From: Nitrospirales bacterium
Lineage (GTDB): Bacteria > Nitrospirota > Nitrospiria > Nitrospirales > UBA8639
NCBI GenBank assembly: GCA_031315865.1
Contig: JALDRJ010000002.1
Span: forward strand, 2,516,001 to 2,580,000
Length of the DNA stretch: 64,000 nucleotides
Reading direction: 5' to 3'
In this document: positions 1-64,000 of the stretch, piece by piece
Layout: every line of letters begins with the position of its first letter
Numbering within the stretch: the first letter of the stretch is position 1
Notes under the pieces: generated by a model
Told to the model about the DNA's origin: nothing
What the model saw: only the letters and a program-made list of their open reading frames with translations
Database searches by the model: none
Program-made: the position numbers and the translations under genes

Positions 1-364
1 CCGCCGAAATCCCTTTCAAATACAGCCACGGGACCGCCGCTTCGAAGCTGGCTGTCTTGCGCACGTCGGGCGGGACCAGCGCGGAGCGAAACGTGACCGG
101 TTCGCCTTGCCGACTCCGGACCTTCGGCACCTGAACCGTCACCGGCCCGATCCCCGTCTGAATCTCACGCGCAGGCTGATACCCATTGCCGACGACGATG
201 GCCCGGCCATGCTCATCTTGCTGCTTAGCATACTGAGCTACTAGCTCCGCTCGCTCCGCTTCCAATGCATGAGCCAGCAGGCGCCGGGCTCCTGTCCGCA
301 GCAACTCGGTCAACGTATCCCGACTCACTGGCTCTTCTGGTTGTCGTTTGGTACTCTCTTGCAT
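1..364 (-). CDS. IS256-family transposase, N-terminal part (runs off left edge)
   Basis: The reading frame stays open from the start codon (complement of 362-364) to the window edge, giving about 121 residues. The translation begins MQESTKRQPEEPVSRDTLTE, then has a helical stretch (LLAHALEAERAELVAQYAKQ) and the run NGYQPAREIQTGIGPV followed by VQVPKVR and PWLYLKGIS. These match the N-terminal third of IS256/Mutator transposases. The DDE catalytic residues would lie further left and cannot be checked. Whether the element is intact is therefore unknown. The nearest downstream gene on the other side is cysC. Confidence 0.85.
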   Translation of the reverse strand, partial: MQESTKRQPEEPVSRDTLTELLRTGARRLLAHALEAERAELVAQYAKQQDEHGRAIVVGNGYQPAREIQTGIGPVTVQVPKVRSRQGEPVTFRSALVPPDVRKTASFEAAVPWLYLKGISA

Positions 365-480
365 CGTGGCGTCTCTCCTTTTTTGAGGTTGATCTAAGGA
401 TGTCTCGCAACACCCAGTTCAACCCGAGACGCCGCGTCTTTTCAACTCACATCAGACACCACTTTCGAGTATAGCTCCTC
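1..480 (-). mobile_element. IS256-family insertion sequence, one end
   Basis: This entry covers the partial transposase plus about 115 bases upstream of its start codon. That leader should contain one terminal inverted repeat, probably in the 430-480 region, but the partner end lies outside the window. The boundary is therefore an estimate and no target duplication can be tested. The element borders the glycan region on its left. Confidence 0.5.
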
Positions 481-703
481 CAGCATACCGTGAGACTAAA
501 CGCCTAGCAGTTGAATTTTAAGCGCCACGCAGCGTTAACTCATGGGTATCTACTAACGACTTTGAGTGGATAAGTTGTCAGTTAAATGGTGACTAAATTT
601 TTAGCATAGTTAGGTGTTGGATGTTCAATTTTCATCATGTATCCGATAAAATGGCTCCTTGAACAATGGTCGCGACATCCGAAACTTGTGAAAGGAGTCT
701 GCC
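481..703. other. Non-coding stretch between IS256 end and cysC
   Basis: About 220 bases contain no convincing reading frame. The stretch must hold the cysC promoter, but no good -35/-10 pair stands out. A clear ribosome binding site (aaaggag, 691-697) sits just before the GTG start of cysC. Confidence 0.5.
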
Positions 704-1276
704 GTGAGAGGAAAAGGATTTACGGTATGGTTTACGGGGCTCCCATGCTCAGGAAAGAGCACCTTATCAAAACGGCTCCACCAGCATTTGAAGGAATTAG
801 GCTACCCGGCTGAGATATTGGACGGTGATGAAGTGCGAAAGCGGTTGACCAAAGGGTTGGATTTCTCTAGAGACGGACGGAATGAAAATGTGCGACGCAT
901 TGCCTATGTGGCGAACCTCATAAGCCGTGTTGGTGGAGTAGCGATCACAGCGGCTATCTCGCCGTATGCTGCCTTACGCGCGGATGCTAGGAAGGAGATA
1001 TCGAATTTCATTGAGGTGTATGTCAATTGTCCTCTGGAAGTTTGTATTGAACGAGATGTAAAGGGACATTATGCCAAGGCTAAACGTGGTGAGATTCAAA
1101 ACTTTACAGGCATTTCTGATCCCTATGAACCCCCGACGAAGCCAGAAGTGGTCGTCCAAACAAATGTGGAATCTCCAGACGAGAGCATCAAGAAGATCGT
1201 GGAGTATTTAGCTAAGAGTCGATACATTGAGGAGGAAGCCGTGAGGCGGAATAATAAGGATAACAGCATGATGTGA
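704..1276 (+). CDS. cysC: Adenylylsulfate (APS) kinase
   Basis: APS kinase phosphorylates adenosine 5'-phosphosulfate to PAPS, the sulfate donor of sulfotransferases and of assimilatory sulfate reduction. The 190-residue length is normal. The P-loop GLPCSGKST is at residues 12-20. The family blocks LDGDEVR (39-45), GLDFSRDGRNENVRR (51-65) and ISPYAALRADAR (85-96) follow, and then the KGHYAKAKRGE and DPYEPP segments of the lid and substrate site. The GTG start is set by the aaaggag site 7 bases upstream. No sulfate adenylyltransferase or PAPS reductase is nearby. Placement beside a polysaccharide locus suggests PAPS for glycan sulfation, which is an inference. The gene ends in a hairpin terminator. 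Confidence 0.93.
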   Translation: MRGKGFTVWFTGLPCSGKSTLSKRLHQHLKELGYPAEILDGDEVRKRLTKGLDFSRDGRNENVRRIAYVANLISRVGGVAITAAISPYAALRADARKEISNFIEVYVNCPLEVCIERDVKGHYAKAKRGEIQNFTGISDPYEPPTKPEVVVQTNVESPDESIKKIVEYLAKSRYIEEEAVRRNNKDNSMM

Positions 1277-1282
1277 AGGCAA

Positions 1283-1316
1283 AAAGCCCGCTTAATCCGG
1301 AGATTGAGCGGGCTTT
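1283..1316. terminator. Hairpin terminator between convergent genes
   Basis: A perfect 10-bp stem (aaagcccgct paired with agcgggcttt) encloses a 14-base loop. It lies 7 bases after the cysC stop and 29 bases from the stop of the convergent PEP-CTERM gene. The A-run on the left and T-run on the right of the stem let it work in both directions. Confidence 0.75.
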
Positions 1317-1344
1317 CTATCAAACTGATATCACTGATGTGGAA

Positions 1345-2139
1345 TTAGCCGCGTCGTTTATTGGTTAAATACCGACCACCGACCAGTGCTCCAAGTCCCG
1401 TAGCAAAGAGGATGAATGCGGAGGGAATGGGCACAGCATTGGCGCTAAGCGACTTGATATAAAATTGGTTTTCATTTACTTCTAGAACTCTGAGGAAATT
1501 TGTTTCAGCGGCGAATTTGAACATATTCCCGACCAACGGTGATCCGGAGAAATCAATAAAACCGGTCCCATCAGGTAACGCAATTGGATTCCAGTCCCCG
1601 CTATCAATCATTAAGTAGAAATTTGTATTTCTTCCACCATCATTGAAATCTATGCCATGGATTGCGTTTCTGAAATCGATGCGATCGATCGATAGGATTT
1701 GACCGTCCGTACCGGTCAACTGTAAGACTTCGGTTACAGTGACGTTGTCATCGGCCGATCCTGATTTACACTCATTGTCTGTTAAATTTCCCTGAGTGTG
1801 ATCACCCAAAATTTGACAGACCCCCAACCCAGCTGGCCCGTTACCGTCATTGGAGTCTAAATAAGGATTATAGGAAATTTGTTCATTCCCATACTGATAC
1901 GCAGAGTGGGAAATGTTCACGTTGTCGATGATCCACTTAAATGCAGGCGAACCTTGTTCTCCGCCAGTAACGTTTGCCTGACCGACTCCGCCGCCAGCAG
2001 CTGGTAGTCCTGAGGTTATTCCTGGGACGTTCTGATGATCTGCTAGCCCTGCATAATCGAAAAGGGCGGCTTGGGCCATGGAGCCGCTAAATACGAACAA
2101 CGAAGAAAAAACTAATGATGAGACCAGCTGATGTTTCAT
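1345..2139 (-). CDS. Secreted protein with VPxPxA-type PEP-CTERM sorting tail
   Basis: The 264-residue product starts with a Sec signal peptide (residues 1-24, cleavage near SMAQA-A). It ends with a tripartite sorting signal at 236-264: motif VPIPSA, a hydrophobic helix (FILFATGLGALVGG) and a basic tail ending NKRRG. Such tails are recognised and processed by exosortases, which are membrane cysteine proteases tied to exopolysaccharide. The VPIPSA variant is closer to the VPLPA class than to classical VPEP. The middle is polar, rich in Asn, Gly and Asp, and I recognise no domain in it. A good ribosome site (ggaagg) precedes the ATG. An exosortase gene at 13247-14860 is the obvious processing partner. 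Confidence 0.8.
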   Translation of the reverse strand: MKHQLVSSLVFSSLFVFSGSMAQAALFDYAGLADHQNVPGITSGLPAAGGGVGQANVTGGEQGSPAFKWIIDNVNISHSAYQYGNEQISYNPYLDSNDGNGPAGLGVCQILGDHTQGNLTDNECKSGSADDNVTVTEVLQLTGTDGQILSIDRIDFRNAIHGIDFNDGGRNTNFYLMIDSGDWNPIALPDGTGFIDFSGSPLVGNMFKFAAETNFLRVLEVNENQFYIKSLSANAVPIPSAFILFATGLGALVGGRYLTNKRRG

Positions 2140-2940
2140 ATGAAACCTTCCTTATTTCCCCTTCAGTCCCATCCATGACTTGAAGGTTGGTTGATAGTTA
2201 GAACGGATGAAACTTATTCAATGCGAATCAAAATTTACTTGAACGTATTTCTCCTGTTTCCTACCTCCTTTTTCTTACCTTGTGTCTTTCGTACAGTGCG
2301 AAAATGCCAAGATACTCTTTATGAACTCTGAATATGATGAATGTTTATCCAGGTTTTTTCTCTCGGAGCTGGGAAGGACGAAATGGTCCCTGCCCTTTCG
2401 CGTTCCAATATGATGTCACGCGAAAATAGCAAACAGATGAATTTCTGCTAGTTATGTGTGTTGTGGATGTCATCATGGAAGGCCATTTTTACCACCAAAT
2501 TCTTTAGATTGGTCTTCCCTGACGCTGGTATAACAATACTCATCCAATGAGTATGGAGGGGATTAGAATTTGTTAATGTATCTTAGTGTTATTTGTAATG
2601 CAAGCCTTTTTTTATCGTTTACTTAGCCATCTGGATGTTTATTTCTGTCATGCTGCATGGGGAAGGCATTCTATAGCGTGGGGCAATATGCCATAGAAGA
2701 CAAAACACTCACGACGAGCGGAAATGAGAAATGATTGGAGGGGACAGTTAGCCTGGCAGATACTGAAAATATGTGTGTACCCTGGTTTGAAAAAAACGTG
2801 GTGAGATAGGTAGTATCCAGAATTGGGTAAGAACGCTAAAAGCAGTTCAATATGATTTTATTTTATTGGTGGTTTATTGAAAATTCATTATTTTAGTCAT
2901 TCTTTCACCGTATTTATTAAGGTCTCTTGAGAGGATTCAA
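2140..2940. other. Long AT-rich intergenic region upstream of EPS operon
   Basis: About 800 bases separate the divergent PEP-CTERM and prsT-like genes. I see no reading frame, RNA gene or strong hairpin terminator. The region should carry promoters in both directions and is long enough for upstream activator sites. I looked for the sigma-54 pattern TGGCAC-N5-TTGC known from exosortase regulons and did not find a convincing match. Confidence 0.5.
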
Positions 2941-5361
2941 ATGAATAACCTATCATCTCTTCGATTTTCAGGGCATCCTCCATACATTCTAGCTCCAACA
3001 ATGTTTGTTCTTTGCCTGTCTCTTCTCGTCGGGGCCTGTGGGAGCGCGGAAGAGCGTAAGGCCGTGTATCTCGAGAAGGCAGAGAAGTTTCTCGATGAGG
3101 GGAACTTCCCCAAGGCCCGAGTGGCCTTGAAGAATGCGGTGAAAATCGACCCCAAGGATGCGCATACTTACTTCCTATTGGCGCGCGTTGCGGAAAAAGA
3201 GCAGGAATGGTCACAGGCCTTTGGGAATTATCTCCATATTCTTGATTTAGACCCCAATCATCGAGCTGCACTCACACGTCTGGCCAGGTTTTACCTAGCT
3301 GGTCAGCAGAAGCAAAAAGTCTCGGAAATTGCCGGTATGCTGTTTAAACAAAATCCTCATGACCAGCTTGGTGAGACATTGAGGGCATCTGTCCTGTTTA
3401 TGGATGGGGAAAAGAACAAGTCGCTCGCCAAGGCACAAGAGATTGCTGTTCAAAATCCCACTGATGCGGAGACGCTGATTTTGCTGGCTGCCGTTTTCTC
3501 TGCGAATAAAGAGTTTGAGAAAGCCCATGCCCTGCTGAAGTCAGGATTGGCTGCGCAACCCGAGGATGTGGACTTGCTCAATAACGTCGCAACGACCTAC
3601 TTGGCCATGGGCAAGCCGCAAGAGGCTCAAGGGGTGTTGCAAAAAATTATTGATGTTGAACCGCATGTCTTTGCACATCACGAAAAACTGGCCAAACTGT
3701 ATCTGTATCTCAAACAACCCGATCAGGCCCGTGCGGTTATTCGCAAGGCGGTTGAGCGAGAGCCAGACAATGAAGATCGGTGGAAGCAGTTGGTCGCATA
3801 CTCGGAGCCGTCTCAACGCGAACAGGTATTGCTTGATGCGCTTGAACAATTACCCCATTCTCTGAGTCTGCGTTTCTTACTTGGGCAGCTTTACGAATTC
3901 AATAAACAGCCTGAAAAAGCGCGTGCAACCTACGAAGCCATCGTGGCGGAAGAAGAGACGAGTGACCCTGGTCTCAAGGCTGAGGTGCAATTGGCGCGGA
4001 TGGACTTTTCAGACAAGAAACAAGAACTGGCCAACTCACGTTTAGAGAAGGTCTTGCATGAAAGCCCTCGCCAGGCCGATGCGCTGTTACTCAAGGGCAA
4101 AATCGCGTTGGGGGAACGTGAAGGGAAAGAGGCGGTGCAGGCGTTTCGGACGGTGCTAAAAGACAATCCCAACCAGAGTACTGTGCTGAATTTGCTCGGC
4201 AAAGGCCATTTGTTGTCTGGCGAGTTTCAGTTGGCGCATGAAAGTTTTGAAAAGGCGGTTGAGTTGAATCCACGTCAGTTTGATGCTGCGATGGCGTTGG
4301 CTCGATTATCCGTTAAGAATGGGGATTACCCCAAGGCGCAACAGTACCTTGAATCCATCCTCACAGAAGCTCCGAACCATCTCGAGACATTGGGATTTTT
4401 ATTCAAAGTTTATGTGGCGCAAAACCAATGGAGTGAGGCCGAAAAGGTGCTCGTCCGTCTTCGGGAAGCAAAAGGTTCTCCTTATGCGATTGATTTGGCG
4501 GATGGTCTGTTAGCACAGGCGCGTCAACAATGGGATCGCTCAAAGAAATCTTTCGAAAAAGCGATGAAAGCCAAACCGAATGAGTTGGCTCCGCTGACCG
4601 CACTCATCAAACAAGAGCTGTTTCGGAAACGTTCTGCCGAGGCCGAACGATATCTGAAACAATTGGTGGCTAAAAATCCCGAGCATCCCTATGCTTCTGG
4701 GCTGCTTGGCGCTGTCCTCGTTCAACGGAAGGATCAGCCCGCAGCGCTATCCGCCTACAAACGGCAAACAGAAGTCAATCCGGCATGGATTGATCCATGG
4801 AGGGATTGGGCGATGCTAGAATGGTCGAGCGGGAAAAAAACGGAGGCTATTCGTATTTTAAAGCAGGGCTTCAGCCTGAATCCCGATGCGATTCAATTAG
4901 CGACAGCTTTGGCTTCTCTCTACCAGGCTAATGAGCAAATTGATTTGGCTATTCAAGAGTATGAGGCGATCTTGGTGAAGAATCCCGGCGCTGTGGCGGC
5001 GGCCAATAATCTGGCATACTTGCTGACTGATAAAAAGGGAGATCAAGAAAGTTTGGCGCGAGCGTTGGCTCTGACGAAAAGCTTTAATTCCAAAACACCG
5101 AATCCACTCCTGCTAGATACCTTGGCTTGGGTGCATCATAAATTGGGGAATCATTCCGAGGCTGTCAGCCTCTTGCGAAATGCCGTCGAGAAGGCCCCTA
5201 CGCATCCACTCTTAAACTATCATTATGGGGTCGTCTCGCTCCAAGCGGGAGATTCTCGAACTGCCCAAAAGCATATAGAGTTGGCGCTGCAAAGTGGCTC
5301 TGGCTTTGAGCATGAGATGGAAGCCCGTGAACTATTAGCAAGTCTTACTAATCCTTCATAG
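2941..5361 (+). CDS. prsT: PrsT-like TPR lipoprotein of exosortase EPS locus
   Basis: The 806-residue product has a hydrophobic N-terminus with a lipobox (LLVGAC, modified Cys 33), so it should be an outer- or inner-membrane lipoprotein facing the periplasm. The rest is a superhelix of tetratricopeptide repeats from about residue 42 to the end, with recurrent A-x-x-x-P spacing such as NPxxxxA and FxKAVELNPRQFDA. Length and repeat content match the TPR lipoprotein family (PrsT) that marks PEP-CTERM/exosortase EPS loci. It probably scaffolds the export or synthesis machinery. It is the first gene of the operon, with a gagagg ribosome site. The next gene begins 16 bases after its stop. Confidence 0.88.
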   Translation: MNNLSSLRFSGHPPYILAPTMFVLCLSLLVGACGSAEERKAVYLEKAEKFLDEGNFPKARVALKNAVKIDPKDAHTYFLLARVAEKEQEWSQAFGNYLHILDLDPNHRAALTRLARFYLAGQQKQKVSEIAGMLFKQNPHDQLGETLRASVLFMDGEKNKSLAKAQEIAVQNPTDAETLILLAAVFSANKEFEKAHALLKSGLAAQPEDVDLLNNVATTYLAMGKPQEAQGVLQKIIDVEPHVFAHHEKLAKLYLYLKQPDQARAVIRKAVEREPDNEDRWKQLVAYSEPSQREQVLLDALEQLPHSLSLRFLLGQLYEFNKQPEKARATYEAIVAEEETSDPGLKAEVQLARMDFSDKKQELANSRLEKVLHESPRQADALLLKGKIALGEREGKEAVQAFRTVLKDNPNQSTVLNLLGKGHLLSGEFQLAHESFEKAVELNPRQFDAAMALARLSVKNGDYPKAQQYLESILTEAPNHLETLGFLFKVYVAQNQWSEAEKVLVRLREAKGSPYAIDLADGLLAQARQQWDRSKKSFEKAMKAKPNELAPLTALIKQELFRKRSAEAERYLKQLVAKNPEHPYASGLLGAVLVQRKDQPAALSAYKRQTEVNPAWIDPWRDWAMLEWSSGKKTEAIRILKQGFSLNPDAIQLATALASLYQANEQIDLAIQEYEAILVKNPGAVAAANNLAYLLTDKKGDQESLARALALTKSFNSKTPNPLLLDTLAWVHHKLGNHSEAVSLLRNAVEKAPTHPLLNYHYGVVSLQAGDSRTAQKHIELALQSGSGFEHEMEARELLASLTNPS

Positions 5362-5377
5362 CGTAAAGGTTACGGAT

Positions 5378-6022
5378 ATGCACCATTCTTTTTCTTCTCG
5401 GACATGTTGGCCGTCTTTGATTATGAACTTTTCTCTTGCGGTCCTCGTCCTTTTGATGTCGTGTCTGGCGTGTGTAGAATTGAGTATGGCCCAGACGGAA
5501 GAAAGCGCTTCTGATCCCACGAGTACTTCCAAGAAAGAATCGAATTATCAAATCGGTCCTCAAGATGTGTTGCAAATTTCAGTCTGGAAAGACGAGATTT
5601 TGTCTCGGGAAGTCGTGGTTCGTCCTGATGGTTTTATCACCTTTCCGCTCATTGGCGAAGTCTTAGCGGAAGACCGGCCGGTTGAGGCCTTGGCCAAAGA
5701 AATGGATGAACGGTTAATCAAATTTGTCTCCGACCCTAGAATTACGGTGGCTGTATCCCAAGTTAATAGTTTTAAGATTTATGTGATCGGGAAAGTTAAC
5801 AAGCCTGGCGAGTTTCAACTGGGGCAATATACCGACGTCATGCAAGCCTTGAGTTTAGCCGGTGGTCTCACGCCATTCGCCCGGGAGGGGTCGATAAAAG
5901 TACTGAGGCGCGTGGAAGGAATCCAGACGACCTTTCCGTTTGATTACAGCGATGTCTTAAAGGGGCAGAATCTTGAACAAAATATCGTCTTGAAGCGCGG
6001 AGACATTGTGATGGTTCCGTGA
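5378..6022 (+). CDS. Wza-type polysaccharide export protein (exosortase-associated)
   Basis: This is a periplasmic or outer-membrane polysaccharide export protein of 214 residues. An N-terminal signal segment (about 1-38, possibly a lipoprotein signal at LMSC or LAC) is followed by the polysaccharide-export domain from residue 57 (YQIGPQDVLQISVWKDE, then RPDGFITFPLIGEV). A SLBB domain (KIYVIGKVNKPGEF and later AGGLTPFA) completes it. The small size with one SLBB fits the export protein of PEP-CTERM loci rather than a full Wza octamer subunit. An alternative start at Met 16 (5423) would give a more compact signal peptide. The operon position after prsT and before the barrel supports a trans-envelope export role. 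Confidence 0.88.
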   Translation: MHHSFSSRTCWPSLIMNFSLAVLVLLMSCLACVELSMAQTEESASDPTSTSKKESNYQIGPQDVLQISVWKDEILSREVVVRPDGFITFPLIGEVLAEDRPVEALAKEMDERLIKFVSDPRITVAVSQVNSFKIYVIGKVNKPGEFQLGQYTDVMQALSLAGGLTPFAREGSIKVLRRVEGIQTTFPFDYSDVLKGQNLEQNIVLKRGDIVMVP

Positions 6023-6032
6023 GAAGTGGCGA

Positions 6033-7304
6033 GTGAGGAATAAGACGTGTGGTGTAAGCTGGTGGTCACGGCATTTGACGATATTCATGAGAGAGTCGTT
6101 CAGAAGAAAACGGTTGTATGGGATTGCCTCTATTTTGATGGCTCTGCTTCTCTCTTCTTCTGGCTTGTTCGCAGCTGAGTGGTCCGTCGTGCCGGCCTAT
6201 CAAACTCGTGGGCAATTCAATGACAATATCACCTTGACGACGCGACCGCATAATTCTGTCTGGGCGGTATGGTTGAATCCGAGCGTGCAAATGCAGTATG
6301 CCACGGAAATTCTTTCGTTCCAGGCTCATCCAGAATTTGAATATGTCCAGTATTTCGGCAATTCTCAAAACGATAAGACTTTCGCGAATTTTTTTCTGCC
6401 TTTCAAGGGTTCCTATCACACTGAAGTCGATCGTTTTGGATTCAATGTTGTGATAAACAGAGATATCGCCTTGCTTGGTGAGCTTCAAGAAACCGGGATT
6501 GTGACCAACTTTATCCAACGACAAACGAACACCGCGGGAGGCAATTGGGAACGAGTCCTCACGGAGCGCTTATTCCTTGATACTGGCTATCAGTTTAGAT
6601 ACGTCAATTATGATAAAGGAGAAGAATCGGGCCTGTTTGATTTTCAAACCCATACCGGGTCGTTTGGTCCTCGTTATGAATTCACCGAAGAGACACAATT
6701 CCATGGCACGGCGTATTACACCAATACGCATTTTGAAGATTTTGGATTTCGTTCGCAGTCGTTAGGGGGAGAAGTTGGGATTACTCAACGTATTTTTGAA
6801 ACCTACACCGTGACGCTCAATGGTGGAGGACGTAACGTCTGGACGACGTCCACATCGAATGGGATTCAAAGTAAAAATACGAAAATTGTGTGGTTAGTGA
6901 ATGCATCACTTGTTAAGGAATGGGAACGATCCAACGCCTCTGTTGCATACAGCCGTACACTTAATCCAAGTGGAAGGGGTGTGCTGCTTGCTACTGATCG
7001 GGTGTCGGTAGATGTGGACCATGAGCTGACGGAGAGAATTACTGCCTCGCTGAAAGGGACATGGACGATGAATGATACGGTGGGATCATCTTCTGAGCGA
7101 AATCGAATCCAAAATACGCGGTTTTGGCAGATTGCTCCTGCAGTGAGTTGGCGTCTAAGGGAAGATTGGTTGTTGCGTTTTTCCTATACATATCGGCAGC
7201 GTAATCGTAATGTGCAGGGAGGGGATTCGAGTGGCACGGCTAAATCCAATTCTGTAGACTTGTCTCTGACGTACACCTGGCCCAAGTGGTCCCTGTCTCG
7301 ATAA
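6033..7304 (+). CDS. Exosortase-associated outer-membrane beta-barrel protein
   Basis: The 423-residue protein has a signal peptide (basic RRKR, then hydrophobic ILMALLLSSSG, cleavage near LFAA-EW). The remainder is rich in alternating aromatic and polar strands, for example FNDNITLT, WERVLTERLFLDTGYQFRY and FSYTYRQRNRN, and ends in a strand (SVDLSLTYTWPKW). This is the pattern of the PEP-CTERM-system outer-membrane proteins found after the export gene in such loci. It likely forms the outer-membrane channel. The GTG at 6033 is a possible start, but the ATG at 6087 puts the signal peptide at the true N-terminus and is equally plausible. Confidence 0.75.
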   Translation: MRNKTCGVSWWSRHLTIFMRESFRRKRLYGIASILMALLLSSSGLFAAEWSVVPAYQTRGQFNDNITLTTRPHNSVWAVWLNPSVQMQYATEILSFQAHPEFEYVQYFGNSQNDKTFANFFLPFKGSYHTEVDRFGFNVVINRDIALLGELQETGIVTNFIQRQTNTAGGNWERVLTERLFLDTGYQFRYVNYDKGEESGLFDFQTHTGSFGPRYEFTEETQFHGTAYYTNTHFEDFGFRSQSLGGEVGITQRIFETYTVTLNGGGRNVWTTSTSNGIQSKNTKIVWLVNASLVKEWERSNASVAYSRTLNPSGRGVLLATDRVSVDVDHELTERITASLKGTWTMNDTVGSSSERNRIQNTRFWQIAPAVSWRLREDWLLRFSYTYRQRNRNVQGGDSSGTAKSNSVDLSLTYTWPKWSLSR

Positions 7305-7316
7305 GGTCTGATTCGG

Positions 7317-9053
7317 ATGTCAGAATCATTTCAATCACTTGAGTTTTGCCTCGACATCGTTCGGCGGCGGCGGCTATTGATCTTTTTTGTTGGCGTTTGC
7401 TTGTTTGCGCTCGCGACTGCAGTGGCCATCCTCTGGCCTCCGACGTATCGTTCTACTGCGACCATTCTGATCATCGAACAAGAGGTTCCAAGCGATTTTG
7501 TGCGATCTACGATCACCAGTTACGCCGATCAACAAATTGAACGGATTAAAGCTCAGGTAATGTCTCGTTCTCGTTTATACCCCATTATTGAAGAGCATAA
7601 TCTGTATGAAGATCTTCGAGAACATGATACCTCGGCTGCAGCGCTTGAAGAATTTATCGATGACATTCGGATCGAGGTGATGAGTGCAGATGTGGTCGAT
7701 AGACGAACGGGACGACCTACTCAGGCAACAATTGCTTTTACATTGTCGTATGAGGGGAGTGCTCCTTATATAACTCAGAAAATTGCCAATGAACTGACGA
7801 CATTATTTCTGAATGAAAATCTGAAGAATCGAGAGCAACAGGTTCAACAGGCTACGGCCTTTCTTAAACAGGAATCCGAGAAATTAGCCAACTCTCTTCA
7901 GCAATTCGAAAAGAAGATTGCTGAATTCAAGAATAAGGCCAATGGAGCCTTGCCTGAACTCTTCCAGATGAATATGCAATTATTAAGTCAAGTGGAGCGT
8001 GAGCTCATCGAGAAAAATCAGCAAGCCCAGGTCCAAGAAGAGCGCATCCTTTATTTAGAAGGCGAATTGGCGAGGCGCAAGAGTGAACTGCAAATAAAAC
8101 CTGACGGTTCTTTGAGTTTGCGGGAGCAACTCAAAGCCTTACGTCATCAATATGCAAGTCTGGCATCACATTTGTCGCAAGAGCATCCAGATATTATTAA
8201 GCTCAAGGGGGAAATTGAGGCTCTTGAGGGAATAGTTGGCAAGCCTAGTGACAGCCGGGAGTTGTCGGAGGAACTAAAAAACGAAGAGTTGAAACTTTCT
8301 AAACTTTTAGAAAAGTATGGAGATGATCATCCAGATGTGATTCGAGCTCGTTCGACAATTGTCTTGTTGAAGGAGCAGACAACAGATACGACTTCTTCCG
8401 GATCTGATTCTGAAGATGATAATTTATACGATCCTACCTATGTGACTCTCATGACCCAGCTTGCCACTGCCAAGACAACATTCGCGCATTTGTCAGCGAG
8501 CAAAAAACGTTTGGAAAAACGAGTAAGTGAGTATGCTGCGAGAGTGGAGTTGACTCCGGAGATCGAACCCACTTACCAAGCTCTTGTTCGTGAGCGAGAT
8601 AATGCGGCTAAAAAATTTCAAGAATACCGTTCCCGTTTGCTGGAAGCGCAGGTTGCCGAAGGTTTGGAATTAGAGCGAAAGGGTGAACGTTTTTCACTTG
8701 TCGATCCACCGAGTTTGCCGGAAGAACCTATTCGTCCCAATCGAAAGGCCATCATATTCCTTGGCTTAGTGTTAGCGTTAGCTGGTGGCGTTGGTAGTGC
8801 GGTGTTGGCCGAGAGTCTGGATGATTCGATTCGTTCTGTGGACCGTTTGCGGGCCATCGCCAAGATTCCGACACTGGGCGTGATTCCGTATCTTTCGACT
8901 CGCGAAGAACAACGGGCTCGCATCCGAGCCCGAAGTCTGTTCGGAGTAGGGGCTCTTGTATTGACGGCGGTATCATTAGTGATGATTCATGTCTTTTGGC
9001 TCCCACTCGACGTAATTTGGTATACCGCGCTTAGGAAATTACGAATCGGGTAG
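7317..9053 (+). CDS. Wzz-type polysaccharide chain-length determinant
   Basis: This is an inner-membrane polysaccharide co-polymerase of 578 residues. It has a first membrane helix at about 20-40 (LLIFFVGVCLFALATAVAIL) and a long periplasmic coiled coil (residues about 160-420, many Glu, Gln and Lys heptads). The Pro-rich segment PSLPEEPIRPN leads into the second helix. A third hydrophobic stretch near 540-565 is unusual, since classic Wzz proteins have two. The protein belongs to the exosortase-associated chain-length family and should control EPS length together with the ATPase encoded next. The ATG is 12 bases after the previous stop. Confidence 0.87.
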   Translation: MSESFQSLEFCLDIVRRRRLLIFFVGVCLFALATAVAILWPPTYRSTATILIIEQEVPSDFVRSTITSYADQQIERIKAQVMSRSRLYPIIEEHNLYEDLREHDTSAAALEEFIDDIRIEVMSADVVDRRTGRPTQATIAFTLSYEGSAPYITQKIANELTTLFLNENLKNREQQVQQATAFLKQESEKLANSLQQFEKKIAEFKNKANGALPELFQMNMQLLSQVERELIEKNQQAQVQEERILYLEGELARRKSELQIKPDGSLSLREQLKALRHQYASLASHLSQEHPDIIKLKGEIEALEGIVGKPSDSRELSEELKNEELKLSKLLEKYGDDHPDVIRARSTIVLLKEQTTDTTSSGSDSEDDNLYDPTYVTLMTQLATAKTTFAHLSASKKRLEKRVSEYAARVELTPEIEPTYQALVRERDNAAKKFQEYRSRLLEAQVAEGLELERKGERFSLVDPPSLPEEPIRPNRKAIIFLGLVLALAGGVGSAVLAESLDDSIRSVDRLRAIAKIPTLGVIPYLSTREEQRARIRARSLFGVGALVLTAVSLVMIHVFWLPLDVIWYTALRKLRIG

Positions 9054-9082
9054 CGAAACAGTTTTTGGAGGAGAATTAGGAC

Positions 9083-9886
9083 GTGGAGCGTATTCAACAG
9101 GCATTGGAACGAGTGAAGCAACCTCAAGTTCAACAAGGAGAGGTAGTTACAGCTTCTTCATCGTTGAGAGACACCGTTCCCGATCCCATTCGTTATTCCG
9201 GGACTAAGACGCGCCCAAGCAATCTGGAGGATCTTGTCGCTCGTCGTGTGTTAACTTCGGACCAGCATAGTCCCTTTGTCGATGCCTACAAAATTTTGCG
9301 TACTCAGGTTTTGCATCGCCTGAAAGAACATCGTTGGAATGTTATTGGCGTGACGAGTCCTGGGGCTCAGGAAGGGAAAACGATAGTGGCCGTGAATCTA
9401 GCCATTAGCTTGGCGTTGGAGCCCAACCACACGGCGTTATTGATTGATGCAAATCTTCGAAATCCTCAAATTCATCAACTTTTTGACGTTGATAATTATG
9501 GGTTGGCCGACTATTTGTTAGATCAGGTTTCCGTGTCTGAGCTTCTGATTCATCCTGAAATCGATCGGTTAGTGGTGATGCCGGCCGGTGGACCTGTGAA
9601 GAACTCGGTCGAAACGTTAACCCTTGCGAAGATGACGACACTCGTTCAAGAATTGAAACACCGGTATACGTCCCGTATCGTAGTGTTTGATCTTCCTCCG
9701 GTGTTGGATACGGCTGATGTCATTGGAATAGCTCCGAGACTAGACGCCTTGATTCTCGTGGTGGAAGAGGGGAAAACTACGGAAAAACGCATTAGAGAGG
9801 CTCTGGCGAGTGTGCGTGAGACCGTCCCTGTACTTGGTGTGGTGATGAACAAGGCCGGGCGATTGTCCGGTGGAGTATCTTCGTAG
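9083..9886 (+). CDS. BY-kinase-like cytoplasmic ATPase (CpsD/CapB family)
   Basis: This 267-residue protein belongs to the bacterial tyrosine kinase/Mrp ATPase fold that partners with Wzz proteins. The Walker A region is TSPGAQEGKT, A' is LLIDANLRNP and Walker B is VVFDLPPV. After Walker A comes IVAVNLAISLA, as in the family. The usual C-terminal tyrosine cluster that becomes autophosphorylated is absent: the protein ends AGRLSGGVSS. Walker A' has Asn in place of the usual second Asp. It may act as an ATPase regulator rather than a true autokinase. The GTG start follows a strong ggaggag site (9067-9073), 29 bases after the wzz-like gene. Confidence 0.85.
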   Translation: MERIQQALERVKQPQVQQGEVVTASSSLRDTVPDPIRYSGTKTRPSNLEDLVARRVLTSDQHSPFVDAYKILRTQVLHRLKEHRWNVIGVTSPGAQEGKTIVAVNLAISLALEPNHTALLIDANLRNPQIHQLFDVDNYGLADYLLDQVSVSELLIHPEIDRLVVMPAGGPVKNSVETLTLAKMTTLVQELKHRYTSRIVVFDLPPVLDTADVIGIAPRLDALILVVEEGKTTEKRIREALASVRETVPVLGVVMNKAGRLSGGVSS

Positions 9887-9972
9887 CATGTTGAGGGCCG
9901 ATAGTGCGTAGAGCGAGAGTATTACAGTCCATTAGACTTTAGGGCTTGTGGCATTTCTCAAGTTGGATATTG

Positions 9973-11463
9973 ATGTACGAGTCATATTTCGGATTTACAG
10001 AAAAGCCTTTTTCGCTTTTTCCAGACCACCGATTTCTATTCTTAAATCGCCGGTATAAACTGGCGTTAAGCCTGTTAGAGTTCGGTGTTTTGAACAAGAA
10101 TGGTATGATTCTGCTTACGGGTAGTCCAGGCATTGGAAAGACGACGCTGCTTCAAAAAATCCTTTCTGAGGTCGATAATACGATAATTGTCGGAAATCTG
10201 ACCTTTACGCAGGATCACGGTCGTAGTGTTTTGCCATGGGTGCTGCATGCATTCGGATTGTCGATTCAGAGCGAAGGTTCACCTGACATGTTTCATATGC
10301 TGTCAGACTATTTTTCAAGTATCTATCGTAATGGCAAAGGAATTTTGCTGGTTGTCGACGAGGCTCAAAACCTTGACATTCCTCAACTCGAAGAATTGAG
10401 GCTCTTGTTTAATCTGAATGATCGTGAAGGGCCGGTCCTTCAACTTGTTCTTGCTGGTCATCCGCAATTGCGAGAGCAGCTCAAGGACCCTCGCTTAGCA
10501 GCATTTGTCCAGCGGATTGGGACAGATTTCTCGTTGGAATCCCTAACGGTAGAAGATACGATGGCCTATATTCGTCATCGGCTTCTTGTCGCCGGAGGAA
10601 GTGCATCGCTGTTCTCTGAGAAAGCTTGTGGTCTCGTCTATCGATACTCCCAGGGCATTCCGCGTTTGATTAACCAGTTGTGTGAGGCAAGTTTGATCTA
10701 TGGATTTTCTGAGCAGGTGAGCCGTATCACCGATTCGTTAGTATCTGATGCGGCAACGGATCGTCAGCTCAGCGGGTTGTATTCAGAACATGACAAGGAT
10801 CGCCACGAAGCGCACGTTAATGAAGCGATCCCAAATGGGGAGCCCGCGCCTGTTGCCACTCAGATAGTGGATGTCAGTCATGGCGACGGGACGGTTCAGT
10901 CTGCGAATTTGCGATTCATGAGAGACGAATCGCTTGAACCAAATCCTGGGACGCAAGATATAAGGAATCGTCTTTCAAGCGTGACTCAACGCAAAACGAC
11001 TTCTGTTTCGTTCAATTCTGTCGAGCTTGTGAGGAATCCGGATAAGTATTGGGAAGAAGGACTCAAGCTTCGAGATGAAGGATGGTGCCTTGAAGCCATT
11101 CAACAGTTTAAGCGAGCTGCGATGCACAGTCGCTATCATACATCCAGCTGGTTTCAGATCGGGCAATGTTACCTAGTCTTAGGGAAACGAGCAGAAGCCT
11201 TGAAATCTTTCCGAAACTCGCTCAGTAATCCTCAAGGGTCTGAGCACGAGGTGGCGTCCATTCAGTATGCAATGGGACAAGTGTTGGAAGATGTCGGTCA
11301 AATGGAAGAGGCTCAGCGGTATTATGAACTTGCGGCCGCCACGGATCCCACGTTTGAACCGGATCTGCAGTCGATTTTACAATTGACTGCTCGTGGTGGG
11401 ACAGCTCAGACGAACTCTCGTTCGTCATGGGTCAAGCGTCTCCTGCGATTTCTTTGGAAGTGA
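9973..11463 (+). CDS. ExeA/GspA-like AAA ATPase with C-terminal TPR region
   Basis: The start MYESYFGFTEKPFSLFPD is the hallmark of the ExeA-type ATPases present in PEP-CTERM/exosortase loci. From that start the Walker A motif GSPGIGKTT is at residues 50-58 and Walker B LLVVDEAQ at 125-132, with a sensor region (LVLAGHPQLREQL) after it. The ATPase part ends near residue 270. A polar linker follows, then two to three TPR-like helices (about 355-470), which is a fused extension on the usual ATPase. A GTG at 9946 gives a 9-residue longer frame, but the family N-terminus favours the ATG at 9973. It closes the operon and probably energises secretion or assembly. Confidence 0.83.
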   Translation: MYESYFGFTEKPFSLFPDHRFLFLNRRYKLALSLLEFGVLNKNGMILLTGSPGIGKTTLLQKILSEVDNTIIVGNLTFTQDHGRSVLPWVLHAFGLSIQSEGSPDMFHMLSDYFSSIYRNGKGILLVVDEAQNLDIPQLEELRLLFNLNDREGPVLQLVLAGHPQLREQLKDPRLAAFVQRIGTDFSLESLTVEDTMAYIRHRLLVAGGSASLFSEKACGLVYRYSQGIPRLINQLCEASLIYGFSEQVSRITDSLVSDAATDRQLSGLYSEHDKDRHEAHVNEAIPNGEPAPVATQIVDVSHGDGTVQSANLRFMRDESLEPNPGTQDIRNRLSSVTQRKTTSVSFNSVELVRNPDKYWEEGLKLRDEGWCLEAIQQFKRAAMHSRYHTSSWFQIGQCYLVLGKRAEALKSFRNSLSNPQGSEHEVASIQYAMGQVLEDVGQMEEAQRYYELAAATDPTFEPDLQSILQLTARGGTAQTNSRSSWVKRLLRFLWK

Positions 11464-11501
11464 GCCCTTTGGTCGACTTTCTGAATATTCTTCATGCCAA
11501 G

Positions 11502-13136
11502 TTAGAGCAGCCCCTGAAGACCAATCCCCAATAGGATAAGTGCTGATAGGTATCCGAATTGATAGACCTTGTCTGCGAAGGCTTGAAGCAAGACTTCGCA
11601 GCAAAAGAAAAGAATAATCAGTCTTGCCAGCAGTAAGCCGAGGTTGATCCCTCCCATAAGAATGTCCGGGAGAAATGGGATGACTACCGCTAAAAATAAC
11701 AACAAATAATCCATTGGGTTTACGAGAAATTGTTTGGTCTCATCCAGGTGTATGGCCAGCAGGAGCAAGACCACGAGTAATCCGAAAAACACTGAAATCA
11801 TGACATGAACATTGACGGTATTCACCGTCAAAAACTCTTGGGTGAGGTACAGAACAAACGTGCAGCCCAAATACAGACCCATTCTTGTGATTAACGAAAT
11901 CGCACTTTGGCTGAATAGTAAGCCAATCATGAGTAAGAGCACGAGGCCCATGATCGAAGCCGTGATTTCAAAGGGTATATTCGAAGCAATCGTAAGTCCG
12001 AATAAGAGAAATCCAAACACGCCGATGCCGAGCCCATAGACGCACCACCTCGAAAGCCACGGGATAGAACGAAACCATGTCCGCCAATAGAGTATGTCAG
12101 CACTGGCTGTTTTCACCGTACCAGCCTGAAGTTTCTTCGACATGGCAAAATAGAAGAACATGCCGATACTAAGGAGAAGGAGCAAATAAACTCCTGCGAG
12201 GAGAAGATCGGGAGCCCACCGTAGGTTATAGCCCAGAAGAATCATTCCGCTCTGGAAGATGTAGATGATGAGGACGGCTTGATGATGAGAGAATCCGATG
12301 GCTAAGAGCTTATGATGCAGATGTTGGCTATCTGCCTGAAAGGGAGATTTCCGTTCATATATTCTCTGGGCTGTCACAGCTATCATGTCCAATAATGGTA
12401 ACCCTGCGAAATAGAGTAATAGCAGGGGGCTAAAGGGTGTCCGATCCTGACTGGTCAGAAGAATGGCAACGACCCCCATTAAAAATCCTAAGAATTGGCT
12501 ACCGCTATCTCCCATAAACACTCGAGCTGGATAGGTATTGAACCGTAAAAATCCTAAGAGCCCCCCCATAACAGGAAGCGTGAGAAAGAGGACCACCACA
12601 TCATTAATCTGGTAGGCAATATAAGCCATGACGCCAAAACTGAGAAACGTCAATCCTCCCGCCAGGCCGTCCAGGCCATCTGAGAAGTTAATAGCATTTG
12701 TGAGTAAGACTAATGTGGTCATGGTTATGCCGGCGAGCAACCAGGGGGGGAAAGTTGTCTCCACCATTCCGGAGAGGGGTTGCCAGGTCAGGTGACTGTA
12801 GATGGTTGTAATGGCGGCGGCAAAAAACTGTGCGAAGAGTTTGTGTCTTGCCTGAAGGTCTGCGTAATCATCAAGACTTCCGACGACGACGATGATGATA
12901 ATACCGAGAAATATACCGTTCATGATTGGGTGTCCGATTCCCCAGATACCTATGGCAATTAAGGCACCCATGGCGAATGCAAGGCCCCCAACCCGAGCAA
13001 CAGGCTCCTTGTGAACTTTTCTGTGTCCTGGTCTATCGACGAGTCCGATGTGATTGGCTGCGACGATGAAAATAGGGGTCAACAGCGTACCGATAATGAG
13101 GGAGGAAAAAAACGTATAAAAGAGTGAACTGCTCAT
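11502..13136 (-). CDS. WecA/MraY-family polyprenyl-phosphate sugar-1-P transferase, extended
   Basis: The enzyme transfers a sugar-1-phosphate from a UDP-sugar to undecaprenyl phosphate and so starts glycan assembly on the inner membrane. All motifs are visible: HRKVHKEPVARVGG (38-51), LDD (88-90), NAINFSDGLDGLAGG (147-161), FMGDSGS (207-213) and the His motif DSQHLHHKL (269-277). Typical members have about 350 residues; this one has 544. Residues 330-544 add several more membrane helices, which I do not recognise as a named domain. It is transcribed toward the EPS operon and lies 110 bases from the exosortase gene on the same strand. Confidence 0.87.
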   Translation of the reverse strand: MSSSLFYTFFSSLIIGTLLTPIFIVAANHIGLVDRPGHRKVHKEPVARVGGLAFAMGALIAIGIWGIGHPIMNGIFLGIIIIVVVGSLDDYADLQARHKLFAQFFAAAITTIYSHLTWQPLSGMVETTFPPWLLAGITMTTLVLLTNAINFSDGLDGLAGGLTFLSFGVMAYIAYQINDVVVLFLTLPVMGGLLGFLRFNTYPARVFMGDSGSQFLGFLMGVVAILLTSQDRTPFSPLLLLYFAGLPLLDMIAVTAQRIYERKSPFQADSQHLHHKLLAIGFSHHQAVLIIYIFQSGMILLGYNLRWAPDLLLAGVYLLLLLSIGMFFYFAMSKKLQAGTVKTASADILYWRTWFRSIPWLSRWCVYGLGIGVFGFLLFGLTIASNIPFEITASIMGLVLLLMIGLLFSQSAISLITRMGLYLGCTFVLYLTQEFLTVNTVNVHVMISVFFGLLVVLLLLAIHLDETKQFLVNPMDYLLLFLAVVIPFLPDILMGGINLGLLLARLIILFFCCEVLLQAFADKVYQFGYLSALILLGIGLQGLL

Positions 13137-13246
13137 GAGGGGCGACGGGCATCATTGAAGGATCGGGATGATGAGTGAGAAGGGTATTTGTCTGCCCTTG
13201 AGAAGGACAGAAACTGAATGACCGTCATGATATGGGCCTCAGTTTA

Positions 13247-14860
13247 CTAATTGGGAAGATAGGGGGCAAGAGTTGGTTGTATTAATTTTGCAAACTGTAT
13301 GAGCTGTTGTCTGACCGCTGCTTCATCCTCGTTCGGCGGAATCATGGCTGTTAGCCGAATCAACGCGCCATCGGTTCGTCCTCTTGTCAAAGAATCCCAG
13401 AGAAGAAAGAGTTTGACTAGATATTCGTTAGTTTGAATCCTCTGTCGTTGTTGAAACCAGTAGAGCACCAGCTGTCGAGTGTCATCTTTCGTAATCATGA
13501 CTTCATTGGCGTCAAAGGATTGGCCGGTTTGTGTGGGAATTGAAATTGTTTTGGATGAGGTTATGGTCCAACCGCCACCAGGAATACAGCTCTTGGGTGA
13601 ATGAATGGACTGTCCTGACCGTTGAGATTTGTAGTAAGCGACGTAGAGATTGATGGGATGATCGGGGTTTACCGTATCACGATAGTCGGCAAGGAAATAA
13701 TCGTCAAAACGGAGGACATCGATATATTGCTGATCGAGAGCGCTCGTTCGCCCTTCCCATGATTTTATCACCAATGGAAAATCAAGGAAGGTTTGGCGAG
13801 GGGAAGCCATCTCTTCCCTGGCATCGAGCTGGTTCGAGACCATGCCAAGTGAAATGATAATGCCTAGGGCTGTTACAAACGCCCAGGGGAATCGAATTGG
13901 TCCTTGGTCTCTTAATTCTAGATGAGGGGTGGGGCTCGTGACTATTTCTGGATTTTTGTCTCGTTCGGTAAATGGGGCTATCGATTGTTGAATGGGACAA
14001 ATCTTTTTTAGAATCCACATTTCGACACCTAAGAGTCCCAACCCGAATACGAAAACAACCCATCCTTCAAAGAGATGCAAAAATCCATCAGCAGCTCCTC
14101 TTCCCCACATTTCTACGAGCAGGCCTATTACGCCGATTCGAAAACCATTCAAGAGAATTGAGATGGGTATACTTGAGAGAAACAATAAAATTCGCTTCCA
14201 CATTCGGTCTTTAAAAAAATAGGCGGATAAGAGAGCCAACGTCATCAGTGGGAAGAGAAATCGTAATCCACTGCAGGCTTCTACGACTTGAAGTTGAATG
14301 GGGCCAAGGTCAATGACGTTCCCATCCTGAAACGCCGTGATCCCCACGAGCTGTAGGCAGCCTACGCCAAGATTCGAAGAGATCAAACGCAGTTGCCAGG
14401 TAAGTCCTTGATAGAGAAATTGGGGCAAGGGAATGGTGACGAGCAACAGGCAGAGAGGAAAGACCAGGGATTTGGTTCCTTGGATACCGATGACGGATAA
14501 GACTAAGCCGACGATAGTTACCCAGAGTGAGAGATCTTGAATAACGAATAAGGTTCCAAGTTTTCCAAAAAAAAGCAAGATGACTCCCAAAACTACGATA
14601 AACGGTCCGAGCCAAGATCCTTTCCCATAGTAGGTGATGAGATCGTCTTTTTTTAGCCAGGCCAAGTAGATTGCAATAAATGGCACGAAGAGGCCGTGTC
14701 CATAATTCTCATTGCCAACCCAGGTGGCGGCTAATCGCTGAAGATTTTCCTGGTAGGTGAAAAATAATGTGAGGACAGCGGCTAGAACGCCAAAAGCGAA
14801 CCATCCTATCTGAAAATTTTGACCTGTTTGCGGAAAATACGTGGCTCGCGAATTGGACAC
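13247..14860 (-). CDS. Exosortase fused to C-terminal EpsI domain
   Basis: The N-terminal part (about 1-290) is a polytopic exosortase. The catalytic triad is visible: Cys 196 in VVEACSGLR, Arg 241 in LLNGFRIGVIG and His 262 in HLFEGWVVF. Residues from about 345 to 537 form an EpsI-type periplasmic domain (FPLVIKSWEG, YVAYYKSQRSGQSIHSPKSC, PGGGW). The enzyme should cleave and re-anchor proteins with PEP-CTERM tails, such as the product of 1345-2139. The exosortase-EpsI fusion and the VPIPSA tail together look more like the XrtD/VPLPA branch than XrtA, but I cannot score this. Start is GTG with a gggag site upstream. Confidence 0.9.
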   Translation of the reverse strand: MSNSRATYFPQTGQNFQIGWFAFGVLAAVLTLFFTYQENLQRLAATWVGNENYGHGLFVPFIAIYLAWLKKDDLITYYGKGSWLGPFIVVLGVILLFFGKLGTLFVIQDLSLWVTIVGLVLSVIGIQGTKSLVFPLCLLLVTIPLPQFLYQGLTWQLRLISSNLGVGCLQLVGITAFQDGNVIDLGPIQLQVVEACSGLRFLFPLMTLALLSAYFFKDRMWKRILLFLSSIPISILLNGFRIGVIGLLVEMWGRGAADGFLHLFEGWVVFVFGLGLLGVEMWILKKICPIQQSIAPFTERDKNPEIVTSPTPHLELRDQGPIRFPWAFVTALGIIISLGMVSNQLDAREEMASPRQTFLDFPLVIKSWEGRTSALDQQYIDVLRFDDYFLADYRDTVNPDHPINLYVAYYKSQRSGQSIHSPKSCIPGGGWTITSSKTISIPTQTGQSFDANEVMITKDDTRQLVLYWFQQRQRIQTNEYLVKLFLLWDSLTRGRTDGALIRLTAMIPPNEDEAAVRQQLIQFAKLIQPTLAPYLPN

Positions 14861-14895
14861 GACTGAATCACTCCCGTGATGAAGGCAATCTAGAT

Positions 14896-14925
14896 AGCAT
14901 AGACGCGATCAAGAGAATTTTTCAA
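14896..14925 (-). promoter_or_regulatory. Candidate sigma-70-type promoter for exosortase gene
   Basis: Reading the minus strand, TTGAAA (14920-14925) and TATGCT (14896-14901) are separated by 18 bases. They lie 36-65 bases before the GTG start of the exosortase gene. The match to consensus is fair; there is no other support. Confidence 0.35.
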
Positions 14926-15170
14926 GGATATCGTTAGAGCCTGGAGGTCAGTTGATCGCGGAATTTCCTTCTCGCTTTCAATTGTAATGAGGTGCTCAAG
15001 CGTCTAGCCGATTTGAAGGTTTATTTATCAGTGTGAGCGATGTGTTATATGTTCATGGTATTGGAGGTAGGAAGGCAAGGCTTCATAATTAAGTGGCGGA
15101 AAATGAATCCGCGGCATTCTTTGATCGCAAGTATATGATAAATAGAGTTTTTATCGTTAAGTAAGAAGGT
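14926..15170. other. Divergent intergenic region
   Basis: About 245 bases lie between the exosortase gene (minus) and the CopD-like gene (plus). I see no gene and no strong hairpin. An aagaagg ribosome site lies just before the plus-strand start. Confidence 0.4.
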
Positions 15171-15176
15171 GTGAGG

Positions 15177-15668
15177 ATGAGGTGGCTGTATCTTCTTGCG
15201 TCTTGGGGGCATGTGCTGGCCGCGATCTTTTGGGTTGGTGGGATGCTGTTTTTGTCTCTGGTCATTGTGCCCACGTTGAGAAACTGCCCTGAGCCGGCCA
15301 AGGCTCAGCCGTTGTTTTTAGCGGTGGCTCGCCGGTTCAGAACGCTCGTGTGGGGGGCGATCGGTGTTTTGGCCATCTCAGGGGTATTTCTCTTGACTGG
15401 TCACGTTGAGCTAACGGGTCAGGTCAGTGTCTGGCCACCAATGTTGATTTTTAAGTTAATTCTCGTGCTCCTCTTGTTAGGGACATCCATTGTCCATGAT
15501 CGGATCATCGGCCCCAAGGTTCGGCACATTAAAGAAAGGAAGTCAATCGATTGGACTCAGGCAGATCGAGTTTACGTCAAGCTGGCCCCATGGATGGGGC
15601 GTATGACCATGATTCTCGGAGTCGTTGTCGCACTGGTTGGCACTGTGTTGGTGCGAAGTCTCGTGTAA
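15177..15668 (+). CDS. CopD-like four-helix membrane protein
   Basis: The product of about 163 residues consists of four hydrophobic helices. The first carries the sequence LASWGHVLAAIFWVGGMLF, a histidine helix typical of CopD/DUF4149-type membrane proteins in which such His residues can bind haem or copper. A second-helix tract AIGVLAISGVFLLTGH and a last helix MTMILGVVVALVGTVLV follow. The function is unknown; copper handling or haem-dependent redox roles are proposed for relatives. The ATG at 15177 is preferred over the GTG at 15171 by its spacing to the aagaagg site. It stands alone between oppositely oriented genes and is not obviously part of the glycan system. Confidence 0.65.
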   Translation: MRWLYLLASWGHVLAAIFWVGGMLFLSLVIVPTLRNCPEPAKAQPLFLAVARRFRTLVWGAIGVLAISGVFLLTGHVELTGQVSVWPPMLIFKLILVLLLLGTSIVHDRIIGPKVRHIKERKSIDWTQADRVYVKLAPWMGRMTMILGVVVALVGTVLVRSLV

Positions 15669-15747
15669 GACGAAGGCGCATCCCGTCGCTCAGACTGACG
15701 ATACTTTTTCTTCTATTCCCACAGAGACTCTGACTAAAGATCCAGCC

Positions 15748-16662
15748 TTACGCCACTAATTGATTGGAGACTGGTTCCAGGTACGAAAGGAGCCGTCGCC
15801 GTCCGGCCAAACCGGATTGGCCTGGTGCGCTTAGTATGATCCACGTGGGATTTGGGAAGCGATACACATCGACATGACGAAAACTATCAAGGTAATCGCG
15901 AATCTGTGGATAATTCCGCCAGCCTTGAGGTGGTTGACTATCCATGATGCATTGCTGCAGGTATTGTTCGAGTCGGTAGTCATCACGAATAGAAATCGTA
16001 TGAGAGCAATCAATTTCACGAACAATTGCTGGCATAGCTCGACTGCTCAGAGCACTCAAGACCGGTTCTGCGGTTAAGTAGTGCCTCGTTTTGTGTGAAC
16101 TGAACAACCGCGTATATCGTTCGTAAATCTGTGGAATAAAGGCATCATGTTTGGCCAGCATGATCAGGACCGTGCCGCGGTGGGGATTTAATACCTTATT
16201 AATGGTCGTGATGGTTTTGGTAAGGGAACTTGGCCTCAAACTATACAATGATTGTAAGGCCCAGATAATGTCATACCGGGAATCGTTCAAACAGGACGCA
16301 TCTTCGATAGATGTATGAAAGGCTCGTCGAGGTTGATAGGGCGGGTGAAGCACTTGCTGGCACATGGTTAGGCAGTAATGTGCGGGGTCTAAATAATCGT
16401 AGAATATTGTCGGATCTTGAGGCAGGTAGGGGCGAAGCATATGTGGAAAAGTCCCAGTTCCGCAGCCAATATCCAGGAGCTGTGTCGGAATCGTTTGTTG
16501 CGGAAACAATGCCTCCCAATGGATCGTACTCAGGACTTTCGTATAGTCCTCTGTTGCGACGGCGCGCCAGATGTCGGCATTGAAGCTGCCCCTGTGATTG
16601 GAGATTAAAGAAGGCGAGGCCAATGCCTGGGAGGGTTCTGATAGTGTCGAGACTTTTGACAT
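15748..16662 (-). CDS. Class I SAM-dependent methyltransferase
   Basis: The 304-residue protein has motif I LLDIGCGTGTFPHM near residues 63-76, a post-I acidic region (YDYLDPAH) and a motif II/III-like stretch YDIIWALQSLYSLRP. This makes it a Rossmann-fold methyltransferase. The substrate cannot be told from the sequence. The N-terminus has SFNADIWRAVATEDYTKVL, typical of small-molecule enzymes. It is not tightly coupled to a neighbour. Another minus-strand gene at 18738-19421 has a methyltransferase-like layout, so the two may act in the same surface-modification pathway; that is only suggested by proximity. Confidence 0.75.
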   Translation of the reverse strand: MSKVSTLSEPSQALASPSLISNHRGSFNADIWRAVATEDYTKVLSTIHWEALFPQQTIPTQLLDIGCGTGTFPHMLRPYLPQDPTIFYDYLDPAHYCLTMCQQVLHPPYQPRRAFHTSIEDASCLNDSRYDIIWALQSLYSLRPSSLTKTITTINKVLNPHRGTVLIMLAKHDAFIPQIYERYTRLFSSHKTRHYLTAEPVLSALSSRAMPAIVREIDCSHTISIRDDYRLEQYLQQCIMDSQPPQGWRNYPQIRDYLDSFRHVDVYRFPNPTWIILSAPGQSGLAGRRRLLSYLEPVSNQLVA

Positions 16663-16913
16663 GTGGGTTCCTTTTTTTGCAAAAAGCTCAAAGAGAAGAA
16701 GATACGTTTAGTGAAACTGATCTGTCGCAAAATGAATACCGAAATGAAATTTTTGGAAGGTGGTTTGGATGTTCTTGATATCGCGCATGATTCTTGATCC
16801 ATGAGCTCTATGCTCAAAAGAAGCCTTAGTGAGACGTGAGGGACGCAGGCAAGTATTGCCTCTATCTTGGGAAATTTCAGCCAGGGGGATAGGCTGGGTA
16901 TTTGGGAAGAAGT

Positions 16914-17699
16914 ATGTTCGTTCAGATTATACATTCGTTTTCGCGAATTGGCTTGATGGGATTATTGGGTTTGTGGGTTCTTGCGTGGAGCGCTCTGCCT
17001 TCTGTCGTCTACGCTCAACACGAGAAATGTCAGTCTTGCCCTGATTTGGTGAGGATTGCTCACGAAGGAAGAGTTGCGAGTAGTGGTCCTGGCAGGGAGT
17101 GGGGACTGAATGGGATTCTTGAAACGCCGACAAGAGCGGGTTTTTCCGATGATAATCCGAATCCACAGATGGCATGTGCCAGGCGATATGAAACGTCTTC
17201 TGAGCCCTTAGATATTAGGATAAGGAAGCCTCGAACGCGCACGTCGCACATTGGGTCGATCATGGCCTTACTGTCGACATTCCATGAAGCTCAAGCGCTC
17301 CCTCCGGAACATGATCCACGAGCGAACCAACTTATTCATGGTTTGATTCAACTCCAATCGGTGGTATTGAAAAGCCAAGCCCCAGCGGTTCGTGACTTTC
17401 TCAAGCATGCGTTAGGGGTTGAGACGAAGAAGGATTTCGAAACGATCCAAGCAAATTTGTTTGAGTCTGGGTTAACGATGCAGGTCTTGGAGTCTCTGAT
17501 AGACCATGCTGAATCGAATCCGCCTTGGGCGAACAAGGAGCTACGCAAGGAGCTTTTGTCATATAACGTCCAACTTGCTGATTGGAAGCTTATTCATGCG
17601 ACGCTCGTGGAAGCTCGAAAGCGGTTGGCCTTGACTGGCCAAACTCTTAAGCAAGTGTATGCGCAGCAACGACGAGCAATGTCAGGCGCGGTGCCTTAG
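16914..17699 (+). CDS. Secreted hypothetical protein
   Basis: From the ATG at 16914 the product is about 261 residues long with a clear signal peptide (IGLMGLLGLWVLAWSALPSV, cleavage near VVYA-QH). A Cys-x-x-Cys follows directly (HEKCQSCPD). The mature part is mostly helical, with two segments rich in Leu and Lys (about 110-170 and 210-255). I recognise no family. A TTG at 16902 gives four more residues, but gggaag in front of the ATG supports the shorter form. The gene converges with the Gfo/Idh/MocA gene, only 4 bases between stops. Confidence 0.6.
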   Translation: MFVQIIHSFSRIGLMGLLGLWVLAWSALPSVVYAQHEKCQSCPDLVRIAHEGRVASSGPGREWGLNGILETPTRAGFSDDNPNPQMACARRYETSSEPLDIRIRKPRTRTSHIGSIMALLSTFHEAQALPPEHDPRANQLIHGLIQLQSVVLKSQAPAVRDFLKHALGVETKKDFETIQANLFESGLTMQVLESLIDHAESNPPWANKELRKELLSYNVQLADWKLIHATLVEARKRLALTGQTLKQVYAQQRRAMSGAVP

Positions 17700-17703
17700 T
17701 GGA

Positions 17704-18675
17704 CTAGACTTTTTTATGAGAAAGGGAGACGGGCTGTTTTTGCGTCACTGACTCATAACAGGCTTCGGCTATTTCCACGGCGCGTAAGCCATCTTCTCCT
17801 GTGATCGGCATCGTCGTTCCTGTCTTGAGCGCCCGAATAAAGTCCTGGAGGACGAACCGGATCGTCGAGGTTTTCGGGAAACTGTGCTTCTCCGACTGAT
17901 GGCGATGTCTTTGTACGCTTAGAAGGCCTTTGGACCAGTCCGCCCTTATCTGTCCAGCGGCTCCAATGAGATCAATGTGCGTCGTGCGAGCGTGGCTTAC
18001 TCGTGAAATATCAAGCAAGCAAGGGATGCCTGATTGAGTGGTGAGTCTCCCCCAGATTTGCTCTTCTGGATGCGTCGGACGCGTATCAGGACTCTCGCAA
18101 TGCACTTCTCGAATTTCCTCTCCTGTTAAGAATCTGATGGCATCTAAGAGGTGTATTCCAATCTCAAGTAATGCCCCTCGGCCGTTCCAGGCTTTAATTT
18201 CTTCAGGCGAGTGAGGTCGGTGCTCGAGCCTCGCCGTCAGTGAGATGTACTGTGTGTTGCCCACGGATAGTAAGCTCTCTTTCAGTTTCTGAACCGTCGT
18301 CTCATACCGGAGCGTGTGGGCGGTCATGATCGGGATGTTGGCTTTCGAGGCCTGGTGGACAATGAAGCGAGCGTCTTGTCCTGAGGCCGCGAGCGGCTTT
18401 TCGATGAGTAACGGTTTTCTGTGTTCAATGGCTACTTTGGCGATTGGATAGGTAAGAGATGGGGGAGTTACGACGATAATGGCTTCCACGTCGGGGTCTT
18501 GGGCAAGCGCTGTGGGGTGCTGATGGAAACGAATCTGCTGTTTGCGAGCAAAGGCTTGCCCGCGCTCAGAGTCTCGACGACAGATGGCGACCAGTTTCGC
18601 CGGTGACTCTTTTTCGGTCAAATGTTGAGCGTATCGTGTGCCGTGCCGGCCGAGACCGATCAATCCTACTTTCAT
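17704..18675 (-). CDS. Gfo/Idh/MocA-family NAD(P)-dependent oxidoreductase
   Basis: The 323-residue protein opens with the dinucleotide fold VGLIGLGRHGTRYAQHL and the classical EKP motif (KPLLIEKPLA) near residues 87-96, the lysine of which is catalytic in the family. The GIHLLDAIRFLTGE segment matches the second family signature. Such enzymes oxidise or reduce sugar or nucleotide-sugar hydroxyls at C3, often just before aminotransfer. A second member is encoded at 32311-33267. The substrate is unknown. Located among methyltransferase-like genes at the edge of the glycan region. Confidence 0.85.
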   Translation of the reverse strand: MKVGLIGLGRHGTRYAQHLTEKESPAKLVAICRRDSERGQAFARKQQIRFHQHPTALAQDPDVEAIIVVTPPSLTYPIAKVAIEHRKPLLIEKPLAASGQDARFIVHQASKANIPIMTAHTLRYETTVQKLKESLLSVGNTQYISLTARLEHRPHSPEEIKAWNGRGALLEIGIHLLDAIRFLTGEEIREVHCESPDTRPTHPEEQIWGRLTTQSGIPCLLDISRVSHARTTHIDLIGAAGQIRADWSKGLLSVQRHRHQSEKHSFPKTSTIRFVLQDFIRALKTGTTMPITGEDGLRAVEIAEACYESVTQKQPVSLSHKKV

Positions 18676-18737
18676 GATGATAGATTCAATATTTTGGATG
18701 TGGGGGATTGGTTGGGATACATGACGATCGTTGTGAC

Positions 18738-19421
18738 TTATCCAACACGGATGAAGCAGATTGGGTCTTGCACGATGGCTGTGGGGTGATCTTCTTCACC
18801 GACCGAATAGGGAATATTTTGCCCATTACACCAATTGGCTATCCATGGAATTTCCTCGATTGAAGTCGTCACGAGTCCCGGTATCGTCAGTTTTTGTAAG
18901 CAATTGTGGGTGAGGGCGAGAACCGTTTCTCTTTCCAGTTGGAATTGTCTGGTGTCGAAATGTACGGGATTGGCTCGTCCATATGACAACGCAGAGAGTT
19001 CAGGGAAGCGTTCGGGGTCGTTTAAGACACTGACGATCCATATATGATCAAACTCTCCGTGCACCTCTTGAGCATCTTCTGAATGAAAGCAGAGCGCAAC
19101 GTCCCCGCATGCCTGATTGAGTACATGCACTTCATGTGTTCGTAAATTACAGGCCATCGGTTCTCGATCAAGTTCTAGAATTTCCATCAGGAGTGGGGGA
19201 ATTTCCGCCACGCCAGCTCCGACATACAGGCTCCGGCCTTTTGGCGCGAGTAATGATTTCAAGTACCGTGCGATGTGCATTCCTAAACGCTGGCATGGTT
19301 GCCGATGAGCTTGCCAGAATGCTTCGCCACCTTCGTCGCAATAAATTGGCGCAAGGGCTCTGTAGTCAAGGCGGCGGAATATTTGTCGTATCGCTTGTTG
19401 GGTGTGAGAGTATGCACTCAT
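18738..19421 (-). CDS. Hypothetical protein, methyltransferase-like fold suspected
   Basis: The 227-residue product has a short motif SLYVGAGVAEIPPLLMEI at about residues 64-81 that is laid out like a SAM-binding motif I but is poor in the usual Gly-x-Gly-x-Gly. An acidic and conserved-looking tract (EFDHIWIVSVLNDPERFPEL) follows where motif II would lie. No family name can be given. The protein may be a degenerate or divergent methyltransferase. It sits 62 bases from the Gfo/Idh/MocA gene on the same strand and could be cotranscribed with it. Its ribosome site is weak. Confidence 0.55.
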   Translation of the reverse strand: MSAYSHTQQAIRQIFRRLDYRALAPIYCDEGGEAFWQAHRQPCQRLGMHIARYLKSLLAPKGRSLYVGAGVAEIPPLLMEILELDREPMACNLRTHEVHVLNQACGDVALCFHSEDAQEVHGEFDHIWIVSVLNDPERFPELSALSYGRANPVHFDTRQFQLERETVLALTHNCLQKLTIPGLVTTSIEEIPWIANWCNGQNIPYSVGEEDHPTAIVQDPICFIRVG

Positions 19422-19565
19422 TGTTTTTCTATCCCGCTAGGTGCGTATGGTTACAGACAGTGTATCGTTCAATAGAAGTAGATGGAAACCCTACGGCATT
19501 CAGGACATTGAATATATTCCTCGCTTTGACCTTTCTTGAATTTTTGTCCGGTTAGCCGCCACGCA

Positions 19566-19593
19566 TTGTTCAGGTTAGGTTCTATGCTATACT
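19566..19593 (+). promoter_or_regulatory. Candidate sigma-70 promoter for kdsD operon
   Basis: TTGTTC (19566-19571) and TATACT (19588-19593) are 16 bases apart, and a TGC directly before the -10 box gives an extended -10 element. The site lies in the 330-base gap upstream of kdsD and points into the long plus-strand gene run. The rest of that gap shows no gene. Confidence 0.45.
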
Positions 19594-19753
19594 TCGAGGA
19601 CGAAAGACTGGCCGTTGGCCAACTTTTCCTACGTTGGTATTGCAAAACATTCATAGCGGGGGTATCCAGTGTTGATTGTCCGTAATCCCTCTCATCCCCA
19701 ATCTGTGCGGTCCTGCCATTCAAGGTCAAGAGCATTTGGGAGGAATAAGATTT

Positions 19754-20719
19754 TTGGAGATTCAGAAAGAGTTACAGCGCGTCATTGAGCTTGAAGGGCA
19801 GACGATTCGTCAACTCTCACAAGCTATCAGTCCGGTATACGAAGAAGCCATACAGCTTCTTGCGACGTGTTCGGGACGAGTTATCGTGACCGGAGTCGGG
19901 AAGTCCGGTTTGATCGCTCAAAAGATCGCGGCAACTCTGGTGTCAACTGGAACGCCTGCGGTGTTTCTCCATGCGGCTGAGGGCATGCATGGAGATATCG
20001 GTATCGTCACGAAAGACGATATTGTGCTGGCCGTTGGGAAGTCTGGTGAGAGTGAAGAACTGCTCGCCATCTTGCCGTTCATTCGTCGATTAGGAGCACG
20101 CATCATTGCCATCACCGCTAATCAGCGATCCACGATGGCCAAAGCCTCTGATCTTGTCTTGCTGACGCCGGTCGAGGAAGAGGCCTGTCCTCTCAATATG
20201 GCGCCGACCTGTAGCACCACGGCCGCTTTAGTACTCGGTGACGCGCTTGCTATGACGCTCATGAAATTGAGGAATTTTCAGCCGACAGACTTTGCGTCCT
20301 ATCATCCTGGTGGACAATTGGGGAAACGTCTCTTGTTAACGGTTGGTGATATGATGCGAAGCGGCGAGGCGAACGCAGTCATCTCCATCTCCAGTGATGT
20401 CCGGTCCATGCTCTGTGAGATTACGAGTAAACGGGCCGGCGCTGTTTCGGTCGTCGATGGGGAAAACCGGTTGCTCGGTTTCGTGACGGACTTTGACATT
20501 CGCCGTGTGCTCGAAGGTGGTTACGATCTCTTTAGTCTAACCATCGGACAGATCATGAACGATTCTCCTTCCTCGATTTACATGGATGAAAAAGCCATCG
20601 TGGCCTTGGAGCGTATGGAACGGCGAGAAAAGCCGATCTCTGTCCTACCCGTGCTTGACCGATCCGATAGGGTGGCCGGCATGATTCATCTCCATGATCT
20701 GGTCGCGAAGGGACTTTGA
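19754..20719 (+). CDS. kdsD: D-arabinose-5-phosphate isomerase (KdsD/KpsF type)
   Basis: The enzyme converts ribulose-5-phosphate to arabinose-5-phosphate, the first step to KDO of lipopolysaccharide or capsule. The protein has an N-terminal SIS domain (GRVIVTGVGKSGLIAQKIAATLVSTG, then HGDIG, GKSGESEELL and the TCSTT stretch) and two C-terminal CBS domains (MMRSGEAN, then IMNDSPSSIYMDEKA). The family N-terminus and the ggagg site (19738-19742) favour the TTG at 19754. A longer frame from TTG 19676 would add 26 residues that do not look conserved. The gene heads a plus-strand run and overlaps or abuts the O-antigen ligase gene. Residue run above is a motif listing, not a full sequence. Confidence 0.9.
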   Translation: MEIQKELQRVIELEGQTIRQLSQAISPVYEEAIQLLATCSGRVIVTGVGKSGLIAQKIAATLVSTGTPAVFLHAAEGMHGDIGIVTKDDIVLAVGKSGESEELLAILPFIRRLGARIIAITANQRSTMAKASDLVLLTPVEEEACPLNMAPTCSTTAALVLGDALAMTLMKLRNFQPTDFASYHPGGQLGKRLLLTVGDMMRSGEANAVISISSDVRSMLCEITSKRAGAVSVVDGENRLLGFVTDFDIRRVLEGGYDLFSLTIGQIMNDSPSSIYMDEKAIVALERMERREKPISVLPVLDRSDRVAGMIHLHDLVAKGL

Positions 20720-20774
20720 TACTTCACTTCTGTCTTGCCAGACACCTGACCTCTTGAACAGCCTCCTCAAAGAT

Positions 20775-22049
20775 ATGAAAGTTTCTTCATCGGAGTCGAT
20801 CTACACGTATGGCCTCGCGTTTGTAGGATTTTCATTTTTTTTTGTTCGTCTCAACCATATTGCAGAGTATGTGTTTATCGGGTTGGTTGTCGTCTGGCTC
20901 ATACAAAAAGTAAAAAATCGAGACTTTTCGTTACATCCAACTTTTTGGGATGTCCCGATTCTATTGTTCCTGGCCTGGTCGCTTTTGATGGTGGTGTTCG
21001 CGGTTGATCCTCAATATAGTTTTGCAGAATGGCGCAAAGCCTTGCCAAGATTTTTAATTTTTTGGTTTGTTGTGAATGTGATCAGGACTAAACGTCAATT
21101 TCGTACAGTGCTCTTCGCGATCTCTGTTGGTTTCGGGGTCTTGTGTCTGCTTGAAGTCGCTTACTATTTCTATCAGGGGAATTCAGCGCTTGATTTTTCA
21201 CTGAGTGGTGAGACTCGCGCGGGAGGTTTGACGGGGAGCAGTCAATGGCTCAGTACCTATTTAATTTTAGGGGTTCCTCTTGTGTGGTTTGGGGTTGGGA
21301 ATAAGGAAATGCGTGGAAGGCGCATGACCTATATCCTGATTGCTGGAGTGATGATTGCGGCCATCGTCGTGGTCCACACGAGGGCTACTTGGTTAGCCTT
21401 GATTGTCGTGATGGCTGTGTTTTTTGTCTGTAAGATTTTACGAAATTTTTGGCAAGTGGTTGGAGTCATTGGCGCCGTATTTTTGATTCTTGCCCTCTCG
21501 TTTTTCAGTGTCAAAAGACCCCTCGTGTTAACGGAGTCTCAGGTAGCGAACCCGGCTACTATGCAATTACGGCTCAATACCTGGAGTTTTGCGTTTGAAC
21601 GAATTCTTGAGCAACCCGCTCTAGCCCTTACTGGAGTGGGGTATGGGAAACACAGTTTTCAGAAGGCATATCCAGATTTAGGGGCTGAATTTCATACGCA
21701 TATTCATAATATGTTCCTTGCCCAGGCGATTCAGCTTGGCATTCCAGGACTGGTGTTGTTTGTATGGATTTTCTGGGTTGTCTTAAAAAAAACTTTTCAA
21801 GGATTTCAAGATTTTCCGAATACGTACGTTGGCATGTTTTCCCTCGCAATTTTTCTCGCGACTATCGGATTAATGGTGAGGAATGTGTTTGATAATATGT
21901 TTGTAGGTTCAATCGTCTATGTGTTCTGTCTTTTGATCGGATTACTCTCTGTGTTACAGAGTTTGAATGAACTTGAAGGTGCGGGGAACATTGCTCGGAA
22001 AATCAGTCCTGGATTGAATGATGTTGCCAATGGAATGAGAAATTCTTGA
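20775..22049 (+). CDS. O-antigen ligase / Wzy-like polymerase membrane protein
   Basis: The protein has about 424 residues and ten or more membrane helices. The large periplasmic loop contains the WaaL/Wzy signature region: RLNTWSFAFERI, then LTGVGYGKHSF and HIHNMFLAQAIQLGIPGLV, with the invariant-looking Arg and His. It should join a polymeric glycan to lipid A core or polymerise it; the sequence does not decide which. An ATG at 20694 would extend the protein into the kdsD end, but the ATG at 20775 gives an N-terminus that enters the first helix sooner. No other ligase or polymerase is seen in the window. Confidence 0.82.
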   Translation: MKVSSSESIYTYGLAFVGFSFFFVRLNHIAEYVFIGLVVVWLIQKVKNRDFSLHPTFWDVPILLFLAWSLLMVVFAVDPQYSFAEWRKALPRFLIFWFVVNVIRTKRQFRTVLFAISVGFGVLCLLEVAYYFYQGNSALDFSLSGETRAGGLTGSSQWLSTYLILGVPLVWFGVGNKEMRGRRMTYILIAGVMIAAIVVVHTRATWLALIVVMAVFFVCKILRNFWQVVGVIGAVFLILALSFFSVKRPLVLTESQVANPATMQLRLNTWSFAFERILEQPALALTGVGYGKHSFQKAYPDLGAEFHTHIHNMFLAQAIQLGIPGLVLFVWIFWVVLKKTFQGFQDFPNTYVGMFSLAIFLATIGLMVRNVFDNMFVGSIVYVFCLLIGLLSVLQSLNELEGAGNIARKISPGLNDVANGMRNS

Positions 22050-22407
22050 CAGAATTTCCCCGTAGACCTATGATTTGACAATTCATATTCGACATGATTT
22101 TTGATCTCAGGAACCGTGAGTCATTTCTGAGAGAGTATCACTGCATGTAAGTGTCCCATCTTAAAACAGCCTTTCGAATGGTCTCTCTTGATGAGTTTGT
22201 GCCGATCGTCCCTTTAAAAGTATTGATTTTGCTTTCGTCTTTGATGATTGGATTGCCAGAAGCAATCGTTTGCGGCCCTTCAGAAGGGAAGGTTGATCAG
22301 CTACACTGTAGATTGTGAATGTAGGGCTGTCTGCCTGAGTGAAGCTCTCGAAGCATTTCTGTTCGTCAATGACATAGTTCAGGACGGTCGGTTCAAAATG
22401 GTGTGGC
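22050..22407. other. Intergenic stretch before GT4 gene
   Basis: About 360 bases hold no convincing gene. A short plus-strand frame of about 55 codons from GTG near 22150 encodes a hydrophobic stretch, but it lacks a good ribosome site and is probably chance. No hairpin terminator with a T-run is evident. Confidence 0.4.
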
Positions 22408-23721
22408 ATGGCTGATCTAGATCAGCAGAAAATCAGAGTAGTTCGGATTATTGCTCGGCTGAATGTCGGAGGGCCTGCTAAGCAGGCGCTTTTTCTTACT
22501 CAGAGTCTCAATAATCAAGTGTTTCAATCTTATCTCATTGCAGGGGCTGTGGGTGCCAATGAAGAGAATCTTGCGTTCCCTCCTTCATTTCCAGAAAACC
22601 GTGTGTATTCTATTCCCATGCTGGGTAGAGAAATTTCTTGGTGGCAGGATATTCGAGCGTTTTTTGAAATATCCAAAGTGTTGAAGACCATACGGCCTCA
22701 CATTGTTCATACCCATACCGCAAAGGCCGGAACGCTTGGACGATTAGCAGCTATGTGGACGTCTGTTCCTATCAAAATTCATACATTTCATGGGCATGTC
22801 TTCAAAGGGTATTTTAGCCGATGGAAAACGTCTTTTTTTATTTTCATCGAGAAAATCTTGGCGTATTTCACTGATCGTATTGTCGTGCTCAGTGAAAGTC
22901 AGCGTAGAGACTTAGCGCAAACATTCAAGATTGCTCCATCATGGAAATTTCAAGTCATTCCTCTCGGGTTCAATTTGAGTCCATTTATTTCTCATGGAGC
23001 GAGGTCCTCATCGCGTATAAGGTTCGGAATTGAGTTGAAATCTTTCGTCATAGGATTTATTGGACGACTGGTGCCCATAAAAAATCCTTTTCTATTGCTT
23101 GAAGCCTATGATCAGGCAAAAGCCTGGCGACAGCGGAAAAGGGCTGCCTCCGTTGAAAATCTTCAGCCTTGGTCTGTCATCGTCGTTGGTGGCGGAGAGT
23201 TGCATGACGCCATGCAATCTGAAGTTCTAGCAAGGGGGCTTTCCCAGCAGGTTGTTTTCTATGGCTGGCAACATGAAGTTCAGCATGTTCATGCTGCAGT
23301 GAATGTTGTGGTACTGACATCATTGAATGAAGGAACCCCAGTCGCGCTCATTGAAGCGATGGCCGCGAGCAAACCATTTATCGCGACAAACGTGGGAGGC
23401 GTGGCGGATCTCATGATTGGGGAAGGCAAACGAAAGGTGGATGATACCGGAGGGTCTTATGTCATTTTTCGTAATGGAATCTTGGTGGACTCTCAGGATT
23501 CGCATGGATTAGCAAGCGCATTACTTTATGTCTTTTCTCATCCGGACGAAGCCCAGGAAATGGGGCGAGTGGGTCGGGATTATGCGGTAAAGCATTTTGA
23601 TGAGAGTCGATTGCTGGGAGACGTTCGTGCATTGTATCAGGATTTGCTCGCTCAAAAGAAACGTCAGGGTGGTTCTGCAGAGTATGGGAATTTGAATCGG
23701 CCTGGAAGGCTTAGTCAGTAA
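22408..23721 (+). CDS. Glycosyltransferase family 4
   Basis: The 437-residue protein has the GT-B double Rossmann layout. The N-terminal domain starts RVVRIIARLNVGGPAKQ with the Gly-rich loop and contains HIVHTHTAKAGTLGRL. The C-terminal domain begins FVIGFIGRLVPIKNP and has the family sequence VVVLTSLNEGTPVALIEAMA, whose second Glu is the nucleotide-sugar-binding E of the EX7E motif. It is a retaining transferase acting at the cytoplasmic face. The sugar is unknown. It is followed after 20 bases by an SDR, so the pair likely builds one linkage. Confidence 0.9.
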   Translation: MADLDQQKIRVVRIIARLNVGGPAKQALFLTQSLNNQVFQSYLIAGAVGANEENLAFPPSFPENRVYSIPMLGREISWWQDIRAFFEISKVLKTIRPHIVHTHTAKAGTLGRLAAMWTSVPIKIHTFHGHVFKGYFSRWKTSFFIFIEKILAYFTDRIVVLSESQRRDLAQTFKIAPSWKFQVIPLGFNLSPFISHGARSSSRIRFGIELKSFVIGFIGRLVPIKNPFLLLEAYDQAKAWRQRKRAASVENLQPWSVIVVGGGELHDAMQSEVLARGLSQQVVFYGWQHEVQHVHAAVNVVVLTSLNEGTPVALIEAMAASKPFIATNVGGVADLMIGEGKRKVDDTGGSYVIFRNGILVDSQDSHGLASALLYVFSHPDEAQEMGRVGRDYAVKHFDESRLLGDVRALYQDLLAQKKRQGGSAEYGNLNRPGRLSQ

Positions 23722-23741
23722 CGGTTGATGGAGGTCTATTT

Positions 23742-24719
23742 GTGAGAGTTCTCATCACTGGTGGAGCCGGGTTTATTGGTTCTCATTTAGCCGAAGCTAT
23801 GATCCAACGTGGAGACGAAGTATTTATTATCGATGACCTCTCAACTGGCAGTGTGGAAAATATTGAGCCACTCCAATCTCATCCTCGATTTCACTGTACC
23901 TTTGATACGGTGATGAATCGATCTGTCATGGCAGAGCTTGTGGATCACGCAGATTGTATTTTTCATCTTGCTGCTGCGGTGGGCGTTAGGCTTATAGTCG
24001 AGAGCCCAGTTCGTACGATAGAAACCAATGTCAAGGGTACAGAAGTCGTCTTGGATTTGGCGAGTAAAAAGAAAAAAACGGTCGTGATCGCGTCCACGAG
24101 CGAAGTATACGGGAAATCCGCTTCGATCCCGTTTTGCGAGGATGGAGACTTGGTTATGGGAACGACCACCAAAGGACGTTGGAGTTATGCCTGCTCTAAA
24201 GCTTTGGATGAATTTTTAGCATTAGCGTATTGGAAAGAAAAGCAAGTTCCGACCATTATCGTGCGATTATTCAATACGGTTGGACCGAGGCAGACTGGGC
24301 AATATGGGATGGTGATACCTCGTTTCATTCAGCAGGCACTCGTCGGTCTCCCGTTGACAGTATTTGGAACGGGGAAGCAGAGCCGGTGTTTTACATGGGT
24401 TGGGGATGTCGTGAACGCTCTGATTCAACTCAGCTGTCGTCCAGAGGCCGTCGGAGAAATCTATAACATTGGCAGTACGCAGGAGGTCAGGATTTTGGAG
24501 CTAGCTTTGCTGATTAAGGAAATGACTGGCTCGGCATCCGAAATTCAATTTACACCCTATGATCAGGCGTATGAGTCAGGTTTTGAAGATATGGAAAGAC
24601 GAGTGCCGTCCTTAAGGAAAATTCAAACTCTGATAGGATACGCCCCAACTCTCGATCTGCATGGAATCGTTCGGGAAGTTATTGAATGTACGAAACAGAG
24701 GGAATTAGCCGCTAAGTAA
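23742..24719 (+). CDS. NAD-dependent nucleotide-sugar epimerase/dehydratase (SDR)
   Basis: This extended SDR of 325 residues has the NAD motif TGGAGFIGSH (6-15). The catalytic Ser/Thr region is ASTSEVYGK, and Tyr-x-x-x-Lys is YACSK. The DDLSTGSVENI stretch and the C-terminal substrate loop (VFGTGKQSRCFTWVGDVV) resemble UDP-glucuronate decarboxylases and UDP-glucose epimerases. The exact reaction is not decided. The start is GTG with a ggagg site; the stop overlaps the next ATG by one base (TAATG), so translation is probably coupled to the WecA-like gene. Confidence 0.85.
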   Translation: MRVLITGGAGFIGSHLAEAMIQRGDEVFIIDDLSTGSVENIEPLQSHPRFHCTFDTVMNRSVMAELVDHADCIFHLAAAVGVRLIVESPVRTIETNVKGTEVVLDLASKKKKTVVIASTSEVYGKSASIPFCEDGDLVMGTTTKGRWSYACSKALDEFLALAYWKEKQVPTIIVRLFNTVGPRQTGQYGMVIPRFIQQALVGLPLTVFGTGKQSRCFTWVGDVVNALIQLSCRPEAVGEIYNIGSTQEVRILELALLIKEMTGSASEIQFTPYDQAYESGFEDMERRVPSLRKIQTLIGYAPTLDLHGIVREVIECTKQRELAAK

Positions 24720-26509
24720 TGTCACCTCTTATCGTCTTTGCTCTGGCGTTGGTATTAGTCTTCGTGTTCACCCCGCTCATTCGAACCATTGCTATTCGAC
24801 AGGGCTACGTCGCTCATCCTCAGAGTGATCGTTGGCATAGAACTCCGACTGCTTTGTTAGGAGGCATTGGAATATTCTTTGCTTTTCTGATTCCTCTGCT
24901 GTTTTTTGCGAGCGAATTTCCGGCACTGCAGCTTCTGCTCTTTGGCGCTTTGCTCATCAGTGGCGTTGGTTTTATTGATGACCTTCTTCATCTCAAACCC
25001 TACTCGAAACTCCTGGGGCAAATTGTGGCAGCCTGTGTGGTGATTGCCGGTGGACAGGTCCTGGGCCTCTTTAGCTGGTCGTTATATTCTCTTGCCTTAG
25101 CCTTAGTGTGGATCGTCGGAGTGACCAATGCTTTTAATCTCCTTGATAACATGGATGGTCTTTCAGCTGGGACAGGGTGTATCGCGGCATTTTGTTTGCT
25201 GTTAGCTGGACTGATAACCGACAATGCTCCCTTGGTACTGGGGGCGGCGAGTCTCATGGGAGCCGCGCTTGGATTTTTGTGGTTTAACTTTCCGCCGGCC
25301 AAAATTTTCATGGGAGATTCGGGAAGTTTACTCCTAGGTTTTACCTTGTCGTTTTTGGCGCTTTTGGGCCAATGGGAGAATGCCACGAGTGTGATGTTTG
25401 CGCTTTTAATTCCCGTGTTAGTGCTCGCGGTTCCGATTTTTGATACGGCATTTGTTTCTCTCATTCGGTTCTTTAACGATCGACCGATTTCGAAGGGAGG
25501 AAAAGACCACACATCTCATGGGCTAGTGGCTTTTGGTCTTTCAGAACGAGCAACAGTTTTACTTTTTTATTTAATGAGTATGATTTGTGGTACCTTGGCT
25601 TTACTAGGTTTGAAGTATAGTATGTTATATCCATCAATCCTGGGGATTTTGTTTGTCATTGTGTTTTGGTATTTTGGAGTGTTTTTGAGCGGGTTCATAT
25701 CTTACGGGAAAATGGCGCATGATATGGTTCAAGCCACGCCAGGACTAGGATTGAAACTGTTCCTCATGCATAAAAAGCGTGTAGGGGAAGTTGTAGTTGA
25801 CTGTTTGCTCATTGGACTTGCTTTTACGATCGCCTTTCTCATTCGATTCGATGGTATGCCATCTGAATACATACCTGCGATTGCAAGCGCTTTGCCCATA
25901 TTGATTCCATTAAAACTCGGAGCCTTTTTTTATTTTGGACTGTACCGAGGGTTATGGCGATATGTAGGCATGCAGGATATTATCAGTATCATTAAAGCCG
26001 TAAGTCTGAGTTCGTTACTAGGTGTAGTGGTCATCACTATGCTCTTTCGGTTTGAAGGTTATCCTCGTTCAGTTTTTGTGATTGATTGGATGGTGTTGTT
26101 ATTGATGGTGAGTGGCGTTCGGGTCTTAATCAGAATGTTTGAGGAATATCTAGGAACTTTTGCTGAACAAACGGGAAAACGTTTACTGATAGTTGGGGCT
26201 GGTGATGCAGGGGAAATTGCATTACGTGAACTGAAAAATAATCCTCAGCTCGGCTATCGCCCTGTAGGGTTTCTCGATGATGACCCTCAAAAAGTTGGGC
26301 GAAGTATCCATGGTCTTCGCATCTTTGGATCAAGAGCAATGCTTCATTCGATCGTCAGGGACCATAATGTTCAAGAGATTCTGATTGCAATTCCTTCAGC
26401 AGATCACCATACGTTTATGCGAGTTTATCGAGACTGTAAAAACTCTGGGGTAACAGTCAAGGTCATGCCAAAGACTGTGACGTTAATGGAACCTCTATTG
26501 GCCCAGTAG
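24719..26509 (+). CDS. WecA-type sugar-1-P transferase fused to CapD-like N-terminal region
   Basis: Residues 1-345 form a complete WecA/MraY-type transferase: IDD (86-88), NAFNLLDNMDGLSAG (137-151), FMGDSGS (197-203) and KGGKDHTSHG (about 262-271). Residues about 350-596 add four membrane helices and a Rossmann domain (RLLIVGAGDAGEIALREL, then GFLDDDPQKVGRSIHG), which are the first two thirds of a PglF/CapD/FlaA1-type epimerase-dehydratase. The catalytic SDR domain that should follow is absent: the frame stops after MPKTVTLMEPLLAQ. This fusion or truncation may anchor the transferase or sense a nucleotide. No SDR fragment follows in another frame. Confidence 0.82.
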   Translation: MSPLIVFALALVLVFVFTPLIRTIAIRQGYVAHPQSDRWHRTPTALLGGIGIFFAFLIPLLFFASEFPALQLLLFGALLISGVGFIDDLLHLKPYSKLLGQIVAACVVIAGGQVLGLFSWSLYSLALALVWIVGVTNAFNLLDNMDGLSAGTGCIAAFCLLLAGLITDNAPLVLGAASLMGAALGFLWFNFPPAKIFMGDSGSLLLGFTLSFLALLGQWENATSVMFALLIPVLVLAVPIFDTAFVSLIRFFNDRPISKGGKDHTSHGLVAFGLSERATVLLFYLMSMICGTLALLGLKYSMLYPSILGILFVIVFWYFGVFLSGFISYGKMAHDMVQATPGLGLKLFLMHKKRVGEVVVDCLLIGLAFTIAFLIRFDGMPSEYIPAIASALPILIPLKLGAFFYFGLYRGLWRYVGMQDIISIIKAVSLSSLLGVVVITMLFRFEGYPRSVFVIDWMVLLLMVSGVRVLIRMFEEYLGTFAEQTGKRLLIVGAGDAGEIALRELKNNPQLGYRPVGFLDDDPQKVGRSIHGLRIFGSRAMLHSIVRDHNVQEILIAIPSADHHTFMRVYRDCKNSGVTVKVMPKTVTLMEPLLAQ

Positions 26510-26598
26510 ACAACGGTCGAAGGAGGCTATGGCCCCCTACTAAGGGGTGGTGACCCAAAGGTCAAACAAGCTATTGTAATGTTCTTGACTCGTCTTGC

Positions 26599-26626
26599 TT
26601 GTTCCATTATTAAGGGCGCATATTCT
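26599..26626 (+). promoter_or_regulatory. Candidate promoter upstream of gmhA
   Basis: TTGTTC (26599-26604) and TATTCT (26621-26626) are 16 bases apart, about 50 bases before the gmhA start. The 167-base gap here and this pair suggest that the heptose module can be transcribed separately from the upstream genes. Confidence 0.35.
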
Positions 26627-26676
26627 GTGTCAGTATACTGAAAGTGCCAGATTGTAGCGGGGAGGAACCAAAAATT

Positions 26677-27282
26677 ATGTCGCATGTCGAACAATATTTT
26701 GAGGAAGCTGGTCGAATACTTGAGCAATTAGATGCTGAAAAAGTGAATGGCATGGCTGAAGAATTAGCTCACCTTCGTGAACGAAACGGACGTCTCTTTT
26801 TGCTAGGTGTCGGCGGGAGTGCAGCCAATTGTAGTCATGCCGTAAATGATTTTCGTAAGTTATGCGGCATAGAGGCCTATACCCCTGTCGATAATGTTTC
26901 TGAATTGACCGCACGAACCAATGACGAAGGATGGGAAACGGTGTTTGTCGAATGGTTGAAGGTGAGTCGGGCGAATTCTAGCGATGCGCTTTTCGTGTTC
27001 TCAGTTGGTGGGGGGGATGCTGAGCATAATGTGAGCGTTAATTTGATTCGCGCTCTTGATGAAACAAAAAAAAGAGGACTGAAAATCTTTGGAGTGGTGG
27101 GCCGTCAGGGCGGGTATACTAAAGAAGTTGGTGATTGTGTGGTCGTGATTCCGACTGTCAATCATGATCATATCACTCCACATACAGAGGCGTTTCATGC
27201 GATTGTTTGGCATTGTCTTGTTTCCCACCCAAAGTTGCAGATACGTGGAACGAAATGGGAAACGGCTGTGCAAGGGGCATAG
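26677..27282 (+). CDS. gmhA: Phosphoheptose isomerase (SIS domain)
   Basis: The enzyme isomerises sedoheptulose-7-phosphate to D-glycero-D-manno-heptose-7-phosphate. The protein of 201 residues is a SIS domain with LFLLGVGGSAANCSHAVNDF at the phosphate site and FSVGGGDAEHNVSVNL as the second loop. The C-terminal helix TPHTEAFHAIVWHCL is the place of the catalytic Glu and His in GmhA. The ATG at 26677 follows a ggagg site; a frame extending to 26644 lacks one. It begins the heptose module. An insertion-sequence scar lies between it and gmhB. Confidence 0.87.
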   Translation: MSHVEQYFEEAGRILEQLDAEKVNGMAEELAHLRERNGRLFLLGVGGSAANCSHAVNDFRKLCGIEAYTPVDNVSELTARTNDEGWETVFVEWLKVSRANSSDALFVFSVGGGDAEHNVSVNLIRALDETKKRGLKIFGVVGRQGGYTKEVGDCVVVIPTVNHDHITPHTEAFHAIVWHCLVSHPKLQIRGTKWETAVQGA

Positions 27283-27283
27283 T

Positions 27284-27420
27284 CTTTTAAGTAAGCAAGA
27301 ACTCCCCGTCTGGAAGGGCGTGAATGAGAGCAAGGTCCAGTGCCTCCGATTCAGGGGCACTGGACAAGCGTAGCTTGAATTCTTCAAGTACCACGTCCGT
27401 AAAGGCGTGGGTATCTATGT
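27284..27420 (+). mobile_element. Remnant of IS200/IS605-type element (right end)
   Basis: The 150-base gap between gmhA and gmhB is not ordinary spacer. It encodes in one frame a stretch SKQELPVWKGVNESKV followed by LRFRGTGQA and stop, which resembles TnpB C-termini. A 10-bp perfect hairpin (27335-27365, gtccagtgcc/ggcactggac) lies inside it. A second hairpin with CCACG...CGTGG arms (about 27390-27413) resembles the right-end hairpin of IS200/IS605 elements. No tnpA or rest of tnpB is present. The family call is from memory of such ends and is tentative. Confidence 0.4.
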
Positions 27421-27432
27421 ATCTATACACCT

Positions 27433-27966
27433 ATGCAGAAGGCAGTTTTTCTTGATCGTGATGGTGTGATTAATCATCCAATTATACGGCAAGGAAGACC
27501 TTTTGCTCCTACATCCATTGAGGAGTTCAAAATTTTTCCCGGTGTTCCTGAAGCGTTACAAGCATTGCATCAAGAGGGCTTTCTTCTGATCATTGCAACC
27601 AATCAACCGGACGTCGCGCGTGGGCTAATCTTGAAGGAAGATGTCGAGAAAATGCATCAGATTTTGCAGGAAACGCTCCCGTTGCAGGCGGTGAAGGTCT
27701 GTTATGAAACGGAAGAGTCCGGGAGTAGGTGCTATAAGCCCAATCCAGGAATGTTAATAGAGTCGGCTCGTGAGTTTAACATTGATCTGAAGCAGAGCTT
27801 TATGGTTGGGGATCGTTGGAGAGATGTTGGTTGTGGCCGAGCGGCTGGGTGTTACACGATTTTCATCGATCGAGGCTATACAGAACAGCTACGGGATAAA
27901 CCAGATGCGGTATGCGAGGGGCTCACGGAAGCAGTTCCCATAATTCTTCGTCACGCCGGCACTTAA
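27433..27966 (+). CDS. gmhB: D,D-heptose 1,7-bisphosphate phosphatase (HAD family)
   Basis: The 177-residue HAD phosphatase removes the C7 phosphate from heptose 1,7-bisphosphate. The nucleophile motif is FLDRDGVIN (residues 6-14), motif II lies in ATNQPDVARG, the motif III lysine in CYKPNPGML and motif IV is MVGDRWRDVGCG. The zinc-binding loop of E. coli GmhB (four Cys/His ligands) is shortened here to CYETEESGSRCYKP and only one or two ligands remain. Zinc may be absent. The ribosome site is poor, and the region upstream is the IS scar, so its expression may depend on read-through or on a promoter supplied there. Confidence 0.85.
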   Translation: MQKAVFLDRDGVINHPIIRQGRPFAPTSIEEFKIFPGVPEALQALHQEGFLLIIATNQPDVARGLILKEDVEKMHQILQETLPLQAVKVCYETEESGSRCYKPNPGMLIESAREFNIDLKQSFMVGDRWRDVGCGRAAGCYTIFIDRGYTEQLRDKPDAVCEGLTEAVPIILRHAGT

Positions 27967-27986
27967 CCTAAAGGGAGGAGAGGTTC

Positions 27987-28730
27987 ATGCCTAACCTATC
28001 TGAATTGAAGCTAAAGATTTTTGCTGACGGAGCAGATTTGGACAGCATTAAAGTCATGGCCGGTAATCCATGTATCAAGGGATTTACGACGAATCCAACA
28101 TTAATGCGCAAAGCTGGGGTGGTGGACTACCAAGCATTTGCACATGAGGTTCTCTCTGTTGTCCCTGATTTGCCAGTCTCCTTTGAGGTATTTGCTGATG
28201 ATTTCGATGAAATGGAACGGCAGGCCATGGAGATTGCTTCTTGGGGGAAAAATGTCAATGTGAAAGTTCCCGTGACGAACACAAAGCGTCAATTTAGCGG
28301 TCCGTTGATTAGACGACTCAACAAAAATGGTGTTCAGCTCAATGTCACGGCTGTGATGACACTGGATCAAGTGCAGTCCATTGTCGATTGCATTGATGCT
28401 GATACTCCGATCATCATCTCTGTCTTTGCTGGTCGTATCGCCGACACGGGAATAGATCCTATTCCAATCATGTGTGAAGCGGTCAGAATGATGAACGGCA
28501 AACCACAGGCTGAACTCCTGTGGGCGAGTCCGCGAGAGGTTCTTAATATCGTTCAAGCTGATCAGGCTGGCTGCCATATCCTGACCGCGACAAATGACAT
28601 TTTGAAAAAATTGTTTCTGCTCGGAAAAGATCATACTGAGTATTCTCTGGAGACGGTACAGATGTTCTATAAAGACGCTGCCGCCGCCGGTTTTAGCATC
28701 GTTGAAGCCTGTCAGCCTATCTCCGTTTGA
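27987..28730 (+). CDS. Transaldolase-family protein
   Basis: This 247-residue small transaldolase has KIFADGADLDSI at the start, a GFTTNPTLMRKAG substrate loop and the Schiff-base lysine in NVNVKVPVT. ITAV-like (NVTAVMTLDQ) and SVFAGRIADTG strands complete the barrel. Transaldolase moves a dihydroxyacetone unit between sugar phosphates, and its products include sedoheptulose-7-phosphate, the substrate of GmhA. Its position inside the heptose module, with a strong ggaggag site and 20 bases from gmhB, suggests a dedicated supply role rather than housekeeping. A split transketolase at 37142-38916 makes the matching partner. Confidence 0.86.
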   Translation: MPNLSELKLKIFADGADLDSIKVMAGNPCIKGFTTNPTLMRKAGVVDYQAFAHEVLSVVPDLPVSFEVFADDFDEMERQAMEIASWGKNVNVKVPVTNTKRQFSGPLIRRLNKNGVQLNVTAVMTLDQVQSIVDCIDADTPIIISVFAGRIADTGIDPIPIMCEAVRMMNGKPQAELLWASPREVLNIVQADQAGCHILTATNDILKKLFLLGKDHTEYSLETVQMFYKDAAAAGFSIVEACQPISV

Positions 28731-28764
28731 GTTACGGTAAAGGCAAAATTAGGAGCCATTGATT

Positions 28765-29760
28765 ATGAAACATGTCTTAGTCACGGGGGGAGCTGGATAC
28801 GTCGGTACTCTCCTTGTCCCTCAACTAGTGGAGACTGGGTATCAGGTCACCGTCTATGACAGTATGCTGTACGGGTGTGAACTCTTACCTCAAGAAGGGT
28901 TACGAATTCTCAAAGCCGATATCCGGGATACGAAGACCTTTCGGGAAGCGTGTAGTGGAGTTGAATCTGTGATTCATTTGGCCTGCATTTCTAATGATGC
29001 GGGTTTCGAATTAGATGAACAGTTGAGCGAACAAATCAACTATAGATGTTTTGAGCCTTTAGTTATGGCCGCGAAGGAGCAGGGTGTCAAACGCTTTATC
29101 TACGCCTCCTCTTCTTCGGTGTATGGGTATTCCGAGTCTCCTCGCGTAACAGAAGAACATCCTCTAGTTCCATTGACATTATACAACAAGTTCAAAGGTC
29201 TTTGTGAGCCACTGCTGTTCAAACATCAAGCGAAAAATTTTGTTTGTGTCACGATCAGACCCGCCACTATCTGTGGATACAGCCCTCGTCAGCGTCTTGA
29301 TTTGTCAGTGAATATTCTTACTAACCATGCTGTCAATAATAATAAGGTGACCGTATTTGGTGGCGAACAACAAAGACCAAATCTGCATATTCAGGACATG
29401 TGCGATTTGTATCGATTGCTTCTTGAGTTGCCCGATGCAAAGATCGCTGGTGAGACATTTAACGCAGGCTATCAGAATCAGACGATCAAAGAGATTGCGG
29501 ATATTGTCAAAAAGGTGGTTGAAGAGGAGTTTCCTGAAAAAGAGGATATCCCGATTGTGACGACGCCATCGAACGATAATCGTTCGTATCGTATCACTTC
29601 CGAAAAAATCACCGAAAAGCTTGGGTTTCGACCCAAGCGGGGAATCGAAGTCGCCGTGCGCGATCTGTGTGCCGCATTTAAAGCTGGAAAACTTCCCAAT
29701 AGCATGACGGATGACCAGTACTATAATGTGAAGGTTCTCAAACGTACTCGGGCTTGCTGA
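28765..29760 (+). CDS. NAD-dependent nucleotide-sugar SDR
   Basis: The 332-residue extended SDR has VTGGAGYVGTLL as the NAD-binding loop, ASSSSVYGY as the catalytic Ser region and a Tyr-Asn-Lys-Phe-Lys active site (LYNKFKG) in place of the common YxxSK. It lies in the cluster after the transaldolase gene and just before another SDR, with which it is coupled (stop TGA overlaps the next ATG). The product could modify the activated heptose, such as 4-keto reduction or epimerisation. This is an inference. An aggagcc ribosome site sits before the ATG at 28765. Confidence 0.82.
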   Translation: MKHVLVTGGAGYVGTLLVPQLVETGYQVTVYDSMLYGCELLPQEGLRILKADIRDTKTFREACSGVESVIHLACISNDAGFELDEQLSEQINYRCFEPLVMAAKEQGVKRFIYASSSSVYGYSESPRVTEEHPLVPLTLYNKFKGLCEPLLFKHQAKNFVCVTIRPATICGYSPRQRLDLSVNILTNHAVNNNKVTVFGGEQQRPNLHIQDMCDLYRLLLELPDAKIAGETFNAGYQNQTIKEIADIVKKVVEEEFPEKEDIPIVTTPSNDNRSYRITSEKITEKLGFRPKRGIEVAVRDLCAAFKAGKLPNSMTDDQYYNVKVLKRTRAC

Positions 29761-30758
29761 TGTCAAAACAACCTTGTGCTATCGTGACAGGAGGAGCTGG
29801 GTTCATCGGGAGCCATATGGTTGATCGACTGCTCGAGCATGAATTCCAGGTCCGTGCTATTGATAATATGGTTGGAGGTCGACGAGCTAATCTTGTGCAT
29901 CATGAACGTAATCCTGCCCTTGTCCTTGACGAGCGCGATATTCGCTCACTTGACCAAAAGGATTCAGTGTTCAGTGACGTCACGCACGTGTTTCACTTTG
30001 CAGGCATCGGAGATATTGTTCCTTCCATCGAACAACCAACTGAGTATCTGTCGACGAACGTGCAAGGGACTGTTCGAGTTCTTGAAGGTGCGCGTCATGT
30101 TGGCGTTAAAAAATTCGTGTATGCAGCTTCGTCATCTTGTTATGGAATTGCGCAGGTCCCCACAGATGAGACGCATGATATTTCTCCTCAATATCCTTAT
30201 GCGTTAAGCAAGTATCTTGGCGAGATGGCTGTGTTTCATTGGGGTAAGGTCTATCGATTACCCGTGAATTCTATTCGGATCTTTAATGCCTATGGAACTC
30301 GTTCTCGGACCTCAGGTGCCTATGGAGCTGTCTTTGGAGTTTTTCTCAGGCAAAAACTGGCCGGCAAGCCCTTTACGGTCGTAGGTGATGGTAGTCAAAC
30401 TAGAGATTTTCTGTACGTGACTGATGTTGCAGAAGCGTTTCGATTAGCTGGAATGACAGAGCTATGCGGGGAATATTGGAACCTAGGGGCCGGGAATCCT
30501 CAATCGGTCAACCGACTTGTTGAATTGCTTGAAGGGGATGTAGTTTATCTTCCCAAACGTCCTGGAGAGCCTGACTGTACTTGGGCCAATATTGGCAAGA
30601 TTCAGCGAGAGCTTCGGTGGAAACCTCTTGTGTCGTTTGAAGAAGGCGTCCATCGTATTCTTGCATCGATTGATTATTGGAGAGATGCTCCTTTATGGGA
30701 TCCTGACTCCATTAGTCTAGCGACACAAACTTGGTTTCGCTATCTCGGAGAGGCATAA
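29760..30758 (+). CDS. NAD-dependent nucleotide-sugar SDR (4-epimerase type)
   Basis: The 332-residue SDR has VTGGAGFIGSHMVDRLL, the cofactor-acidic AIDNMVGGRR, and the active-site sequence YAASSSCYG with PYALSKYLGE (Tyr-x-x-x-Lys). It also has VFGVFLRQ and the DFLYVTDVAEAF tract of UDP-galactose epimerase and related dTDP/GDP-sugar enzymes. The ATG lies within the TGA of the upstream SDR gene (TGATG). The sugar is not known. It could act in the same pathway as the HldE-like enzyme encoded 6 bases downstream. Confidence 0.85.
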   Translation: MSKQPCAIVTGGAGFIGSHMVDRLLEHEFQVRAIDNMVGGRRANLVHHERNPALVLDERDIRSLDQKDSVFSDVTHVFHFAGIGDIVPSIEQPTEYLSTNVQGTVRVLEGARHVGVKKFVYAASSSCYGIAQVPTDETHDISPQYPYALSKYLGEMAVFHWGKVYRLPVNSIRIFNAYGTRSRTSGAYGAVFGVFLRQKLAGKPFTVVGDGSQTRDFLYVTDVAEAFRLAGMTELCGEYWNLGAGNPQSVNRLVELLEGDVVYLPKRPGEPDCTWANIGKIQRELRWKPLVSFEEGVHRILASIDYWRDAPLWDPDSISLATQTWFRYLGEA

Positions 30759-30763
30759 AAATC

Positions 30764-32314
30764 ATGATGGCGTCTCTGACAAAAAAGTATCGTCATAAGA
30801 TCAAGAGTGTCGATGGGTTAAAGAGAGCTATTGGACCGCGGCCCCGTCGAAAAAAAGTCATTATGTGTCATGGAGTCTTTGATGTGGTTCATCCGGGTCA
30901 CCTTCGTCATCTCATTTATGCGAAAAGCAAAGCGTCTGTGCTAATTGCGAGCCTTACCGCAGATGTTCATATTTCCAAAGGGCAGCATCGCCCTTACGTC
31001 CCCCAAGACTTACGAGCGTTAAATTTAGCGGCTTTTGAAATAGTTGACTATGTCCTTATTGATTCTGAGCCAACTCCGATTGATAACATCCTTCGTCTCC
31101 AACCTGATTTTTTCGCAAAAGGCTATGAGTATAATGCCAAGGGAGTGCATCCGAAAACTGAGGAGGAAGTTGAAGCGCTTCGTTCGTATGGAGGGAGTAT
31201 GATTTTTACTCCTGGAGATGTGGTGTATTCGTCTACCAAACTCATTGATCTGGCTCCACCTCGGATTAATATCGAAAAACTTTTGACCCTTATGGAAGCT
31301 GAGAAAGTCACATTTGATGCGCTTAGAAAGAGTTTGGATAGCTTTCGGGGAAGACGCGTCCATGTCGTGGGAGACACGATTGTGGATAGCTACACGCAAA
31401 CCGCCATGGTTGGAGGTCAGACCAAGACGCCAACGATGAGTGTCTTATTTGAAGGTCGAACTGACTACATTGGTGGTGCGGGGATTGTGGCAAAACATCT
31501 ACGAGCAGCTGGGGGTAAAGTTATTTTTTCTACGATATTAGGAGATGACTTTCTCAAAGATTTTGTTTTAGACGGGGTAAAGCGTAGCGGAATAGACTGT
31601 TGTCCGATCATTGATTCGACCAGGCCGACGACGAATAAAAATGCGATAGTTGCGGAAGGTTATCGGTTACTCAAAGTGGATACCGTCGACAACAGATCTA
31701 TCTCGGATGAAATCGTAGAACAGTTGGCAGACACAATTTCTCGTACCTCGTGTGACGCGGTCGTATTTAGTGATTTTCGTCACGGAATTTTTAATCGACG
31801 TACCATTCCTAGACTTATTGATGCACTTCCGAAAGAAGCCTATCGTGTGGCCGATAGCCAAGTGGCCAGTCGGTGGGGCAATATCACGGAATTCCAAAAC
31901 TTTGACTTGATCACGCCAAATGAACGAGAAGCCAGATTTGCCTTGGCAGATCAAGATTCCGGCGTGCGATTTTTGGCCGCCCGCCTGTATCAAGATGCAC
32001 AATGTAAATTGTTAATCTTGAAGCTTGGAGATCGGGGCGTGCTGACGTGCCGAGGAGGAAATCATGAAGCATTAGATTCATATTTTGTCGTGGATAGTTT
32101 TGTAGAACGTTTAGTTGATGCCGTTGGAGCAGGGGATGCGTTGTTGGCCTATGCCACGCTGGCGATGGTTGCGACCAAATCAGAGACGATTGCTACCATC
32201 TTGGGGTCGATGGCCGCAGCTTGTGAATGTGAAAAAGATGGCAACGTTCCAATAACGCCTGAAGATGTGATGGTGAAAATTGATTTGGCTGAACGCGAGG
32301 CTCATTTCGCGTGA
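30764..32314 (+). CDS. Bifunctional heptose enzyme with swapped domains: nucleotidyltransferase + PfkB kinase
   Basis: The 516-residue protein combines a HIGH-type cytidylyltransferase-like domain (about 25-150, with MCHGVFDVVHPGH; HPGH at 43-46, and YSSTKL near 145) and a PfkB carbohydrate kinase (about 185-505, YIGGAGIVAKHLRAAGG and the anion-hole DAVGAGDALLAY). E. coli HldE has the kinase first and nucleotidyltransferase second; here the order is reversed. It should make heptose 1,7-bisphosphate and then the nucleotide-activated heptose around GmhB action. The start at 30764 has ggagagg eight bases ahead. The stop overlaps the next gene (GTGA). Confidence 0.87.
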   Translation: MMASLTKKYRHKIKSVDGLKRAIGPRPRRKKVIMCHGVFDVVHPGHLRHLIYAKSKASVLIASLTADVHISKGQHRPYVPQDLRALNLAAFEIVDYVLIDSEPTPIDNILRLQPDFFAKGYEYNAKGVHPKTEEEVEALRSYGGSMIFTPGDVVYSSTKLIDLAPPRINIEKLLTLMEAEKVTFDALRKSLDSFRGRRVHVVGDTIVDSYTQTAMVGGQTKTPTMSVLFEGRTDYIGGAGIVAKHLRAAGGKVIFSTILGDDFLKDFVLDGVKRSGIDCCPIIDSTRPTTNKNAIVAEGYRLLKVDTVDNRSISDEIVEQLADTISRTSCDAVVFSDFRHGIFNRRTIPRLIDALPKEAYRVADSQVASRWGNITEFQNFDLITPNEREARFALADQDSGVRFLAARLYQDAQCKLLILKLGDRGVLTCRGGNHEALDSYFVVDSFVERLVDAVGAGDALLAYATLAMVATKSETIATILGSMAAACECEKDGNVPITPEDVMVKIDLAEREAHFA

Positions 32315-33267
32315 GTGCAATCAAAGCTGCGATGCGATCCATAGTCGTTGGATTAGGCGTACAGGGCCATAAACGCCGACAGTTTGCCAAAGACGATTTT
32401 GTTGTGGCCGTTGATCCTGTCAATTCTGAGGCGGAGTATCGAACGGTCGAAGAAGTTCCTCTTTCTCTCTACGATGCGGCGTTAGTCTGTATACCGGATG
32501 AACCGAAAATTGACGTCCTTTCCTATCTCATTCGAAATCAGAAACATGTGCTGGTTGAAAAACCCCTATGGGCAAAAGACGATGTATTCATTCAGGAGCT
32601 CGATTGTCTTGCAAAACGCAACGGTGTGGTGTGCTACACGGCTTATAATCATCGTTTTGAACCTCATTTTGTTCGGCTGCGCAATATCATAGATTCGGGA
32701 GTGCTTGGCCCCCTTTTTCATTGTCGTATGTTCTATGGAAATGGAACGGCGCGGCTTGTCAAAGAGTCGCGGTGGCGGGACCAGGGGGCTGGCGTGCTAC
32801 CTGATCTTGGTTCCCATCTGCTAGATACGATTAAGTTTTGGTTTGGTGATCCCGGAGGGACGTTTTATGTGCAATCGGTCAACTGTTTTGAAAATCAGGC
32901 CCCAGATCATGTGATTGTGCGATCGAACAACACCATTCCACAAATTGAACTAGAAATGACCTTGCTTAGTTGGCGCAACCATTTTACGTGTGACCTGTTT
33001 GCAGAGAAGGGCAGCGCGCACATTCGTTCATTATGCAAATGGGGTCCGACGACATGTACGGTTCGGACGAGGGTCTTGCCCAGTGGTCGACCACCAGAAG
33101 AATCAGTCACATTGACACAAGATGACCCCACTTGGGAACTCGAGTACGAGTATTTTAAGTCGTTGTGTCACAAGAAGAAGCCCACCGACTTATCTACTGA
33201 TATCTGGCTCAATCATATGTTGGGGAAACTCGGAAGTGAAGCTCTAGAAAAATTGGGTATACCATGA
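32311..33267 (+). CDS. Gfo/Idh/MocA-family oxidoreductase
   Basis: The 318-residue protein has a dinucleotide fold SIVVGLGVQGHKRRQF and the EKP motif HVLVEKPLW. YNHRFEPHFVRLRNIIDSG and DLGSHLLDTIKFWFG match the C-terminal domain signatures. The reading frame uses GTG overlapping the previous stop. Such enzymes often oxidise C3 of a nucleotide sugar before PLP-dependent amination, and a DegT-type aminotransferase gene stands five genes later. The fold at the N-terminus is short, with a direct GxGxxG. The actual substrate may be an ADP- or GDP-heptose derivative; this is inference. Confidence 0.85.
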   Translation: MSAIKAAMRSIVVGLGVQGHKRRQFAKDDFVVAVDPVNSEAEYRTVEEVPLSLYDAALVCIPDEPKIDVLSYLIRNQKHVLVEKPLWAKDDVFIQELDCLAKRNGVVCYTAYNHRFEPHFVRLRNIIDSGVLGPLFHCRMFYGNGTARLVKESRWRDQGAGVLPDLGSHLLDTIKFWFGDPGGTFYVQSVNCFENQAPDHVIVRSNNTIPQIELEMTLLSWRNHFTCDLFAEKGSAHIRSLCKWGPTTCTVRTRVLPSGRPPEESVTLTQDDPTWELEYEYFKSLCHKKKPTDLSTDIWLNHMLGKLGSEALEKLGIP

Positions 33268-34580
33268 AACCGACCATTGGATACATTGGCATGACGCATT
33301 TGGGCGTGAACTCCGCTGCGGCATCAGCGGCGCATGGGTTCAATACTGTGTGTTTCGATCCTGCCACTCGCCTGATCGATCAATTAAATGCTGGTCAAGT
33401 CCATGTCGTTGAGCCAGGATTGTCAGAGTTGCTTGAATTGCATCGAGCAAATCTCACCTATACTGCGGATCCGACTGCTATTCGGAAATGCGAGGTCGTG
33501 TATATCTCGGCCGATGTAGCGACGGATGACCAAGGGCAAAGCGATTTATCCGAGATCGATCAACTCATTGCGCTGACTATTCCATGTCTTTCTCCAACTG
33601 CAACTCTCGTGATCTTATGCCAGGTACCTCCAGGATATTCTGACAAGGTCCCCCTGCCCAAATATCAGTTGTATTATCAGGTTGAAACGCTCATCTTTGG
33701 CTGCGCTGTCGAGCGAGCGATGTATCCGGAACGGTTTATTATTGGTTGTCATCAACCACAGGATCGACTACCCCAGGCCTATCGAGTGTTTTTGGAATCG
33801 TTCAACTGCCCAATTCTCCAGATGCGGTATTCCAGCGCTGAATTAGCGAAAATTTCGATTAATTGTTGTCTTGTTTCTATGGTGAGCGTGGCGAATACTC
33901 TCTCGGAACTCTGTGAGAACATCGAGGCAGATTGGAGTGAGATCGTCCCAGCCTTAAAGCTTGACAAGCGGATTGGCCCCCATGCCTACTTGAAGCCGGG
34001 TCTTGGGATTGCCGGCGGAAATTTAGAACGAGACCTGGCCACGGTCTGTCGTCTCTCTGGTAATTTTGGTACCGATACAACCGTTGTACGAAGCTGGATC
34101 CATAATAGTCAATATCGACGAGATTGGGTGCTTCGAACATTACAGGCTGAAGTCCTGCAGCAGGATCCTGATGCGCACGCGGCCATCCTTGGACTGGCAT
34201 ACAAAGAAAACACTCACTCGATTAAGAATTCACCGTCGATTCATTTACTCAGGCATATTGGTCATCTAACGGTGAAGGTCTTTGATCCCGTTGTCTCGGT
34301 TTCTCAGCTGGAACATCCTCGCATGACCAAAACGGCTTCGGCGTTTGAAGCCATACACGACGCGGATGTGGTGATGATCATGACGCCTTGGCAAGAGTTT
34401 CACGTTCTGGATCCCGTTCAGATGGCCGAAGCGATGTCTGGACGGACGGTGATCGATCCTTTTCAAGTCTTGGATGCGGACGCTTGCTTCAAGGCTGGCT
34501 TAAATTATTTCACACTTGGTCGTGAGCCACGACGTGTCGTTCCTGGACCAGTGGAGGTCCAAAAAACTCTTTATGCTTGA
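33264..34580 (+). CDS. Nucleotide-sugar dehydrogenase homologue lacking the catalytic cysteine
   Basis: The 438-residue protein has the three-domain outline of UDP-glucose/GDP-mannose dehydrogenases: N-terminal Rossmann fold, central helix ELAKISIN with the conserved Lys and Asn, and C-terminal UDP-binding domain (AILGLAYKENTHSIKNSP, then VIMTPW). Two motifs are altered. The dinucleotide loop GxGxxG is GMTHLG (9-14). The catalytic GGxC segment reads AGGNLERD, with Asn 253 where the nucleophilic Cys should be. Two-step oxidation to a uronate is therefore unlikely. The protein may do a single oxidation, another reaction, or none. The ATG overlaps the upstream gene by 4 bases. Confidence 0.78.
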   Translation: MKPTIGYIGMTHLGVNSAAASAAHGFNTVCFDPATRLIDQLNAGQVHVVEPGLSELLELHRANLTYTADPTAIRKCEVVYISADVATDDQGQSDLSEIDQLIALTIPCLSPTATLVILCQVPPGYSDKVPLPKYQLYYQVETLIFGCAVERAMYPERFIIGCHQPQDRLPQAYRVFLESFNCPILQMRYSSAELAKISINCCLVSMVSVANTLSELCENIEADWSEIVPALKLDKRIGPHAYLKPGLGIAGGNLERDLATVCRLSGNFGTDTTVVRSWIHNSQYRRDWVLRTLQAEVLQQDPDAHAAILGLAYKENTHSIKNSPSIHLLRHIGHLTVKVFDPVVSVSQLEHPRMTKTASAFEAIHDADVVMIMTPWQEFHVLDPVQMAEAMSGRTVIDPFQVLDADACFKAGLNYFTLGREPRRVVPGPVEVQKTLYA

Positions 34581-35433
34581 ACATCTTTATGCGCATCCAG
34601 TCATGCCTCAACGGGTCGTGGTGATCGGCGCTGGGGGGTTTGTCGGAGGAGCCATCATCAAACAATTAACGGTTGAAGGGGTATCGGTTTTGCCGATCGG
34701 GCGGTCGACCGTCGATTTACTTGCAAATGATGCCGCGCAAAAACTTCGTGAAACTTTACAGCCGGGCGACAGTGTCGTTCTCGTCTCAGCACAAGCCCCG
34801 GCCAAGACGGTCACGATGTTAATGGATAATCTACGGATGATTGAACCGGTGTGCAAAGTTGTAAGTTCTCTGGAAATGGCTCATCTTCTGTATATCAGTT
34901 CTGATGCGGTGTATGCGGATGAGGCGAATCCGGTAGACGAAGATTCCTCGATGGCCCCGACGACTCTTCATGGCATGATGCACGCTGCCCGTGAGTTGAT
35001 GTTGAAGTCGTCAACCGCTGCGCCTGTGGCTTGCCTTCGGCCCACGCTAATCTATGGGAAAGCGGATCCTCACAACGGATATGGTCCGAATCGATTTCGG
35101 CGGCAGGCAGAGAAAGGCGAACCTATTCAGATTTTTGGTGAAGGCGAAGAACAGCGAGACCACGTCTTAGTTGATGATGTCGCCAAGCTTGCATCACTCA
35201 CACTGGCGCACCGCAGTAAGGGCTCCTTAAATGTGGTGACTGGAGTATCCACTTCTTTTTCTGATATCGCGACGATGATTGCCAAGCAGTATGGAGGTTG
35301 TGTGGTCAGTCAGCCTCGCCCCGGACCTCGACCGCATCTTCTGCATCGATTTTTTAATACAGCAAATTGTCTAAAGGCATTTCCCACGTTTCGGTTTACA
35401 TCATTGGCAGACGGGCTTCTTCAAGTTTCTTAG
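34573..35433 (+). CDS. NAD-dependent SDR, paralogue of 53470-54381
   Basis: The 286-residue protein has RVVVIGAGGFVGGAII as NAD loop and YISSDAVYADE as catalytic Ser region. The usual Tyr-x-x-x-Lys position is not a plain match; THGMMHAARELM-like residues are there. It shares NGYGPNRFRRQAEKGEP and IFGEGEEQRDHV with the protein encoded at 53470-54381, where the same blocks read NAYGPNRFRRTM and LFGEGEERRDHI. Both are shorter than typical epimerases. The ATG at 34573 overlaps the previous stop and has ggaggtcc upstream. Function: nucleotide-sugar reductase or epimerase, unspecified. Confidence 0.75.
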   Translation: MLEHLYAHPVMPQRVVVIGAGGFVGGAIIKQLTVEGVSVLPIGRSTVDLLANDAAQKLRETLQPGDSVVLVSAQAPAKTVTMLMDNLRMIEPVCKVVSSLEMAHLLYISSDAVYADEANPVDEDSSMAPTTLHGMMHAARELMLKSSTAAPVACLRPTLIYGKADPHNGYGPNRFRRQAEKGEPIQIFGEGEEQRDHVLVDDVAKLASLTLAHRSKGSLNVVTGVSTSFSDIATMIAKQYGGCVVSQPRPGPRPHLLHRFFNTANCLKAFPTFRFTSLADGLLQVS

Positions 35434-35454
35434 AACAGGTGAAGTGGCGTCATC

Positions 35455-36111
35455 ATGGCAGAAATTAATCTACTAGAAAAGTTGCCAAACACGAAGCGCA
35501 ATATACAAAAGCGTCAAGATGCACAGACATCTGAAAATATCGCGATTGCTCGTGAGTATGGAGCGCAGTATTTTGATGGTCCACGAGAATTAGGATATGG
35601 AGGGTATCGATATGATGGTCGGTGGATTCCTGTAGCTGAAGACATGGTGAAACACTTTGGGCTCAAGGCTGGAGACCGAGTTCTTGATGTGGGGTGCGCA
35701 AAAGGATTTTTAGTCAAGGATCTTATGAAGGTCTGCCCGGGATTAGATGTGTTTGGCATCGATATCTCTGAGTACGCGTTGATGCATTGTGAGCCTGAAA
35801 TTATAGGCCGGCTTCATTTGGGTAATGCAAAACGACTTCCCTTTCCTGACAAAAGTTTTGATGCGGTCATTTCGCTCAATACGATTCATAACCTGGATCG
35901 AACTGAAGCCGTCACGGCCATTGCAGAGATAGAGCGATTGGCGCCAGGGAGAGGATTTATTCAGGTCGATTCGTATCGGACAGCGGAGCAGCGGGAGATT
36001 TTTCTTTCTTGGGTGCTGACGGCCAAGTTTCATGATTATCCTGATGGGTGGATTTCAGTATTTCAGGAGGCGAATTTTACGGGAGATTGGAACTGGACAA
36101 TAGTGGAGTAA
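35455..36111 (+). CDS. Class I SAM-dependent methyltransferase
   Basis: The 218-residue protein has motif I VLDVGCAKGFLVKDL and the acidic loop VFGIDISEYAL. Motif IV-like SFDAVISLNTIHNLDR follows. It lies in the heptose module between two SDR genes, 22 bases after the first. It probably methylates a sugar hydroxyl or a phosphate, which is inference from context. The ribosome site aggtgaag precedes the ATG. Confidence 0.82.
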   Translation: MAEINLLEKLPNTKRNIQKRQDAQTSENIAIAREYGAQYFDGPRELGYGGYRYDGRWIPVAEDMVKHFGLKAGDRVLDVGCAKGFLVKDLMKVCPGLDVFGIDISEYALMHCEPEIIGRLHLGNAKRLPFPDKSFDAVISLNTIHNLDRTEAVTAIAEIERLAPGRGFIQVDSYRTAEQREIFLSWVLTAKFHDYPDGWISVFQEANFTGDWNWTIVE

Positions 36112-36147
36112 GCAGTATTTTTTGAAGGTTTATTTGGAGAGACATTT

Positions 36148-37137
36148 ATGAAAACGTATGCGGTTCTTGGAGGAGGTGGATCATTCGGCATTCATACGGC
36201 TTTGTACTTAATGGAGCAGGCTGATGTCAAAAAAGTAATTGGAATTGGTCGGAATCCCTTGAGGCCAGAGCCGTTTTCCTTAAACGTTGAGAAACATCCA
36301 AAGTATTCCTATCATGCCTATCATGTCACGTACGAATTAGATCTCTTGTTAGAATTACTCGATAAGGAGAAGCCGGAAGTAATCGTCAATTATGCTGCGC
36401 AAGGAGAGGGCGCTGTTTCCTGGAAACACTCGTGGCGATTTTTTGAAACCAATTCCATGGGCCTCGCTCGGCTTGCGGAGGAACTCATGAAACGGTCCTG
36501 GCTTGAACGATTTATTCAGATTGGCACATCGGAGATGTACGGGTCGGTGACACACGCCACGAAAGAAGACGAACCAATCAAGCCGACGAGTCCGTATGCT
36601 GCATCGAAAGTGGCCTTCGATATGTACTTAATGTCTGTGCATAAATTTTTAAAATTTCCGATGAACATCATTCGACCGTCGAATGCGTATTGTCCAGGAC
36701 AGTTGCTGCACCGTGTTGTTCCACGAGCTGTGATTAGTGGCCTGTTAAAGAAAAAGTTACCGCTTCATGGGGGAGGAAAAGCAGAAAAATCCTACATTCA
36801 CGCACGCGACTTAGGCCGAGCGATTCACTTGGTTTCTGAAAAAGCTCCACTGGGAACAACCTACAATGCGGGTCCGCTTCAACCAACGGCCATTCGGACG
36901 TTAGTGGAAAAAACAGCGAATGCTTTGGACATGAAGTTCGACGAACTTTGTGAAGTGACCGAAGATCGACTTGGGCAGGACTCGCGCTATTGGTTAGATT
37001 CCGGCGCTATTAAGCGAGATGTAGGATGGGAAGCCGAAATCGATCTTGATGAAGGTCTTCGAGAAATGGTGGCCTGGGGAAGAAAATACCTCGATCAACT
37101 GAAAAATTGGCCAATGGATTATGTGTTGAGAGGATGA
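36148..37137 (+). CDS. NAD-dependent SDR, dehydratase/epimerase type
   Basis: The 329-residue SDR has the slightly unusual NAD loop AVLGGGGSFGIHTAL, the strand VIVNYAAQGEGAVSW resembling RmlB dehydratases, and catalytic blocks QIGTSEMYGS and PYAASKVAFD (Tyr-x-x-x-Lys). The C-terminal part includes the SYIHARDLGRAIH substrate region. It resembles dTDP-glucose or GDP-mannose dehydratase family members. The nucleotide-sugar partner is unknown. The ggagag site is correct for the ATG. The next gene starts within a few bases. Confidence 0.83.
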   Translation: MKTYAVLGGGGSFGIHTALYLMEQADVKKVIGIGRNPLRPEPFSLNVEKHPKYSYHAYHVTYELDLLLELLDKEKPEVIVNYAAQGEGAVSWKHSWRFFETNSMGLARLAEELMKRSWLERFIQIGTSEMYGSVTHATKEDEPIKPTSPYAASKVAFDMYLMSVHKFLKFPMNIIRPSNAYCPGQLLHRVVPRAVISGLLKKKLPLHGGGKAEKSYIHARDLGRAIHLVSEKAPLGTTYNAGPLQPTAIRTLVEKTANALDMKFDELCEVTEDRLGQDSRYWLDSGAIKRDVGWEAEIDLDEGLREMVAWGRKYLDQLKNWPMDYVLRG

Positions 37138-37141
37138 CGTT

Positions 37142-37999
37142 ATGACTAGTGTACAAACGGCCCATGATTCTGTGTTAGACACGTTTGATGTCTCGACGGC
37201 TCGTAAGCGGTGTTTGATGTATCGACGGCGAATCCTTGAAATTTCACAACAAGTGACGGCTTTACACGTCGCCCCTGCATTTTCTTGTCTTGAGATGGTT
37301 GATGTGATTTATCATCAACTGATGCGGCCTGACTCTCAAGCGGGTCAGCTGGTTTACCGTGATAGTTTTCTTATGTCGAAGGGCCACGGATGTCTCTCGC
37401 AATACGTCGTATTAGAAGATATTGGTGTGCTGTCCCGAACAGATCTCGAAGAATATTGTACTCCGATTGGACAATTAGGCGCCCATCCTGATTATGGAGT
37501 TCCGGGCATTGAAGCTTCCACAGGTTCACTTGGTCATGGTATGGGGATTGCGACTGGCATGGCGTATGCTGATCAAATTAAAGATGATGATCGCTCGACC
37601 TTCGTTTTGATCTCGGATGGTGAGTTACAAGAAGGCTCAACGTGGGAAGCGATGATGATGGCTGCCAATTTAAAATTACGAAACCTTGTTGCCTTCGTCG
37701 ATCTCAACGACTTTGGTGGACTTGCTCGCATGAGCGATGGACATCCGGCTTTTTATCCAGTTTTGGACAAGATTCGTGCCTTTGGTTGGGAAGCGGTCGA
37801 AGTCAATGGACACGATAGTGCATCTATCGTGCAAGCGGTGAAAAGTCGTACTGGAAAGCAACCATATATGCTGGTTGGGAAAACCGTGAAGGGCAAGGGA
37901 GTGTCATTTATGGAGCATATTCCCATTTGGCATTATCGCTCTCCCAATCCAGAAGAGTATGCCCAGGCATTATCCGAGCTTGCAGAGGTCAGTGAATGA
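37142..37999 (+). CDS. Transketolase, N-terminal subunit
   Basis: Split transketolases consist of this thiamine-diphosphate-binding half and a separate C-terminal half. Signatures are SKGHGCLSQYVVLEDIG, the phosphate-site stretch STGSLGHGMGIATGMA and the ThDP/Mg motif SDGELQEGSTWEA with its downstream AFVDLNDFGG. Length 285 matches. With transaldolase from the same module it would interconvert sugar phosphates and raise sedoheptulose-7-phosphate, or transfer glycolaldehyde to a special acceptor. Its ATG start is 5 bases after the SDR stop, and its end overlaps the next ATG (ATGA). Confidence 0.9.
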   Translation: MTSVQTAHDSVLDTFDVSTARKRCLMYRRRILEISQQVTALHVAPAFSCLEMVDVIYHQLMRPDSQAGQLVYRDSFLMSKGHGCLSQYVVLEDIGVLSRTDLEEYCTPIGQLGAHPDYGVPGIEASTGSLGHGMGIATGMAYADQIKDDDRSTFVLISDGELQEGSTWEAMMMAANLKLRNLVAFVDLNDFGGLARMSDGHPAFYPVLDKIRAFGWEAVEVNGHDSASIVQAVKSRTGKQPYMLVGKTVKGKGVSFMEHIPIWHYRSPNPEEYAQALSELAEVSE

Positions 38000-38916
38000 G
38001 AAACACATTTGCGAGTACCTTTTATGAGGCAGGGAAAAAAGATGCTCGTTTGTCGGTGGTCGTCGCGGATATTTCTCCGGCGGGATCCATACAAAAATTT
38101 CGCGAAGATTTTCCTGCCCGGTTTGTGAATACTGGAGTATCCGAGCAAATTATGATTGGCATGTGTGCGGGAATGGCGTTAAGAGGTCTTCGTCCGTTTG
38201 CGTATACCATTGCTACATTTACCTTATTTCGTCCATTTGAGTTTGTTCGAGACGACCTGTGTTATCAAAATCTTCCTGTCACGATCGTCGGCATTGGAGG
38301 AGGTGTGACCTATTCCACCTTGGGGAGTACGCATCATGCAATGGAAGATGTCGCAGTGGCAGGTGCGATTCCCAATATGTCCATCATTGCTCCCTGTGAT
38401 CCGGAAGAAACCCGGGCAGCGACTCTCTGGTGCACGGAGCAGACGCGAGGTCCTGTATATTTGCGGCTTGGAAAAGCAGGAGAGCCTGACTTTACATCGC
38501 ACGTGAGCGATCCATGGGAATTCGGAAAAATTCGATTTCTACAAAAAGGCCATGATGTCTGTATCCTTTGCTATGGGCCAATCATGAAGTTAGCGTTTCA
38601 ATTGGCTCAAGCTTTTGAGAAGCAAGGAAAAACCGTCTCAGTTGTGTCGGTTCATACAGTAAAGCCATTAGACCGAACGGGACTCACCTCCGTACTAGCT
38701 GAACACAATCAGGTGATTGTACTTGAGGAATGTGTGCCTCGTGGGGGATTGGGGGGGCAGGTCAAAGAGCTTGCTTGGGAACAACAAGCACGGTGCCGCC
38801 TTGATACCTTTTCCCTTCGTGACGAATTCCTTCATTGTTATGGGACACATGCCGATTTACTCAAAGAGCATGGCTTAGAGCTTCACAGCATTTCAACTCG
38901 CTTAGGGCTTGTATGA
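37996..38916 (+). CDS. Transketolase, C-terminal subunit
   Basis: This 306-residue half carries the pyrimidine-binding domain (SVVVADISPAGSIQKF, then FVNTGVSEQIMIGMCAGMALRG, where Glu activates ThDP) and the C-terminal regulatory domain (VSVHTVKPLDRTGL). The ATGA overlap with the N-terminal subunit couples translation, as expected for a heterotetramer. It sits at the end of the heptose module. Dedicated transketolase genes occur in other glycan clusters, but the acceptor here is not shown by sequence. Confidence 0.9.
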   Translation: MRNTFASTFYEAGKKDARLSVVVADISPAGSIQKFREDFPARFVNTGVSEQIMIGMCAGMALRGLRPFAYTIATFTLFRPFEFVRDDLCYQNLPVTIVGIGGGVTYSTLGSTHHAMEDVAVAGAIPNMSIIAPCDPEETRAATLWCTEQTRGPVYLRLGKAGEPDFTSHVSDPWEFGKIRFLQKGHDVCILCYGPIMKLAFQLAQAFEKQGKTVSVVSVHTVKPLDRTGLTSVLAEHNQVIVLEECVPRGGLGGQVKELAWEQQARCRLDTFSLRDEFLHCYGTHADLLKEHGLELHSISTRLGLV

Positions 38917-40148
38917 CAAGCCCAAGTTCCTCTCCCATTATCCTTACGAACACAAAGCTTGCGATGTATGGTGGCTCTCCAGTTCGGGTCACACCGATGC
39001 CTCCTCGCTATGCGCTTGGCGAGGAAGAGAAGGCGATGATTGAGCAAGTGCTTGCCTATTACCGTGATCGAAAAGTTGACCCAGGTTATCAAGGTCCATT
39101 TGAAAAACTTTACACTGACGAATTCGTTGCGATGATGGATGGAGGCTATGCCGATGCAGTAGCTACAGGCACCGCAGCATTATTTGTTGCCATCGCGGCT
39201 CTAGAATTGGCCAAGGGAAGTGAGGTGTTGGTCTCGCCCATCACAGACCCAGGGACCATTAGTGCGATCATCTTGAATGGACTCACGCCACGCCTTATGG
39301 ATAGCAAGCAAGGAGAATACAATATCGGGGTCGACCAGTTTCTTGAACGCGTTACCCCCGCAACTAAAGCTGTAGTCCTCGTCCATGCTGTTGGTCGGGC
39401 GTGTGAAGTGGACAAAATTGTCCCAGAAGCGCGTAACAGAAATATTCGCGTGCTCGAAGATTGTAGCCAGGCTCATGGAGCAAAAATCTTCGGTCGTCCA
39501 GTAGGTACGTTTGGCGATATTGCCGCATTCTCCACAATGTACAGGAAGGCCCATATGACTGGGGCTTCCGGTGGTGTGGTGTATTCAAGAGATCTCGAAC
39601 GATTTCGTCTTGCATTGGCGTATGCAGATCGAGGCAAGCCGCGCTGGCGTAAAGACTATGATGATCGAAACCCTAAAGGGTTTTTATTTCCAGCGTTAAA
39701 TCTCCACACGGATGAAATTTCATGTGGTATTGGACTCGCTTCCTTGAAACGTCTTTCACATACTATGATGAGGCGTCTCTCATTTGTCGCCGATATTTCG
39801 GCGAAATTGCTCGAGAGCTCGAAAGTATGCCGACCCTATGGATATTCCCCAACTGATTCTCCCTTTACCTACCCAATTTTTGTAGACGAAAACTTCATTG
39901 ATGTGAGTAAGATCGAATTCGCTTCAGCCGTGGAAAAAGAGGGAATTGGTCTCAGCCCGCATTATGAATATCTTGTTTCAGACTGGCCATGGGTGCATTC
40001 GTATTTGTCAGACGAATTCGTACCGATCAATGCGAAGCGGGTTCGTGATCAAACCTTTAATCTCTACCTGAATGAGAATTATGGAACACAAGAGGTTGAG
40101 GATATCGCGACTGCCATTTGCAAAGTGGAGCGTTACTTTACAAGGTAA
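38913..40148 (+). CDS. DegT/DnrJ/EryC1/StrS-type PLP aminotransferase
   Basis: The 411-residue protein is a fold-I PLP enzyme acting on nucleotide keto-sugars. ATGTAALFVAIAAL is the PLP phosphate region, VLEDCSQAHGA the aspartate pair with PLP, and Lys 212 in FSTMYRKAHMTG the Schiff-base lysine. The C-terminal part (FPALNLHTDEISCGIG) matches the family. The ATG is inside the previous TGA (ATGA). It is preceded in the pathway by two oxidoreductase or dehydrogenase genes, so it may make an amino-sugar. A longer frame from 38835 would overlap the transketolase and is unlikely. Confidence 0.87.
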   Translation: MTSPSSSPIILTNTKLAMYGGSPVRVTPMPPRYALGEEEKAMIEQVLAYYRDRKVDPGYQGPFEKLYTDEFVAMMDGGYADAVATGTAALFVAIAALELAKGSEVLVSPITDPGTISAIILNGLTPRLMDSKQGEYNIGVDQFLERVTPATKAVVLVHAVGRACEVDKIVPEARNRNIRVLEDCSQAHGAKIFGRPVGTFGDIAAFSTMYRKAHMTGASGGVVYSRDLERFRLALAYADRGKPRWRKDYDDRNPKGFLFPALNLHTDEISCGIGLASLKRLSHTMMRRLSFVADISAKLLESSKVCRPYGYSPTDSPFTYPIFVDENFIDVSKIEFASAVEKEGIGLSPHYEYLVSDWPWVHSYLSDEFVPINAKRVRDQTFNLYLNENYGTQEVEDIATAICKVERYFTR

Positions 40149-40224
40149 GAGGGTTGCAAGAGTTTCGTGCGCAAGGCAGTCGCAATCAACTCATTAATGC
40201 GGGGCTTATCGTTATATCCGAATT

Positions 40225-40582
40225 TTGGGGATCTTGATCATCGTGTTTGCGAAGGTACAGATCGATCCGATACGAACTTCGGTGAATTTACATAGCTTTC
40301 AAAAGAAGGAGTACTTATTTGACTTGGACGAGATTTTAGAATTTAAACCACGAGCTAATGTGCATATGACTGCCATGCTGGATCATCACGATTCGATATA
40401 TATATACAGATGATCGAGGAGGAAGAGTTGATTGGTTGTCTACTGAGTCGATGAACGTTAAATTTAACTTCGTCAATCTTCGTAAGCGATTTATCGCAAT
40501 GAAGCAAGCGGAGAAGGAGTTATTGTTGCCAGGAGAGACATATGAAGGCACAAATTCATCAAGTCATAACCCAAGAAATTAA
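40225..40582 (+). pseudogene. Decayed or frameshifted reading frame at a (AT)n run
   Basis: Two plus-strand frames join at 40393-40406, a run cgatatatatatac. Upstream the frame reads EYLFDLDEILEFKPRANVHM and ends IYIYR-stop. One extra TA unit would continue it as YTDDRGGRVDWLSTESMNV, then KRFIAMKQAEKELLLPGETY and a stop at 40580-40582. The downstream part is clearly protein-like, so this looks like one gene broken at a dinucleotide repeat. I cannot name the protein. Start at 40225 is TTG and uncertain. A phase-variable switch is possible, but simple decay is more likely. Confidence 0.4.
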
Positions 40583-40717
40583 GCATCAGCTGTGAGTAAA
40601 GTGTTCAAGTCGAAACTCGGCGAATGATGGTTCCGTGGTGGCGTAAGGCGACAGTCGTAGTTCCTCGGTGTTTGTGTATTAATCGTAGGGTGTAAATTTT
40701 TGTTTAACATAACATGG

Positions 40718-40738
40718 CAGGGGATTATCCCTGTTTTT
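40718..40738 (+). terminator. Probable intrinsic terminator
   Basis: The stem caggg/ccctg with a short loop is followed directly by five T residues. It lies 570 bases past the DegT gene and just before the stop of the convergent gene at 40741. It may end transcription of the heptose module or of the decayed frame. Confidence 0.4.
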
Positions 40739-40740
40739 GG

Positions 40741-42060
40741 TTAGGGCATTGGTTGTTCAAGTCTCGTAGAGTTTTCTATATTCGTTGCCATTTCGTAAAA
40801 TTCATGTTCCAGGACATCCAGTGTATCATCCTTCCAGACTAATCTCTGGAAACGTGTAGCAAACGGCAATTGTCCTCCGATTGTAAAGCCAATTTTAGAG
40901 ATAATTTCTTCTGTCGTTTGTGGTACGGACGGGGTCACGATCTTAAAGATGAGGAGTCTCGTCCTTCTGTTGAGTGCACTCATGAATAAAGGGCCATTAT
41001 TAATTCCTAGATTCAAGAAACTGCTTTCATAGAGCGACATTCGTAGCCATACGTTCCATGAAGCTTCCCGAAACACCTCGAATGCAGTCAGTGCTGGAGG
41101 AAGGGGATCTAATGTCCGTTCCGTATCAAGGATGAACACAGGGAAGAATTGTGTGGAGTCGAGACGGTTCGCAAATTCTATCCATGCGTGTATGTTGCTG
41201 TTTCGTGCTTTCATGAATGAGTAATCGCGCAGGGTAATCGTGATTAATTTTCGGCCAGATAGACGAGCGGTCAACCATTGTGTCACATAGCGTATCCCCT
41301 GGGCAGGACTTCGAAGGCATCCCGCTTCTTGGGCAAATGGAGAGTCAGGATTGATGTTCAAGAGTTCTGATGGGTGATGCGAGATTGGTAAATGTGGTTC
41401 GTAGAGTTCCGGGTAGATGTGAGACCCCGCCCTGGTTCGGTATTGATGCACATGTTGACGTGAGGGGAGGAGCGTATATCCTGCGAATGAAGGGACGAAT
41501 GTCAAGATTGGCAACACGATGTTATGCAGTCGCCATCGTCTCGTTTCCGTGTCCACGGCGGATTCATACAGGGCCCGTTCCTCTCGAAAGCCATCATAGT
41601 TGCCGGGAACGATCACGAAGTGGATGTTCTCGAGACCTGCGTGACGTCGTGCGAGTTCTGCAGACGCAACAAACCAACTGACGTCGTATGTCACTGGAGC
41701 GACTTGAAGGTCGTAAAAAGCATAGAGTGTGTTATTGTTCATCATAAGGTCCGGATGATATTTCCGTGAAAGGTGTCGAGTGGGCCACAATGTAGCTCCA
41801 ATGAGTTGCCGACATATTTTATGCACCGAACGTCCTTGTGACGTGTGTGGTGTGCGGTAGCGAAGTCTTCGCAGAAGCCACTGCAAACCTTCGGATCGTA
41901 CGGTATCAATAAGGCTTGTGAGTTCGGTTTTGCTGGATCGAGCGTGTGAAGAATCTTGTTGCTGCATACATTGTGCTGAACATTTTGTGCAGGAACGTGC
42001 CGTATGGCGTGGGTAAAGATGTGTCAGGTCAAGGTTATTGTCGATAATTGAGACTAGCAA
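40741..42060 (-). CDS. Hypothetical protein, unknown family, minus-strand within island
   Basis: The 439-residue product has no motif I can name. Central features are LYAFYDLQVAPVTYDVSWFV, a strand-turn VIVPGNYDGFREE, RKLITITLRDYSFMKARNSN and VFILDTERTLDPLPP. Alternating strand-helix content suggests a two-domain Rossmann-like or GT-B-like enzyme. The start is a TTG at 42060; a Met at 41967 gives a shorter form without an obvious ribosome site. The gene is opposite to its neighbours. Its gene context (next to carbamoyltransferase and the FYF-FWGE family) suggests a glycosyltransferase-like role; that is inference. Confidence 0.5.
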   Translation of the reverse strand: MLVSIIDNNLDLTHLYPRHTARSCTKCSAQCMQQQDSSHARSSKTELTSLIDTVRSEGLQWLLRRLRYRTPHTSQGRSVHKICRQLIGATLWPTRHLSRKYHPDLMMNNNTLYAFYDLQVAPVTYDVSWFVASAELARRHAGLENIHFVIVPGNYDGFREERALYESAVDTETRRWRLHNIVLPILTFVPSFAGYTLLPSRQHVHQYRTRAGSHIYPELYEPHLPISHHPSELLNINPDSPFAQEAGCLRSPAQGIRYVTQWLTARLSGRKLITITLRDYSFMKARNSNIHAWIEFANRLDSTQFFPVFILDTERTLDPLPPALTAFEVFREASWNVWLRMSLYESSFLNLGINNGPLFMSALNRRTRLLIFKIVTPSVPQTTEEIISKIGFTIGGQLPFATRFQRLVWKDDTLDVLEHEFYEMATNIENSTRLEQPMP

Positions 42061-42177
42061 TCCGAAGATGCCTTGTCAAAGATTTCATGTGTCATACTGT
42101 CCTTGAAGAGCTTCCGCGAGTACCTAAGTGATCGTGATAAGTTGGGGAGTGTCGTGCAACGCAGGGGAGCGTAGAAG

Positions 42178-43590
42178 ATGACTAAGTCTCAAGTGGTTTC
42201 GACATCATCCCATGATCTTCCTGATGGAACGATTGTCTCGAATGAAAATATTCCTCCATTCTATTTTGTCGTGGTGTTTTGGGGTAAGCAATTTGCTCGA
42301 TACTTGACTCGCTATTGTTTGCCGAGTTTACTGTCGACCAAAAACCTTCCTGCTCTGGGGGCGATGTCGCAGCATAAGTTTCTCTTTTGCACGACGAAGG
42401 AAGATTGGAATTCTCTTACGCAGACGACTATTTTTCTGCGACTACAAAAGCATATTACCCCTCACTTTATCGAAATTCCTCCTGCCCCACCTGAGAAGTC
42501 TGGCTGCGAGCACATGGGCGTAGGCCATAAGCTCGCAGCGCAACTGGCTTTTCAGGACCGAGCCTGTGGTGTGTTTCTCACACCGGATCTCATGGTCTCT
42601 GATGGGACGGTTTTGTCATTGCTCAGATGTGCCAAAGCTGGCTATAAAGTCGTGTTAACGGCAGCGCTTCGGTTTAGTGAGGAGTCATGGTTTGAGCAAC
42701 TTAAGGGGTTTGGTTATCTTATGGATGAAGAGAGCCAGGATGCGTGTGATTCTCCTTTAACCTTGACAAGTCGACAAATGGTTCAAGCAGGAATCCAAAG
42801 CTTCCATAGTCAAACTCTACGCTACGAGTGGGAAGCGCCTTATTTTTCCAGCTTTCCTTGTGCTTGCTGGTGGCGAGTGCCTGGCGAGGATGGACTTGTT
42901 CTACATTCTCTCAGTTGGGCTCCATTTTTATGCGACTATTCGGCAATCTCGACGCATGATACGAGTGTGTTCGATGTCTGGACCTTAGATGGAGACTATA
43001 TTCATCAAAATTTTAAACAATCAGAGGATATTTATGTTGTGACCGATTCGGATGAAATGATGCTCGTGAGTTGGGCTCCATCAGAAGATCGTGCTCAATC
43101 CACTCGGCCGAACCCTATTAAAGGTCTTCCAGTAGTAGGAAAATGGGTCAAGGGCGGGATTCTTAGAGCAGCCATGCTTAGCGGAATATTTGACGAATTA
43201 AAACAGCGGATTTTTTTCTTGCCCGTGAGATGGCATGCGAAAGAACTCACTGCAAATTGGGAAGTGACGGAACGACGGGCCCAGCAGACTTTGCAACACT
43301 ACCTGTGGGATTGTAGGTCTGACTTGCCTGAGTCCGATGCAGGGTGTTACCCAAAATCGCATAAGACCTCAAAGACTTTCAACGAACATGTTCGCTACTA
43401 TAGTTTTCTCCCGATGGTGACAATTGGACGTCTATGGATGATTCTGTCTGATCTTTATATGTTCAGGCGACGACTCACTTGGAAACTGGGGTTGGCTATG
43501 CGTGGAGACTCAGAAGTTTGGGGAAGAATCTTTCGACGTGTGGGGATTATTTGGAAGACGCTTCGCGGAGTGCCAATCAGGAACTTGTAG
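42178..43590 (+). CDS. FYF-FWGE family protein, paralogue 1 (putative glycan enzyme)
   Basis: This 470-residue protein is one of five paralogues in the window. It carries all shared blocks: PFYFVVVFWGKQF near residue 27, FLFCTTKEDW, the central MGVGHK and ACGVFLTPDLMVSDGTV, KVVLTAALRF, ETLRYEW-type LRYEWEAPYF, HDTSVFDVWTLDGDYIHQNF and VVTDSDEMMLVSW. Acidic pairs in DGD, DSDE and TPDL-SDG fit a GT-A-like nucleotide-sugar binding fold, but this is a guess. The N-terminus has a 26-residue extension not found in the others. It precedes a carbamoyltransferase, 218 bases on. Confidence 0.7.
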   Translation: MTKSQVVSTSSHDLPDGTIVSNENIPPFYFVVVFWGKQFARYLTRYCLPSLLSTKNLPALGAMSQHKFLFCTTKEDWNSLTQTTIFLRLQKHITPHFIEIPPAPPEKSGCEHMGVGHKLAAQLAFQDRACGVFLTPDLMVSDGTVLSLLRCAKAGYKVVLTAALRFSEESWFEQLKGFGYLMDEESQDACDSPLTLTSRQMVQAGIQSFHSQTLRYEWEAPYFSSFPCACWWRVPGEDGLVLHSLSWAPFLCDYSAISTHDTSVFDVWTLDGDYIHQNFKQSEDIYVVTDSDEMMLVSWAPSEDRAQSTRPNPIKGLPVVGKWVKGGILRAAMLSGIFDELKQRIFFLPVRWHAKELTANWEVTERRAQQTLQHYLWDCRSDLPESDAGCYPKSHKTSKTFNEHVRYYSFLPMVTIGRLWMILSDLYMFRRRLTWKLGLAMRGDSEVWGRIFRRVGIIWKTLRGVPIRNL

Positions 43591-43808
43591 GACACGCTGC
43601 AAAACGTAAGTTTTCCCCTCTATCGCTGTGCACCAATTGTATGATCTTCAAGAACAGGCAAGCTGAATTTTCCGGAAGGCATTGTCGTGAGGAAATCATC
43701 TACTCTTATGCGATACCGGGAGCAAGCATTGAGGACCCCCTTTTCTGGGAAAACAAATTAGGATAGCGTCAGAATTTCTGAGAGCTTATCTTCATATTAA
43801 GGAGTACG

Positions 43809-45425
43809 ATGATTGTACTTGGACTACATGGTGGCGTCACAATCGGACAACATGAGCCCTCCGCTGCGTTAGCGGTCAATGGAAAAATTGTGGCCTTGTG
43901 TGAAGAGGAACGTTATCTTCGGATAAAGTCTTGTTATGGGTATCTGCCACATCGAGCCATCAAAAAATGCCTCGAACAAGCCAATATCAAATGGGAGGAT
44001 ATTGATCTGATAGTGACCCCGGGTGTGACCTACGATGACTTTGCGTCTCGATGGCGAGATTACTTACGCCATATGTTTGGCTCTTGTCCGCGCCTAGAAC
44101 TCATTCATCACCAAGAGGCTCATGTCGCCGCAGCATTCTACGCATCAGGTTTAGATGAAGCTGTATGTCTCTCGCTTGATGCGGCAGGTGATGGGGCATG
44201 TGGAATATTTGCCCATGCCAGTAAGAAAGATGGCATCAAGGTTTTACAAACACTTCCAACAAAGACATCGCTCGGGTTTTTCTACACACTCATGACCTAT
44301 TACCTAGGTTTTGAGGAAGGAGATGAGTATAAAGTGATGGGGCTTGCACCCTATGGAAGGCCGACAGTTGATCTCTCCAAAGTTTTGCATCCAGTGCCAG
44401 GAGGTTGGGAATTTGACTGGTCGTTTGTTAGAAGTGAGCCGACTCCCAAGTCTCCGTTTGAGCCCTTGTATTCAAAACATTTGGTTGATCTACTGGGGCG
44501 TGCGAATCGTCGGCCAGATGAACCTGTAGATGATTTTCACCGAAATGTCGCACGTAGCGCGCAATGGGTGATGGAAGAATGTCTTGTCAGCACCATATCG
44601 GAACTGCGTCGTCAGGTTCCGGATGTTCGTCATCTTTGTTTCGCAGGGGGAGTCGCGCTTAATTGTTCTGCCAACCATAGACTACTCAAAGAGAGTCAAT
44701 TTGAGACAATTTATGTCCCACCCGTTGCCTCAGACAGAGGATTAGCGATGGGATGTGCCTATTCCGGAGCAGTCATGCTAGGGGATTCCCCCTGGCAACT
44801 ATGGGATCCTTATCTTGGGTCAAGCTACTCGAATGATCTCATTCGTAACGAGTTAGAAGCGAATGGCTGCAAATATGAGGAGATAGATGATCCGACAGAA
44901 GTCGGAGCAGAATTGTTGGCTCAGGGAAATATCTTGGGGTGGTACCAGGGACGATCAGAATGTGGTGCTCGTGCATTGGGCAATCGTTCTATCATATCTA
45001 ATTGTGGATCAACTGAAATCCGGGATCTTGTCAATGCTCGTATCAAGTACCGCGAAGAATTTCGTCCTTTTGCACCTTCTGTCCTACAAGAACATGTTTC
45101 CACCTGGTTTGAGACTCACGGTTATGAAGACTTTCCTTACATGACGTTCACCTTGGATGCCAATCAGGAAAAGGCTGCGAATATTGCCGCGGTCGTCCAC
45201 GTCGATGGAACTGCGCGTGTTCAAACCGTGCGCAGTTCCAATAATGAAATCTATCATCAGCTGATTCAACGTTACAGTCAGCAATCTAACGTCCCAGTCA
45301 TTTTGAATACGAGCTTTAACTTGAAAGGACAACCTATTGTGGAGTCGCCTCGGGATGCGCTTATGACATTTTATGGTTGTGGTCTAGATGCTTTGGTGAT
45401 GAATAACTTTGTCGTTCGTAAGTAA
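43809..45425 (+). CDS. Carbamoyltransferase (NodU/CmcH/TobZ family)
   Basis: The 538-residue enzyme transfers a carbamoyl group to a sugar or similar hydroxyl in an ATP-dependent way through carbamoyl-adenylate. The N-terminal Kae1-like domain carries the metal and nucleotide motifs HHQEAHVAAAFYASG and SLDAAGDGACGIF, then SLGFFYTLMTYYLGF and YKVMGLAPYG. Residues in FAGGVALNCSANHRL and the C-terminal GWYQGRSECGARALGNRSI are family hallmarks. NTSFNLKGQPIVESPRDAL closes the active site. It is followed after about 14 bases by an AAC(3)-like acetyltransferase, so both probably tailor the same sugar. Confidence 0.93.
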   Translation: MIVLGLHGGVTIGQHEPSAALAVNGKIVALCEEERYLRIKSCYGYLPHRAIKKCLEQANIKWEDIDLIVTPGVTYDDFASRWRDYLRHMFGSCPRLELIHHQEAHVAAAFYASGLDEAVCLSLDAAGDGACGIFAHASKKDGIKVLQTLPTKTSLGFFYTLMTYYLGFEEGDEYKVMGLAPYGRPTVDLSKVLHPVPGGWEFDWSFVRSEPTPKSPFEPLYSKHLVDLLGRANRRPDEPVDDFHRNVARSAQWVMEECLVSTISELRRQVPDVRHLCFAGGVALNCSANHRLLKESQFETIYVPPVASDRGLAMGCAYSGAVMLGDSPWQLWDPYLGSSYSNDLIRNELEANGCKYEEIDDPTEVGAELLAQGNILGWYQGRSECGARALGNRSIISNCGSTEIRDLVNARIKYREEFRPFAPSVLQEHVSTWFETHGYEDFPYMTFTLDANQEKAANIAAVVHVDGTARVQTVRSSNNEIYHQLIQRYSQQSNVPVILNTSFNLKGQPIVESPRDALMTFYGCGLDALVMNNFVVRK

Positions 45426-45439
45426 CGACATGTGTAGTG

Positions 45440-46201
45440 ATGGACTTATTGGCCAAAGTGTATAAACGGCTAGGAACCCCATCCGATGGTGTGGTCCTTG
45501 TCCATAGTGCATTTAAGCAGTTTGCGCGAGATGGCTATCGGGCTCCAATTGTGTTGAGATCTCTCGTCGAGTACTTTGAGCGAGGGACGCTCTTGATGCC
45601 AACGATGTCATGGCGGTACGTGAATGCCGCGAATCCACTGTTTGATGAGCTCGACACTCCATCTAATACGGGGATCTTGACAGAATTGTTTCGCACCGAA
45701 TATGCCGATGTTCGTAGCCTTCATCCTACACATTCTGTTGCTGGTCGAGGAAAGATGGCCAGGACCTTGGTGCAAACACATCATTATGATGAAACTCCCT
45801 GTTCAAGTCGAAGCCCCTTTGGTCTGCTTTCACGACATGATGCGTGGGTGCTGATGCTGGGGATATCGATGGATTGTTGTACGTTGGTCCATTTTGGCGA
45901 AGAGTCGGTTGCTCCCGAACTCTATCTTCGGCCGTCTGATCAACGAGAAACGTATTCTTGTCGAGATCGAAAGGGGCAAGTATTCGAAGTCACTTTGCGA
46001 CGGCATCGATTCCTGCCTCGCGATTATTTTCAGTTTCAAGATCAGCTTGCCGGAGAAGGGAAACTTCAGGTTGCCAGGATAGGGAATACGACCTGTCGGG
46101 CGTTTCGTGCTGTCGATATGGTACGCATAGTCACAGAGGCATTAAAACAATCACCTGATGCTATTCTTGCAAAACCAGGACAACGATACCGAATGATGTA
46201 A
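45440..46201 (+). CDS. AAC(3)-family N-acetyltransferase
   Basis: The 253-residue protein matches the aminoglycoside 3-N-acetyltransferase fold: VLVHSAFKQF, TLLMPTMSW, LHPTHSVAGRG, SPFGLL and VLMLGISMDCCTLVHFGEE, including the family HPTHSV loop and His in HFGEE. In polysaccharide clusters such enzymes acetylate or acylate amino-sugars; aminoglycoside resistance is not implied. The carbamoyltransferase gene is directly upstream, and the DegT aminotransferase upstream would supply an amino-sugar. ATG at 45440 or GTG at 45437 can serve as start. Confidence 0.87.
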   Translation: MDLLAKVYKRLGTPSDGVVLVHSAFKQFARDGYRAPIVLRSLVEYFERGTLLMPTMSWRYVNAANPLFDELDTPSNTGILTELFRTEYADVRSLHPTHSVAGRGKMARTLVQTHHYDETPCSSRSPFGLLSRHDAWVLMLGISMDCCTLVHFGEESVAPELYLRPSDQRETYSCRDRKGQVFEVTLRRHRFLPRDYFQFQDQLAGEGKLQVARIGNTTCRAFRAVDMVRIVTEALKQSPDAILAKPGQRYRMM

Positions 46202-46292
46202 AGTCTGAGCATGAACCGCGTTAATCTTCACGGTGTCAGCCGTTGCAGAATATGGGAGATCAAAAGTTTCATGGTATGTATAAGAGCGTCGA

Positions 46293-46778
46293 GTGTCTAA
46301 ACAACGGTTAAAATCTCTTCGACTCAGTGTTGGGAATGCCGTCGCGGGAATTATCCAGTTAGAGGATGGGCGTTACTTACTCCAACATCGGGATAATGTG
46401 CCGCACATTTGGTATCCGGATTGTTGGGGGTGTTTCGGTGGGGCTGCCCAAGAAGCCGAAGCGCCACTGGATACCTTACGTCGAGAACTTTTTGAGGAGC
46501 TGGAACTTGTACCTGAACAGGTGAGCTATTTTTCACGATTTGATTTCGACCTAGACCCAATAGGTTTAAAGAGCTATTATCGAATCTATTACACAATTTT
46601 GATAACGGAAGTCCAAGTCAGTCGTCTTGTTTTGCACGAGGGACAAAAAGTTGAAGCCTTTGCCGGTAAGGTAGTTTTTGAGCAGTTAGCCTTAGTGCCG
46701 TACGATGCATTCGCGCTATTTCTTCATTTTTCCAAAGATCGCATTGATGGAGAAGGAATTACGGATAAAAATCCGTGA
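46293..46778 (+). CDS. NUDIX hydrolase
   Basis: The 161-residue NUDIX protein has the full box GGAAQEAEAPLDTLRRELFE with EELEL (Gx5Ex7REUxEExGU-like). WYPDCWGCFGG precedes it, as in GDP-mannose mannosyl hydrolase-like enzymes. It may clean up or hydrolyse a nucleotide sugar. The GTG start has a weak ribosome site. The stop overlaps the convergent rmlC-like gene by about 20 bases. Confidence 0.87.
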   Translation: MSKQRLKSLRLSVGNAVAGIIQLEDGRYLLQHRDNVPHIWYPDCWGCFGGAAQEAEAPLDTLRRELFEELELVPEQVSYFSRFDFDLDPIGLKSYYRIYYTILITEVQVSRLVLHEGQKVEAFAGKVVFEQLALVPYDAFALFLHFSKDRIDGEGITDKNP

Positions 46779-47364
46779 GTTCAGAAAATCTCGGCCTGTG
46801 CAGGTCACGTTCAAGGATGGTCACTTGTTCTGAGGTGATCGGCCACGTAATCGCCAAATCCGGGTCGTCCCACGCAAGCCCCCGGGCGTACCTTGGAGCG
46901 AAGGGCGCTCCGAGTTTAAACATGACCTCTGTTTCTGGAGCTAATGTACAATAACAGTGGGCGAATCCTACGGGAATGAATATATGATTCCAATTGTCGG
47001 ATGAGAGCTCTACGGCTACATGAGTGCCGAACGTTGGAGAGCTCTGCCGGAGATCAAGGTTTACGTCCAAGATACGTCCATGCAGAACTTGAATGAATTT
47101 CGCTTGTCCGTAGGGAGGGAGCTGATAATGAAATCCCCTCATGGTTCCTTGTTTAGGTGAGACGCAATGATTTTCATGAATAATGTCAAAATCGATACCT
47201 AATTCTTGGAAAAATAGTTTGTTGTAACTTGGCGAGACATGACCGCGGGTGTCGAGTCTGGGGGAAGACTTGAAGATTTTTAATTCTGGGATGTTTAAAG
47301 ACTGAACATCGAGTCGCTCGATGATGATGTCCTCATCCTCACCAGATCTCTGTTCATTGTTCAT
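46759..47364 (-). CDS. dTDP-4-dehydrorhamnose 3,5-epimerase family protein
   Basis: The cupin protein has the RmlC stretches SSPRLDTRGHVSPSYN, IHENHCVSPKQGTMRGFHYQ and FIPVGFAHCYCTL, with the catalytic His in RGFHYQ and the DLR in LDVNLDLRQSS. It would epimerise a 4-keto nucleotide sugar. No rmlA, rmlB or rmlD neighbours are present, so the substrate may differ from dTDP-rhamnose precursors. The ATG at 47364 is preferred; longer frames run into the divergent methyltransferase gene. It is transcribed against its neighbours, and its gene shares a 65-base divergent region with the FkbM-type gene. Confidence 0.87.
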   Translation of the reverse strand: MNNEQRSGEDEDIIIERLDVQSLNIPELKIFKSSPRLDTRGHVSPSYNKLFFQELGIDFDIIHENHCVSPKQGTMRGFHYQLPPYGQAKFIQVLHGRILDVNLDLRQSSPTFGTHVAVELSSDNWNHIFIPVGFAHCYCTLAPETEVMFKLGAPFAPRYARGLAWDDPDLAITWPITSEQVTILERDLHRPRFSELTDFYP

Positions 47365-47429
47365 GTGTATCCCGTTTGACTGATGCATGGGTAAATATAA
47401 AGGAATCACCCCTTACAGAGAAAGATCTC

Positions 47430-48578
47430 ATGAAACATACTGCACCTTCTACCACATGGCTGTCTGAATTGGAATCACTGAAGCGAGTTGACGATATCCG
47501 AGCGAGGCTTGCGGAACGTTATCCAACGTTTTGTTCACACGTCTTGAAAGAGGTTATTATTTTAGGGGCAGCCGAAGAGGGCGAGCGCTTACTTGAATTA
47601 TGTGTAGCTCATGGAATTGTGGTGCGAGCAATTGTTGATGATAATCCTGAGCGACAGGGGCGACAACTGATGGGGCATGTCGTGGCGTCAGTTGATTCTC
47701 TTGAGAATGTACGCCGAGAGATTCCCGTCATCATCGCTTCACATCGTGTGTTGAAGGCGCATGAACGCATGAAGTGCATGGGGTTTTCGTCTGTCGCCCC
47801 CTTCGCGCTATTAGAAGTCCTTGATTCCATCAGGTTTCCTCCGCATATGTTCTATGCTCGTTTACTTGAGGACCTTGTCGATCATCGAGAGCGATATTTG
47901 GCGTTACGGAATTGTTTTTTTGATGAACGGTCATTTGATGTTCTTGATGCCATTATTGGATATCGTTTGACATTAGATCCCGAAATCCTTGCTCCCATTA
48001 TTGAATGGGACCTGTATGCCCCTAGTCATCTTATTGAGTATGGAGATGAGGAAGTGTATGTGGATGGAGGATCATACGATGGCGATACGATTCGACTATT
48101 TCTCGATAGAGTGCAGGGCAAATGTGCCCGTGTGATTGCCTTTGAGCCAGATCGAGGAACATATGATCGTTTGAAGGCCAATTTTTCAGACAATGCGAAA
48201 GTTGAAACAGTCAACGCAGGTCTTCATCGGTGTGCTGGTACATTGCGCTTTGATAATGCAGGTACTCGTGGTTCTATTTTTTCAGATGTGGGTCAATTTG
48301 AAATCCCTGTCGTGGGGCTTGATGAGACGCTCAACGGCGATCGAGTGACATTTCTTAAGATGAACATTGAAGGTTCTGAATGTGAAGCCCTGCGTGGTGC
48401 ACAAGAGTCGATTCGACGATGGAGACCGAAACTTGCTATTTCTGTCTATCACAATCCTTTTGACTTGTGGCAGATCCCAGAGGAGATTCGCAATATCCAC
48501 GCAGGTTATAAGTTTTATCTACGTCAGCATGATGGCGGTATCATTGAGACGGTGTTATATGCTCTTCCAACTGCATAG
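47430..48578 (+). CDS. FkbM-family methyltransferase with N-terminal Rossmann-like domain
   Basis: The C-terminal half is an FkbM-type SAM methyltransferase: VYVDGGSYDGDTIRLF as motif I, VIAFEPDRGTYDRLKANF, and a strand FLKMNIEGSECEALRGAQ with the family's acidic pair. The N-terminal half (about 30-125) has VIILGAAEEGERLLEL and AIVDDNPERQGRQLMGH, a Rossmann-like nucleotide or regulatory fold that is common in FkbM fusions. It probably methylates a sugar in the glycan. The ATG at 47430 follows agagaaaga. It is the first plus-strand gene after the minus rmlC-like gene. Confidence 0.83.
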   Translation: MKHTAPSTTWLSELESLKRVDDIRARLAERYPTFCSHVLKEVIILGAAEEGERLLELCVAHGIVVRAIVDDNPERQGRQLMGHVVASVDSLENVRREIPVIIASHRVLKAHERMKCMGFSSVAPFALLEVLDSIRFPPHMFYARLLEDLVDHRERYLALRNCFFDERSFDVLDAIIGYRLTLDPEILAPIIEWDLYAPSHLIEYGDEEVYVDGGSYDGDTIRLFLDRVQGKCARVIAFEPDRGTYDRLKANFSDNAKVETVNAGLHRCAGTLRFDNAGTRGSIFSDVGQFEIPVVGLDETLNGDRVTFLKMNIEGSECEALRGAQESIRRWRPKLAISVYHNPFDLWQIPEEIRNIHAGYKFYLRQHDGGIIETVLYALPTA

Positions 48579-48676
48579 TCGTAGGAAACGTGTATAGGGG
48601 AGAGTAGTGCGGTCAACGTATGAATTGAATGAGTCGTGAATCAAACACTTTTTTGATAGATGAGTAAGGAGGCAGT

Positions 48677-49744
48677 ATGCGCGATTGGACGAATGCAGAA
48701 TGGGTTGATCCGAAGTTGGCTTGGAACCCATCACCTGTACCTGAATTGCCAGGTCGTGTTTTGCTTGATTTAGCCACTGACTGCAATTTGCGATGCCCCA
48801 TGTGTCCCGTGTGGGGATCGGAAGATGACGAGGCCATTGACACGGTCACAGGTGTGATGGATGTAGCTGCTTCACGTAAATTGCTTGATGAAATGATGAT
48901 GGCTAAGCCTTTGATACAACCGAATATGTACGGTGAGCCTCTGTTGGCTCCAAACCTTCGCGAACAAATAGCCGATATGAAATCCCGCGGAATGGCGGTT
49001 GCGATGAATACCAACGGGTTGACATTGAATGAAAGCCTCGCTGAATTTTTTGTAGAGCAACAGGTTGATTCGGTGATGTTTAGTATAGATGCGGCAACTC
49101 GTGAGACCTTACGTAAGATTCGGGGAATCGATAAACTAGAAAATCTTGATGCGGCCGTTTTTCGATTGATGAAGATGCGTGGCGATGCCGACTATCCCAG
49201 AGTTGGTGTGTCGTTCACCATCCAGGATGGGAACCGGCATGAGGTCGATACGTTTGTGGCTCGATGGGTAGGAGTAGTCGACGTCGTGAGAATGGGCCTA
49301 ATCTTTGAAAATGGAACATTTCCTGGCATGGAAACACCAGCCGAACGTCTTCCCTGTCCTGCCATTTATAATACCTTGCCTGTGCATAATGACGGTCACG
49401 TCACCATATGCTGTTTAGATGGATTTAAAACGACCAATATGGGGAACGTGTTTGAAACGAGCGTCTCTGAAGTCTGGGATGGGGAGGAATTCGCGAAAGC
49501 ACGGTACTATCATGAAACTGGACAATGGGAGAAAGTGCCCTTCTGTCAGCCGTGCAATGGCTGGGCACAATATTCATTTCACGAGGAAGTCCGAGATGGT
49601 CTCCTAATCAGAACCTCACCTCAGTACACGTACTATAATAAGATCACTCGATTGAAAAATTGGCAAGGCAATCTGTTAGGTGGTCATAACGAACCGTCAA
49701 AGGATCTCGTAGGAGTCGGGAATAACGAGACTTCGGTTTTGTGA
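48677..49744 (+). CDS. Radical SAM protein with SPASM-like C-terminus
   Basis: The 355-residue enzyme has the [4Fe-4S] cluster signature CNLRCPMC (Cys 36, 40, 43), then the GEPLLAP SAM-binding sequence with the GE motif. The C-terminal part has further cysteines: ITICCLDG-like (VTICCLDGFKT) and FCQPCNGW, fitting an auxiliary SPASM cluster. Members of this subgroup act on peptides or small molecules. The substrate is unknown here. A strong taaggagg ribosome site precedes the ATG. It lies between a methyltransferase and the ABC exporter, so it may modify a precursor before export. Confidence 0.87.
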   Translation: MRDWTNAEWVDPKLAWNPSPVPELPGRVLLDLATDCNLRCPMCPVWGSEDDEAIDTVTGVMDVAASRKLLDEMMMAKPLIQPNMYGEPLLAPNLREQIADMKSRGMAVAMNTNGLTLNESLAEFFVEQQVDSVMFSIDAATRETLRKIRGIDKLENLDAAVFRLMKMRGDADYPRVGVSFTIQDGNRHEVDTFVARWVGVVDVVRMGLIFENGTFPGMETPAERLPCPAIYNTLPVHNDGHVTICCLDGFKTTNMGNVFETSVSEVWDGEEFAKARYYHETGQWEKVPFCQPCNGWAQYSFHEEVRDGLLIRTSPQYTYYNKITRLKNWQGNLLGGHNEPSKDLVGVGNNETSVL

Positions 49745-50004
49745 CTGTTCTCATCAGAATTCGCGATCCTGTCACCCTCTAAGTGTCGGGTCCTCTTTTT
49801 CGATCGGTCGAATCGAAAGGTGAGTAACCCTGCATTTTCTATGCTGTCACTAATTCCCCAGTCTCTAGCTTGACTCCCATAATTCCTTATTGTGAACGAT
49901 GGTGCCCCCAATAGACTTGAACATTTTTTTATCTGGGGACAGCAATTGGCCTTGTTCTCACTTTTGAAAACCATGAGTGTCAACTTTGTGTAGAAAGTAA
50001 AATT

Positions 50005-50799
50005 ATGCAACCACAGTATGGTGTCGTTTTACGAGATCTGGTCGTCGGTGTTTTGGATTGGAGGATGTGGGGACGATTGGGATGGTTAGAGATCAAGCGA
50101 CGCTATCGCCGAACTTTAATTGGACCATTCTGGACCACCCTGTCTCTTGGCATTTTCATCATGGCTCTTGGCATTGTATGGGCCCATCTCTGGAAACAAG
50201 AGCCTAAAGTCTATTTGCCGTTTTTATGTTCTGGATTTCTCGTCTGGGTGATGGTGTCAAGCATTATGACAGAAGGTGCGGCTGTGTTCTTTGCCGCGGA
50301 GGGAATCATCAAACAGTTACGCTTCCCGTATTCGATACTCGTCTGTTCCGTCGTGTGGAGAAATGTATTGGTATTTTTTCATAACCTCTTCATTTACGTG
50401 TTGGTTGGATTGTATGCCGGTGTCAACGTAACCTGGGCGACTCTCCTGGTAATTCCGGGTTTGTTTTTTGTCATATCAAGTGGATTATGGGTCGTGATTA
50501 TGCTTGGTCTTGCCTGTTCTCGATATCGAGATATCCAACAGGTGGTTTCAAGCATTTTGCAACTCTCGATGTTTGTGACACCGATCTTTTGGACACCGGA
50601 TCAACTCGGTGAACGCTTTGGGGCTTTTGTAGACTTTAACCTGTTGTACCATTTTGTCGATATCGTACGATCACCACTCTTAGGTCGTGCACCAACCCTT
50701 TGGAGTTGGATGTTCGTGTTGGTCGTCACGATCATCGGTTGGGCGATTACGCTTTTTGTGTATAGTCGATTTCGTCGACGGATACCTTACTGGGTGTAA
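50005..50799 (+). CDS. ABC-2 type polysaccharide exporter permease (Wzm type)
   Basis: This 264-residue permease has about six membrane helices with the cytoplasmic N-terminal MWGRLGWLEIKRRYRRTLIGPFW, the short amphipathic entrance typical of O-antigen/teichoic exporters. Segments IFMALGIVWAHLWKQ (near 55) and YRDIQQVVSSILQLSMFVTPIFW are family-like. It forms the membrane pore for a lipid-linked glycan with the ATPase encoded next. No wzx flippase is seen in this part, so ABC export of a finished polymer is the likely route for at least one product. Confidence 0.87.
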   Translation: MQPQYGVVLRDLVVGVLDWRMWGRLGWLEIKRRYRRTLIGPFWTTLSLGIFIMALGIVWAHLWKQEPKVYLPFLCSGFLVWVMVSSIMTEGAAVFFAAEGIIKQLRFPYSILVCSVVWRNVLVFFHNLFIYVLVGLYAGVNVTWATLLVIPGLFFVISSGLWVVIMLGLACSRYRDIQQVVSSILQLSMFVTPIFWTPDQLGERFGAFVDFNLLYHFVDIVRSPLLGRAPTLWSWMFVLVVTIIGWAITLFVYSRFRRRIPYWV

Positions 50800-50815
50800 C
50801 AAGGAGGTTTCAACG

Positions 50816-51577
50816 TTGGCTTCTTTGGTTCTCGACAATGTAACGGTAGACTTCCCTATTTATGGGTCACAGAAAACCTTTCGCCATGCCTTGTTTGAAA
50901 AGACCACTGGAGGGTTGATTCGACGAGATGGCAGTACGAATAAGCGAGTGACGGTTCGGGCGTTAGAAAACATTTCTATAAAGCTTGTGCATGGAGACCG
51001 GCTTGGTATAGTGGGACATAATGGTGCGGGAAAATCGACCCTCTTACGGGTATGTGCTGGGGTGTATGAGCCATCTCAAGGGAGAGTGATTATTGATGGA
51101 AAGGTCTCGCCCCTCTTCAGTACATCTCCTGGACTCGATGGCGATGACTCGGGATATGAAAACATCATGACCTGTGGTATGTATCTTGGGATGACACCCG
51201 AGGAAATTGTACGAAAGACACCAGAGATTGAAAAATTTTCAGAACTTGGCGATTATCTATCTTTGCCTGTTCGCACGTATTCCACTGGAATGCTCGTTCG
51301 GTTAGGATTTGGCATCGCGACATCGATTGATCCGGAAATTTTATTGCTGGATGAAGGACTTGGAGCGGGGGATGCACGTTTTGCCGACCGTGCGAAAGAA
51401 CGGGTCGACGCGCTGGTTGAGCGATCAAGTATCCTGGTTCTGGCTTCTCATTCGGATGCGTTAGTGAAAACGATGTGCAATAAGGCCGTGCTCTTACAGG
51501 GAGGACGCATTCTGGCTTCTGGAGGAGTGGACGAAGTGATTGAAGAGTATCACGCTATGAATCAGGGCACTGGTTAG
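50816..51577 (+). CDS. ABC polysaccharide exporter ATPase (Wzt type, no C-terminal domain)
   Basis: From TTG at 50816, with aaggagg 9 bases upstream, the protein has 254 residues. Walker A is GHNGAGKST (67-75), the signature motif is YSTGMLVRL, Walker B EILLLDEGL with the D-loop GAGDARF, and the switch His is in LASHSD. Long Wzt proteins carry a C-terminal carbohydrate-binding domain; this one ends after VIEEYHAMNQG, so it lacks it and resembles KpsT/RfbB-like ATPases. The chain terminus is therefore not recognised by this subunit. A longer frame into the permease gene is unlikely. Confidence 0.88.
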   Translation: MASLVLDNVTVDFPIYGSQKTFRHALFEKTTGGLIRRDGSTNKRVTVRALENISIKLVHGDRLGIVGHNGAGKSTLLRVCAGVYEPSQGRVIIDGKVSPLFSTSPGLDGDDSGYENIMTCGMYLGMTPEEIVRKTPEIEKFSELGDYLSLPVRTYSTGMLVRLGFGIATSIDPEILLLDEGLGAGDARFADRAKERVDALVERSSILVLASHSDALVKTMCNKAVLLQGGRILASGGVDEVIEEYHAMNQGTG

Positions 51578-51632
51578 GGATAGTGCTGTCATCGATCATT
51601 GCGGAAGGATTGGGGTTCATGGAGGAATCACG

Positions 51633-53462
51633 ATGAGTGCCTTACGTCCGTTTTACTTTACCGTGGTGTTTTGGGGAGAAGAACACCGAGCCTATTTTAC
51701 AGATCTGCTCCTCGCCTCCTTACTTTCTCCCAATAATATTCCTGCCCTCAATAAACACCGAAACAGTAAGTTTCTCATCGTCACCACCAGGCAAGATTGG
51801 GAGCAGTTACAGAGTCACACTCTCTTTCTCCGGCTACGTGACTATATCGAACCAGTGTTCTTTGAAATGGCTTTTCCTACGAAACACGACTCAAAAATGT
51901 TGATCATGTCTCAGGGGCATAAACAAGTGGCCATGCGCGCGTACGAGGACAAAGCCTATGGAGTCTTTGTCACGCCAGACCTGATTTTGTCCGATGGTTC
52001 GGTTGCTGCTATGGAACGCTTAGCTGAACAAGGGAAGAAGGTCGTGTTATGTGTGGCGATTCGCTTTGCTCAAGAGACGTTGCTTGCCGCAATGAAAACT
52101 GAGGGATTTTATGCAGCTCGAAAGCCACTTGAGATTTCATCGCGAGACCTGATGCGGCTGGCATTGGCGCATTTACACACCGAAACTCTTCGCTATGAGT
52201 TTGACGCATCGTATTTCGCCGATACCCCAATTTCTGTCTATTGGTGGGCATCAAAGGCGGAAGCCATGATTATCTATAGCTTCAGTTGGGCGCCATTGGT
52301 CGTCGACTATGGCGCACTTCACCGACATGATACGAAGACGTTTGAAAAATGGACCTTGGATGGAGATTACATCTACCGAAACTTTCCAGAGGCCAACGAT
52401 GTGTACGTGATCACAGATAGTGATGAGATCTCGTTAGTCAGCTTCACGAAAGAGTCCGAACTGCATTTTGAACTGACTCCTGACAAAAGGATGGAAGACT
52501 ATGGAATCTTTAACCAGGTTTACAAAGTCTCGTTGATGCGTTCTCTGAAAGACAGTGACGTGATGGATCCACTCAAACGTGAAATTTTCTCTCAACCAGT
52601 AATGCTTCACTCGACTCAAATGAGAGAGGAGTGGGGTCGAACAATAGAAATGGCGAATTCTTTCATCACGCAGGCGTGTCGCTCCCCTACCTTGCAAGAG
52701 CAGTTTATGATGGATGTTGTTGAGCAGTCAGCAAGTAGCAAGTTTTCTCAAAGGGTACTAAATGATTTGCAAGATTGCTCGCAACAGGATGTCTTCCGTC
52801 TTTCAAGGGGGCGATACTTTTTCTTGTGGCTATGTGTGATACGGCCAAGACGGTGGCTGTTGAAGACTGGCCATGGCATTGGACAATTTACCGGATATTA
52901 TCGAGTGTACTGGATCTGGCGCTATCGTCGTTTTGTGTGGTGGCGATTAAAGGAAAAGCTCGGCCTCGTCGAAGAACGAGGGTTCGATTGGCAACAAGGA
53001 GGGTGGGAAGCTCCAGGTGTGAGTCCAGTCTGTCCGGTGTTTACGATCAAATGGATCTATCGATACCGTCGTTTTGTGTGGTGGCGGTTAAAGGAAAAGC
53101 TCGGCCTCGTCAAAGAACGAGGGTTCGATTGGCAGCAAGGAGGGTGGGAAGCTCCAGGCGTGAGTCCAGTCTGTCCATTATTCACAGTACGATGGATGTG
53201 GAACAATCGACGGATGTTGTGGAAAGAAAAAAGAAATTTTCTCAGAGTACTGAAGAACAAAGAATCCACGGGCTTGGAGGTTGATGAGCATCATATAGTG
53301 TGTAATTCTTCACAACATAATGAAGGCAAACTAGAAGCAAAATTTGGAGTTCCGCAAACCCCCATTTCTGTTTCTTTTGTCGAATCGAATACTACATCTC
53401 GATTAAGAACGACCAAATCGGCTTCATCAGTGACGAAAGAGACGAATGTTTATGATCGATAG
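51633..53462 (+). CDS. FYF-FWGE family protein, paralogue 2 (with tandem duplication)
   Basis: This 609-residue member begins MSALRPFYFTVVFWGEEHRA and has the shared blocks FLIVTTRQDW, MSQGHKQVAMRAYEDKAYG, FVTPDLILSDGSV, VVLCVAIRF and HDTKTFEKWTLDGDYIYRNF, then VYVITDSDEISLVSF and DPLKREIF. C-terminal to about residue 420 it carries two 47-residue copies of WxYRRFVWWRLKEKLGLV..FDWQQGGWEAPGVSPVCP, and a shorter third start. The repeat is rich in Arg and Trp. It lies after the ABC exporter genes and before the second SDR paralogue. Confidence 0.72.
   Translation: MSALRPFYFTVVFWGEEHRAYFTDLLLASLLSPNNIPALNKHRNSKFLIVTTRQDWEQLQSHTLFLRLRDYIEPVFFEMAFPTKHDSKMLIMSQGHKQVAMRAYEDKAYGVFVTPDLILSDGSVAAMERLAEQGKKVVLCVAIRFAQETLLAAMKTEGFYAARKPLEISSRDLMRLALAHLHTETLRYEFDASYFADTPISVYWWASKAEAMIIYSFSWAPLVVDYGALHRHDTKTFEKWTLDGDYIYRNFPEANDVYVITDSDEISLVSFTKESELHFELTPDKRMEDYGIFNQVYKVSLMRSLKDSDVMDPLKREIFSQPVMLHSTQMREEWGRTIEMANSFITQACRSPTLQEQFMMDVVEQSASSKFSQRVLNDLQDCSQQDVFRLSRGRYFFLWLCVIRPRRWLLKTGHGIGQFTGYYRVYWIWRYRRFVWWRLKEKLGLVEERGFDWQQGGWEAPGVSPVCPVFTIKWIYRYRRFVWWRLKEKLGLVKERGFDWQQGGWEAPGVSPVCPLFTVRWMWNNRRMLWKEKRNFLRVLKNKESTGLEVDEHHIVCNSSQHNEGKLEAKFGVPQTPISVSFVESNTTSRLRTTKSASSVTKETNVYDR
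52911..53192 (+). repeat. Tandem duplication, 2 x 141 bp, within paralogue 2
   Basis: Copy 1 is 52911-53051, copy 2 53052-53192, and a truncated third start follows at 53193. The copies are nearly identical in both DNA and protein, and the unit is a multiple of three, so the frame is kept. Few third-position changes suggest a recent duplication. Confidence 0.9.
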
Positions 53463-53469
53463 GTGATTC

Positions 53470-54381
53470 GTGCTATTGGCCCATACGCAGTCTGAGTCTC
53501 TCGTTCCTTCTCGCGTCGTGATTCTTGGCGCTAGTGGGGTGATTGGAAAGGCCGTAACTAGGCTTCTGAGTGATCGGGGGGTTCCTCAGCTTTGTCTCTC
53601 TTCCACAGATATCAATTTGGTAACTCCTTCAGCTTCGCAGCGACTCTGCCAACTCCTTCGTTCAACAGATTCTATGGTTGTGTTAGCGAGTTTACCTTTG
53701 AGACATGGCCGCGGATTGAATATGATGGTGGCGAATGTCGAAATTGGGCTTACGATTGCTTCAGCAATAGCGAAGACACCAATCGCACACGTGGTCTACG
53801 TCAGTTCAGATGCCGTATATCCACGAAGAATAGAAGATATTGATGAATCAACAAGTATTGAGTCGAGTGATCCTTACGCGGCCATGCATATCCTTCGAGA
53901 GCGTATGTTTGCTAATTTAAATTCGATACCGGTAGCACGTGTTCGAACTACGCAAGTCTCGTCCCCTGACGATACTCATAATGCTTATGGTCCCAACCGT
54001 TTTAGACGCACGATGATCGAGGAACGGCGTATTGCGTTATTTGGTGAAGGTGAAGAGCGACGCGACCATATTATGGTTCAGGATGTTGCTGCGATCATCT
54101 ACCGTTGCTTGCTTCATCGGAGTCACGGAATCTTAAATGCCGTCACTGGTCGTTCATTGACCTTTGCAGAGGTTGCCAAAATTGTGTCATCGTATAGTAA
54201 TTTCGCTCCAACTATTGAATTCCGGCCACGTGAGGTCTCGTTGACGCATCGACGGTTTGACGCATCTCTCTTAAAAAAAATGTTTCCAGATTTTCAGTTC
54301 ATACCCTTTGAGCGTGGTGAAGAAGAAATCCAACAGCGGCTGTCTCAACATACCATCTGTCCTGAAACAGAAAAAATCTGA
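53470..54381 (+). CDS. NAD-dependent SDR, paralogue of 34573-35433
   Basis: The 303-residue protein has RVVILGASGVIGKAV as NAD loop and VYVSSDAVYPRR as Ser region. It shares the block NAYGPNRFRRTM and LFGEGEERRDHI with the SDR of the heptose module, where the spacing is the same. Both lack an easy Tyr-x-x-x-Lys match. Start is GTG at 53470, 8 bases after the paralogue-2 stop. It is followed by a methyltransferase gene, as its paralogue is, so the SDR-methyltransferase pair may be a mobile functional unit. Confidence 0.75.
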   Translation: MLLAHTQSESLVPSRVVILGASGVIGKAVTRLLSDRGVPQLCLSSTDINLVTPSASQRLCQLLRSTDSMVVLASLPLRHGRGLNMMVANVEIGLTIASAIAKTPIAHVVYVSSDAVYPRRIEDIDESTSIESSDPYAAMHILRERMFANLNSIPVARVRTTQVSSPDDTHNAYGPNRFRRTMIEERRIALFGEGEERRDHIMVQDVAAIIYRCLLHRSHGILNAVTGRSLTFAEVAKIVSSYSNFAPTIEFRPREVSLTHRRFDASLLKKMFPDFQFIPFERGEEEIQQRLSQHTICPETEKI

Positions 54382-54391
54382 GCAGAGAAGC

Positions 54392-55066
54392 ATGACTCAT
54401 AACGATTCTGGTGAAATTCAATACCGAGAGGCCATCCAGTTAATGAAGGCCAGGCCGGAACGCCTCGGCTTGATGAGCGGATGGTCCTGGCACGATGATC
54501 CCAAGCGACTGGTGTTTTTTCTGGCGCGTTATAAGTTTGTCGCAAAAATGCTGGACGGTTGTGAGCGTGTGTTAGAAGTCGGATGTGGCGATGGATTTGG
54601 AACGCGTATTGTGACTCAAACAGTCAAGCATGTGACAGGGGTTGATTTTGATCCAGAGTTTGTGAACTCAGCAAAGACCATCATGTCGGAACGTTGGCCT
54701 GCTACCTATCTAGTCCATAATATGCTCGAAGGGCCGGTGCCGGGCACGTTTGATGGAGCCTATTCTCTGGACGTGTTAGAGCATATTTCCAAACAAGACG
54801 AGTCTCGGTTTATCGAAAATATGGTTGCCCCCCTGACTCCCCATGGCGTGATGCTCATCGGTACGCCATCGTCACAGTCACAGGCCTATGCATCGGAACA
54901 CAGCCGGATTGGCCATGTGAATTGCAAAGACCAGAAAGAACTCAAAGTGGTAATGCAGCGGTGGTTTCACAATGTATTTATGTTTTCGATGAATGACGAA
55001 GTCGTTCATACGGGGTTTCATCCAATGTCTCATTATAACTTTTGCGTTTGCTGCGGAAAGAAATGA
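54392..55066 (+). CDS. Class I SAM-dependent methyltransferase
   Basis: The 224-residue protein has RVLEVGCGDGFGTRIV as motif I, VTGVDFDPEFV as acidic loop and GAYSLDVLEHISK as motif II/IV, the common layout of a UbiE/Coq5-like methyltransferase. A C-terminal His- and Cys-rich tail (HYNFCVCCGKK) is unusual and might bind metal. It follows the SDR, like its counterpart at 35455 in the heptose module, although the sequences are not obviously close. The ATG at 54392 follows gagaag. The next gene starts 4 bases later. Confidence 0.85.
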   Translation: MTHNDSGEIQYREAIQLMKARPERLGLMSGWSWHDDPKRLVFFLARYKFVAKMLDGCERVLEVGCGDGFGTRIVTQTVKHVTGVDFDPEFVNSAKTIMSERWPATYLVHNMLEGPVPGTFDGAYSLDVLEHISKQDESRFIENMVAPLTPHGVMLIGTPSSQSQAYASEHSRIGHVNCKDQKELKVVMQRWFHNVFMFSMNDEVVHTGFHPMSHYNFCVCCGKK

Positions 55067-55070
55067 GGAT

Positions 55071-56480
55071 GTGAAGCCATTTTATTTTATCGTCTCTTTT
55101 TGGGGAGAGGAATTTCGTGAGCATTTTCTTCGTTTTTCCGTTGCGTCGCTTCTCGCACCTGGTAATGTGCCGAGCCTCTCGAATCGCACTCAGAGTCGTC
55201 TGATCGTTTGTACGACGAATGCCGACTGGGTGGCTCTGCAAGAAGAACCTCTTTTTGACCAATTTGTCTCATACGTTGAACCTGTTTTTGCTGAACTGAA
55301 GCGACCGGCTCCCGCCTTTCTCAAGCCCATTTTGCTCGAAAAGTATCGCCGTGGTACGTCCTGCCTTACTCCAGAAAATGGAGCAGAGAGTGATATCTGG
55401 ATCACCCCAGATGATGTCTTTCCTCCTGAGAAATATAAAGAATTGGAAGCCATTGGGAGAGAAATTGGACAAGAACTCATGGGTTCCCATCATTATGCTT
55501 TGAGAATCCTGTTTATGAGCACGGGACACAAAATTGGGGCGTGTCGGGCCTTTGGAGACCAAGCCAATGCCGTCTTTCTTGGAGCGGATCTCATGACATC
55601 AGATGGGACGGTTCAAGAATTAGAACGTTTGATGGATGAGGGACACAAGGTCGTTCTGACGGCGACTCTACGTTTTGCCCAAGACGAGTGTCTGGCTGCG
55701 TTTAAGGAGGCGGGTCACATGGTGCCAGATAAGCCTTTGATTCTTCAGCCTCGACAGCTGGTCAGTACGGTGTTCAAACATCTGCACCCTGAAACCGCGT
55801 GTTTTGAGTTTGACTCACCGTACTTTTGTGACACGGCAACCTCATCGCTTTGGAAAGTGTCTGGAGATGACGGTGTTCTGCTCCACAACCTGAACCTGTA
55901 TCCGCTGTTAGTCAATTACGAGGGTGTTGAAACTCATCATGCTGACTACTTTGATATCGGAGGGACGATCGATGGGAAGTATATTGCCTTGCATTTTGAT
56001 CCTCAGAAAGACATAACCATTGTCGCGGACTCTGATAGCTTTATGTTAGCCAGTTTCACTCCGCGAGGAGAGTACTATTATCCACTGACGACAGGATGGC
56101 GCAAGCGCCATCCATGGGTTGCAGAACGGTACAAAACACACTTGATCCGGAAAACGTTACATGGTCCAATGGGCGATCCGGTAAAACGACATTTTTATAC
56201 TGTCCCAATTCAGTTTCACAGTGAAGACCTCACTACTGTTTGGACAGAAGTCGAACAGCGTGCGGCTCGTGTGGCAAATCGTGCGGTTGCACAAGGAGGT
56301 TTTTTGGATACATTGCTGGGCATGTCGTGTTCTACGATCTCATTCAAGACTCTGTTCTCTCCGACAAATTTGCTGTCGTTTGCAACTCGACTGATGAAAA
56401 AACTACCCGAACGTCAGCAGCACAGACTCAAGCTGTACGTCAGACGACGCGGATGGTTATCCTCAGAAAAAGCAAATTGA
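55071..56480 (+). CDS. FYF-FWGE family protein, paralogue 3 (with inserted block)
   Basis: From GTG at 55071 the 469-residue product begins MKPFYFIVSFWGEEFREHF, matching the family start. A longer frame from 54993 overlaps the methyltransferase and is unlikely. An insertion of about 45 residues (CLTPENGAESDIWITPDD, then EIGQELMGSHHY) stands before the MSTGHKIGACRAFGDQ block and is unique to this copy. Other blocks are VFLGADLMTSDGTV, VVLTATLRF, FEFDSPYF and HADYFDIGGTIDGKYIALHF, where DGDYIYxNF is changed to DGKYIALHF, then VADSDSFMLASF. Its acidic residues at these two sites differ from the other copies. Confidence 0.7.
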   Translation: MKPFYFIVSFWGEEFREHFLRFSVASLLAPGNVPSLSNRTQSRLIVCTTNADWVALQEEPLFDQFVSYVEPVFAELKRPAPAFLKPILLEKYRRGTSCLTPENGAESDIWITPDDVFPPEKYKELEAIGREIGQELMGSHHYALRILFMSTGHKIGACRAFGDQANAVFLGADLMTSDGTVQELERLMDEGHKVVLTATLRFAQDECLAAFKEAGHMVPDKPLILQPRQLVSTVFKHLHPETACFEFDSPYFCDTATSSLWKVSGDDGVLLHNLNLYPLLVNYEGVETHHADYFDIGGTIDGKYIALHFDPQKDITIVADSDSFMLASFTPRGEYYYPLTTGWRKRHPWVAERYKTHLIRKTLHGPMGDPVKRHFYTVPIQFHSEDLTTVWTEVEQRAARVANRAVAQGGFLDTLLGMSCSTISFKTLFSPTNLLSFATRLMKKLPERQQHRLKLYVRRRGWLSSEKAN

Positions 56481-56520
56481 TACGATAACAGAGTTATGAC
56501 AAATGGCGGGAGGATGAAAG

Positions 56521-57408
56521 ATGGTAGCTACGACTTTAAGGACGGTCTTGCGAAGTTGTATCGGGGAGCAATGGTACGATCGAGTTCGTACGATGAGACG
56601 TCAATTGAAAGCTCCCATTCACAACATCAAAGCAAAAGTCCACCATCAACACCTGAATCAGACAAAGACTCAGGTTGATGCCTTGCTCGAAGAGCACGAT
56701 GTCAGTCGCTTATATCTTGCACAAAGTATTCCGTATTTGTTTGATGCTGTGCCAGCGAAACGCCAAATGTTCGACAAGCTATGGAATGGTTATCGCAATC
56801 CCGCCACTCACCTTCGTGATCCCATTCGACTCATTCAGTTCATGGCTCTCCTCGAAATAGCCAATGCGGCCCCAGAGGGCGATTACTTGGAAATTGGGAC
56901 GCATCGTGGTGAATCGGCGAAAGTCATCTTTACGCTCATGGATTCCTCGCGAACGATGTTTTGTATTGATACGTTCGAGGGATTTGTGGAGCAAGATCTT
57001 GAGACAGAAAAACAAATCAACTCGGCTTGCACATGGCAACCGGGAAATTTTCTGGATACCTCTCCAGAACATGTTGCGCAATACGTTGGAAATGGAACTC
57101 CTCCAGCCAATTTCAAGCCGATTAAAGGATGGTTCCCTGACGCCTATCAAGGCTTGGAAGATCGGCAGTGGCGATTTATTCATCTAGACATGGATCTCTA
57201 CGAGCCGACACGAATTGGGTTGGAAATGTTATGGCCGCAACTGGTTCCAGGGGGTGTGATGGTGTTTCATGACTTCGATAATCTCAGTTTTCCTGGAGTC
57301 AAGACAGCTGTGAATAGTTTCTTTTCTCAACGAGGATTAATGGTCTTGCCTATGGGAGATCTGTGGGGAAGTACGATGATTGTCAAACCACGCGTGGTTC
57401 CTTCATGA
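56521..57408 (+). CDS. TylF/MycF-type O-methyltransferase
   Basis: The 295-residue protein has motif I DYLEIGTHRGESAKVIF and CIDTFEGFVEQD, and the metal-site strand FIHLDMDLYEPTRIGLE together with MVFHDFDN, which are the family's Mg-binding Asp residues. Members methylate sugar hydroxyls in macrolide and glycan pathways. The N-terminus has a basic coil (residues 1-50) not typical of the fold. It sits between two FYF-FWGE paralogues, so it may modify the same product. Confidence 0.83.
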   Translation: MVATTLRTVLRSCIGEQWYDRVRTMRRQLKAPIHNIKAKVHHQHLNQTKTQVDALLEEHDVSRLYLAQSIPYLFDAVPAKRQMFDKLWNGYRNPATHLRDPIRLIQFMALLEIANAAPEGDYLEIGTHRGESAKVIFTLMDSSRTMFCIDTFEGFVEQDLETEKQINSACTWQPGNFLDTSPEHVAQYVGNGTPPANFKPIKGWFPDAYQGLEDRQWRFIHLDMDLYEPTRIGLEMLWPQLVPGGVMVFHDFDNLSFPGVKTAVNSFFSQRGLMVLPMGDLWGSTMIVKPRVVPS

Positions 57409-57528
57409 CTTTGGATGCAGATATCATTTAATCGTGATGACGAGCGTACAAGAGGTCGAAAGATTGGCTCGGTTTTCTATGGCTATGTAGGTACTCTCAC
57501 GTGCAATTAGTAGTCAAAACCTTGAACT

Positions 57529-59301
57529 ATGGTCAATTCACAGAATGGCTTCTATTTTACCGTCGTGTTTTGGGGACAAGAACACCGAGAGTATTTTCTT
57601 CGCCTCTTAGTGCCTTCACTCCTCTCTCCGGGAAACCTTCCATCCTTGGAGAATGCGTCTGCCAGTCGGTTTCTTATTTGTACGACCACGAAAGATTGGA
57701 ATGCTCTCCAAGCTGATCTGGACTTCCTAGCTCTTCAACGAATCATTAAGCCTGTCTTCCTCGAAATTCCCATGCCCGCCCACTCTGACAATAAATACCT
57801 GGCTATGTCTGCAGGGCATAAACTTGCAACGGAAAAAGTTTTCACCGATCGAGCCTGCGGTGTATTTTTGACGCCAGATCTTGTTGTGGCGGATGGGGGT
57901 GTGTGCACGTTACAGGAACTCGCTCTTGCAGGAAAGGTCGTGGTTCTTTGCGCAGCCATGCGCTATACCTACGAGGGGGCAGTGCCAGAAATCGAGGCCC
58001 TCAGGCCAGACGGACCTGGGAAGCCCTTGGTCCTATCTCCTAGGCGATTGGCCAATATCGCCTTACGCCATATGCATGTTGAGAGCCTTCGGTATGACTG
58101 GGATGCGCCGTGGTTTGCCGAGATGCCCTTTAGTAGTTTTTTGCGGGCTCAAGGAAATCAAGGAATATTAATTCACAACTTTAATTGGGCTCCGGTGTTC
58201 GTGGATTATGCAAAACTCTCTGAACATCGTGTCGATACGTTTGAACATTCGACGATGGATGCAGATTACATCTATCAGAATTTTGGCGATTGCCAAGACA
58301 TTCACGTAATTCAAGACTCGGATCAATTCTTATTAATCAGCTTTACCAAAAAAGAGGATCTCCCAGGACATCTTGATAAGATGGCACTCCAACCGTCTTG
58401 GGAAAAGTCTTGGCCTTTGATTGGATATTATTGGAAGCTTCATAAGTTACGATGGCTACTCACGAGTGGCTCGATTGATCCGCTCAAGCGCAAACTTTTC
58501 CGCTTACCCGTTCGGTTACATTGCGGAGAAATTTCTGAATCTGAGTGGCGTCTGTTAGAGAAAAGGGCCGCGACGATTGTAACTAAAGCACTTTCACGTT
58601 TGACGTTGCTGGAATGGTTGTGCACACGCATCGTGCGCTTCGTACAGTCGAGTACGATGTGGCCCTTTTCCCAGTTGAACCAAGTTGATAGCAGGGGGGG
58701 TCCCTCCGAAGCATCAAATCAGGAAATTATGAATCAGGCAGGAGTTGGGACGTATCGGATTTGGGTGATGAGTCCGCTCCTCACCAGTGGAAAGTGGTAT
58801 TGGGAGGTGTTCTCCTCAAATGTGGGTACAGCGAACGGAATGGTGGCCGATACCGTGTCGGTCGGGGTAATTGCTCACGATCATTCTATTCGAAGAGAGA
58901 TTGGATGTATGAAAAATGGATGGGGATGGCGGTGTGATGGGTATAAAATGAATCGTGGACGACGAACGAGCTATGGGAGTCCTGTTCATGCAGAAGATGA
59001 ACTTATCATGATTGCGGTGGACCTTGATAGCGGTGCCCTCTGGTTTGGGCGAAATGGAGATTGGTTTGAGTCGAGCGACCCCATGCATGGAAAGGACCCA
59101 GCATTTAAAGGGTTGCCATCATCTCTCTATCCGGCTGTGTCGTCGAAGCACGGAGGTCAAGGGACAGCAAACCTCCACATCCGTGTGACATCGGACTCTT
59201 GGACGTACAAGCCCCCACATGGCTTTCGATCGTTAACGGAAGTCGTACCGGGAAGAGAGCCTTCTGTCCCAATTTCTCAGGTTTCTGCGAAGGTAGGGTG
59301 A
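57529..59301 (+). CDS. FYF-FWGE family protein, paralogue 4, fused to SPRY-like domain
   Basis: Residues 1-395 match the family: GFYFTVVFWGQEHREYF, FLICTTKDW, MSAGHKLATEKVFTDRACG, FLTPDLVVADGGV, YDWDAPWF and HRVDTFEHSTMDADYIYQNF, then VIQDSDQFLLISF. The C-terminal part (about 420-570) is a SPRY/B30.2-like beta-sandwich: SGKWYWEV, VSVGVI, GWGWRCDGYK, SYGSPVHAEDELIMIAVDL, LWFGRNGDW, AFKGLPSSLYPAV and PPHGF. SPRY domains bind proteins or ligands and are rare in bacteria. Here it may bind the glycan or an anchor. I am confident of the SPRY shape, less of its role. Confidence 0.75.
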   Translation: MVNSQNGFYFTVVFWGQEHREYFLRLLVPSLLSPGNLPSLENASASRFLICTTTKDWNALQADLDFLALQRIIKPVFLEIPMPAHSDNKYLAMSAGHKLATEKVFTDRACGVFLTPDLVVADGGVCTLQELALAGKVVVLCAAMRYTYEGAVPEIEALRPDGPGKPLVLSPRRLANIALRHMHVESLRYDWDAPWFAEMPFSSFLRAQGNQGILIHNFNWAPVFVDYAKLSEHRVDTFEHSTMDADYIYQNFGDCQDIHVIQDSDQFLLISFTKKEDLPGHLDKMALQPSWEKSWPLIGYYWKLHKLRWLLTSGSIDPLKRKLFRLPVRLHCGEISESEWRLLEKRAATIVTKALSRLTLLEWLCTRIVRFVQSSTMWPFSQLNQVDSRGGPSEASNQEIMNQAGVGTYRIWVMSPLLTSGKWYWEVFSSNVGTANGMVADTVSVGVIAHDHSIRREIGCMKNGWGWRCDGYKMNRGRRTSYGSPVHAEDELIMIAVDLDSGALWFGRNGDWFESSDPMHGKDPAFKGLPSSLYPAVSSKHGGQGTANLHIRVTSDSWTYKPPHGFRSLTEVVPGREPSVPISQVSAKVG

Positions 59302-59310
59302 TAAGAGCCG

Positions 59311-60498
59311 ATGCGGCCATTTTATTTTGGAGTTGTGTTTTGGGGAGAGGAATTTCGAAGCTACTTTCTTGATTATTGTCTGAGTTCCTTGCTGGCTCCT
59401 GGGAATATTCCGGCACTAGAGAATAAGACGGCCAATCGGTTTCTCATCTGCACGACGGCGGAAGATTGGGAGCAGATGAAAAAACATCGAACGTTTCTTC
59501 TTCTCGAAAACGAGATGCAGCCGGTGTATTTAAATCTGGATGACCTCGAACCCTCTCATGATAAGATGCGATTCATGTCACGCGGACATAAGGCGATCGC
59601 TTGCAAGATGCACGAAGACCGTGCGTATGGCACCTTCATTTATCCCGATACCATATTTTCCGATGGGGTGGTTGTACATTTACAGCGACTGGCTGGAGAG
59701 GGAAAAAAAGTCGTCGTAGCCCATTGTCCACGATTTGCGAACGAAGGGTTTCTCGAGCAATTAAAGTCCAAACGCTTGCTGGAAACTGGCTCTCCTCTTT
59801 CGTTGAAGGGGCAAGAGTTGCTACGGCTGGCGATGCCGCATATGCATTCTGAAACGCGTCGCTACGAATGGGAGGCTTCGTATTTTCATGGGGAGATGCC
59901 GGCGTTAATTTGGTGGAGAGTGGATCAAGAGAGTCTCGTCATACACTCGTTTACCTGGGCTCCATTGCTGTTTGATTATGAGCAAGTCAAGATACATGAT
60001 ACCAAGACCTTAGAACATTGGACGATCGACGGAGACTACATTTACCAAAATATCTCCAGCCTTGAGGACGTGCACGTTGAAACAGACCCTGAAGTTATGA
60101 CGTTGCTCAGCTTTACGCCAGAATCGAGCCTGACTTATCTGCCCCTTAACCCAAAACTCCTCATGAGGCTTCCAGTGGTGGGGACGTGGTATCGAAAATT
60201 ATGTTTACGCAACGTCTTGAATGCCCCTCAAGTTGATCCTCTAAAGCGACAACTCTTTCGTTTGCCTGTGTATGTTCCAAAAGTGTTGCAAGAAGAACGA
60301 GTGCAGAGGCTAAACGCGAACATTGAGCGGTTGTTTCAGGAATCTTCGAAACCGTTAACAGACTTCGAACAAAGAATGTTCTATTGGCTTCGCATTGTGA
60401 ACGAAGGTATTGGTCAGCATCTAGGGTATTGGGTCGCGAGACGACCATTTCTCAACCGCGTTTTTGGTAAGCGTAGTATCTCGCGGTCGATAGTATAA
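59311..60498 (+). CDS. FYF-FWGE family protein, paralogue 5 (compact)
   Basis: The 395-residue protein is the shortest of the five and defines the core domain. It starts MRPFYFGVVFWGEEF and has NRFLICTTAEDW, MSRGHKAIACKMHEDRAYG, FIYPDTIFSDGVV (TPDL changed to YPDT), KVVVAHCPRF, ETRRYEWEASYF, HDTKTLEHWTIDGDYIYQNI and VETDPEVMTLLSF. DPLKRQLFRLPV ends the conserved region. It lies 9 bases after paralogue 4, so both are likely cotranscribed. An IS3-family element follows downstream. Confidence 0.72.
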   Translation: MRPFYFGVVFWGEEFRSYFLDYCLSSLLAPGNIPALENKTANRFLICTTAEDWEQMKKHRTFLLLENEMQPVYLNLDDLEPSHDKMRFMSRGHKAIACKMHEDRAYGTFIYPDTIFSDGVVVHLQRLAGEGKKVVVAHCPRFANEGFLEQLKSKRLLETGSPLSLKGQELLRLAMPHMHSETRRYEWEASYFHGEMPALIWWRVDQESLVIHSFTWAPLLFDYEQVKIHDTKTLEHWTIDGDYIYQNISSLEDVHVETDPEVMTLLSFTPESSLTYLPLNPKLLMRLPVVGTWYRKLCLRNVLNAPQVDPLKRQLFRLPVYVPKVLQEERVQRLNANIERLFQESSKPLTDFEQRMFYWLRIVNEGIGQHLGYWVARRPFLNRVFGKRSISRSIV

Positions 60499-60723
60499 GG
60501 AAAAAGGAACACATAGGCTGGGAACCTAAATGGGGATTCCATCCATTGAATTACTTTGACCGATTCGCATTCAATGTCTTCAATATGACTAAAAAATCAC
60601 TTGTTATTCTTGTCGTCAATCTTTCTCTGTGCTTAGTGGTGGACCCCATTCCATGGACAGATATTCTGAGATGCTCAGTGAAATCTTCTGCGATATAGTG
60701 GTCTTCAACGAAAGGAGCAGAAG

Positions 60724-61014
60724 ATGGCCCGAGGATCTCGACGCAATCATTCCCCAGCCTTTAAAGCGAAGGTGGCGTTAGCCGCCGTCAAGGGAGAGCG
60801 CACCTTAGCTGAACTAGCCGAGCACTTTGATGTTCATCCGAATCAGATCCAGGATTGGAAGAAGCAGTTGGTCGCCAAGGCCGAGCATGTATTTGGAACG
60901 GGACCGGGAGATGTCGCGACGCAGGAGCAGGTCCAACAGCGGCTTCATGCGAAGATTGGGCAGCTGACGATGGAGAAGGATTTTTTAGCACAGGCGCTCG
61001 GGCACGGCCGATGA
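60724..61014 (+). CDS. IS3-family transposase OrfA
   Basis: The 96-residue product is a helix-turn-helix protein (HSPAFKAKVALAAVKGERT, then LAEHFDVHPNQIQDWKKQL) with a C-terminal leucine-zipper-like tail (IGQLTMEKDFLAQAL). It binds the inverted repeats. The stop lies in the region read through by -1 frameshifting, which produces the OrfAB transposase. A strong aaaggag site precedes the ATG. Confidence 0.92.
   Translation: MARGSRRNHSPAFKAKVALAAVKGERTLAELAEHFDVHPNQIQDWKKQLVAKAEHVFGTGPGDVATQEQVQQRLHAKIGQLTMEKDFLAQALGHGR
60981..60987 (+). promoter_or_regulatory. -1 programmed frameshift heptamer TTTTTTA
   Basis: The heptamer follows the X XXY YYZ rule in the orfA frame (gat ttt tta). The orfB frame is -1 relative to orfA and is open across the site. 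This matches the known IS3-family way to make OrfAB. I did not test for a stimulatory stem-loop. Confidence 0.75.
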
Positions 61015-61856
61015 GCGAGCGCAAAGGGTCGATTACGGCGACACACACTCTTTCCATCACTCGCCAGTGTCAGCTGTTGGGAGTCCCGCGTTCAAGTGCA
61101 TACACGCGACCTCCGAAAGTCTCTGCCGCAGAGCTTGAGCTGATGCGCGAGCTCGACGCCCTCTATCTGCGCTGGCCCTTCTACGGCAGTCGACGCCTGT
61201 GCGTCGAGCTTCGGCACCGCGGCTATCGTGTGAATCGCAAGCGGGTCCGCCGGTTGATGCGACAGATGGGGCTGCGAGCCATCTATCCGAAGCCCCGGAC
61301 CAGTCAAGCGGGTAAGGGCCACAAGATCTATCCCTACCGATTGAGAGGGCTTGCCATCACGCGGCCCAACCAGGTCTGGGCGAGTGACATTTGCTATATC
61401 TCGATGGCCAAGGGGTTCATGTATCTGACGGTGATCATGGATTGGTATGCACGACGGGTGTTGGCCTGGCGTGTCTCGAACACGCTCGACACCGAGGCCT
61501 GTATTGACGCGCTGGAAGAAGCCCTCGGACGCTACGGTGCCCCAGAAATCTTCAATACTGACCAAGGGGCTCAATACTCCAGTGAGGCGTTTACCACCGT
61601 CCTCCAGGCTCATGGAGTCACGATCAGTATGGATGGGAAGGGCCGCTGGGTGGATAATGTGTTTGTCGAACGGTTGTGGCGCAGTGTGAAGTACGAAGAT
61701 GTGTACTTGCGAGCCTATGAGACTCCAGACAAACTGCGGGCGGGTCTGACTCGCTATTTCTCATTCTATAATATGGAACGCCGGCATCAAGCGTTAAACC
61801 GGCAAACACCCGATACCGTATATTTTACTGATCGCAAGACGATACAGGCCGCGTAA
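61011..61856 (+). CDS. IS3-family transposase OrfB (integrase catalytic domain)
   Basis: The integrase domain has the DDE acidic residues: Asp in WASDICYI, Asp in IFNTDQGAQYSS and Glu in VFVERLWRSVKYE. SRRLCVELRHRGYRVNRKRV lies before the catalytic core, as in IS3/IS150 types. The gene is read either by frameshift from orfA or from the ATG at 61011, whose ATGA overlaps the orfA stop. The reading frame is intact, so the element may be active. Confidence 0.93.
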   Translation: MSERKGSITATHTLSITRQCQLLGVPRSSAYTRPPKVSAAELELMRELDALYLRWPFYGSRRLCVELRHRGYRVNRKRVRRLMRQMGLRAIYPKPRTSQAGKGHKIYPYRLRGLAITRPNQVWASDICYISMAKGFMYLTVIMDWYARRVLAWRVSNTLDTEACIDALEEALGRYGAPEIFNTDQGAQYSSEAFTTVLQAHGVTISMDGKGRWVDNVFVERLWRSVKYEDVYLRAYETPDKLRAGLTRYFSFYNMERRHQALNRQTPDTVYFTDRKTIQAA

Positions 61857-61907
61857 TGAATGGCAGAAATTTCACTTATCAACCTGTCCAAAAAGCGGGG
61901 ACCACTT

Positions 61908-62483
61908 CTGTCATTCGTTAAGGGAGAAAAATTGAGCCAGGAGACAAGTCATTCTTGAATAATATTCATTGATGTTTTCACCAGAGGCTATAGATCGTCT
62001 TGTGATGTTTCCTATTCCCCAAATGGCTGGTGTTAGGGAAAAGTCAGGTAGGTAACTAATTTCGTATGCCTGGTTAGATTACGGCGAAGAGGACTAATAA
62101 AAGTTCAGTATTTTTGACCGAACTCTTTCATGTGTTTGAGTCAGAAGACTTCGAGCGGTTTACAGAGAACGGTAATGGGGAAACTCAGGAAGTGTATTGA
62201 GATTATTCTTTGTCTTGATTATAGAAAACAGTCTGATAGTATCTGAAAGTTTAGACGTAGCATGCACGAATAAGAGAATGTAAGTCTTTCTTGAAGCTCA
62301 GTTTTCGACTTGTAGCAGTCTGAGAAGATCTTGTGATTAACAGTTTTATATTTCCTTCTGTGACAATTCAACATACTGTTTCTTCTCTGGTAGTTATTCT
62401 GAATCTAGGCATTCTTCGAGAGTTTCCATGACAATCGTAGTGAAGTGCGTAGAGCGTAATGAGAAATCGCGCGCGGCAACTTC
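61908..62483. other. Non-coding stretch between IS3 element and SGNH-like gene
   Basis: About 575 AT-rich bases show no convincing reading frame or hairpin terminator. I see no leftover of the FYF-FWGE family here. The promoter for the downstream gene must lie in this stretch, but no good -35/-10 pair is obvious. Confidence 0.45.
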
Positions 62484-63710
62484 ATGAAAGGCTACAAAAT
62501 GTGGATTATTCTGAGTTTCGTTGTCATTGCCCTTGCATTTATCAGTTTTGAGTCCTGGGCTCGACATAAGACACATCTATTAAATCGTTCCGACCCTGCG
62601 TTGTGGAACATCTTGTTTTATTCTTCTCAGATCCAGAAACAACCAAATCAAGAAATTTCCTTTCGTCTTTACGGGCCCATGGCAGAACTTCTCTTCTCGG
62701 CAGACTTTCGGTTGAATAACTATGGATTTATCTCTCGCCAGGACTATGAGTACGAACGAGAAGCTAATGAGTTTCGCATCGTTGTGATTGGTGGTGAACA
62801 AACAGCTTCAAGTGTTGCGAATATTTCCTGGCCTGATGTTCTCGAAGACGTACTGACTCAGCGCGACCCTCATATGGTTTATAAGGTTTTTAATATTGGT
62901 TGGCCAGATGCCGGTCCGGAACATTACCTCAAGTATTGGGAAGAGGACGGGAGTCTCCTAAATCCGGACTTAGTCATCGTCAACTATGTGGAGACTGATT
63001 TTTATCGAACGATCAAAGGTGCACCGCTTCTGTATAAAGGACAGCCGGTTCGCCATAGTAAAATCGAATATAGGGTAGGGCGGGGAAGTAATGATGTGGC
63101 CTGGACTACGTCAGCGCACATTGGAGAATATAACGCTAATTCCTTCCGAGATTCATCGGTAGGAGCAGTGCATCCCTACGGATTTTTTGCCGAACGAGAA
63201 TTTATGAACGATCCGGCTCGTGTTCGCGAACTACAAGAACGAATCGTAGACGACATGATTGCTGGGTCACTTTCGTGCTGGGGGTGCTTAACCTTTCGAC
63301 TGCTGCAAGGCAAGAGACCCTTTGTGCAGGTTGTCACAGAGCGTTCCTTCGATCCTCCTCCGAGTCTTCCCTTAGATAAGCAAAAGATGATTCAATTTGG
63401 CGTAACGAATTTTGGAAAGTTGGTCGACAAAATTGACCACCTCATTATTACTCACAATTTCAATTACTTTGAAAAAAATACTCATTTTGAATTTACTAAA
63501 GCGATGTGTTCAGTGGAATCAAAAATCGAGGTGGTAGATATGCGAAAACGAGTTGCAGCTATGGTCGAAGATGACGAATTTCGTAGTTGGTATTTATTTC
63601 CACACATGCCTGAGAAATGGAGTGATTTGGGGCATCAAGCCTATGGAGCCATGATGGCTGATGTCGTGAAGGAATGGCGAGGTGGGAATCTAAAGATGGA
63701 CTCTTTTTGA
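62484..63710 (+). CDS. Membrane-anchored SGNH-hydrolase-like protein, nucleophile replaced
   Basis: The 408-residue protein has one N-terminal membrane helix (MWIILSFVVIALAFISF) and a soluble SGNH-like domain. Block I, normally GDSxT, reads VVIGGEQTAS near residues 99-108, so the catalytic Ser is not in place. The C-terminal block keeps the D-x-x-H pair in DLGHQAYG (Asp 381, His 384). LVIVNYVETDF lies between them. It may be an inactive or altered esterase or acyltransferase that acts on the glycan. A start at 62499 is equally good and matches aaagg spacing better. Confidence 0.6.
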   Translation: MKGYKMWIILSFVVIALAFISFESWARHKTHLLNRSDPALWNILFYSSQIQKQPNQEISFRLYGPMAELLFSADFRLNNYGFISRQDYEYEREANEFRIVVIGGEQTASSVANISWPDVLEDVLTQRDPHMVYKVFNIGWPDAGPEHYLKYWEEDGSLLNPDLVIVNYVETDFYRTIKGAPLLYKGQPVRHSKIEYRVGRGSNDVAWTTSAHIGEYNANSFRDSSVGAVHPYGFFAEREFMNDPARVRELQERIVDDMIAGSLSCWGCLTFRLLQGKRPFVQVVTERSFDPPPSLPLDKQKMIQFGVTNFGKLVDKIDHLIITHNFNYFEKNTHFEFTKAMCSVESKIEVVDMRKRVAAMVEDDEFRSWYLFPHMPEKWSDLGHQAYGAMMADVVKEWRGGNLKMDSF

Positions 63711-64000
63711 CTTGTGAGTGAATTGGCGTCCCCCGCGTACGAACGGATTGGTTTGAGATAGTTCTGTGCTAGGTCTTTCCAAAACGGCATTTCCATGTCC
63801 GCCACTTTTTGATCAAGTAACACCATGAGCTGGCGGTCTCCTGCAACATCATAGGTCCCATAATATTGCATATGGGTCAAGACAGAAATCAACTGCACTT
63901 TATCAATTTCCCAATCGGTGGGGTGCTCCTTCAGCCTATCAGTCAGTACGGGAACCAACGGTGCTCCCTGCTTAGCTAGGACGACTCCCAGACCAAGATC
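63641..64000 (-). CDS. Hypothetical protein, C-terminal part (runs off right edge)
   Basis: The minus-strand frame is open from the right edge to a stop at 63641-63643 and encodes at least 118 residues. The product has helical, Lys- and Leu-rich content (DRLKEHPTDWEIDKVQLISV and LMVLLDQKVADMEMPFW) and looks like a repeat or HEAT-type protein, but I cannot name it. Its end overlaps the SGNH-like gene by 70 bases in convergent orientation. The C-terminal 39 residues fall largely in that overlap and are less protein-like. The start is outside the window. Confidence 0.5.
   Translation of the reverse strand, partial: DLGLGVVLAKQGAPLVPVLTDRLKEHPTDWEIDKVQLISVLTHMQYYGTYDVAGDRQLMVLLDQKVADMEMPFWKDLAQNYLKPIRSYAGDANSLTSQKESIFRFPPRHSFTTSAIMAP

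Follow-up and report, generated by a model that had tools for sequence, protein, structure and literature searches.

Introduction

Successive dehydrogenases of different families can act on one nucleotide sugar, as in the WbpA/WbpB-type pair, where a UDP-GlcNAc 6-dehydrogenase is followed by a Gfo/Idh 3-dehydrogenase. A Lys-x3-Asn motif marks the wider superfamily of two-electron Rossmann dehydrogenases, and glycerol-3-phosphate dehydrogenase and ketopantoate reductase are two-electron enzymes. Nucleotide-sugar dehydrogenases transfer four electrons, taking a CH2OH group to a carboxylate. Among 229 of them, 18 residues, Cys260 included, are reported to be invariant (PMC4794789). The same paper describes a first oxidation, in which a water molecule is activated by Asp264 and stabilised by Lys204 and Asn208, and a second oxidation involving Cys260; Tyr10, 98% conserved, is said to catalyse thioester hydrolysis, and Arg327 binds the NAD pyrophosphate (PMC4794789).

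Here we describe a homologue of UDP-glucose/GDP-mannose dehydrogenases that lacks the catalytic cysteine, named UgdN here, encoded in a 64,000-nucleotide stretch of DNA from a Nitrospirales bacterium (the window). Among the papers listed by searches of the open-licence PMC literature on Cys-less members, the UgdN cassette, keto-heptose and phage cassettes, none describes a natural Cys-less clade or this cassette. Two candidate precedents were rejected: a paper on CDP-glucitol (PMC10918830) and the UDP-4-keto-xylose of human UDP-glucose dehydrogenase (UGDH), a ligand that came from E. coli ArnA (PMC11713868).

Asparagine replaces the catalytic cysteine

The ugdN gene occupies positions 33264-34580 of the forward strand as an uninterrupted reading frame of 438 residues. 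All three Pfam domains of the family (PF03721, PF00984 and PF03720) match its product above the gathering score, as does the subfamily model TIGR03026 (203.4 bits for a cut-off of 189.8), and UgdN falls far under the cut-off of every equivalog listed. By sequence, its nearest solved relatives are the UDP-glucose dehydrogenases 3gg2 and 4a7p. In HMMER alignments to 3gg2, 4a7p and 3vtf, Asn253 (codon AAT, 34020-34022) faces the Cys of GGSCFPKD/GSCFPKD, which upholds the original prediction that the AGGNLERD segment carries Asn at the nucleophile position; within GGNLERD (34014-34034, forward strand), Asp257, the Asp264 equivalent, is kept.

Inspection of homologues for a conserved Asn, which had been proposed from the window alone, gave a uniform answer: position 253 is Asn in all 37 cellular relatives recovered (the window gene and 36 loci; the 36-row counts given below exclude L082, which was read separately, has Asn and brings the number to 37) and His in all six viral relatives aligned. 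The catalytic Cys is present in 12/12 canonical paralogues examined; the window genome itself has three further family members, with GGSCFGKD, GGSCLPKD and GGHCIPLD (L002, L003 and L004). The relatives were recruited with profiles of Asn-bearing proteins; these searches would also have listed a relative with Cys if it had scored similarly, and none was among their matches.

The invariance of Asn (37/37) and the intact frames rule out a sequencing error or a pseudogene at codon 253, one of the two weaknesses to which the first reading was exposed. The other, a nearby Cys that takes over, finds its best candidate in C182, conserved in 35/36 cellular rows; this residue is missing from two of the six viral rows (4/6 have it), and the predicted model places it at the start of the strand that precedes the Lys helix, so it is an unlikely substitute nucleophile. 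At position 119, which homology places in the NAD pocket, 17/36 cellular rows have Cys, and no Cys is invariant across the 36 cellular and six viral rows. We regard all of these explanations as extremely improbable.

A separate clade with a patchy distribution

UgdN belongs to a separate Cys-less clade within the nucleotide-sugar dehydrogenase superfamily. In a maximum-likelihood tree, the 42 Cys-less proteins form one clade (support 100/100), parted from the canonical rows by a long branch. Since V_L097, V_L099, L092 and L093 have long branches and the program warned that long branches meet, we draw from the tree no more than the separation of Cys-less from canonical proteins, and not the placement of viral forms. 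The first reading implied a single odd gene; what emerged is a whole clade, accompanied by an obligate Gfo/Idh partner and including short, phage-borne forms.

The relatives, at about 39-61% identity, include proteins from one Rhodospirillales metagenome-assembled genome (MAG) and one Kiritimatiellota MAG. In the phylum of the window organism, sampled with 395 and with 396 genomes, eight genomes, the window genome counted, carry UgdN; in that of the Kiritimatiellota MAG, one genome of 387 does, namely that MAG, and in the class of the Rhodospirillales MAG 28 of 385 do, that MAG counted. Four further genomes from the genus of the window organism lack UgdN, and its distribution is therefore patchy. 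Among 459 plasmid records, the best 20 of the 459 were at most about 30% identical and no clade member was recognised; likewise, no clade member was recognised among the matches listed for UgdN queries in isolated phages (20-30% identical), which, where annotated, are UDP-glucose or nucleotide-sugar dehydrogenases or VipA/TviB.

The AlphaFold2 model of UgdN has a pLDDT of 83.7, with values below 50 in the loop of residues 239-251 just ahead of Asn253. Its best PDB match is 4a7p (Z 33.6, 3.0 Å over 384 residues; Foldseek was also run), and identity to UGDH structures over the structural alignment is 23%; this predicted match indicates a common fold and is no proof of function. After 4a7p come other nucleotide-sugar dehydrogenases, then, as second-best folds (Z about 18-20), glycerol-3-phosphate dehydrogenase and ketopantoate reductase, which share with UgdN a Rossmann and a helical domain but are only about 9-14% identical to it and differ from cellular UgdN, which keeps the C-terminal nucleotide-binding domain.

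Residues of the first oxidation are kept, others are lost

The 18 residues are numbered as in the S. pyogenes enzyme, and their UgdN counterparts were assigned by alignment. Ten of them (Gly7, Gly12, Glu141, Glu201, Lys204, Asn208, Asn219, Gly258, Asp264 and Lys320) are kept in 36/36 cellular rows, and six (Gly9, Thr83, Thr118, Pro140, Gly257 and Cys260) are replaced. The remaining two are less clear-cut: the Ser117 equivalent is Ser in 19 rows and Cys in 17, and for Asn287 an Asn lies one column off in 29/36, possibly through a shift of the alignment. With six invariants replaced, we reject an assignment to the ordinary UGDHs, and we do not file UgdN as a UDP-glucose dehydrogenase because defining features that were tested are missing. 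The likeness to UDP-glucose 6-dehydrogenases (4a7p, 3gg2, 2q3e) extends to the three Pfam domains, the predicted fold, Lys-x3-Asn and the equivalents of Asp264, Lys320 and Arg244; the difference lies in the missing Cys and GxGxxG and in the lost equivalents of Tyr10, Thr118, Thr83, Pro140 and Glu145.

The Rossmann loop reads GMTHLG (residues 9-14; 33288-33305, forward strand), as first noticed in the window, with Thr in place of the second Gly and His12 as the equivalent of Tyr10. Across the clade the second Gly is absent from all 36 rows, residue 11 (the Gly9 equivalent) being Thr in 31 and Ser in five, and residue 12 is His in 36/36; among the canonical paralogues, 11/12 have Gly and Tyr at these positions and the twelfth has a gap. 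The Thr83 equivalent is Val or Ile and never Thr (0/36). At the Thr118 position, occupied by Thr in 12/12 canonical proteins, UgdN has Gln120 (33621-33623, forward strand), and Gln is found in 36/36 cellular and 6/6 viral forms. The VETLIFG segment (residues 140-146; 33681-33701, forward strand) keeps Glu141 and has Val for Pro140 (Pro in 0/36) and Phe for Glu145 (36/36). The Gly257 equivalent is Ala or Ser, with Gly in 3/36 cellular rows, that of Arg327 is Lys in 34/36, and that of Asp29 is present in 30/36. The Lys-x3-Asn of the central helix thus persists in the clade without a Cys nucleophile: ELAKISIN (residues 193-200; 33840-33863, forward strand) retains Lys196 and Asn200, the Lys204 and Asn208 equivalents, as the original prediction held, and neither varies in any of the 36 cellular or six viral rows. 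Arg236, the equivalent of the cross-dimer Arg244, is likewise invariant in the 36 cellular rows.

The retention of the first-oxidation residues together with the loss of Cys260 and Tyr10 suggests that the second half-reaction has been lost. For a uronic acid still to be made, the aldehyde hydrate would have to be oxidised without covalent catalysis. A study of human UGDH lends this some plausibility: C276S accumulates a covalent adduct, and C276A does not complete the reaction from UDP-glucose and still oxidises added aldehyde, so that loss of the Cys alone blocks the normal route and does not forbid acid formation (PMC3184952). UgdN, however, has also lost the equivalents of Tyr10, Thr118 and Gly257, residues linked to UDP binding, the catalytic water or the late steps, and in the cellular forms the site has not drifted, selection having fixed Asn there; we regard a uronic acid product as quite improbable.

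The suggestion that the protein performs one oxidation only fares better, with Lys196, Asn200, Asp257 and Arg236 kept and the Cys, Tyr10 and Thr118 equivalents lost, but it is weakened by the simultaneous loss of the NAD-contacting Gly9, Thr83 and Thr118. The same replacements (36/36 rows) are the main reason why we retain another explanation, which the Arg327 to Lys change also favours and in which NAD binding has decayed and the Lys-Asn-Asp-Arg centre has been kept for a non-redox or cofactor-repurposed activity, such as that of an epimerase, lyase or isomerase. Against such decay, most cellular forms keep the Asp29 equivalent and all 36 keep the first and third glycines; the phage forms discussed below bear on it from both sides.

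A Gfo/Idh oxidoreductase is the obligate partner of cellular UgdN

Immediately upstream, a Gfo/Idh/MocA oxidoreductase identified by domain matches (32311-33267, forward strand) has a stop that overlaps the UgdN start. The gfo gene lies directly upstream of ugdN in 35/36 loci, with a median gap of 24 bases; the exception is L091 (genome G987), where it is found on a different contig. Co-occurrence was assessed independently, with a Gfo profile run on the same 385 genomes (E at most 1e-50): at the thresholds used, the same 28 genomes have both genes and 357 have neither. The Gfo/Idh protein retains the Lys of EKP and the Asp/His/Asp residues. We conclude that it is the obligate partner of cellular UgdN.

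So close an association, perfect in 385 genomes and backed by adjacency, is also what would be expected if UgdN were a silent partner, a binding or scaffold subunit from which the Gfo/Idh enzyme receives the nucleotide sugar. The active-site Lys, Asn, Asp and Arg, for which a scaffold would have no use, are nevertheless invariant in 36/36; moreover, gfo is placed apart from ugdN in G987, and is missing from the stretches examined of all five phage contigs with a short UgdN. A purely structural role is accordingly rather improbable.

The cassette resembles heptose-nucleotide biosynthesis

In the window, the genes run in the order gmhA-like, gmhB-like, transaldolase, SDR1, SDR2, HldE-like, Gfo/Idh, UgdN, SDR3, methyltransferase, SDR4, split transketolase and DegT-type, all on the forward strand. 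The GmhA-like sugar-phosphate isomerase (26644-27282) scores 51.3 bits for a cut-off of 209.45, the GmhB-like HAD phosphatase (27433-27966) 113.9 for 178, and the HldE-like nucleotidyltransferase-kinase (30731-32314) 133.7 for 521; the transaldolase (27987-28730) is above the cut-off of TIGR02134. SDR1 (28759-29760) and SDR2 (29754-30758) keep Tyr-x3-Lys in 24/24 and 26/26 cases, respectively, and in SDR3 (34516-35433, a mechanical open reading frame whose true start is probably later) this motif has mostly become His-x3-His, with His at the Tyr position in 25/28 and at the Lys position in 27/28. Domain matches identify the methyltransferase (35455-36111), the 4,6-dehydratase-like SDR4 (36148-37137) and the DegT/DnrJ/EryC1-type aminotransferase-like protein (38835-40148); the split transketolase-like pair (37142-38916) consists of an N part at 37142-37999 and a C part at 37996-38916.

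Recurrence was counted at 35% identity or more in 36 cellular loci, which span up to about 21 kb and in many cases are cut by contig ends. Besides Gfo (35 loci), the HldE-like gene is found in 34, SDR3 or a paralogue in 30, the methyltransferase in 27, SDR2 in 25 and SDR1 in 24; gmhA-like and transaldolase genes follow with 22 each, then transketolase (20), gmhB-like (18), DegT (10) and SDR4 (9). An E1-type gene is present in L006.

Conserved across loci, the cassette looks like heptose-nucleotide biosynthesis. Compared with the ADP-heptose pathway GmhA-HldE-GmhB, it has homologues of all three enzymes, plus a transaldolase, but these stay below the equivalog cut-offs and the two halves of the HldE-like protein are reversed. 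The GmhA-like protein differs further in having Glu and Asp at the Gln and Glu positions of 2xbl, which we take to be catalytic residues. Because the three scores lie so far below the heptose cut-offs, a heptose substrate is something that we infer, and the sugar may be other than an ordinary heptose; the gmhA-, gmhB- and hldE-like genes agree with the earlier suggestion of a new heptose reaction, which these same scores weaken. The WbpA/WbpB pair offers a second comparison, in which UGDH-family and Gfo/Idh enzymes likewise share one nucleotide-sugar pathway with an aminotransferase, but there UgdN differs in lacking Cys, and its upstream genes resemble a heptose route and not that of UDP-GlcNAc.

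Phage-borne forms

A scan of viral contigs with the HldE-like alignment returned eight contigs. Five of them encode a short, two-domain UgdN of about 215-235 residues, without the C-terminal nucleotide-binding domain and without the stretch after beta-2; L099 and L100, of the same layout, have a full-length UgdN with gfo, and L101 has hldE and no ugdN within the stretch examined. Both full-length contigs thus carry gfo (2/2), and none of the short-form contigs does (0/5) within the stretches examined. The viral alignment comprises six proteins, L100 being left out because its matches and their positions are those of L099, and Lys196, Asn200, Arg236, Asp257, Gln120 and Tyr242 are retained in all six. 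Terminase, portal, head-tail or major-head genes were recognised with PHROGs on 4/6 contigs (L104, L098, L094 and L102); on L097 and L099 a single protein each was tested, which is not diagnostic. The cassette is carried on tailed-phage contigs. In four of the five short-form contigs, the place that the split transketolase takes in many cellular loci is occupied by an E1 alpha/beta thiamine-diphosphate pair.

That Lys, Asn, Arg and Asp survive in proteins that have shed the post-beta-2 region and the C-terminal domain, with the Asp29 position devoid of Asp in 5/5, fits a centre kept for non-redox chemistry. Yet 4/5 short forms do carry the second glycine, and the confident model of one (pLDDT 88.1) is predicted to be Rossmann-like and still matches UGDH. 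Taking cellular and phage forms together, we consider a non-redox or cofactor-repurposed UgdN unlikely, though worth keeping in mind.

Proposed function

Our preferred reading, to which we give a probability of roughly one half, is that UgdN, partnered by Gfo, is a two-electron oxidoreductase for a nucleotide sugar. Its substrate would be the product of the HldE-like enzyme encoded nearby, on which UgdN would carry out one two-electron, NAD(H)-type step, converting an alcohol to a carbonyl group or a carbonyl to an alcohol, with the Gfo/Idh oxidoreductase encoded next to it working in tandem. The two-electron chemistry of the next-nearest folds, glycerol-3-phosphate dehydrogenase and ketopantoate reductase, accords with such a step. 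Lys-x3-Asn, the Asp and the cross-dimer Arg of the first oxidation would have been retained for this step; the thiol and the hydrolytic Tyr, which turn the aldehyde into an acid, are missing, and a thiohemiacetal or thioester on Cys is impossible. For a heptose, C6 would be a secondary carbinol, in contrast to the CH2OH group that UGDH encounters; its oxidation would give a ketone, which cannot become an acid, and this would explain why the thiol is dispensable. Redox activity, cofactor, heptose substrate and oxidised position are all deduced from sequence and gene context, and the altered NAD contacts (Gly9, Thr83, Thr118 and Arg327) leave open that UgdN may be no ordinary NAD dehydrogenase.

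A bolder extension, which we put forward very tentatively and think doubtful as a whole, is that UgdN and the Gfo/Idh protein form a dedicated redox pair making a keto-sugar at the nucleotide level (for a heptose, the 6-ketone). The ketone might then serve as the C-C bond acceptor for the thiamine-diphosphate enzyme of the cassette, which would be the split transketolase in cells and E1 alpha/beta in phages, to yield a branched or chain-extended sugar; tailed phages would carry the pathway as well, with a two-domain, minimal UgdN.

Implications

Members of the clade are probably annotated today as UDP-glucose dehydrogenases that make uronic acids. By replacing Cys260 and the thioester-hydrolysing Tyr while retaining a constant partner and what the first oxidation requires, the clade provides a natural experiment in converting a four-electron enzyme into something else, and UgdN marks a seemingly undescribed nucleotide-sugar pathway that extends across several bacterial phyla and into phages.

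Catalytic residues and accessory enzymes of the cassette

The short-chain dehydrogenase/reductase homologue SDR3 (34516-35433, with a true start probably later) adjoins UgdN, the Cys-less UDP-glucose/GDP-mannose dehydrogenase homologue, and it too is missing standard catalytic residues, in this case the Tyr/Lys pair of SDRs. When SDR3 was aligned with homologues from 27 loci, His was found at the Tyr position in 25/28 sequences and at the Lys position in 27/28. Thus, textbook catalytic residues are gone from two adjacent enzymes of the heptose-nucleotide-like cassette. Aligned with phosphoheptose isomerase (PDB 2xbl), the GmhA-like isomerase (26644-27282) has Glu where that enzyme has Gln, and Asp where it has Glu, both substitutions being unchanged in 21/21; the GmhA-like protein may act on some other sugar phosphate.

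Two types of thiamine-diphosphate enzyme were observed near the cassette: a split transketolase (37142-38916 in the window) or an E1-type enzyme (8877-9836 in L006, the locus of another relative; an alpha/beta pair at 6629-8432 in phage contig L094). That either type is found there suggests that split transketolase and E1 alpha/beta share a carboligation role.

Elsewhere in the window, five proteins (42178-43590, 51633-53462, 54993-56480, 57529-59301 and 59311-60498) have, as judged by eye, a common FYF-x-VVFWG-like N-terminal start, and from their sequences look like an expanded family within the glycan locus. The fourth carries an additional, putatively SPRY-like C-terminal region.

Distribution of the cassette

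The nucleotide-sugar cassette is also present on five phage contigs (L094, L097, L098, L102 and L104), combining HldE-like and short UgdN proteins with transaldolase, SDRs and others in contig-dependent fashion; structural or packaging genes lie beside it in four of the five.

Since a close UgdN was not found in four other genomes of the window's genus, the cassette seems to be mobile or often lost.

Follow-up and report, generated by a model that had tools for sequence, protein, structure and literature searches.

Among eukaryotic SPRY domains that have been characterised, most bind peptides rather than glycans. The bacterial examples known come chiefly from secreted proteins and phage tail proteins. 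The domain has been described in phage tail fibres and other tail proteins, and phage tail proteins have been proposed as its origin (PMC7824862, PMC8195603); no prokaryotic conflict systems with SPRY had been seen (PMC8195603). We found no literature description of SPRY on a glycosyltransferase and, in the papers found, no GT-A glycosyltransferase with a C-terminal SPRY such as the one described here. The window, a stretch of 64,000 nucleotides from a Nitrospirales bacterium, holds a surface-glycan island in which the fourth of five paralogous proteins ends in a SPRY domain. The combination of domains is real, conserved and unusual, and its parts are known ones. The features to which we refer are the following.

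57529..59301, + strand: paralogue 4, predicted GT-A-like N-terminal domain, linker and SPRY; 590 aa, with an orthologue of identical layout in the genome RBC_NOB5
57529..58653, + strand: N-terminal domain of paralogue 4 (residues ~1-375), predicted GT-A-like nucleotide-sugar transferase fold, common to the five paralogues
58660..58749, + strand: linker of paralogue 4 (residues 378-407), low model confidence
58750..59253, + strand: SPRY beta-sandwich of paralogue 4 (residues ~408-575); the Pfam match to residues 422-549 lies at 58792-59175
42178..43590, + strand: paralogue 1, without SPRY
51633..53462, + strand: paralogue 2, without SPRY; C-terminal W/R-rich tandem repeats
54993..56480, + strand: paralogue 3, without SPRY; insertion of ~60 residues in the N-terminal domain
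59311..60498, + strand: paralogue 5, without SPRY; starts 9 bp past the paralogue 4 stop
50005..51577, + strand: polysaccharide ABC exporter pair, ABC2_membrane permease and ABC_tran ATPase (Pfam)

An earlier note, made from the letters of this DNA, had read a SPRY domain at residues ~420-570 of paralogue 4 from an ordered series of motifs. These motifs were located in the protein: GKWYWEV (421-427), VGV (445-447), GWGWRCDG (464-471), YGS (482-484), VDLDSGALWFGRNGDW (497-512), LYPAVSS (533-539) and PPHGF (562-566). The profile search that the note had proposed matched SPRY (PF00622) with E=9.9e-10 and 39 bits against a cut-off of 26.3. This match, the only Pfam match of the protein, spans residues 422-549 and profile positions 1-118 of 121; the tail searched alone gave E=1.5e-10, and the RBC_NOB5 orthologue matched the same profile independently (E=4.1e-11, 43.5 bits). 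The PRY family, the N-terminal subdomain of B30.2 (PRY-SPRY), had no Pfam match at E<=1 in either protein. A frameshift or a chance motif was rejected as the source of the signal, given an intact reading frame from ATG to stop, a score well above the cut-off and an orthologue of identical layout. As the note had claimed, SPRY is fused to one paralogue only, the other four being without a PF00622 match. It is also the sole SPRY of the 3.78-Mb genome by Pfam profile search and the sole one in a SPRY search of 198 genomes drawn from the phylum, the listing of which does not name RBC_NOB5. Among 299 genomes of the Kiloniella phylum a single one had a SPRY match, namely the Kiloniella genome on which the draw was centred.

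The alignment used for a template-free AlphaFold2 model of paralogue 4 combined all five paralogues, the corresponding proteins of another genus and 18 SPRY segments from bacteria. Mean pLDDT was 84, with values of ~90-98 over most of the N-terminal domain. Residues 408-552 formed a beta-sandwich (pLDDT mostly 80-97, but weak in the loops 434-438 and 542-547), one strand of which, 408-413, precedes the Pfam match; the modelled domain of ~408-575, which follows the low-confidence linker, lies close to the bounds first proposed. A Foldseek search of the PDB with this model returned SPRY domains as top matches (RyR SPRY2, ASH2L, DDX1, RanBP9/10, TRIM67), the best isolated domains giving a TM by target of 0.6-0.74 and an rmsd of 2.5-3.5 A. 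Thus neither of the two outcomes named in advance as fatal to a SPRY assignment, no profile hit and a structure other than a bent beta-sandwich, was obtained. The profile and fold evidence are not fully independent, because the folding alignment held SPRY relatives picked by sequence. Taken by profile and by predicted fold, paralogue 4 carries a true SPRY domain.

The earlier emphasis on SPRY as a mainly eukaryotic domain was not supported as put. By sequence, the relatives found are SPRY domains of bacteria and phages, carried by extracellular or tail proteins. The domain has the fold of eukaryotic SPRY/B30.2 proteins (the PDB matches above, TM by target at most 0.74), but its sequence similarity to them is marginal, with a best solved SPRY chain at E=0.34 in the PDB, it lacks a PRY match and its partner domain is another one. 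On the bacterial and phage relatives, and on a comparison with eukaryotic SPRY domains that covered solved structures, import from a eukaryote is disfavoured. With bacterial and phage proteins, such as a secreted PKD/SPRY protein of LaPlata_bin-2928 (L024) and tail SPRY proteins of jumbo phages, it shares not only PF00622 but also a common pattern: SGKWYWE, DxDSGxLWFxxNGxW, GDPxxGxxPAF, YPAxS and PPxGF. Phage relatives are ~23-37% identical to it, and a virion structural family is among its PHROGs matches. We therefore assign the domain, from its sequence relatives, to the bacterial/phage type. Its setting is nonetheless another: in the relatives, SPRY is a module of secreted or virion proteins. 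In nine SPRY-only proteins that were scanned it was accompanied by LamG, PKD, bacterial Ig, F5/8C and DUF7483 domains and by secretion signals. Paralogue 4, by contrast, begins at its first strand without a leader and has a predicted GT-A-like partner. A pattern scan of 84,980 prokaryote genomes yielded 1 fusion and 31 SPRY-only loci spread over many phyla; since it used only the patterns DYIYQNF and [SK]GKWYWE, further fusions may have escaped it. The sole match in plasmid records was SPRY-only (Azospirillum). No phage-encoded fusion of SPRY with the N-terminal domain was seen in the viral scan, and tblastn did not find the N-terminal domain in phage records.

The check for other proteins of the same two-part layout, also proposed in the note, produced a single case, the syntenic orthologue encoded by the Nitrospirales MAG RBC_NOB5 (G011, L023). 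This genome belongs to another genus within the family, and its gene order matches that of the whole island, with the SPRY fusion in the identical slot. The two proteins are 48% identical over residues 8-575: 47.8% in SPRY, 48.9% in the N-terminal domain and 25% in the linker stretch 366-393. Within SPRY, identity was 56% in strands and 44% in loops, with the loops 508-526 and GGQGTA well kept. dN was 0.49 in both the SPRY part and the N-terminal domain, dS being saturated so that no dN/dS is given. The near-equal identities indicate that both modules have been held under similar constraint. For its N-terminal domain, paralogue 4 showed the lowest identity of the five orthologue pairs (48.9% versus 51.6-68.8% for the others) and the longest branches (FastTree). 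The same tree paired every paralogue with its counterpart at a support of 0.98-1.0; the five duplications and the fusion are therefore older than the genus split. A recent capture of SPRY is rejected on the orthologue in another genus, the similar conservation and the tree pairing, and the fusion is an old one that has been retained. A SPRY domain kept across genera on a GT-A-like protein would mean that SPRY is used inside a biosynthetic pathway.

The N-terminal domain belongs to a family without a database name. It is 35-43% identical among the five island paralogues over their common part and had no Pfam or NCBIfam match at E<=1, glycosyltransferase families included. Modelled alone it reached a pTM of 0.86, and its PDB matches were GT-A glycosyltransferases and nucleotidyltransferases: COLGALT1, SpsA, TarP, RmlA and glycogenin, at E ~1e-5 to 1e-4. 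The matches to solved glycosyltransferases cover only ~150 residues, the nucleotide-binding half, with a TM by query of 0.25-0.37. We compared the full paralogue 4 model with a viral structure library as well; here an uncultured Caudovirales phage protein, A0A6J5PWU5, gave a full-length match (TM by target 0.83, E=4e-27), and behind it came SPRY proteins of phages and numerous GT-A proteins. From these comparisons we read the domain as GT-A-like by prediction and its catalysis as putative. It would share a predicted nucleotide-sugar-binding half with the GT2 enzymes SpsA and TarP, COLGALT1 and glycogenin, but differs from GT-A glycosyltransferases in its low TM by query and in lacking both a Pfam GT family match and a DxD. 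No classical DxD metal motif was found, the first D being missing in 12 of 12 aligned sequences. The equivalent stretch reads TPD..(V/L)xDG (TPDLVxxDG), with TPD, APD, YPD, GAD or GPE followed by DG; D122 and G123 are invariant in 12 of 12 aligned domains and D117 in 11 of 12. Members of the family were found in 6 of the 396 Nitrospirota genomes searched, this genome counted, and in 1 of the 349 searched from the Kiloniella phylum. Some are joined to TPR repeats; SPRY occurs in the family only on the two orthologues of paralogue 4. Distant relatives of the domain lie at loci L074, L075, L058, L010 and L011, some with TPR-like repeats, and a zinc-type dehydrogenase gene adjoins those at L010, L011 and L058.

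Upstream, the island encodes a GT4 enzyme (22408) and a WbpL-like initiating transferase (24719); it also has sugar-nucleotide enzymes, an aminotransferase, a carbamoyltransferase, an N-acetyltransferase and methyltransferases. Among the genes scanned between ~30.7 and 60.5 kb, Pfam recognised no glycosyltransferase, which makes the five paralogues natural candidates for the missing enzymes; they are likely the transferases of an island for an ABC-exported polysaccharide. The unnamed family would then probably fill the missing-glycosyltransferase slots of such islands. An anti-phage defence reading returned no PADLOC match at E<=1. Because only 9 bp separate paralogues 4 and 5, a single transcript for the two is suggested. 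In the exporter, the 296-aa ATPase (50687-51577) has ABC_tran as its sole Pfam domain, and no C-terminal carbohydrate-binding domain was recognised in it.

We consider it somewhat probable that paralogue 4 is a glycosyltransferase-like enzyme whose SPRY module tethers it to an acceptor glycan or to a protein of the pathway, both the transferase activity and the tethering being inferred. The N-terminal domains of the five diverged paralogues would probably supply successive glycosyl transfers of the island. In paralogue 4 a flexible linker would hold the C-terminal beta-sandwich as a non-catalytic tether, which may bind either the acceptor glycan as it grows or some protein of the assembly and export machinery and so concentrate this one transferase locally at its substrate. 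Weighing against this proposal are the partial, low-TM nature of the glycosyltransferase matches, the missing DxD and the fact that the ligands of most characterised eukaryotic SPRY domains are peptides and not glycans. As to the predicted ligand, glycan or partner protein, the sequence does not tell the two apart. That SPRY recognises a short peptide of a partner protein (another island enzyme or the exporter), in the manner of eukaryotic SPRY domains, and acts as an assembly adaptor rather than a lectin, is a serious possibility that we place a little short of even. The closest solved folds are indeed peptide- or protein-binding SPRY domains (for example ASH2L, RanBPM/9 and DDX1), and the gene lies amid pathway enzymes, 9 bp before paralogue 5. 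However, the relatives by sequence are phage tail and extracellular proteins with LamG, F5/8C and PKD, which fit glycan or surface binding better, and no candidate peptide was identified. A bolder form of the glycan-binding reading, to which we give only a tentative and minor place, is that a phage-type SPRY receptor-binding module was domesticated as a reader of the bacterium's own nascent surface polysaccharide and fused to a new GT-A-like family, so that, of the five paralogues in the assembly line, one enzyme would recognise its acceptor. Paralogue 4 would offer a simple bacterial system for asking whether SPRY can bind glycans.

The incomplete DxD could alternatively mean that the N-terminal domain is a catalytically dead, glycosyltransferase-like scaffold and that binding is the protein's sole active function, for instance in chain-length control or export regulation. 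Consistent with this are the branches of paralogue 4, whose orthologue pair has the longest of the five, and an ABC ATPase without a carbohydrate-binding domain match, since with ABC_tran alone the island might require another protein to read the glycan. Still, D117, D122, G123 and H183 are among the residues that never vary across the five paralogues, paralogue 4 included, as expected from one common activity, and we regard a dead scaffold as unlikely. Very improbable, and in practice excluded by the conserved orthologue, is a SPRY tail that was recently and neutrally captured from a phage tail gene and has no selected function. Phage SPRY domains are relatives, and GC is higher in the SPRY part than in the N-terminal domain (50.9% versus 47.6%), but GC3 matches (48.4% and 47.7%), the two parts have equal dN, with dS saturated, and SPRY is present in another genus, conserved as well as the N-terminal domain.

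Several other features of the window were observed. In paralogue 2, two tandem W/R-rich repeats of 141 nt (47 aa) at 52911-53192 are 88% identical, and the RBC_NOB5 counterpart has similar repeats. Directly past the paralogue cluster, an open reading frame at 60855-61856 resembles an IS3-type transposase (integrase-like by eye). A 438-aa island protein without a Pfam match is encoded on the minus strand at 40741-42060, with an RBC_NOB5 counterpart on the minus strand of L019 (9789-11003). The window also encodes an exosortase/EpsI-type protein at 13247-14860 (Pfam Exosortase_EpsH, DUF3485) and, at 1345-2139, a small protein with a PEP-CTERM-like end.
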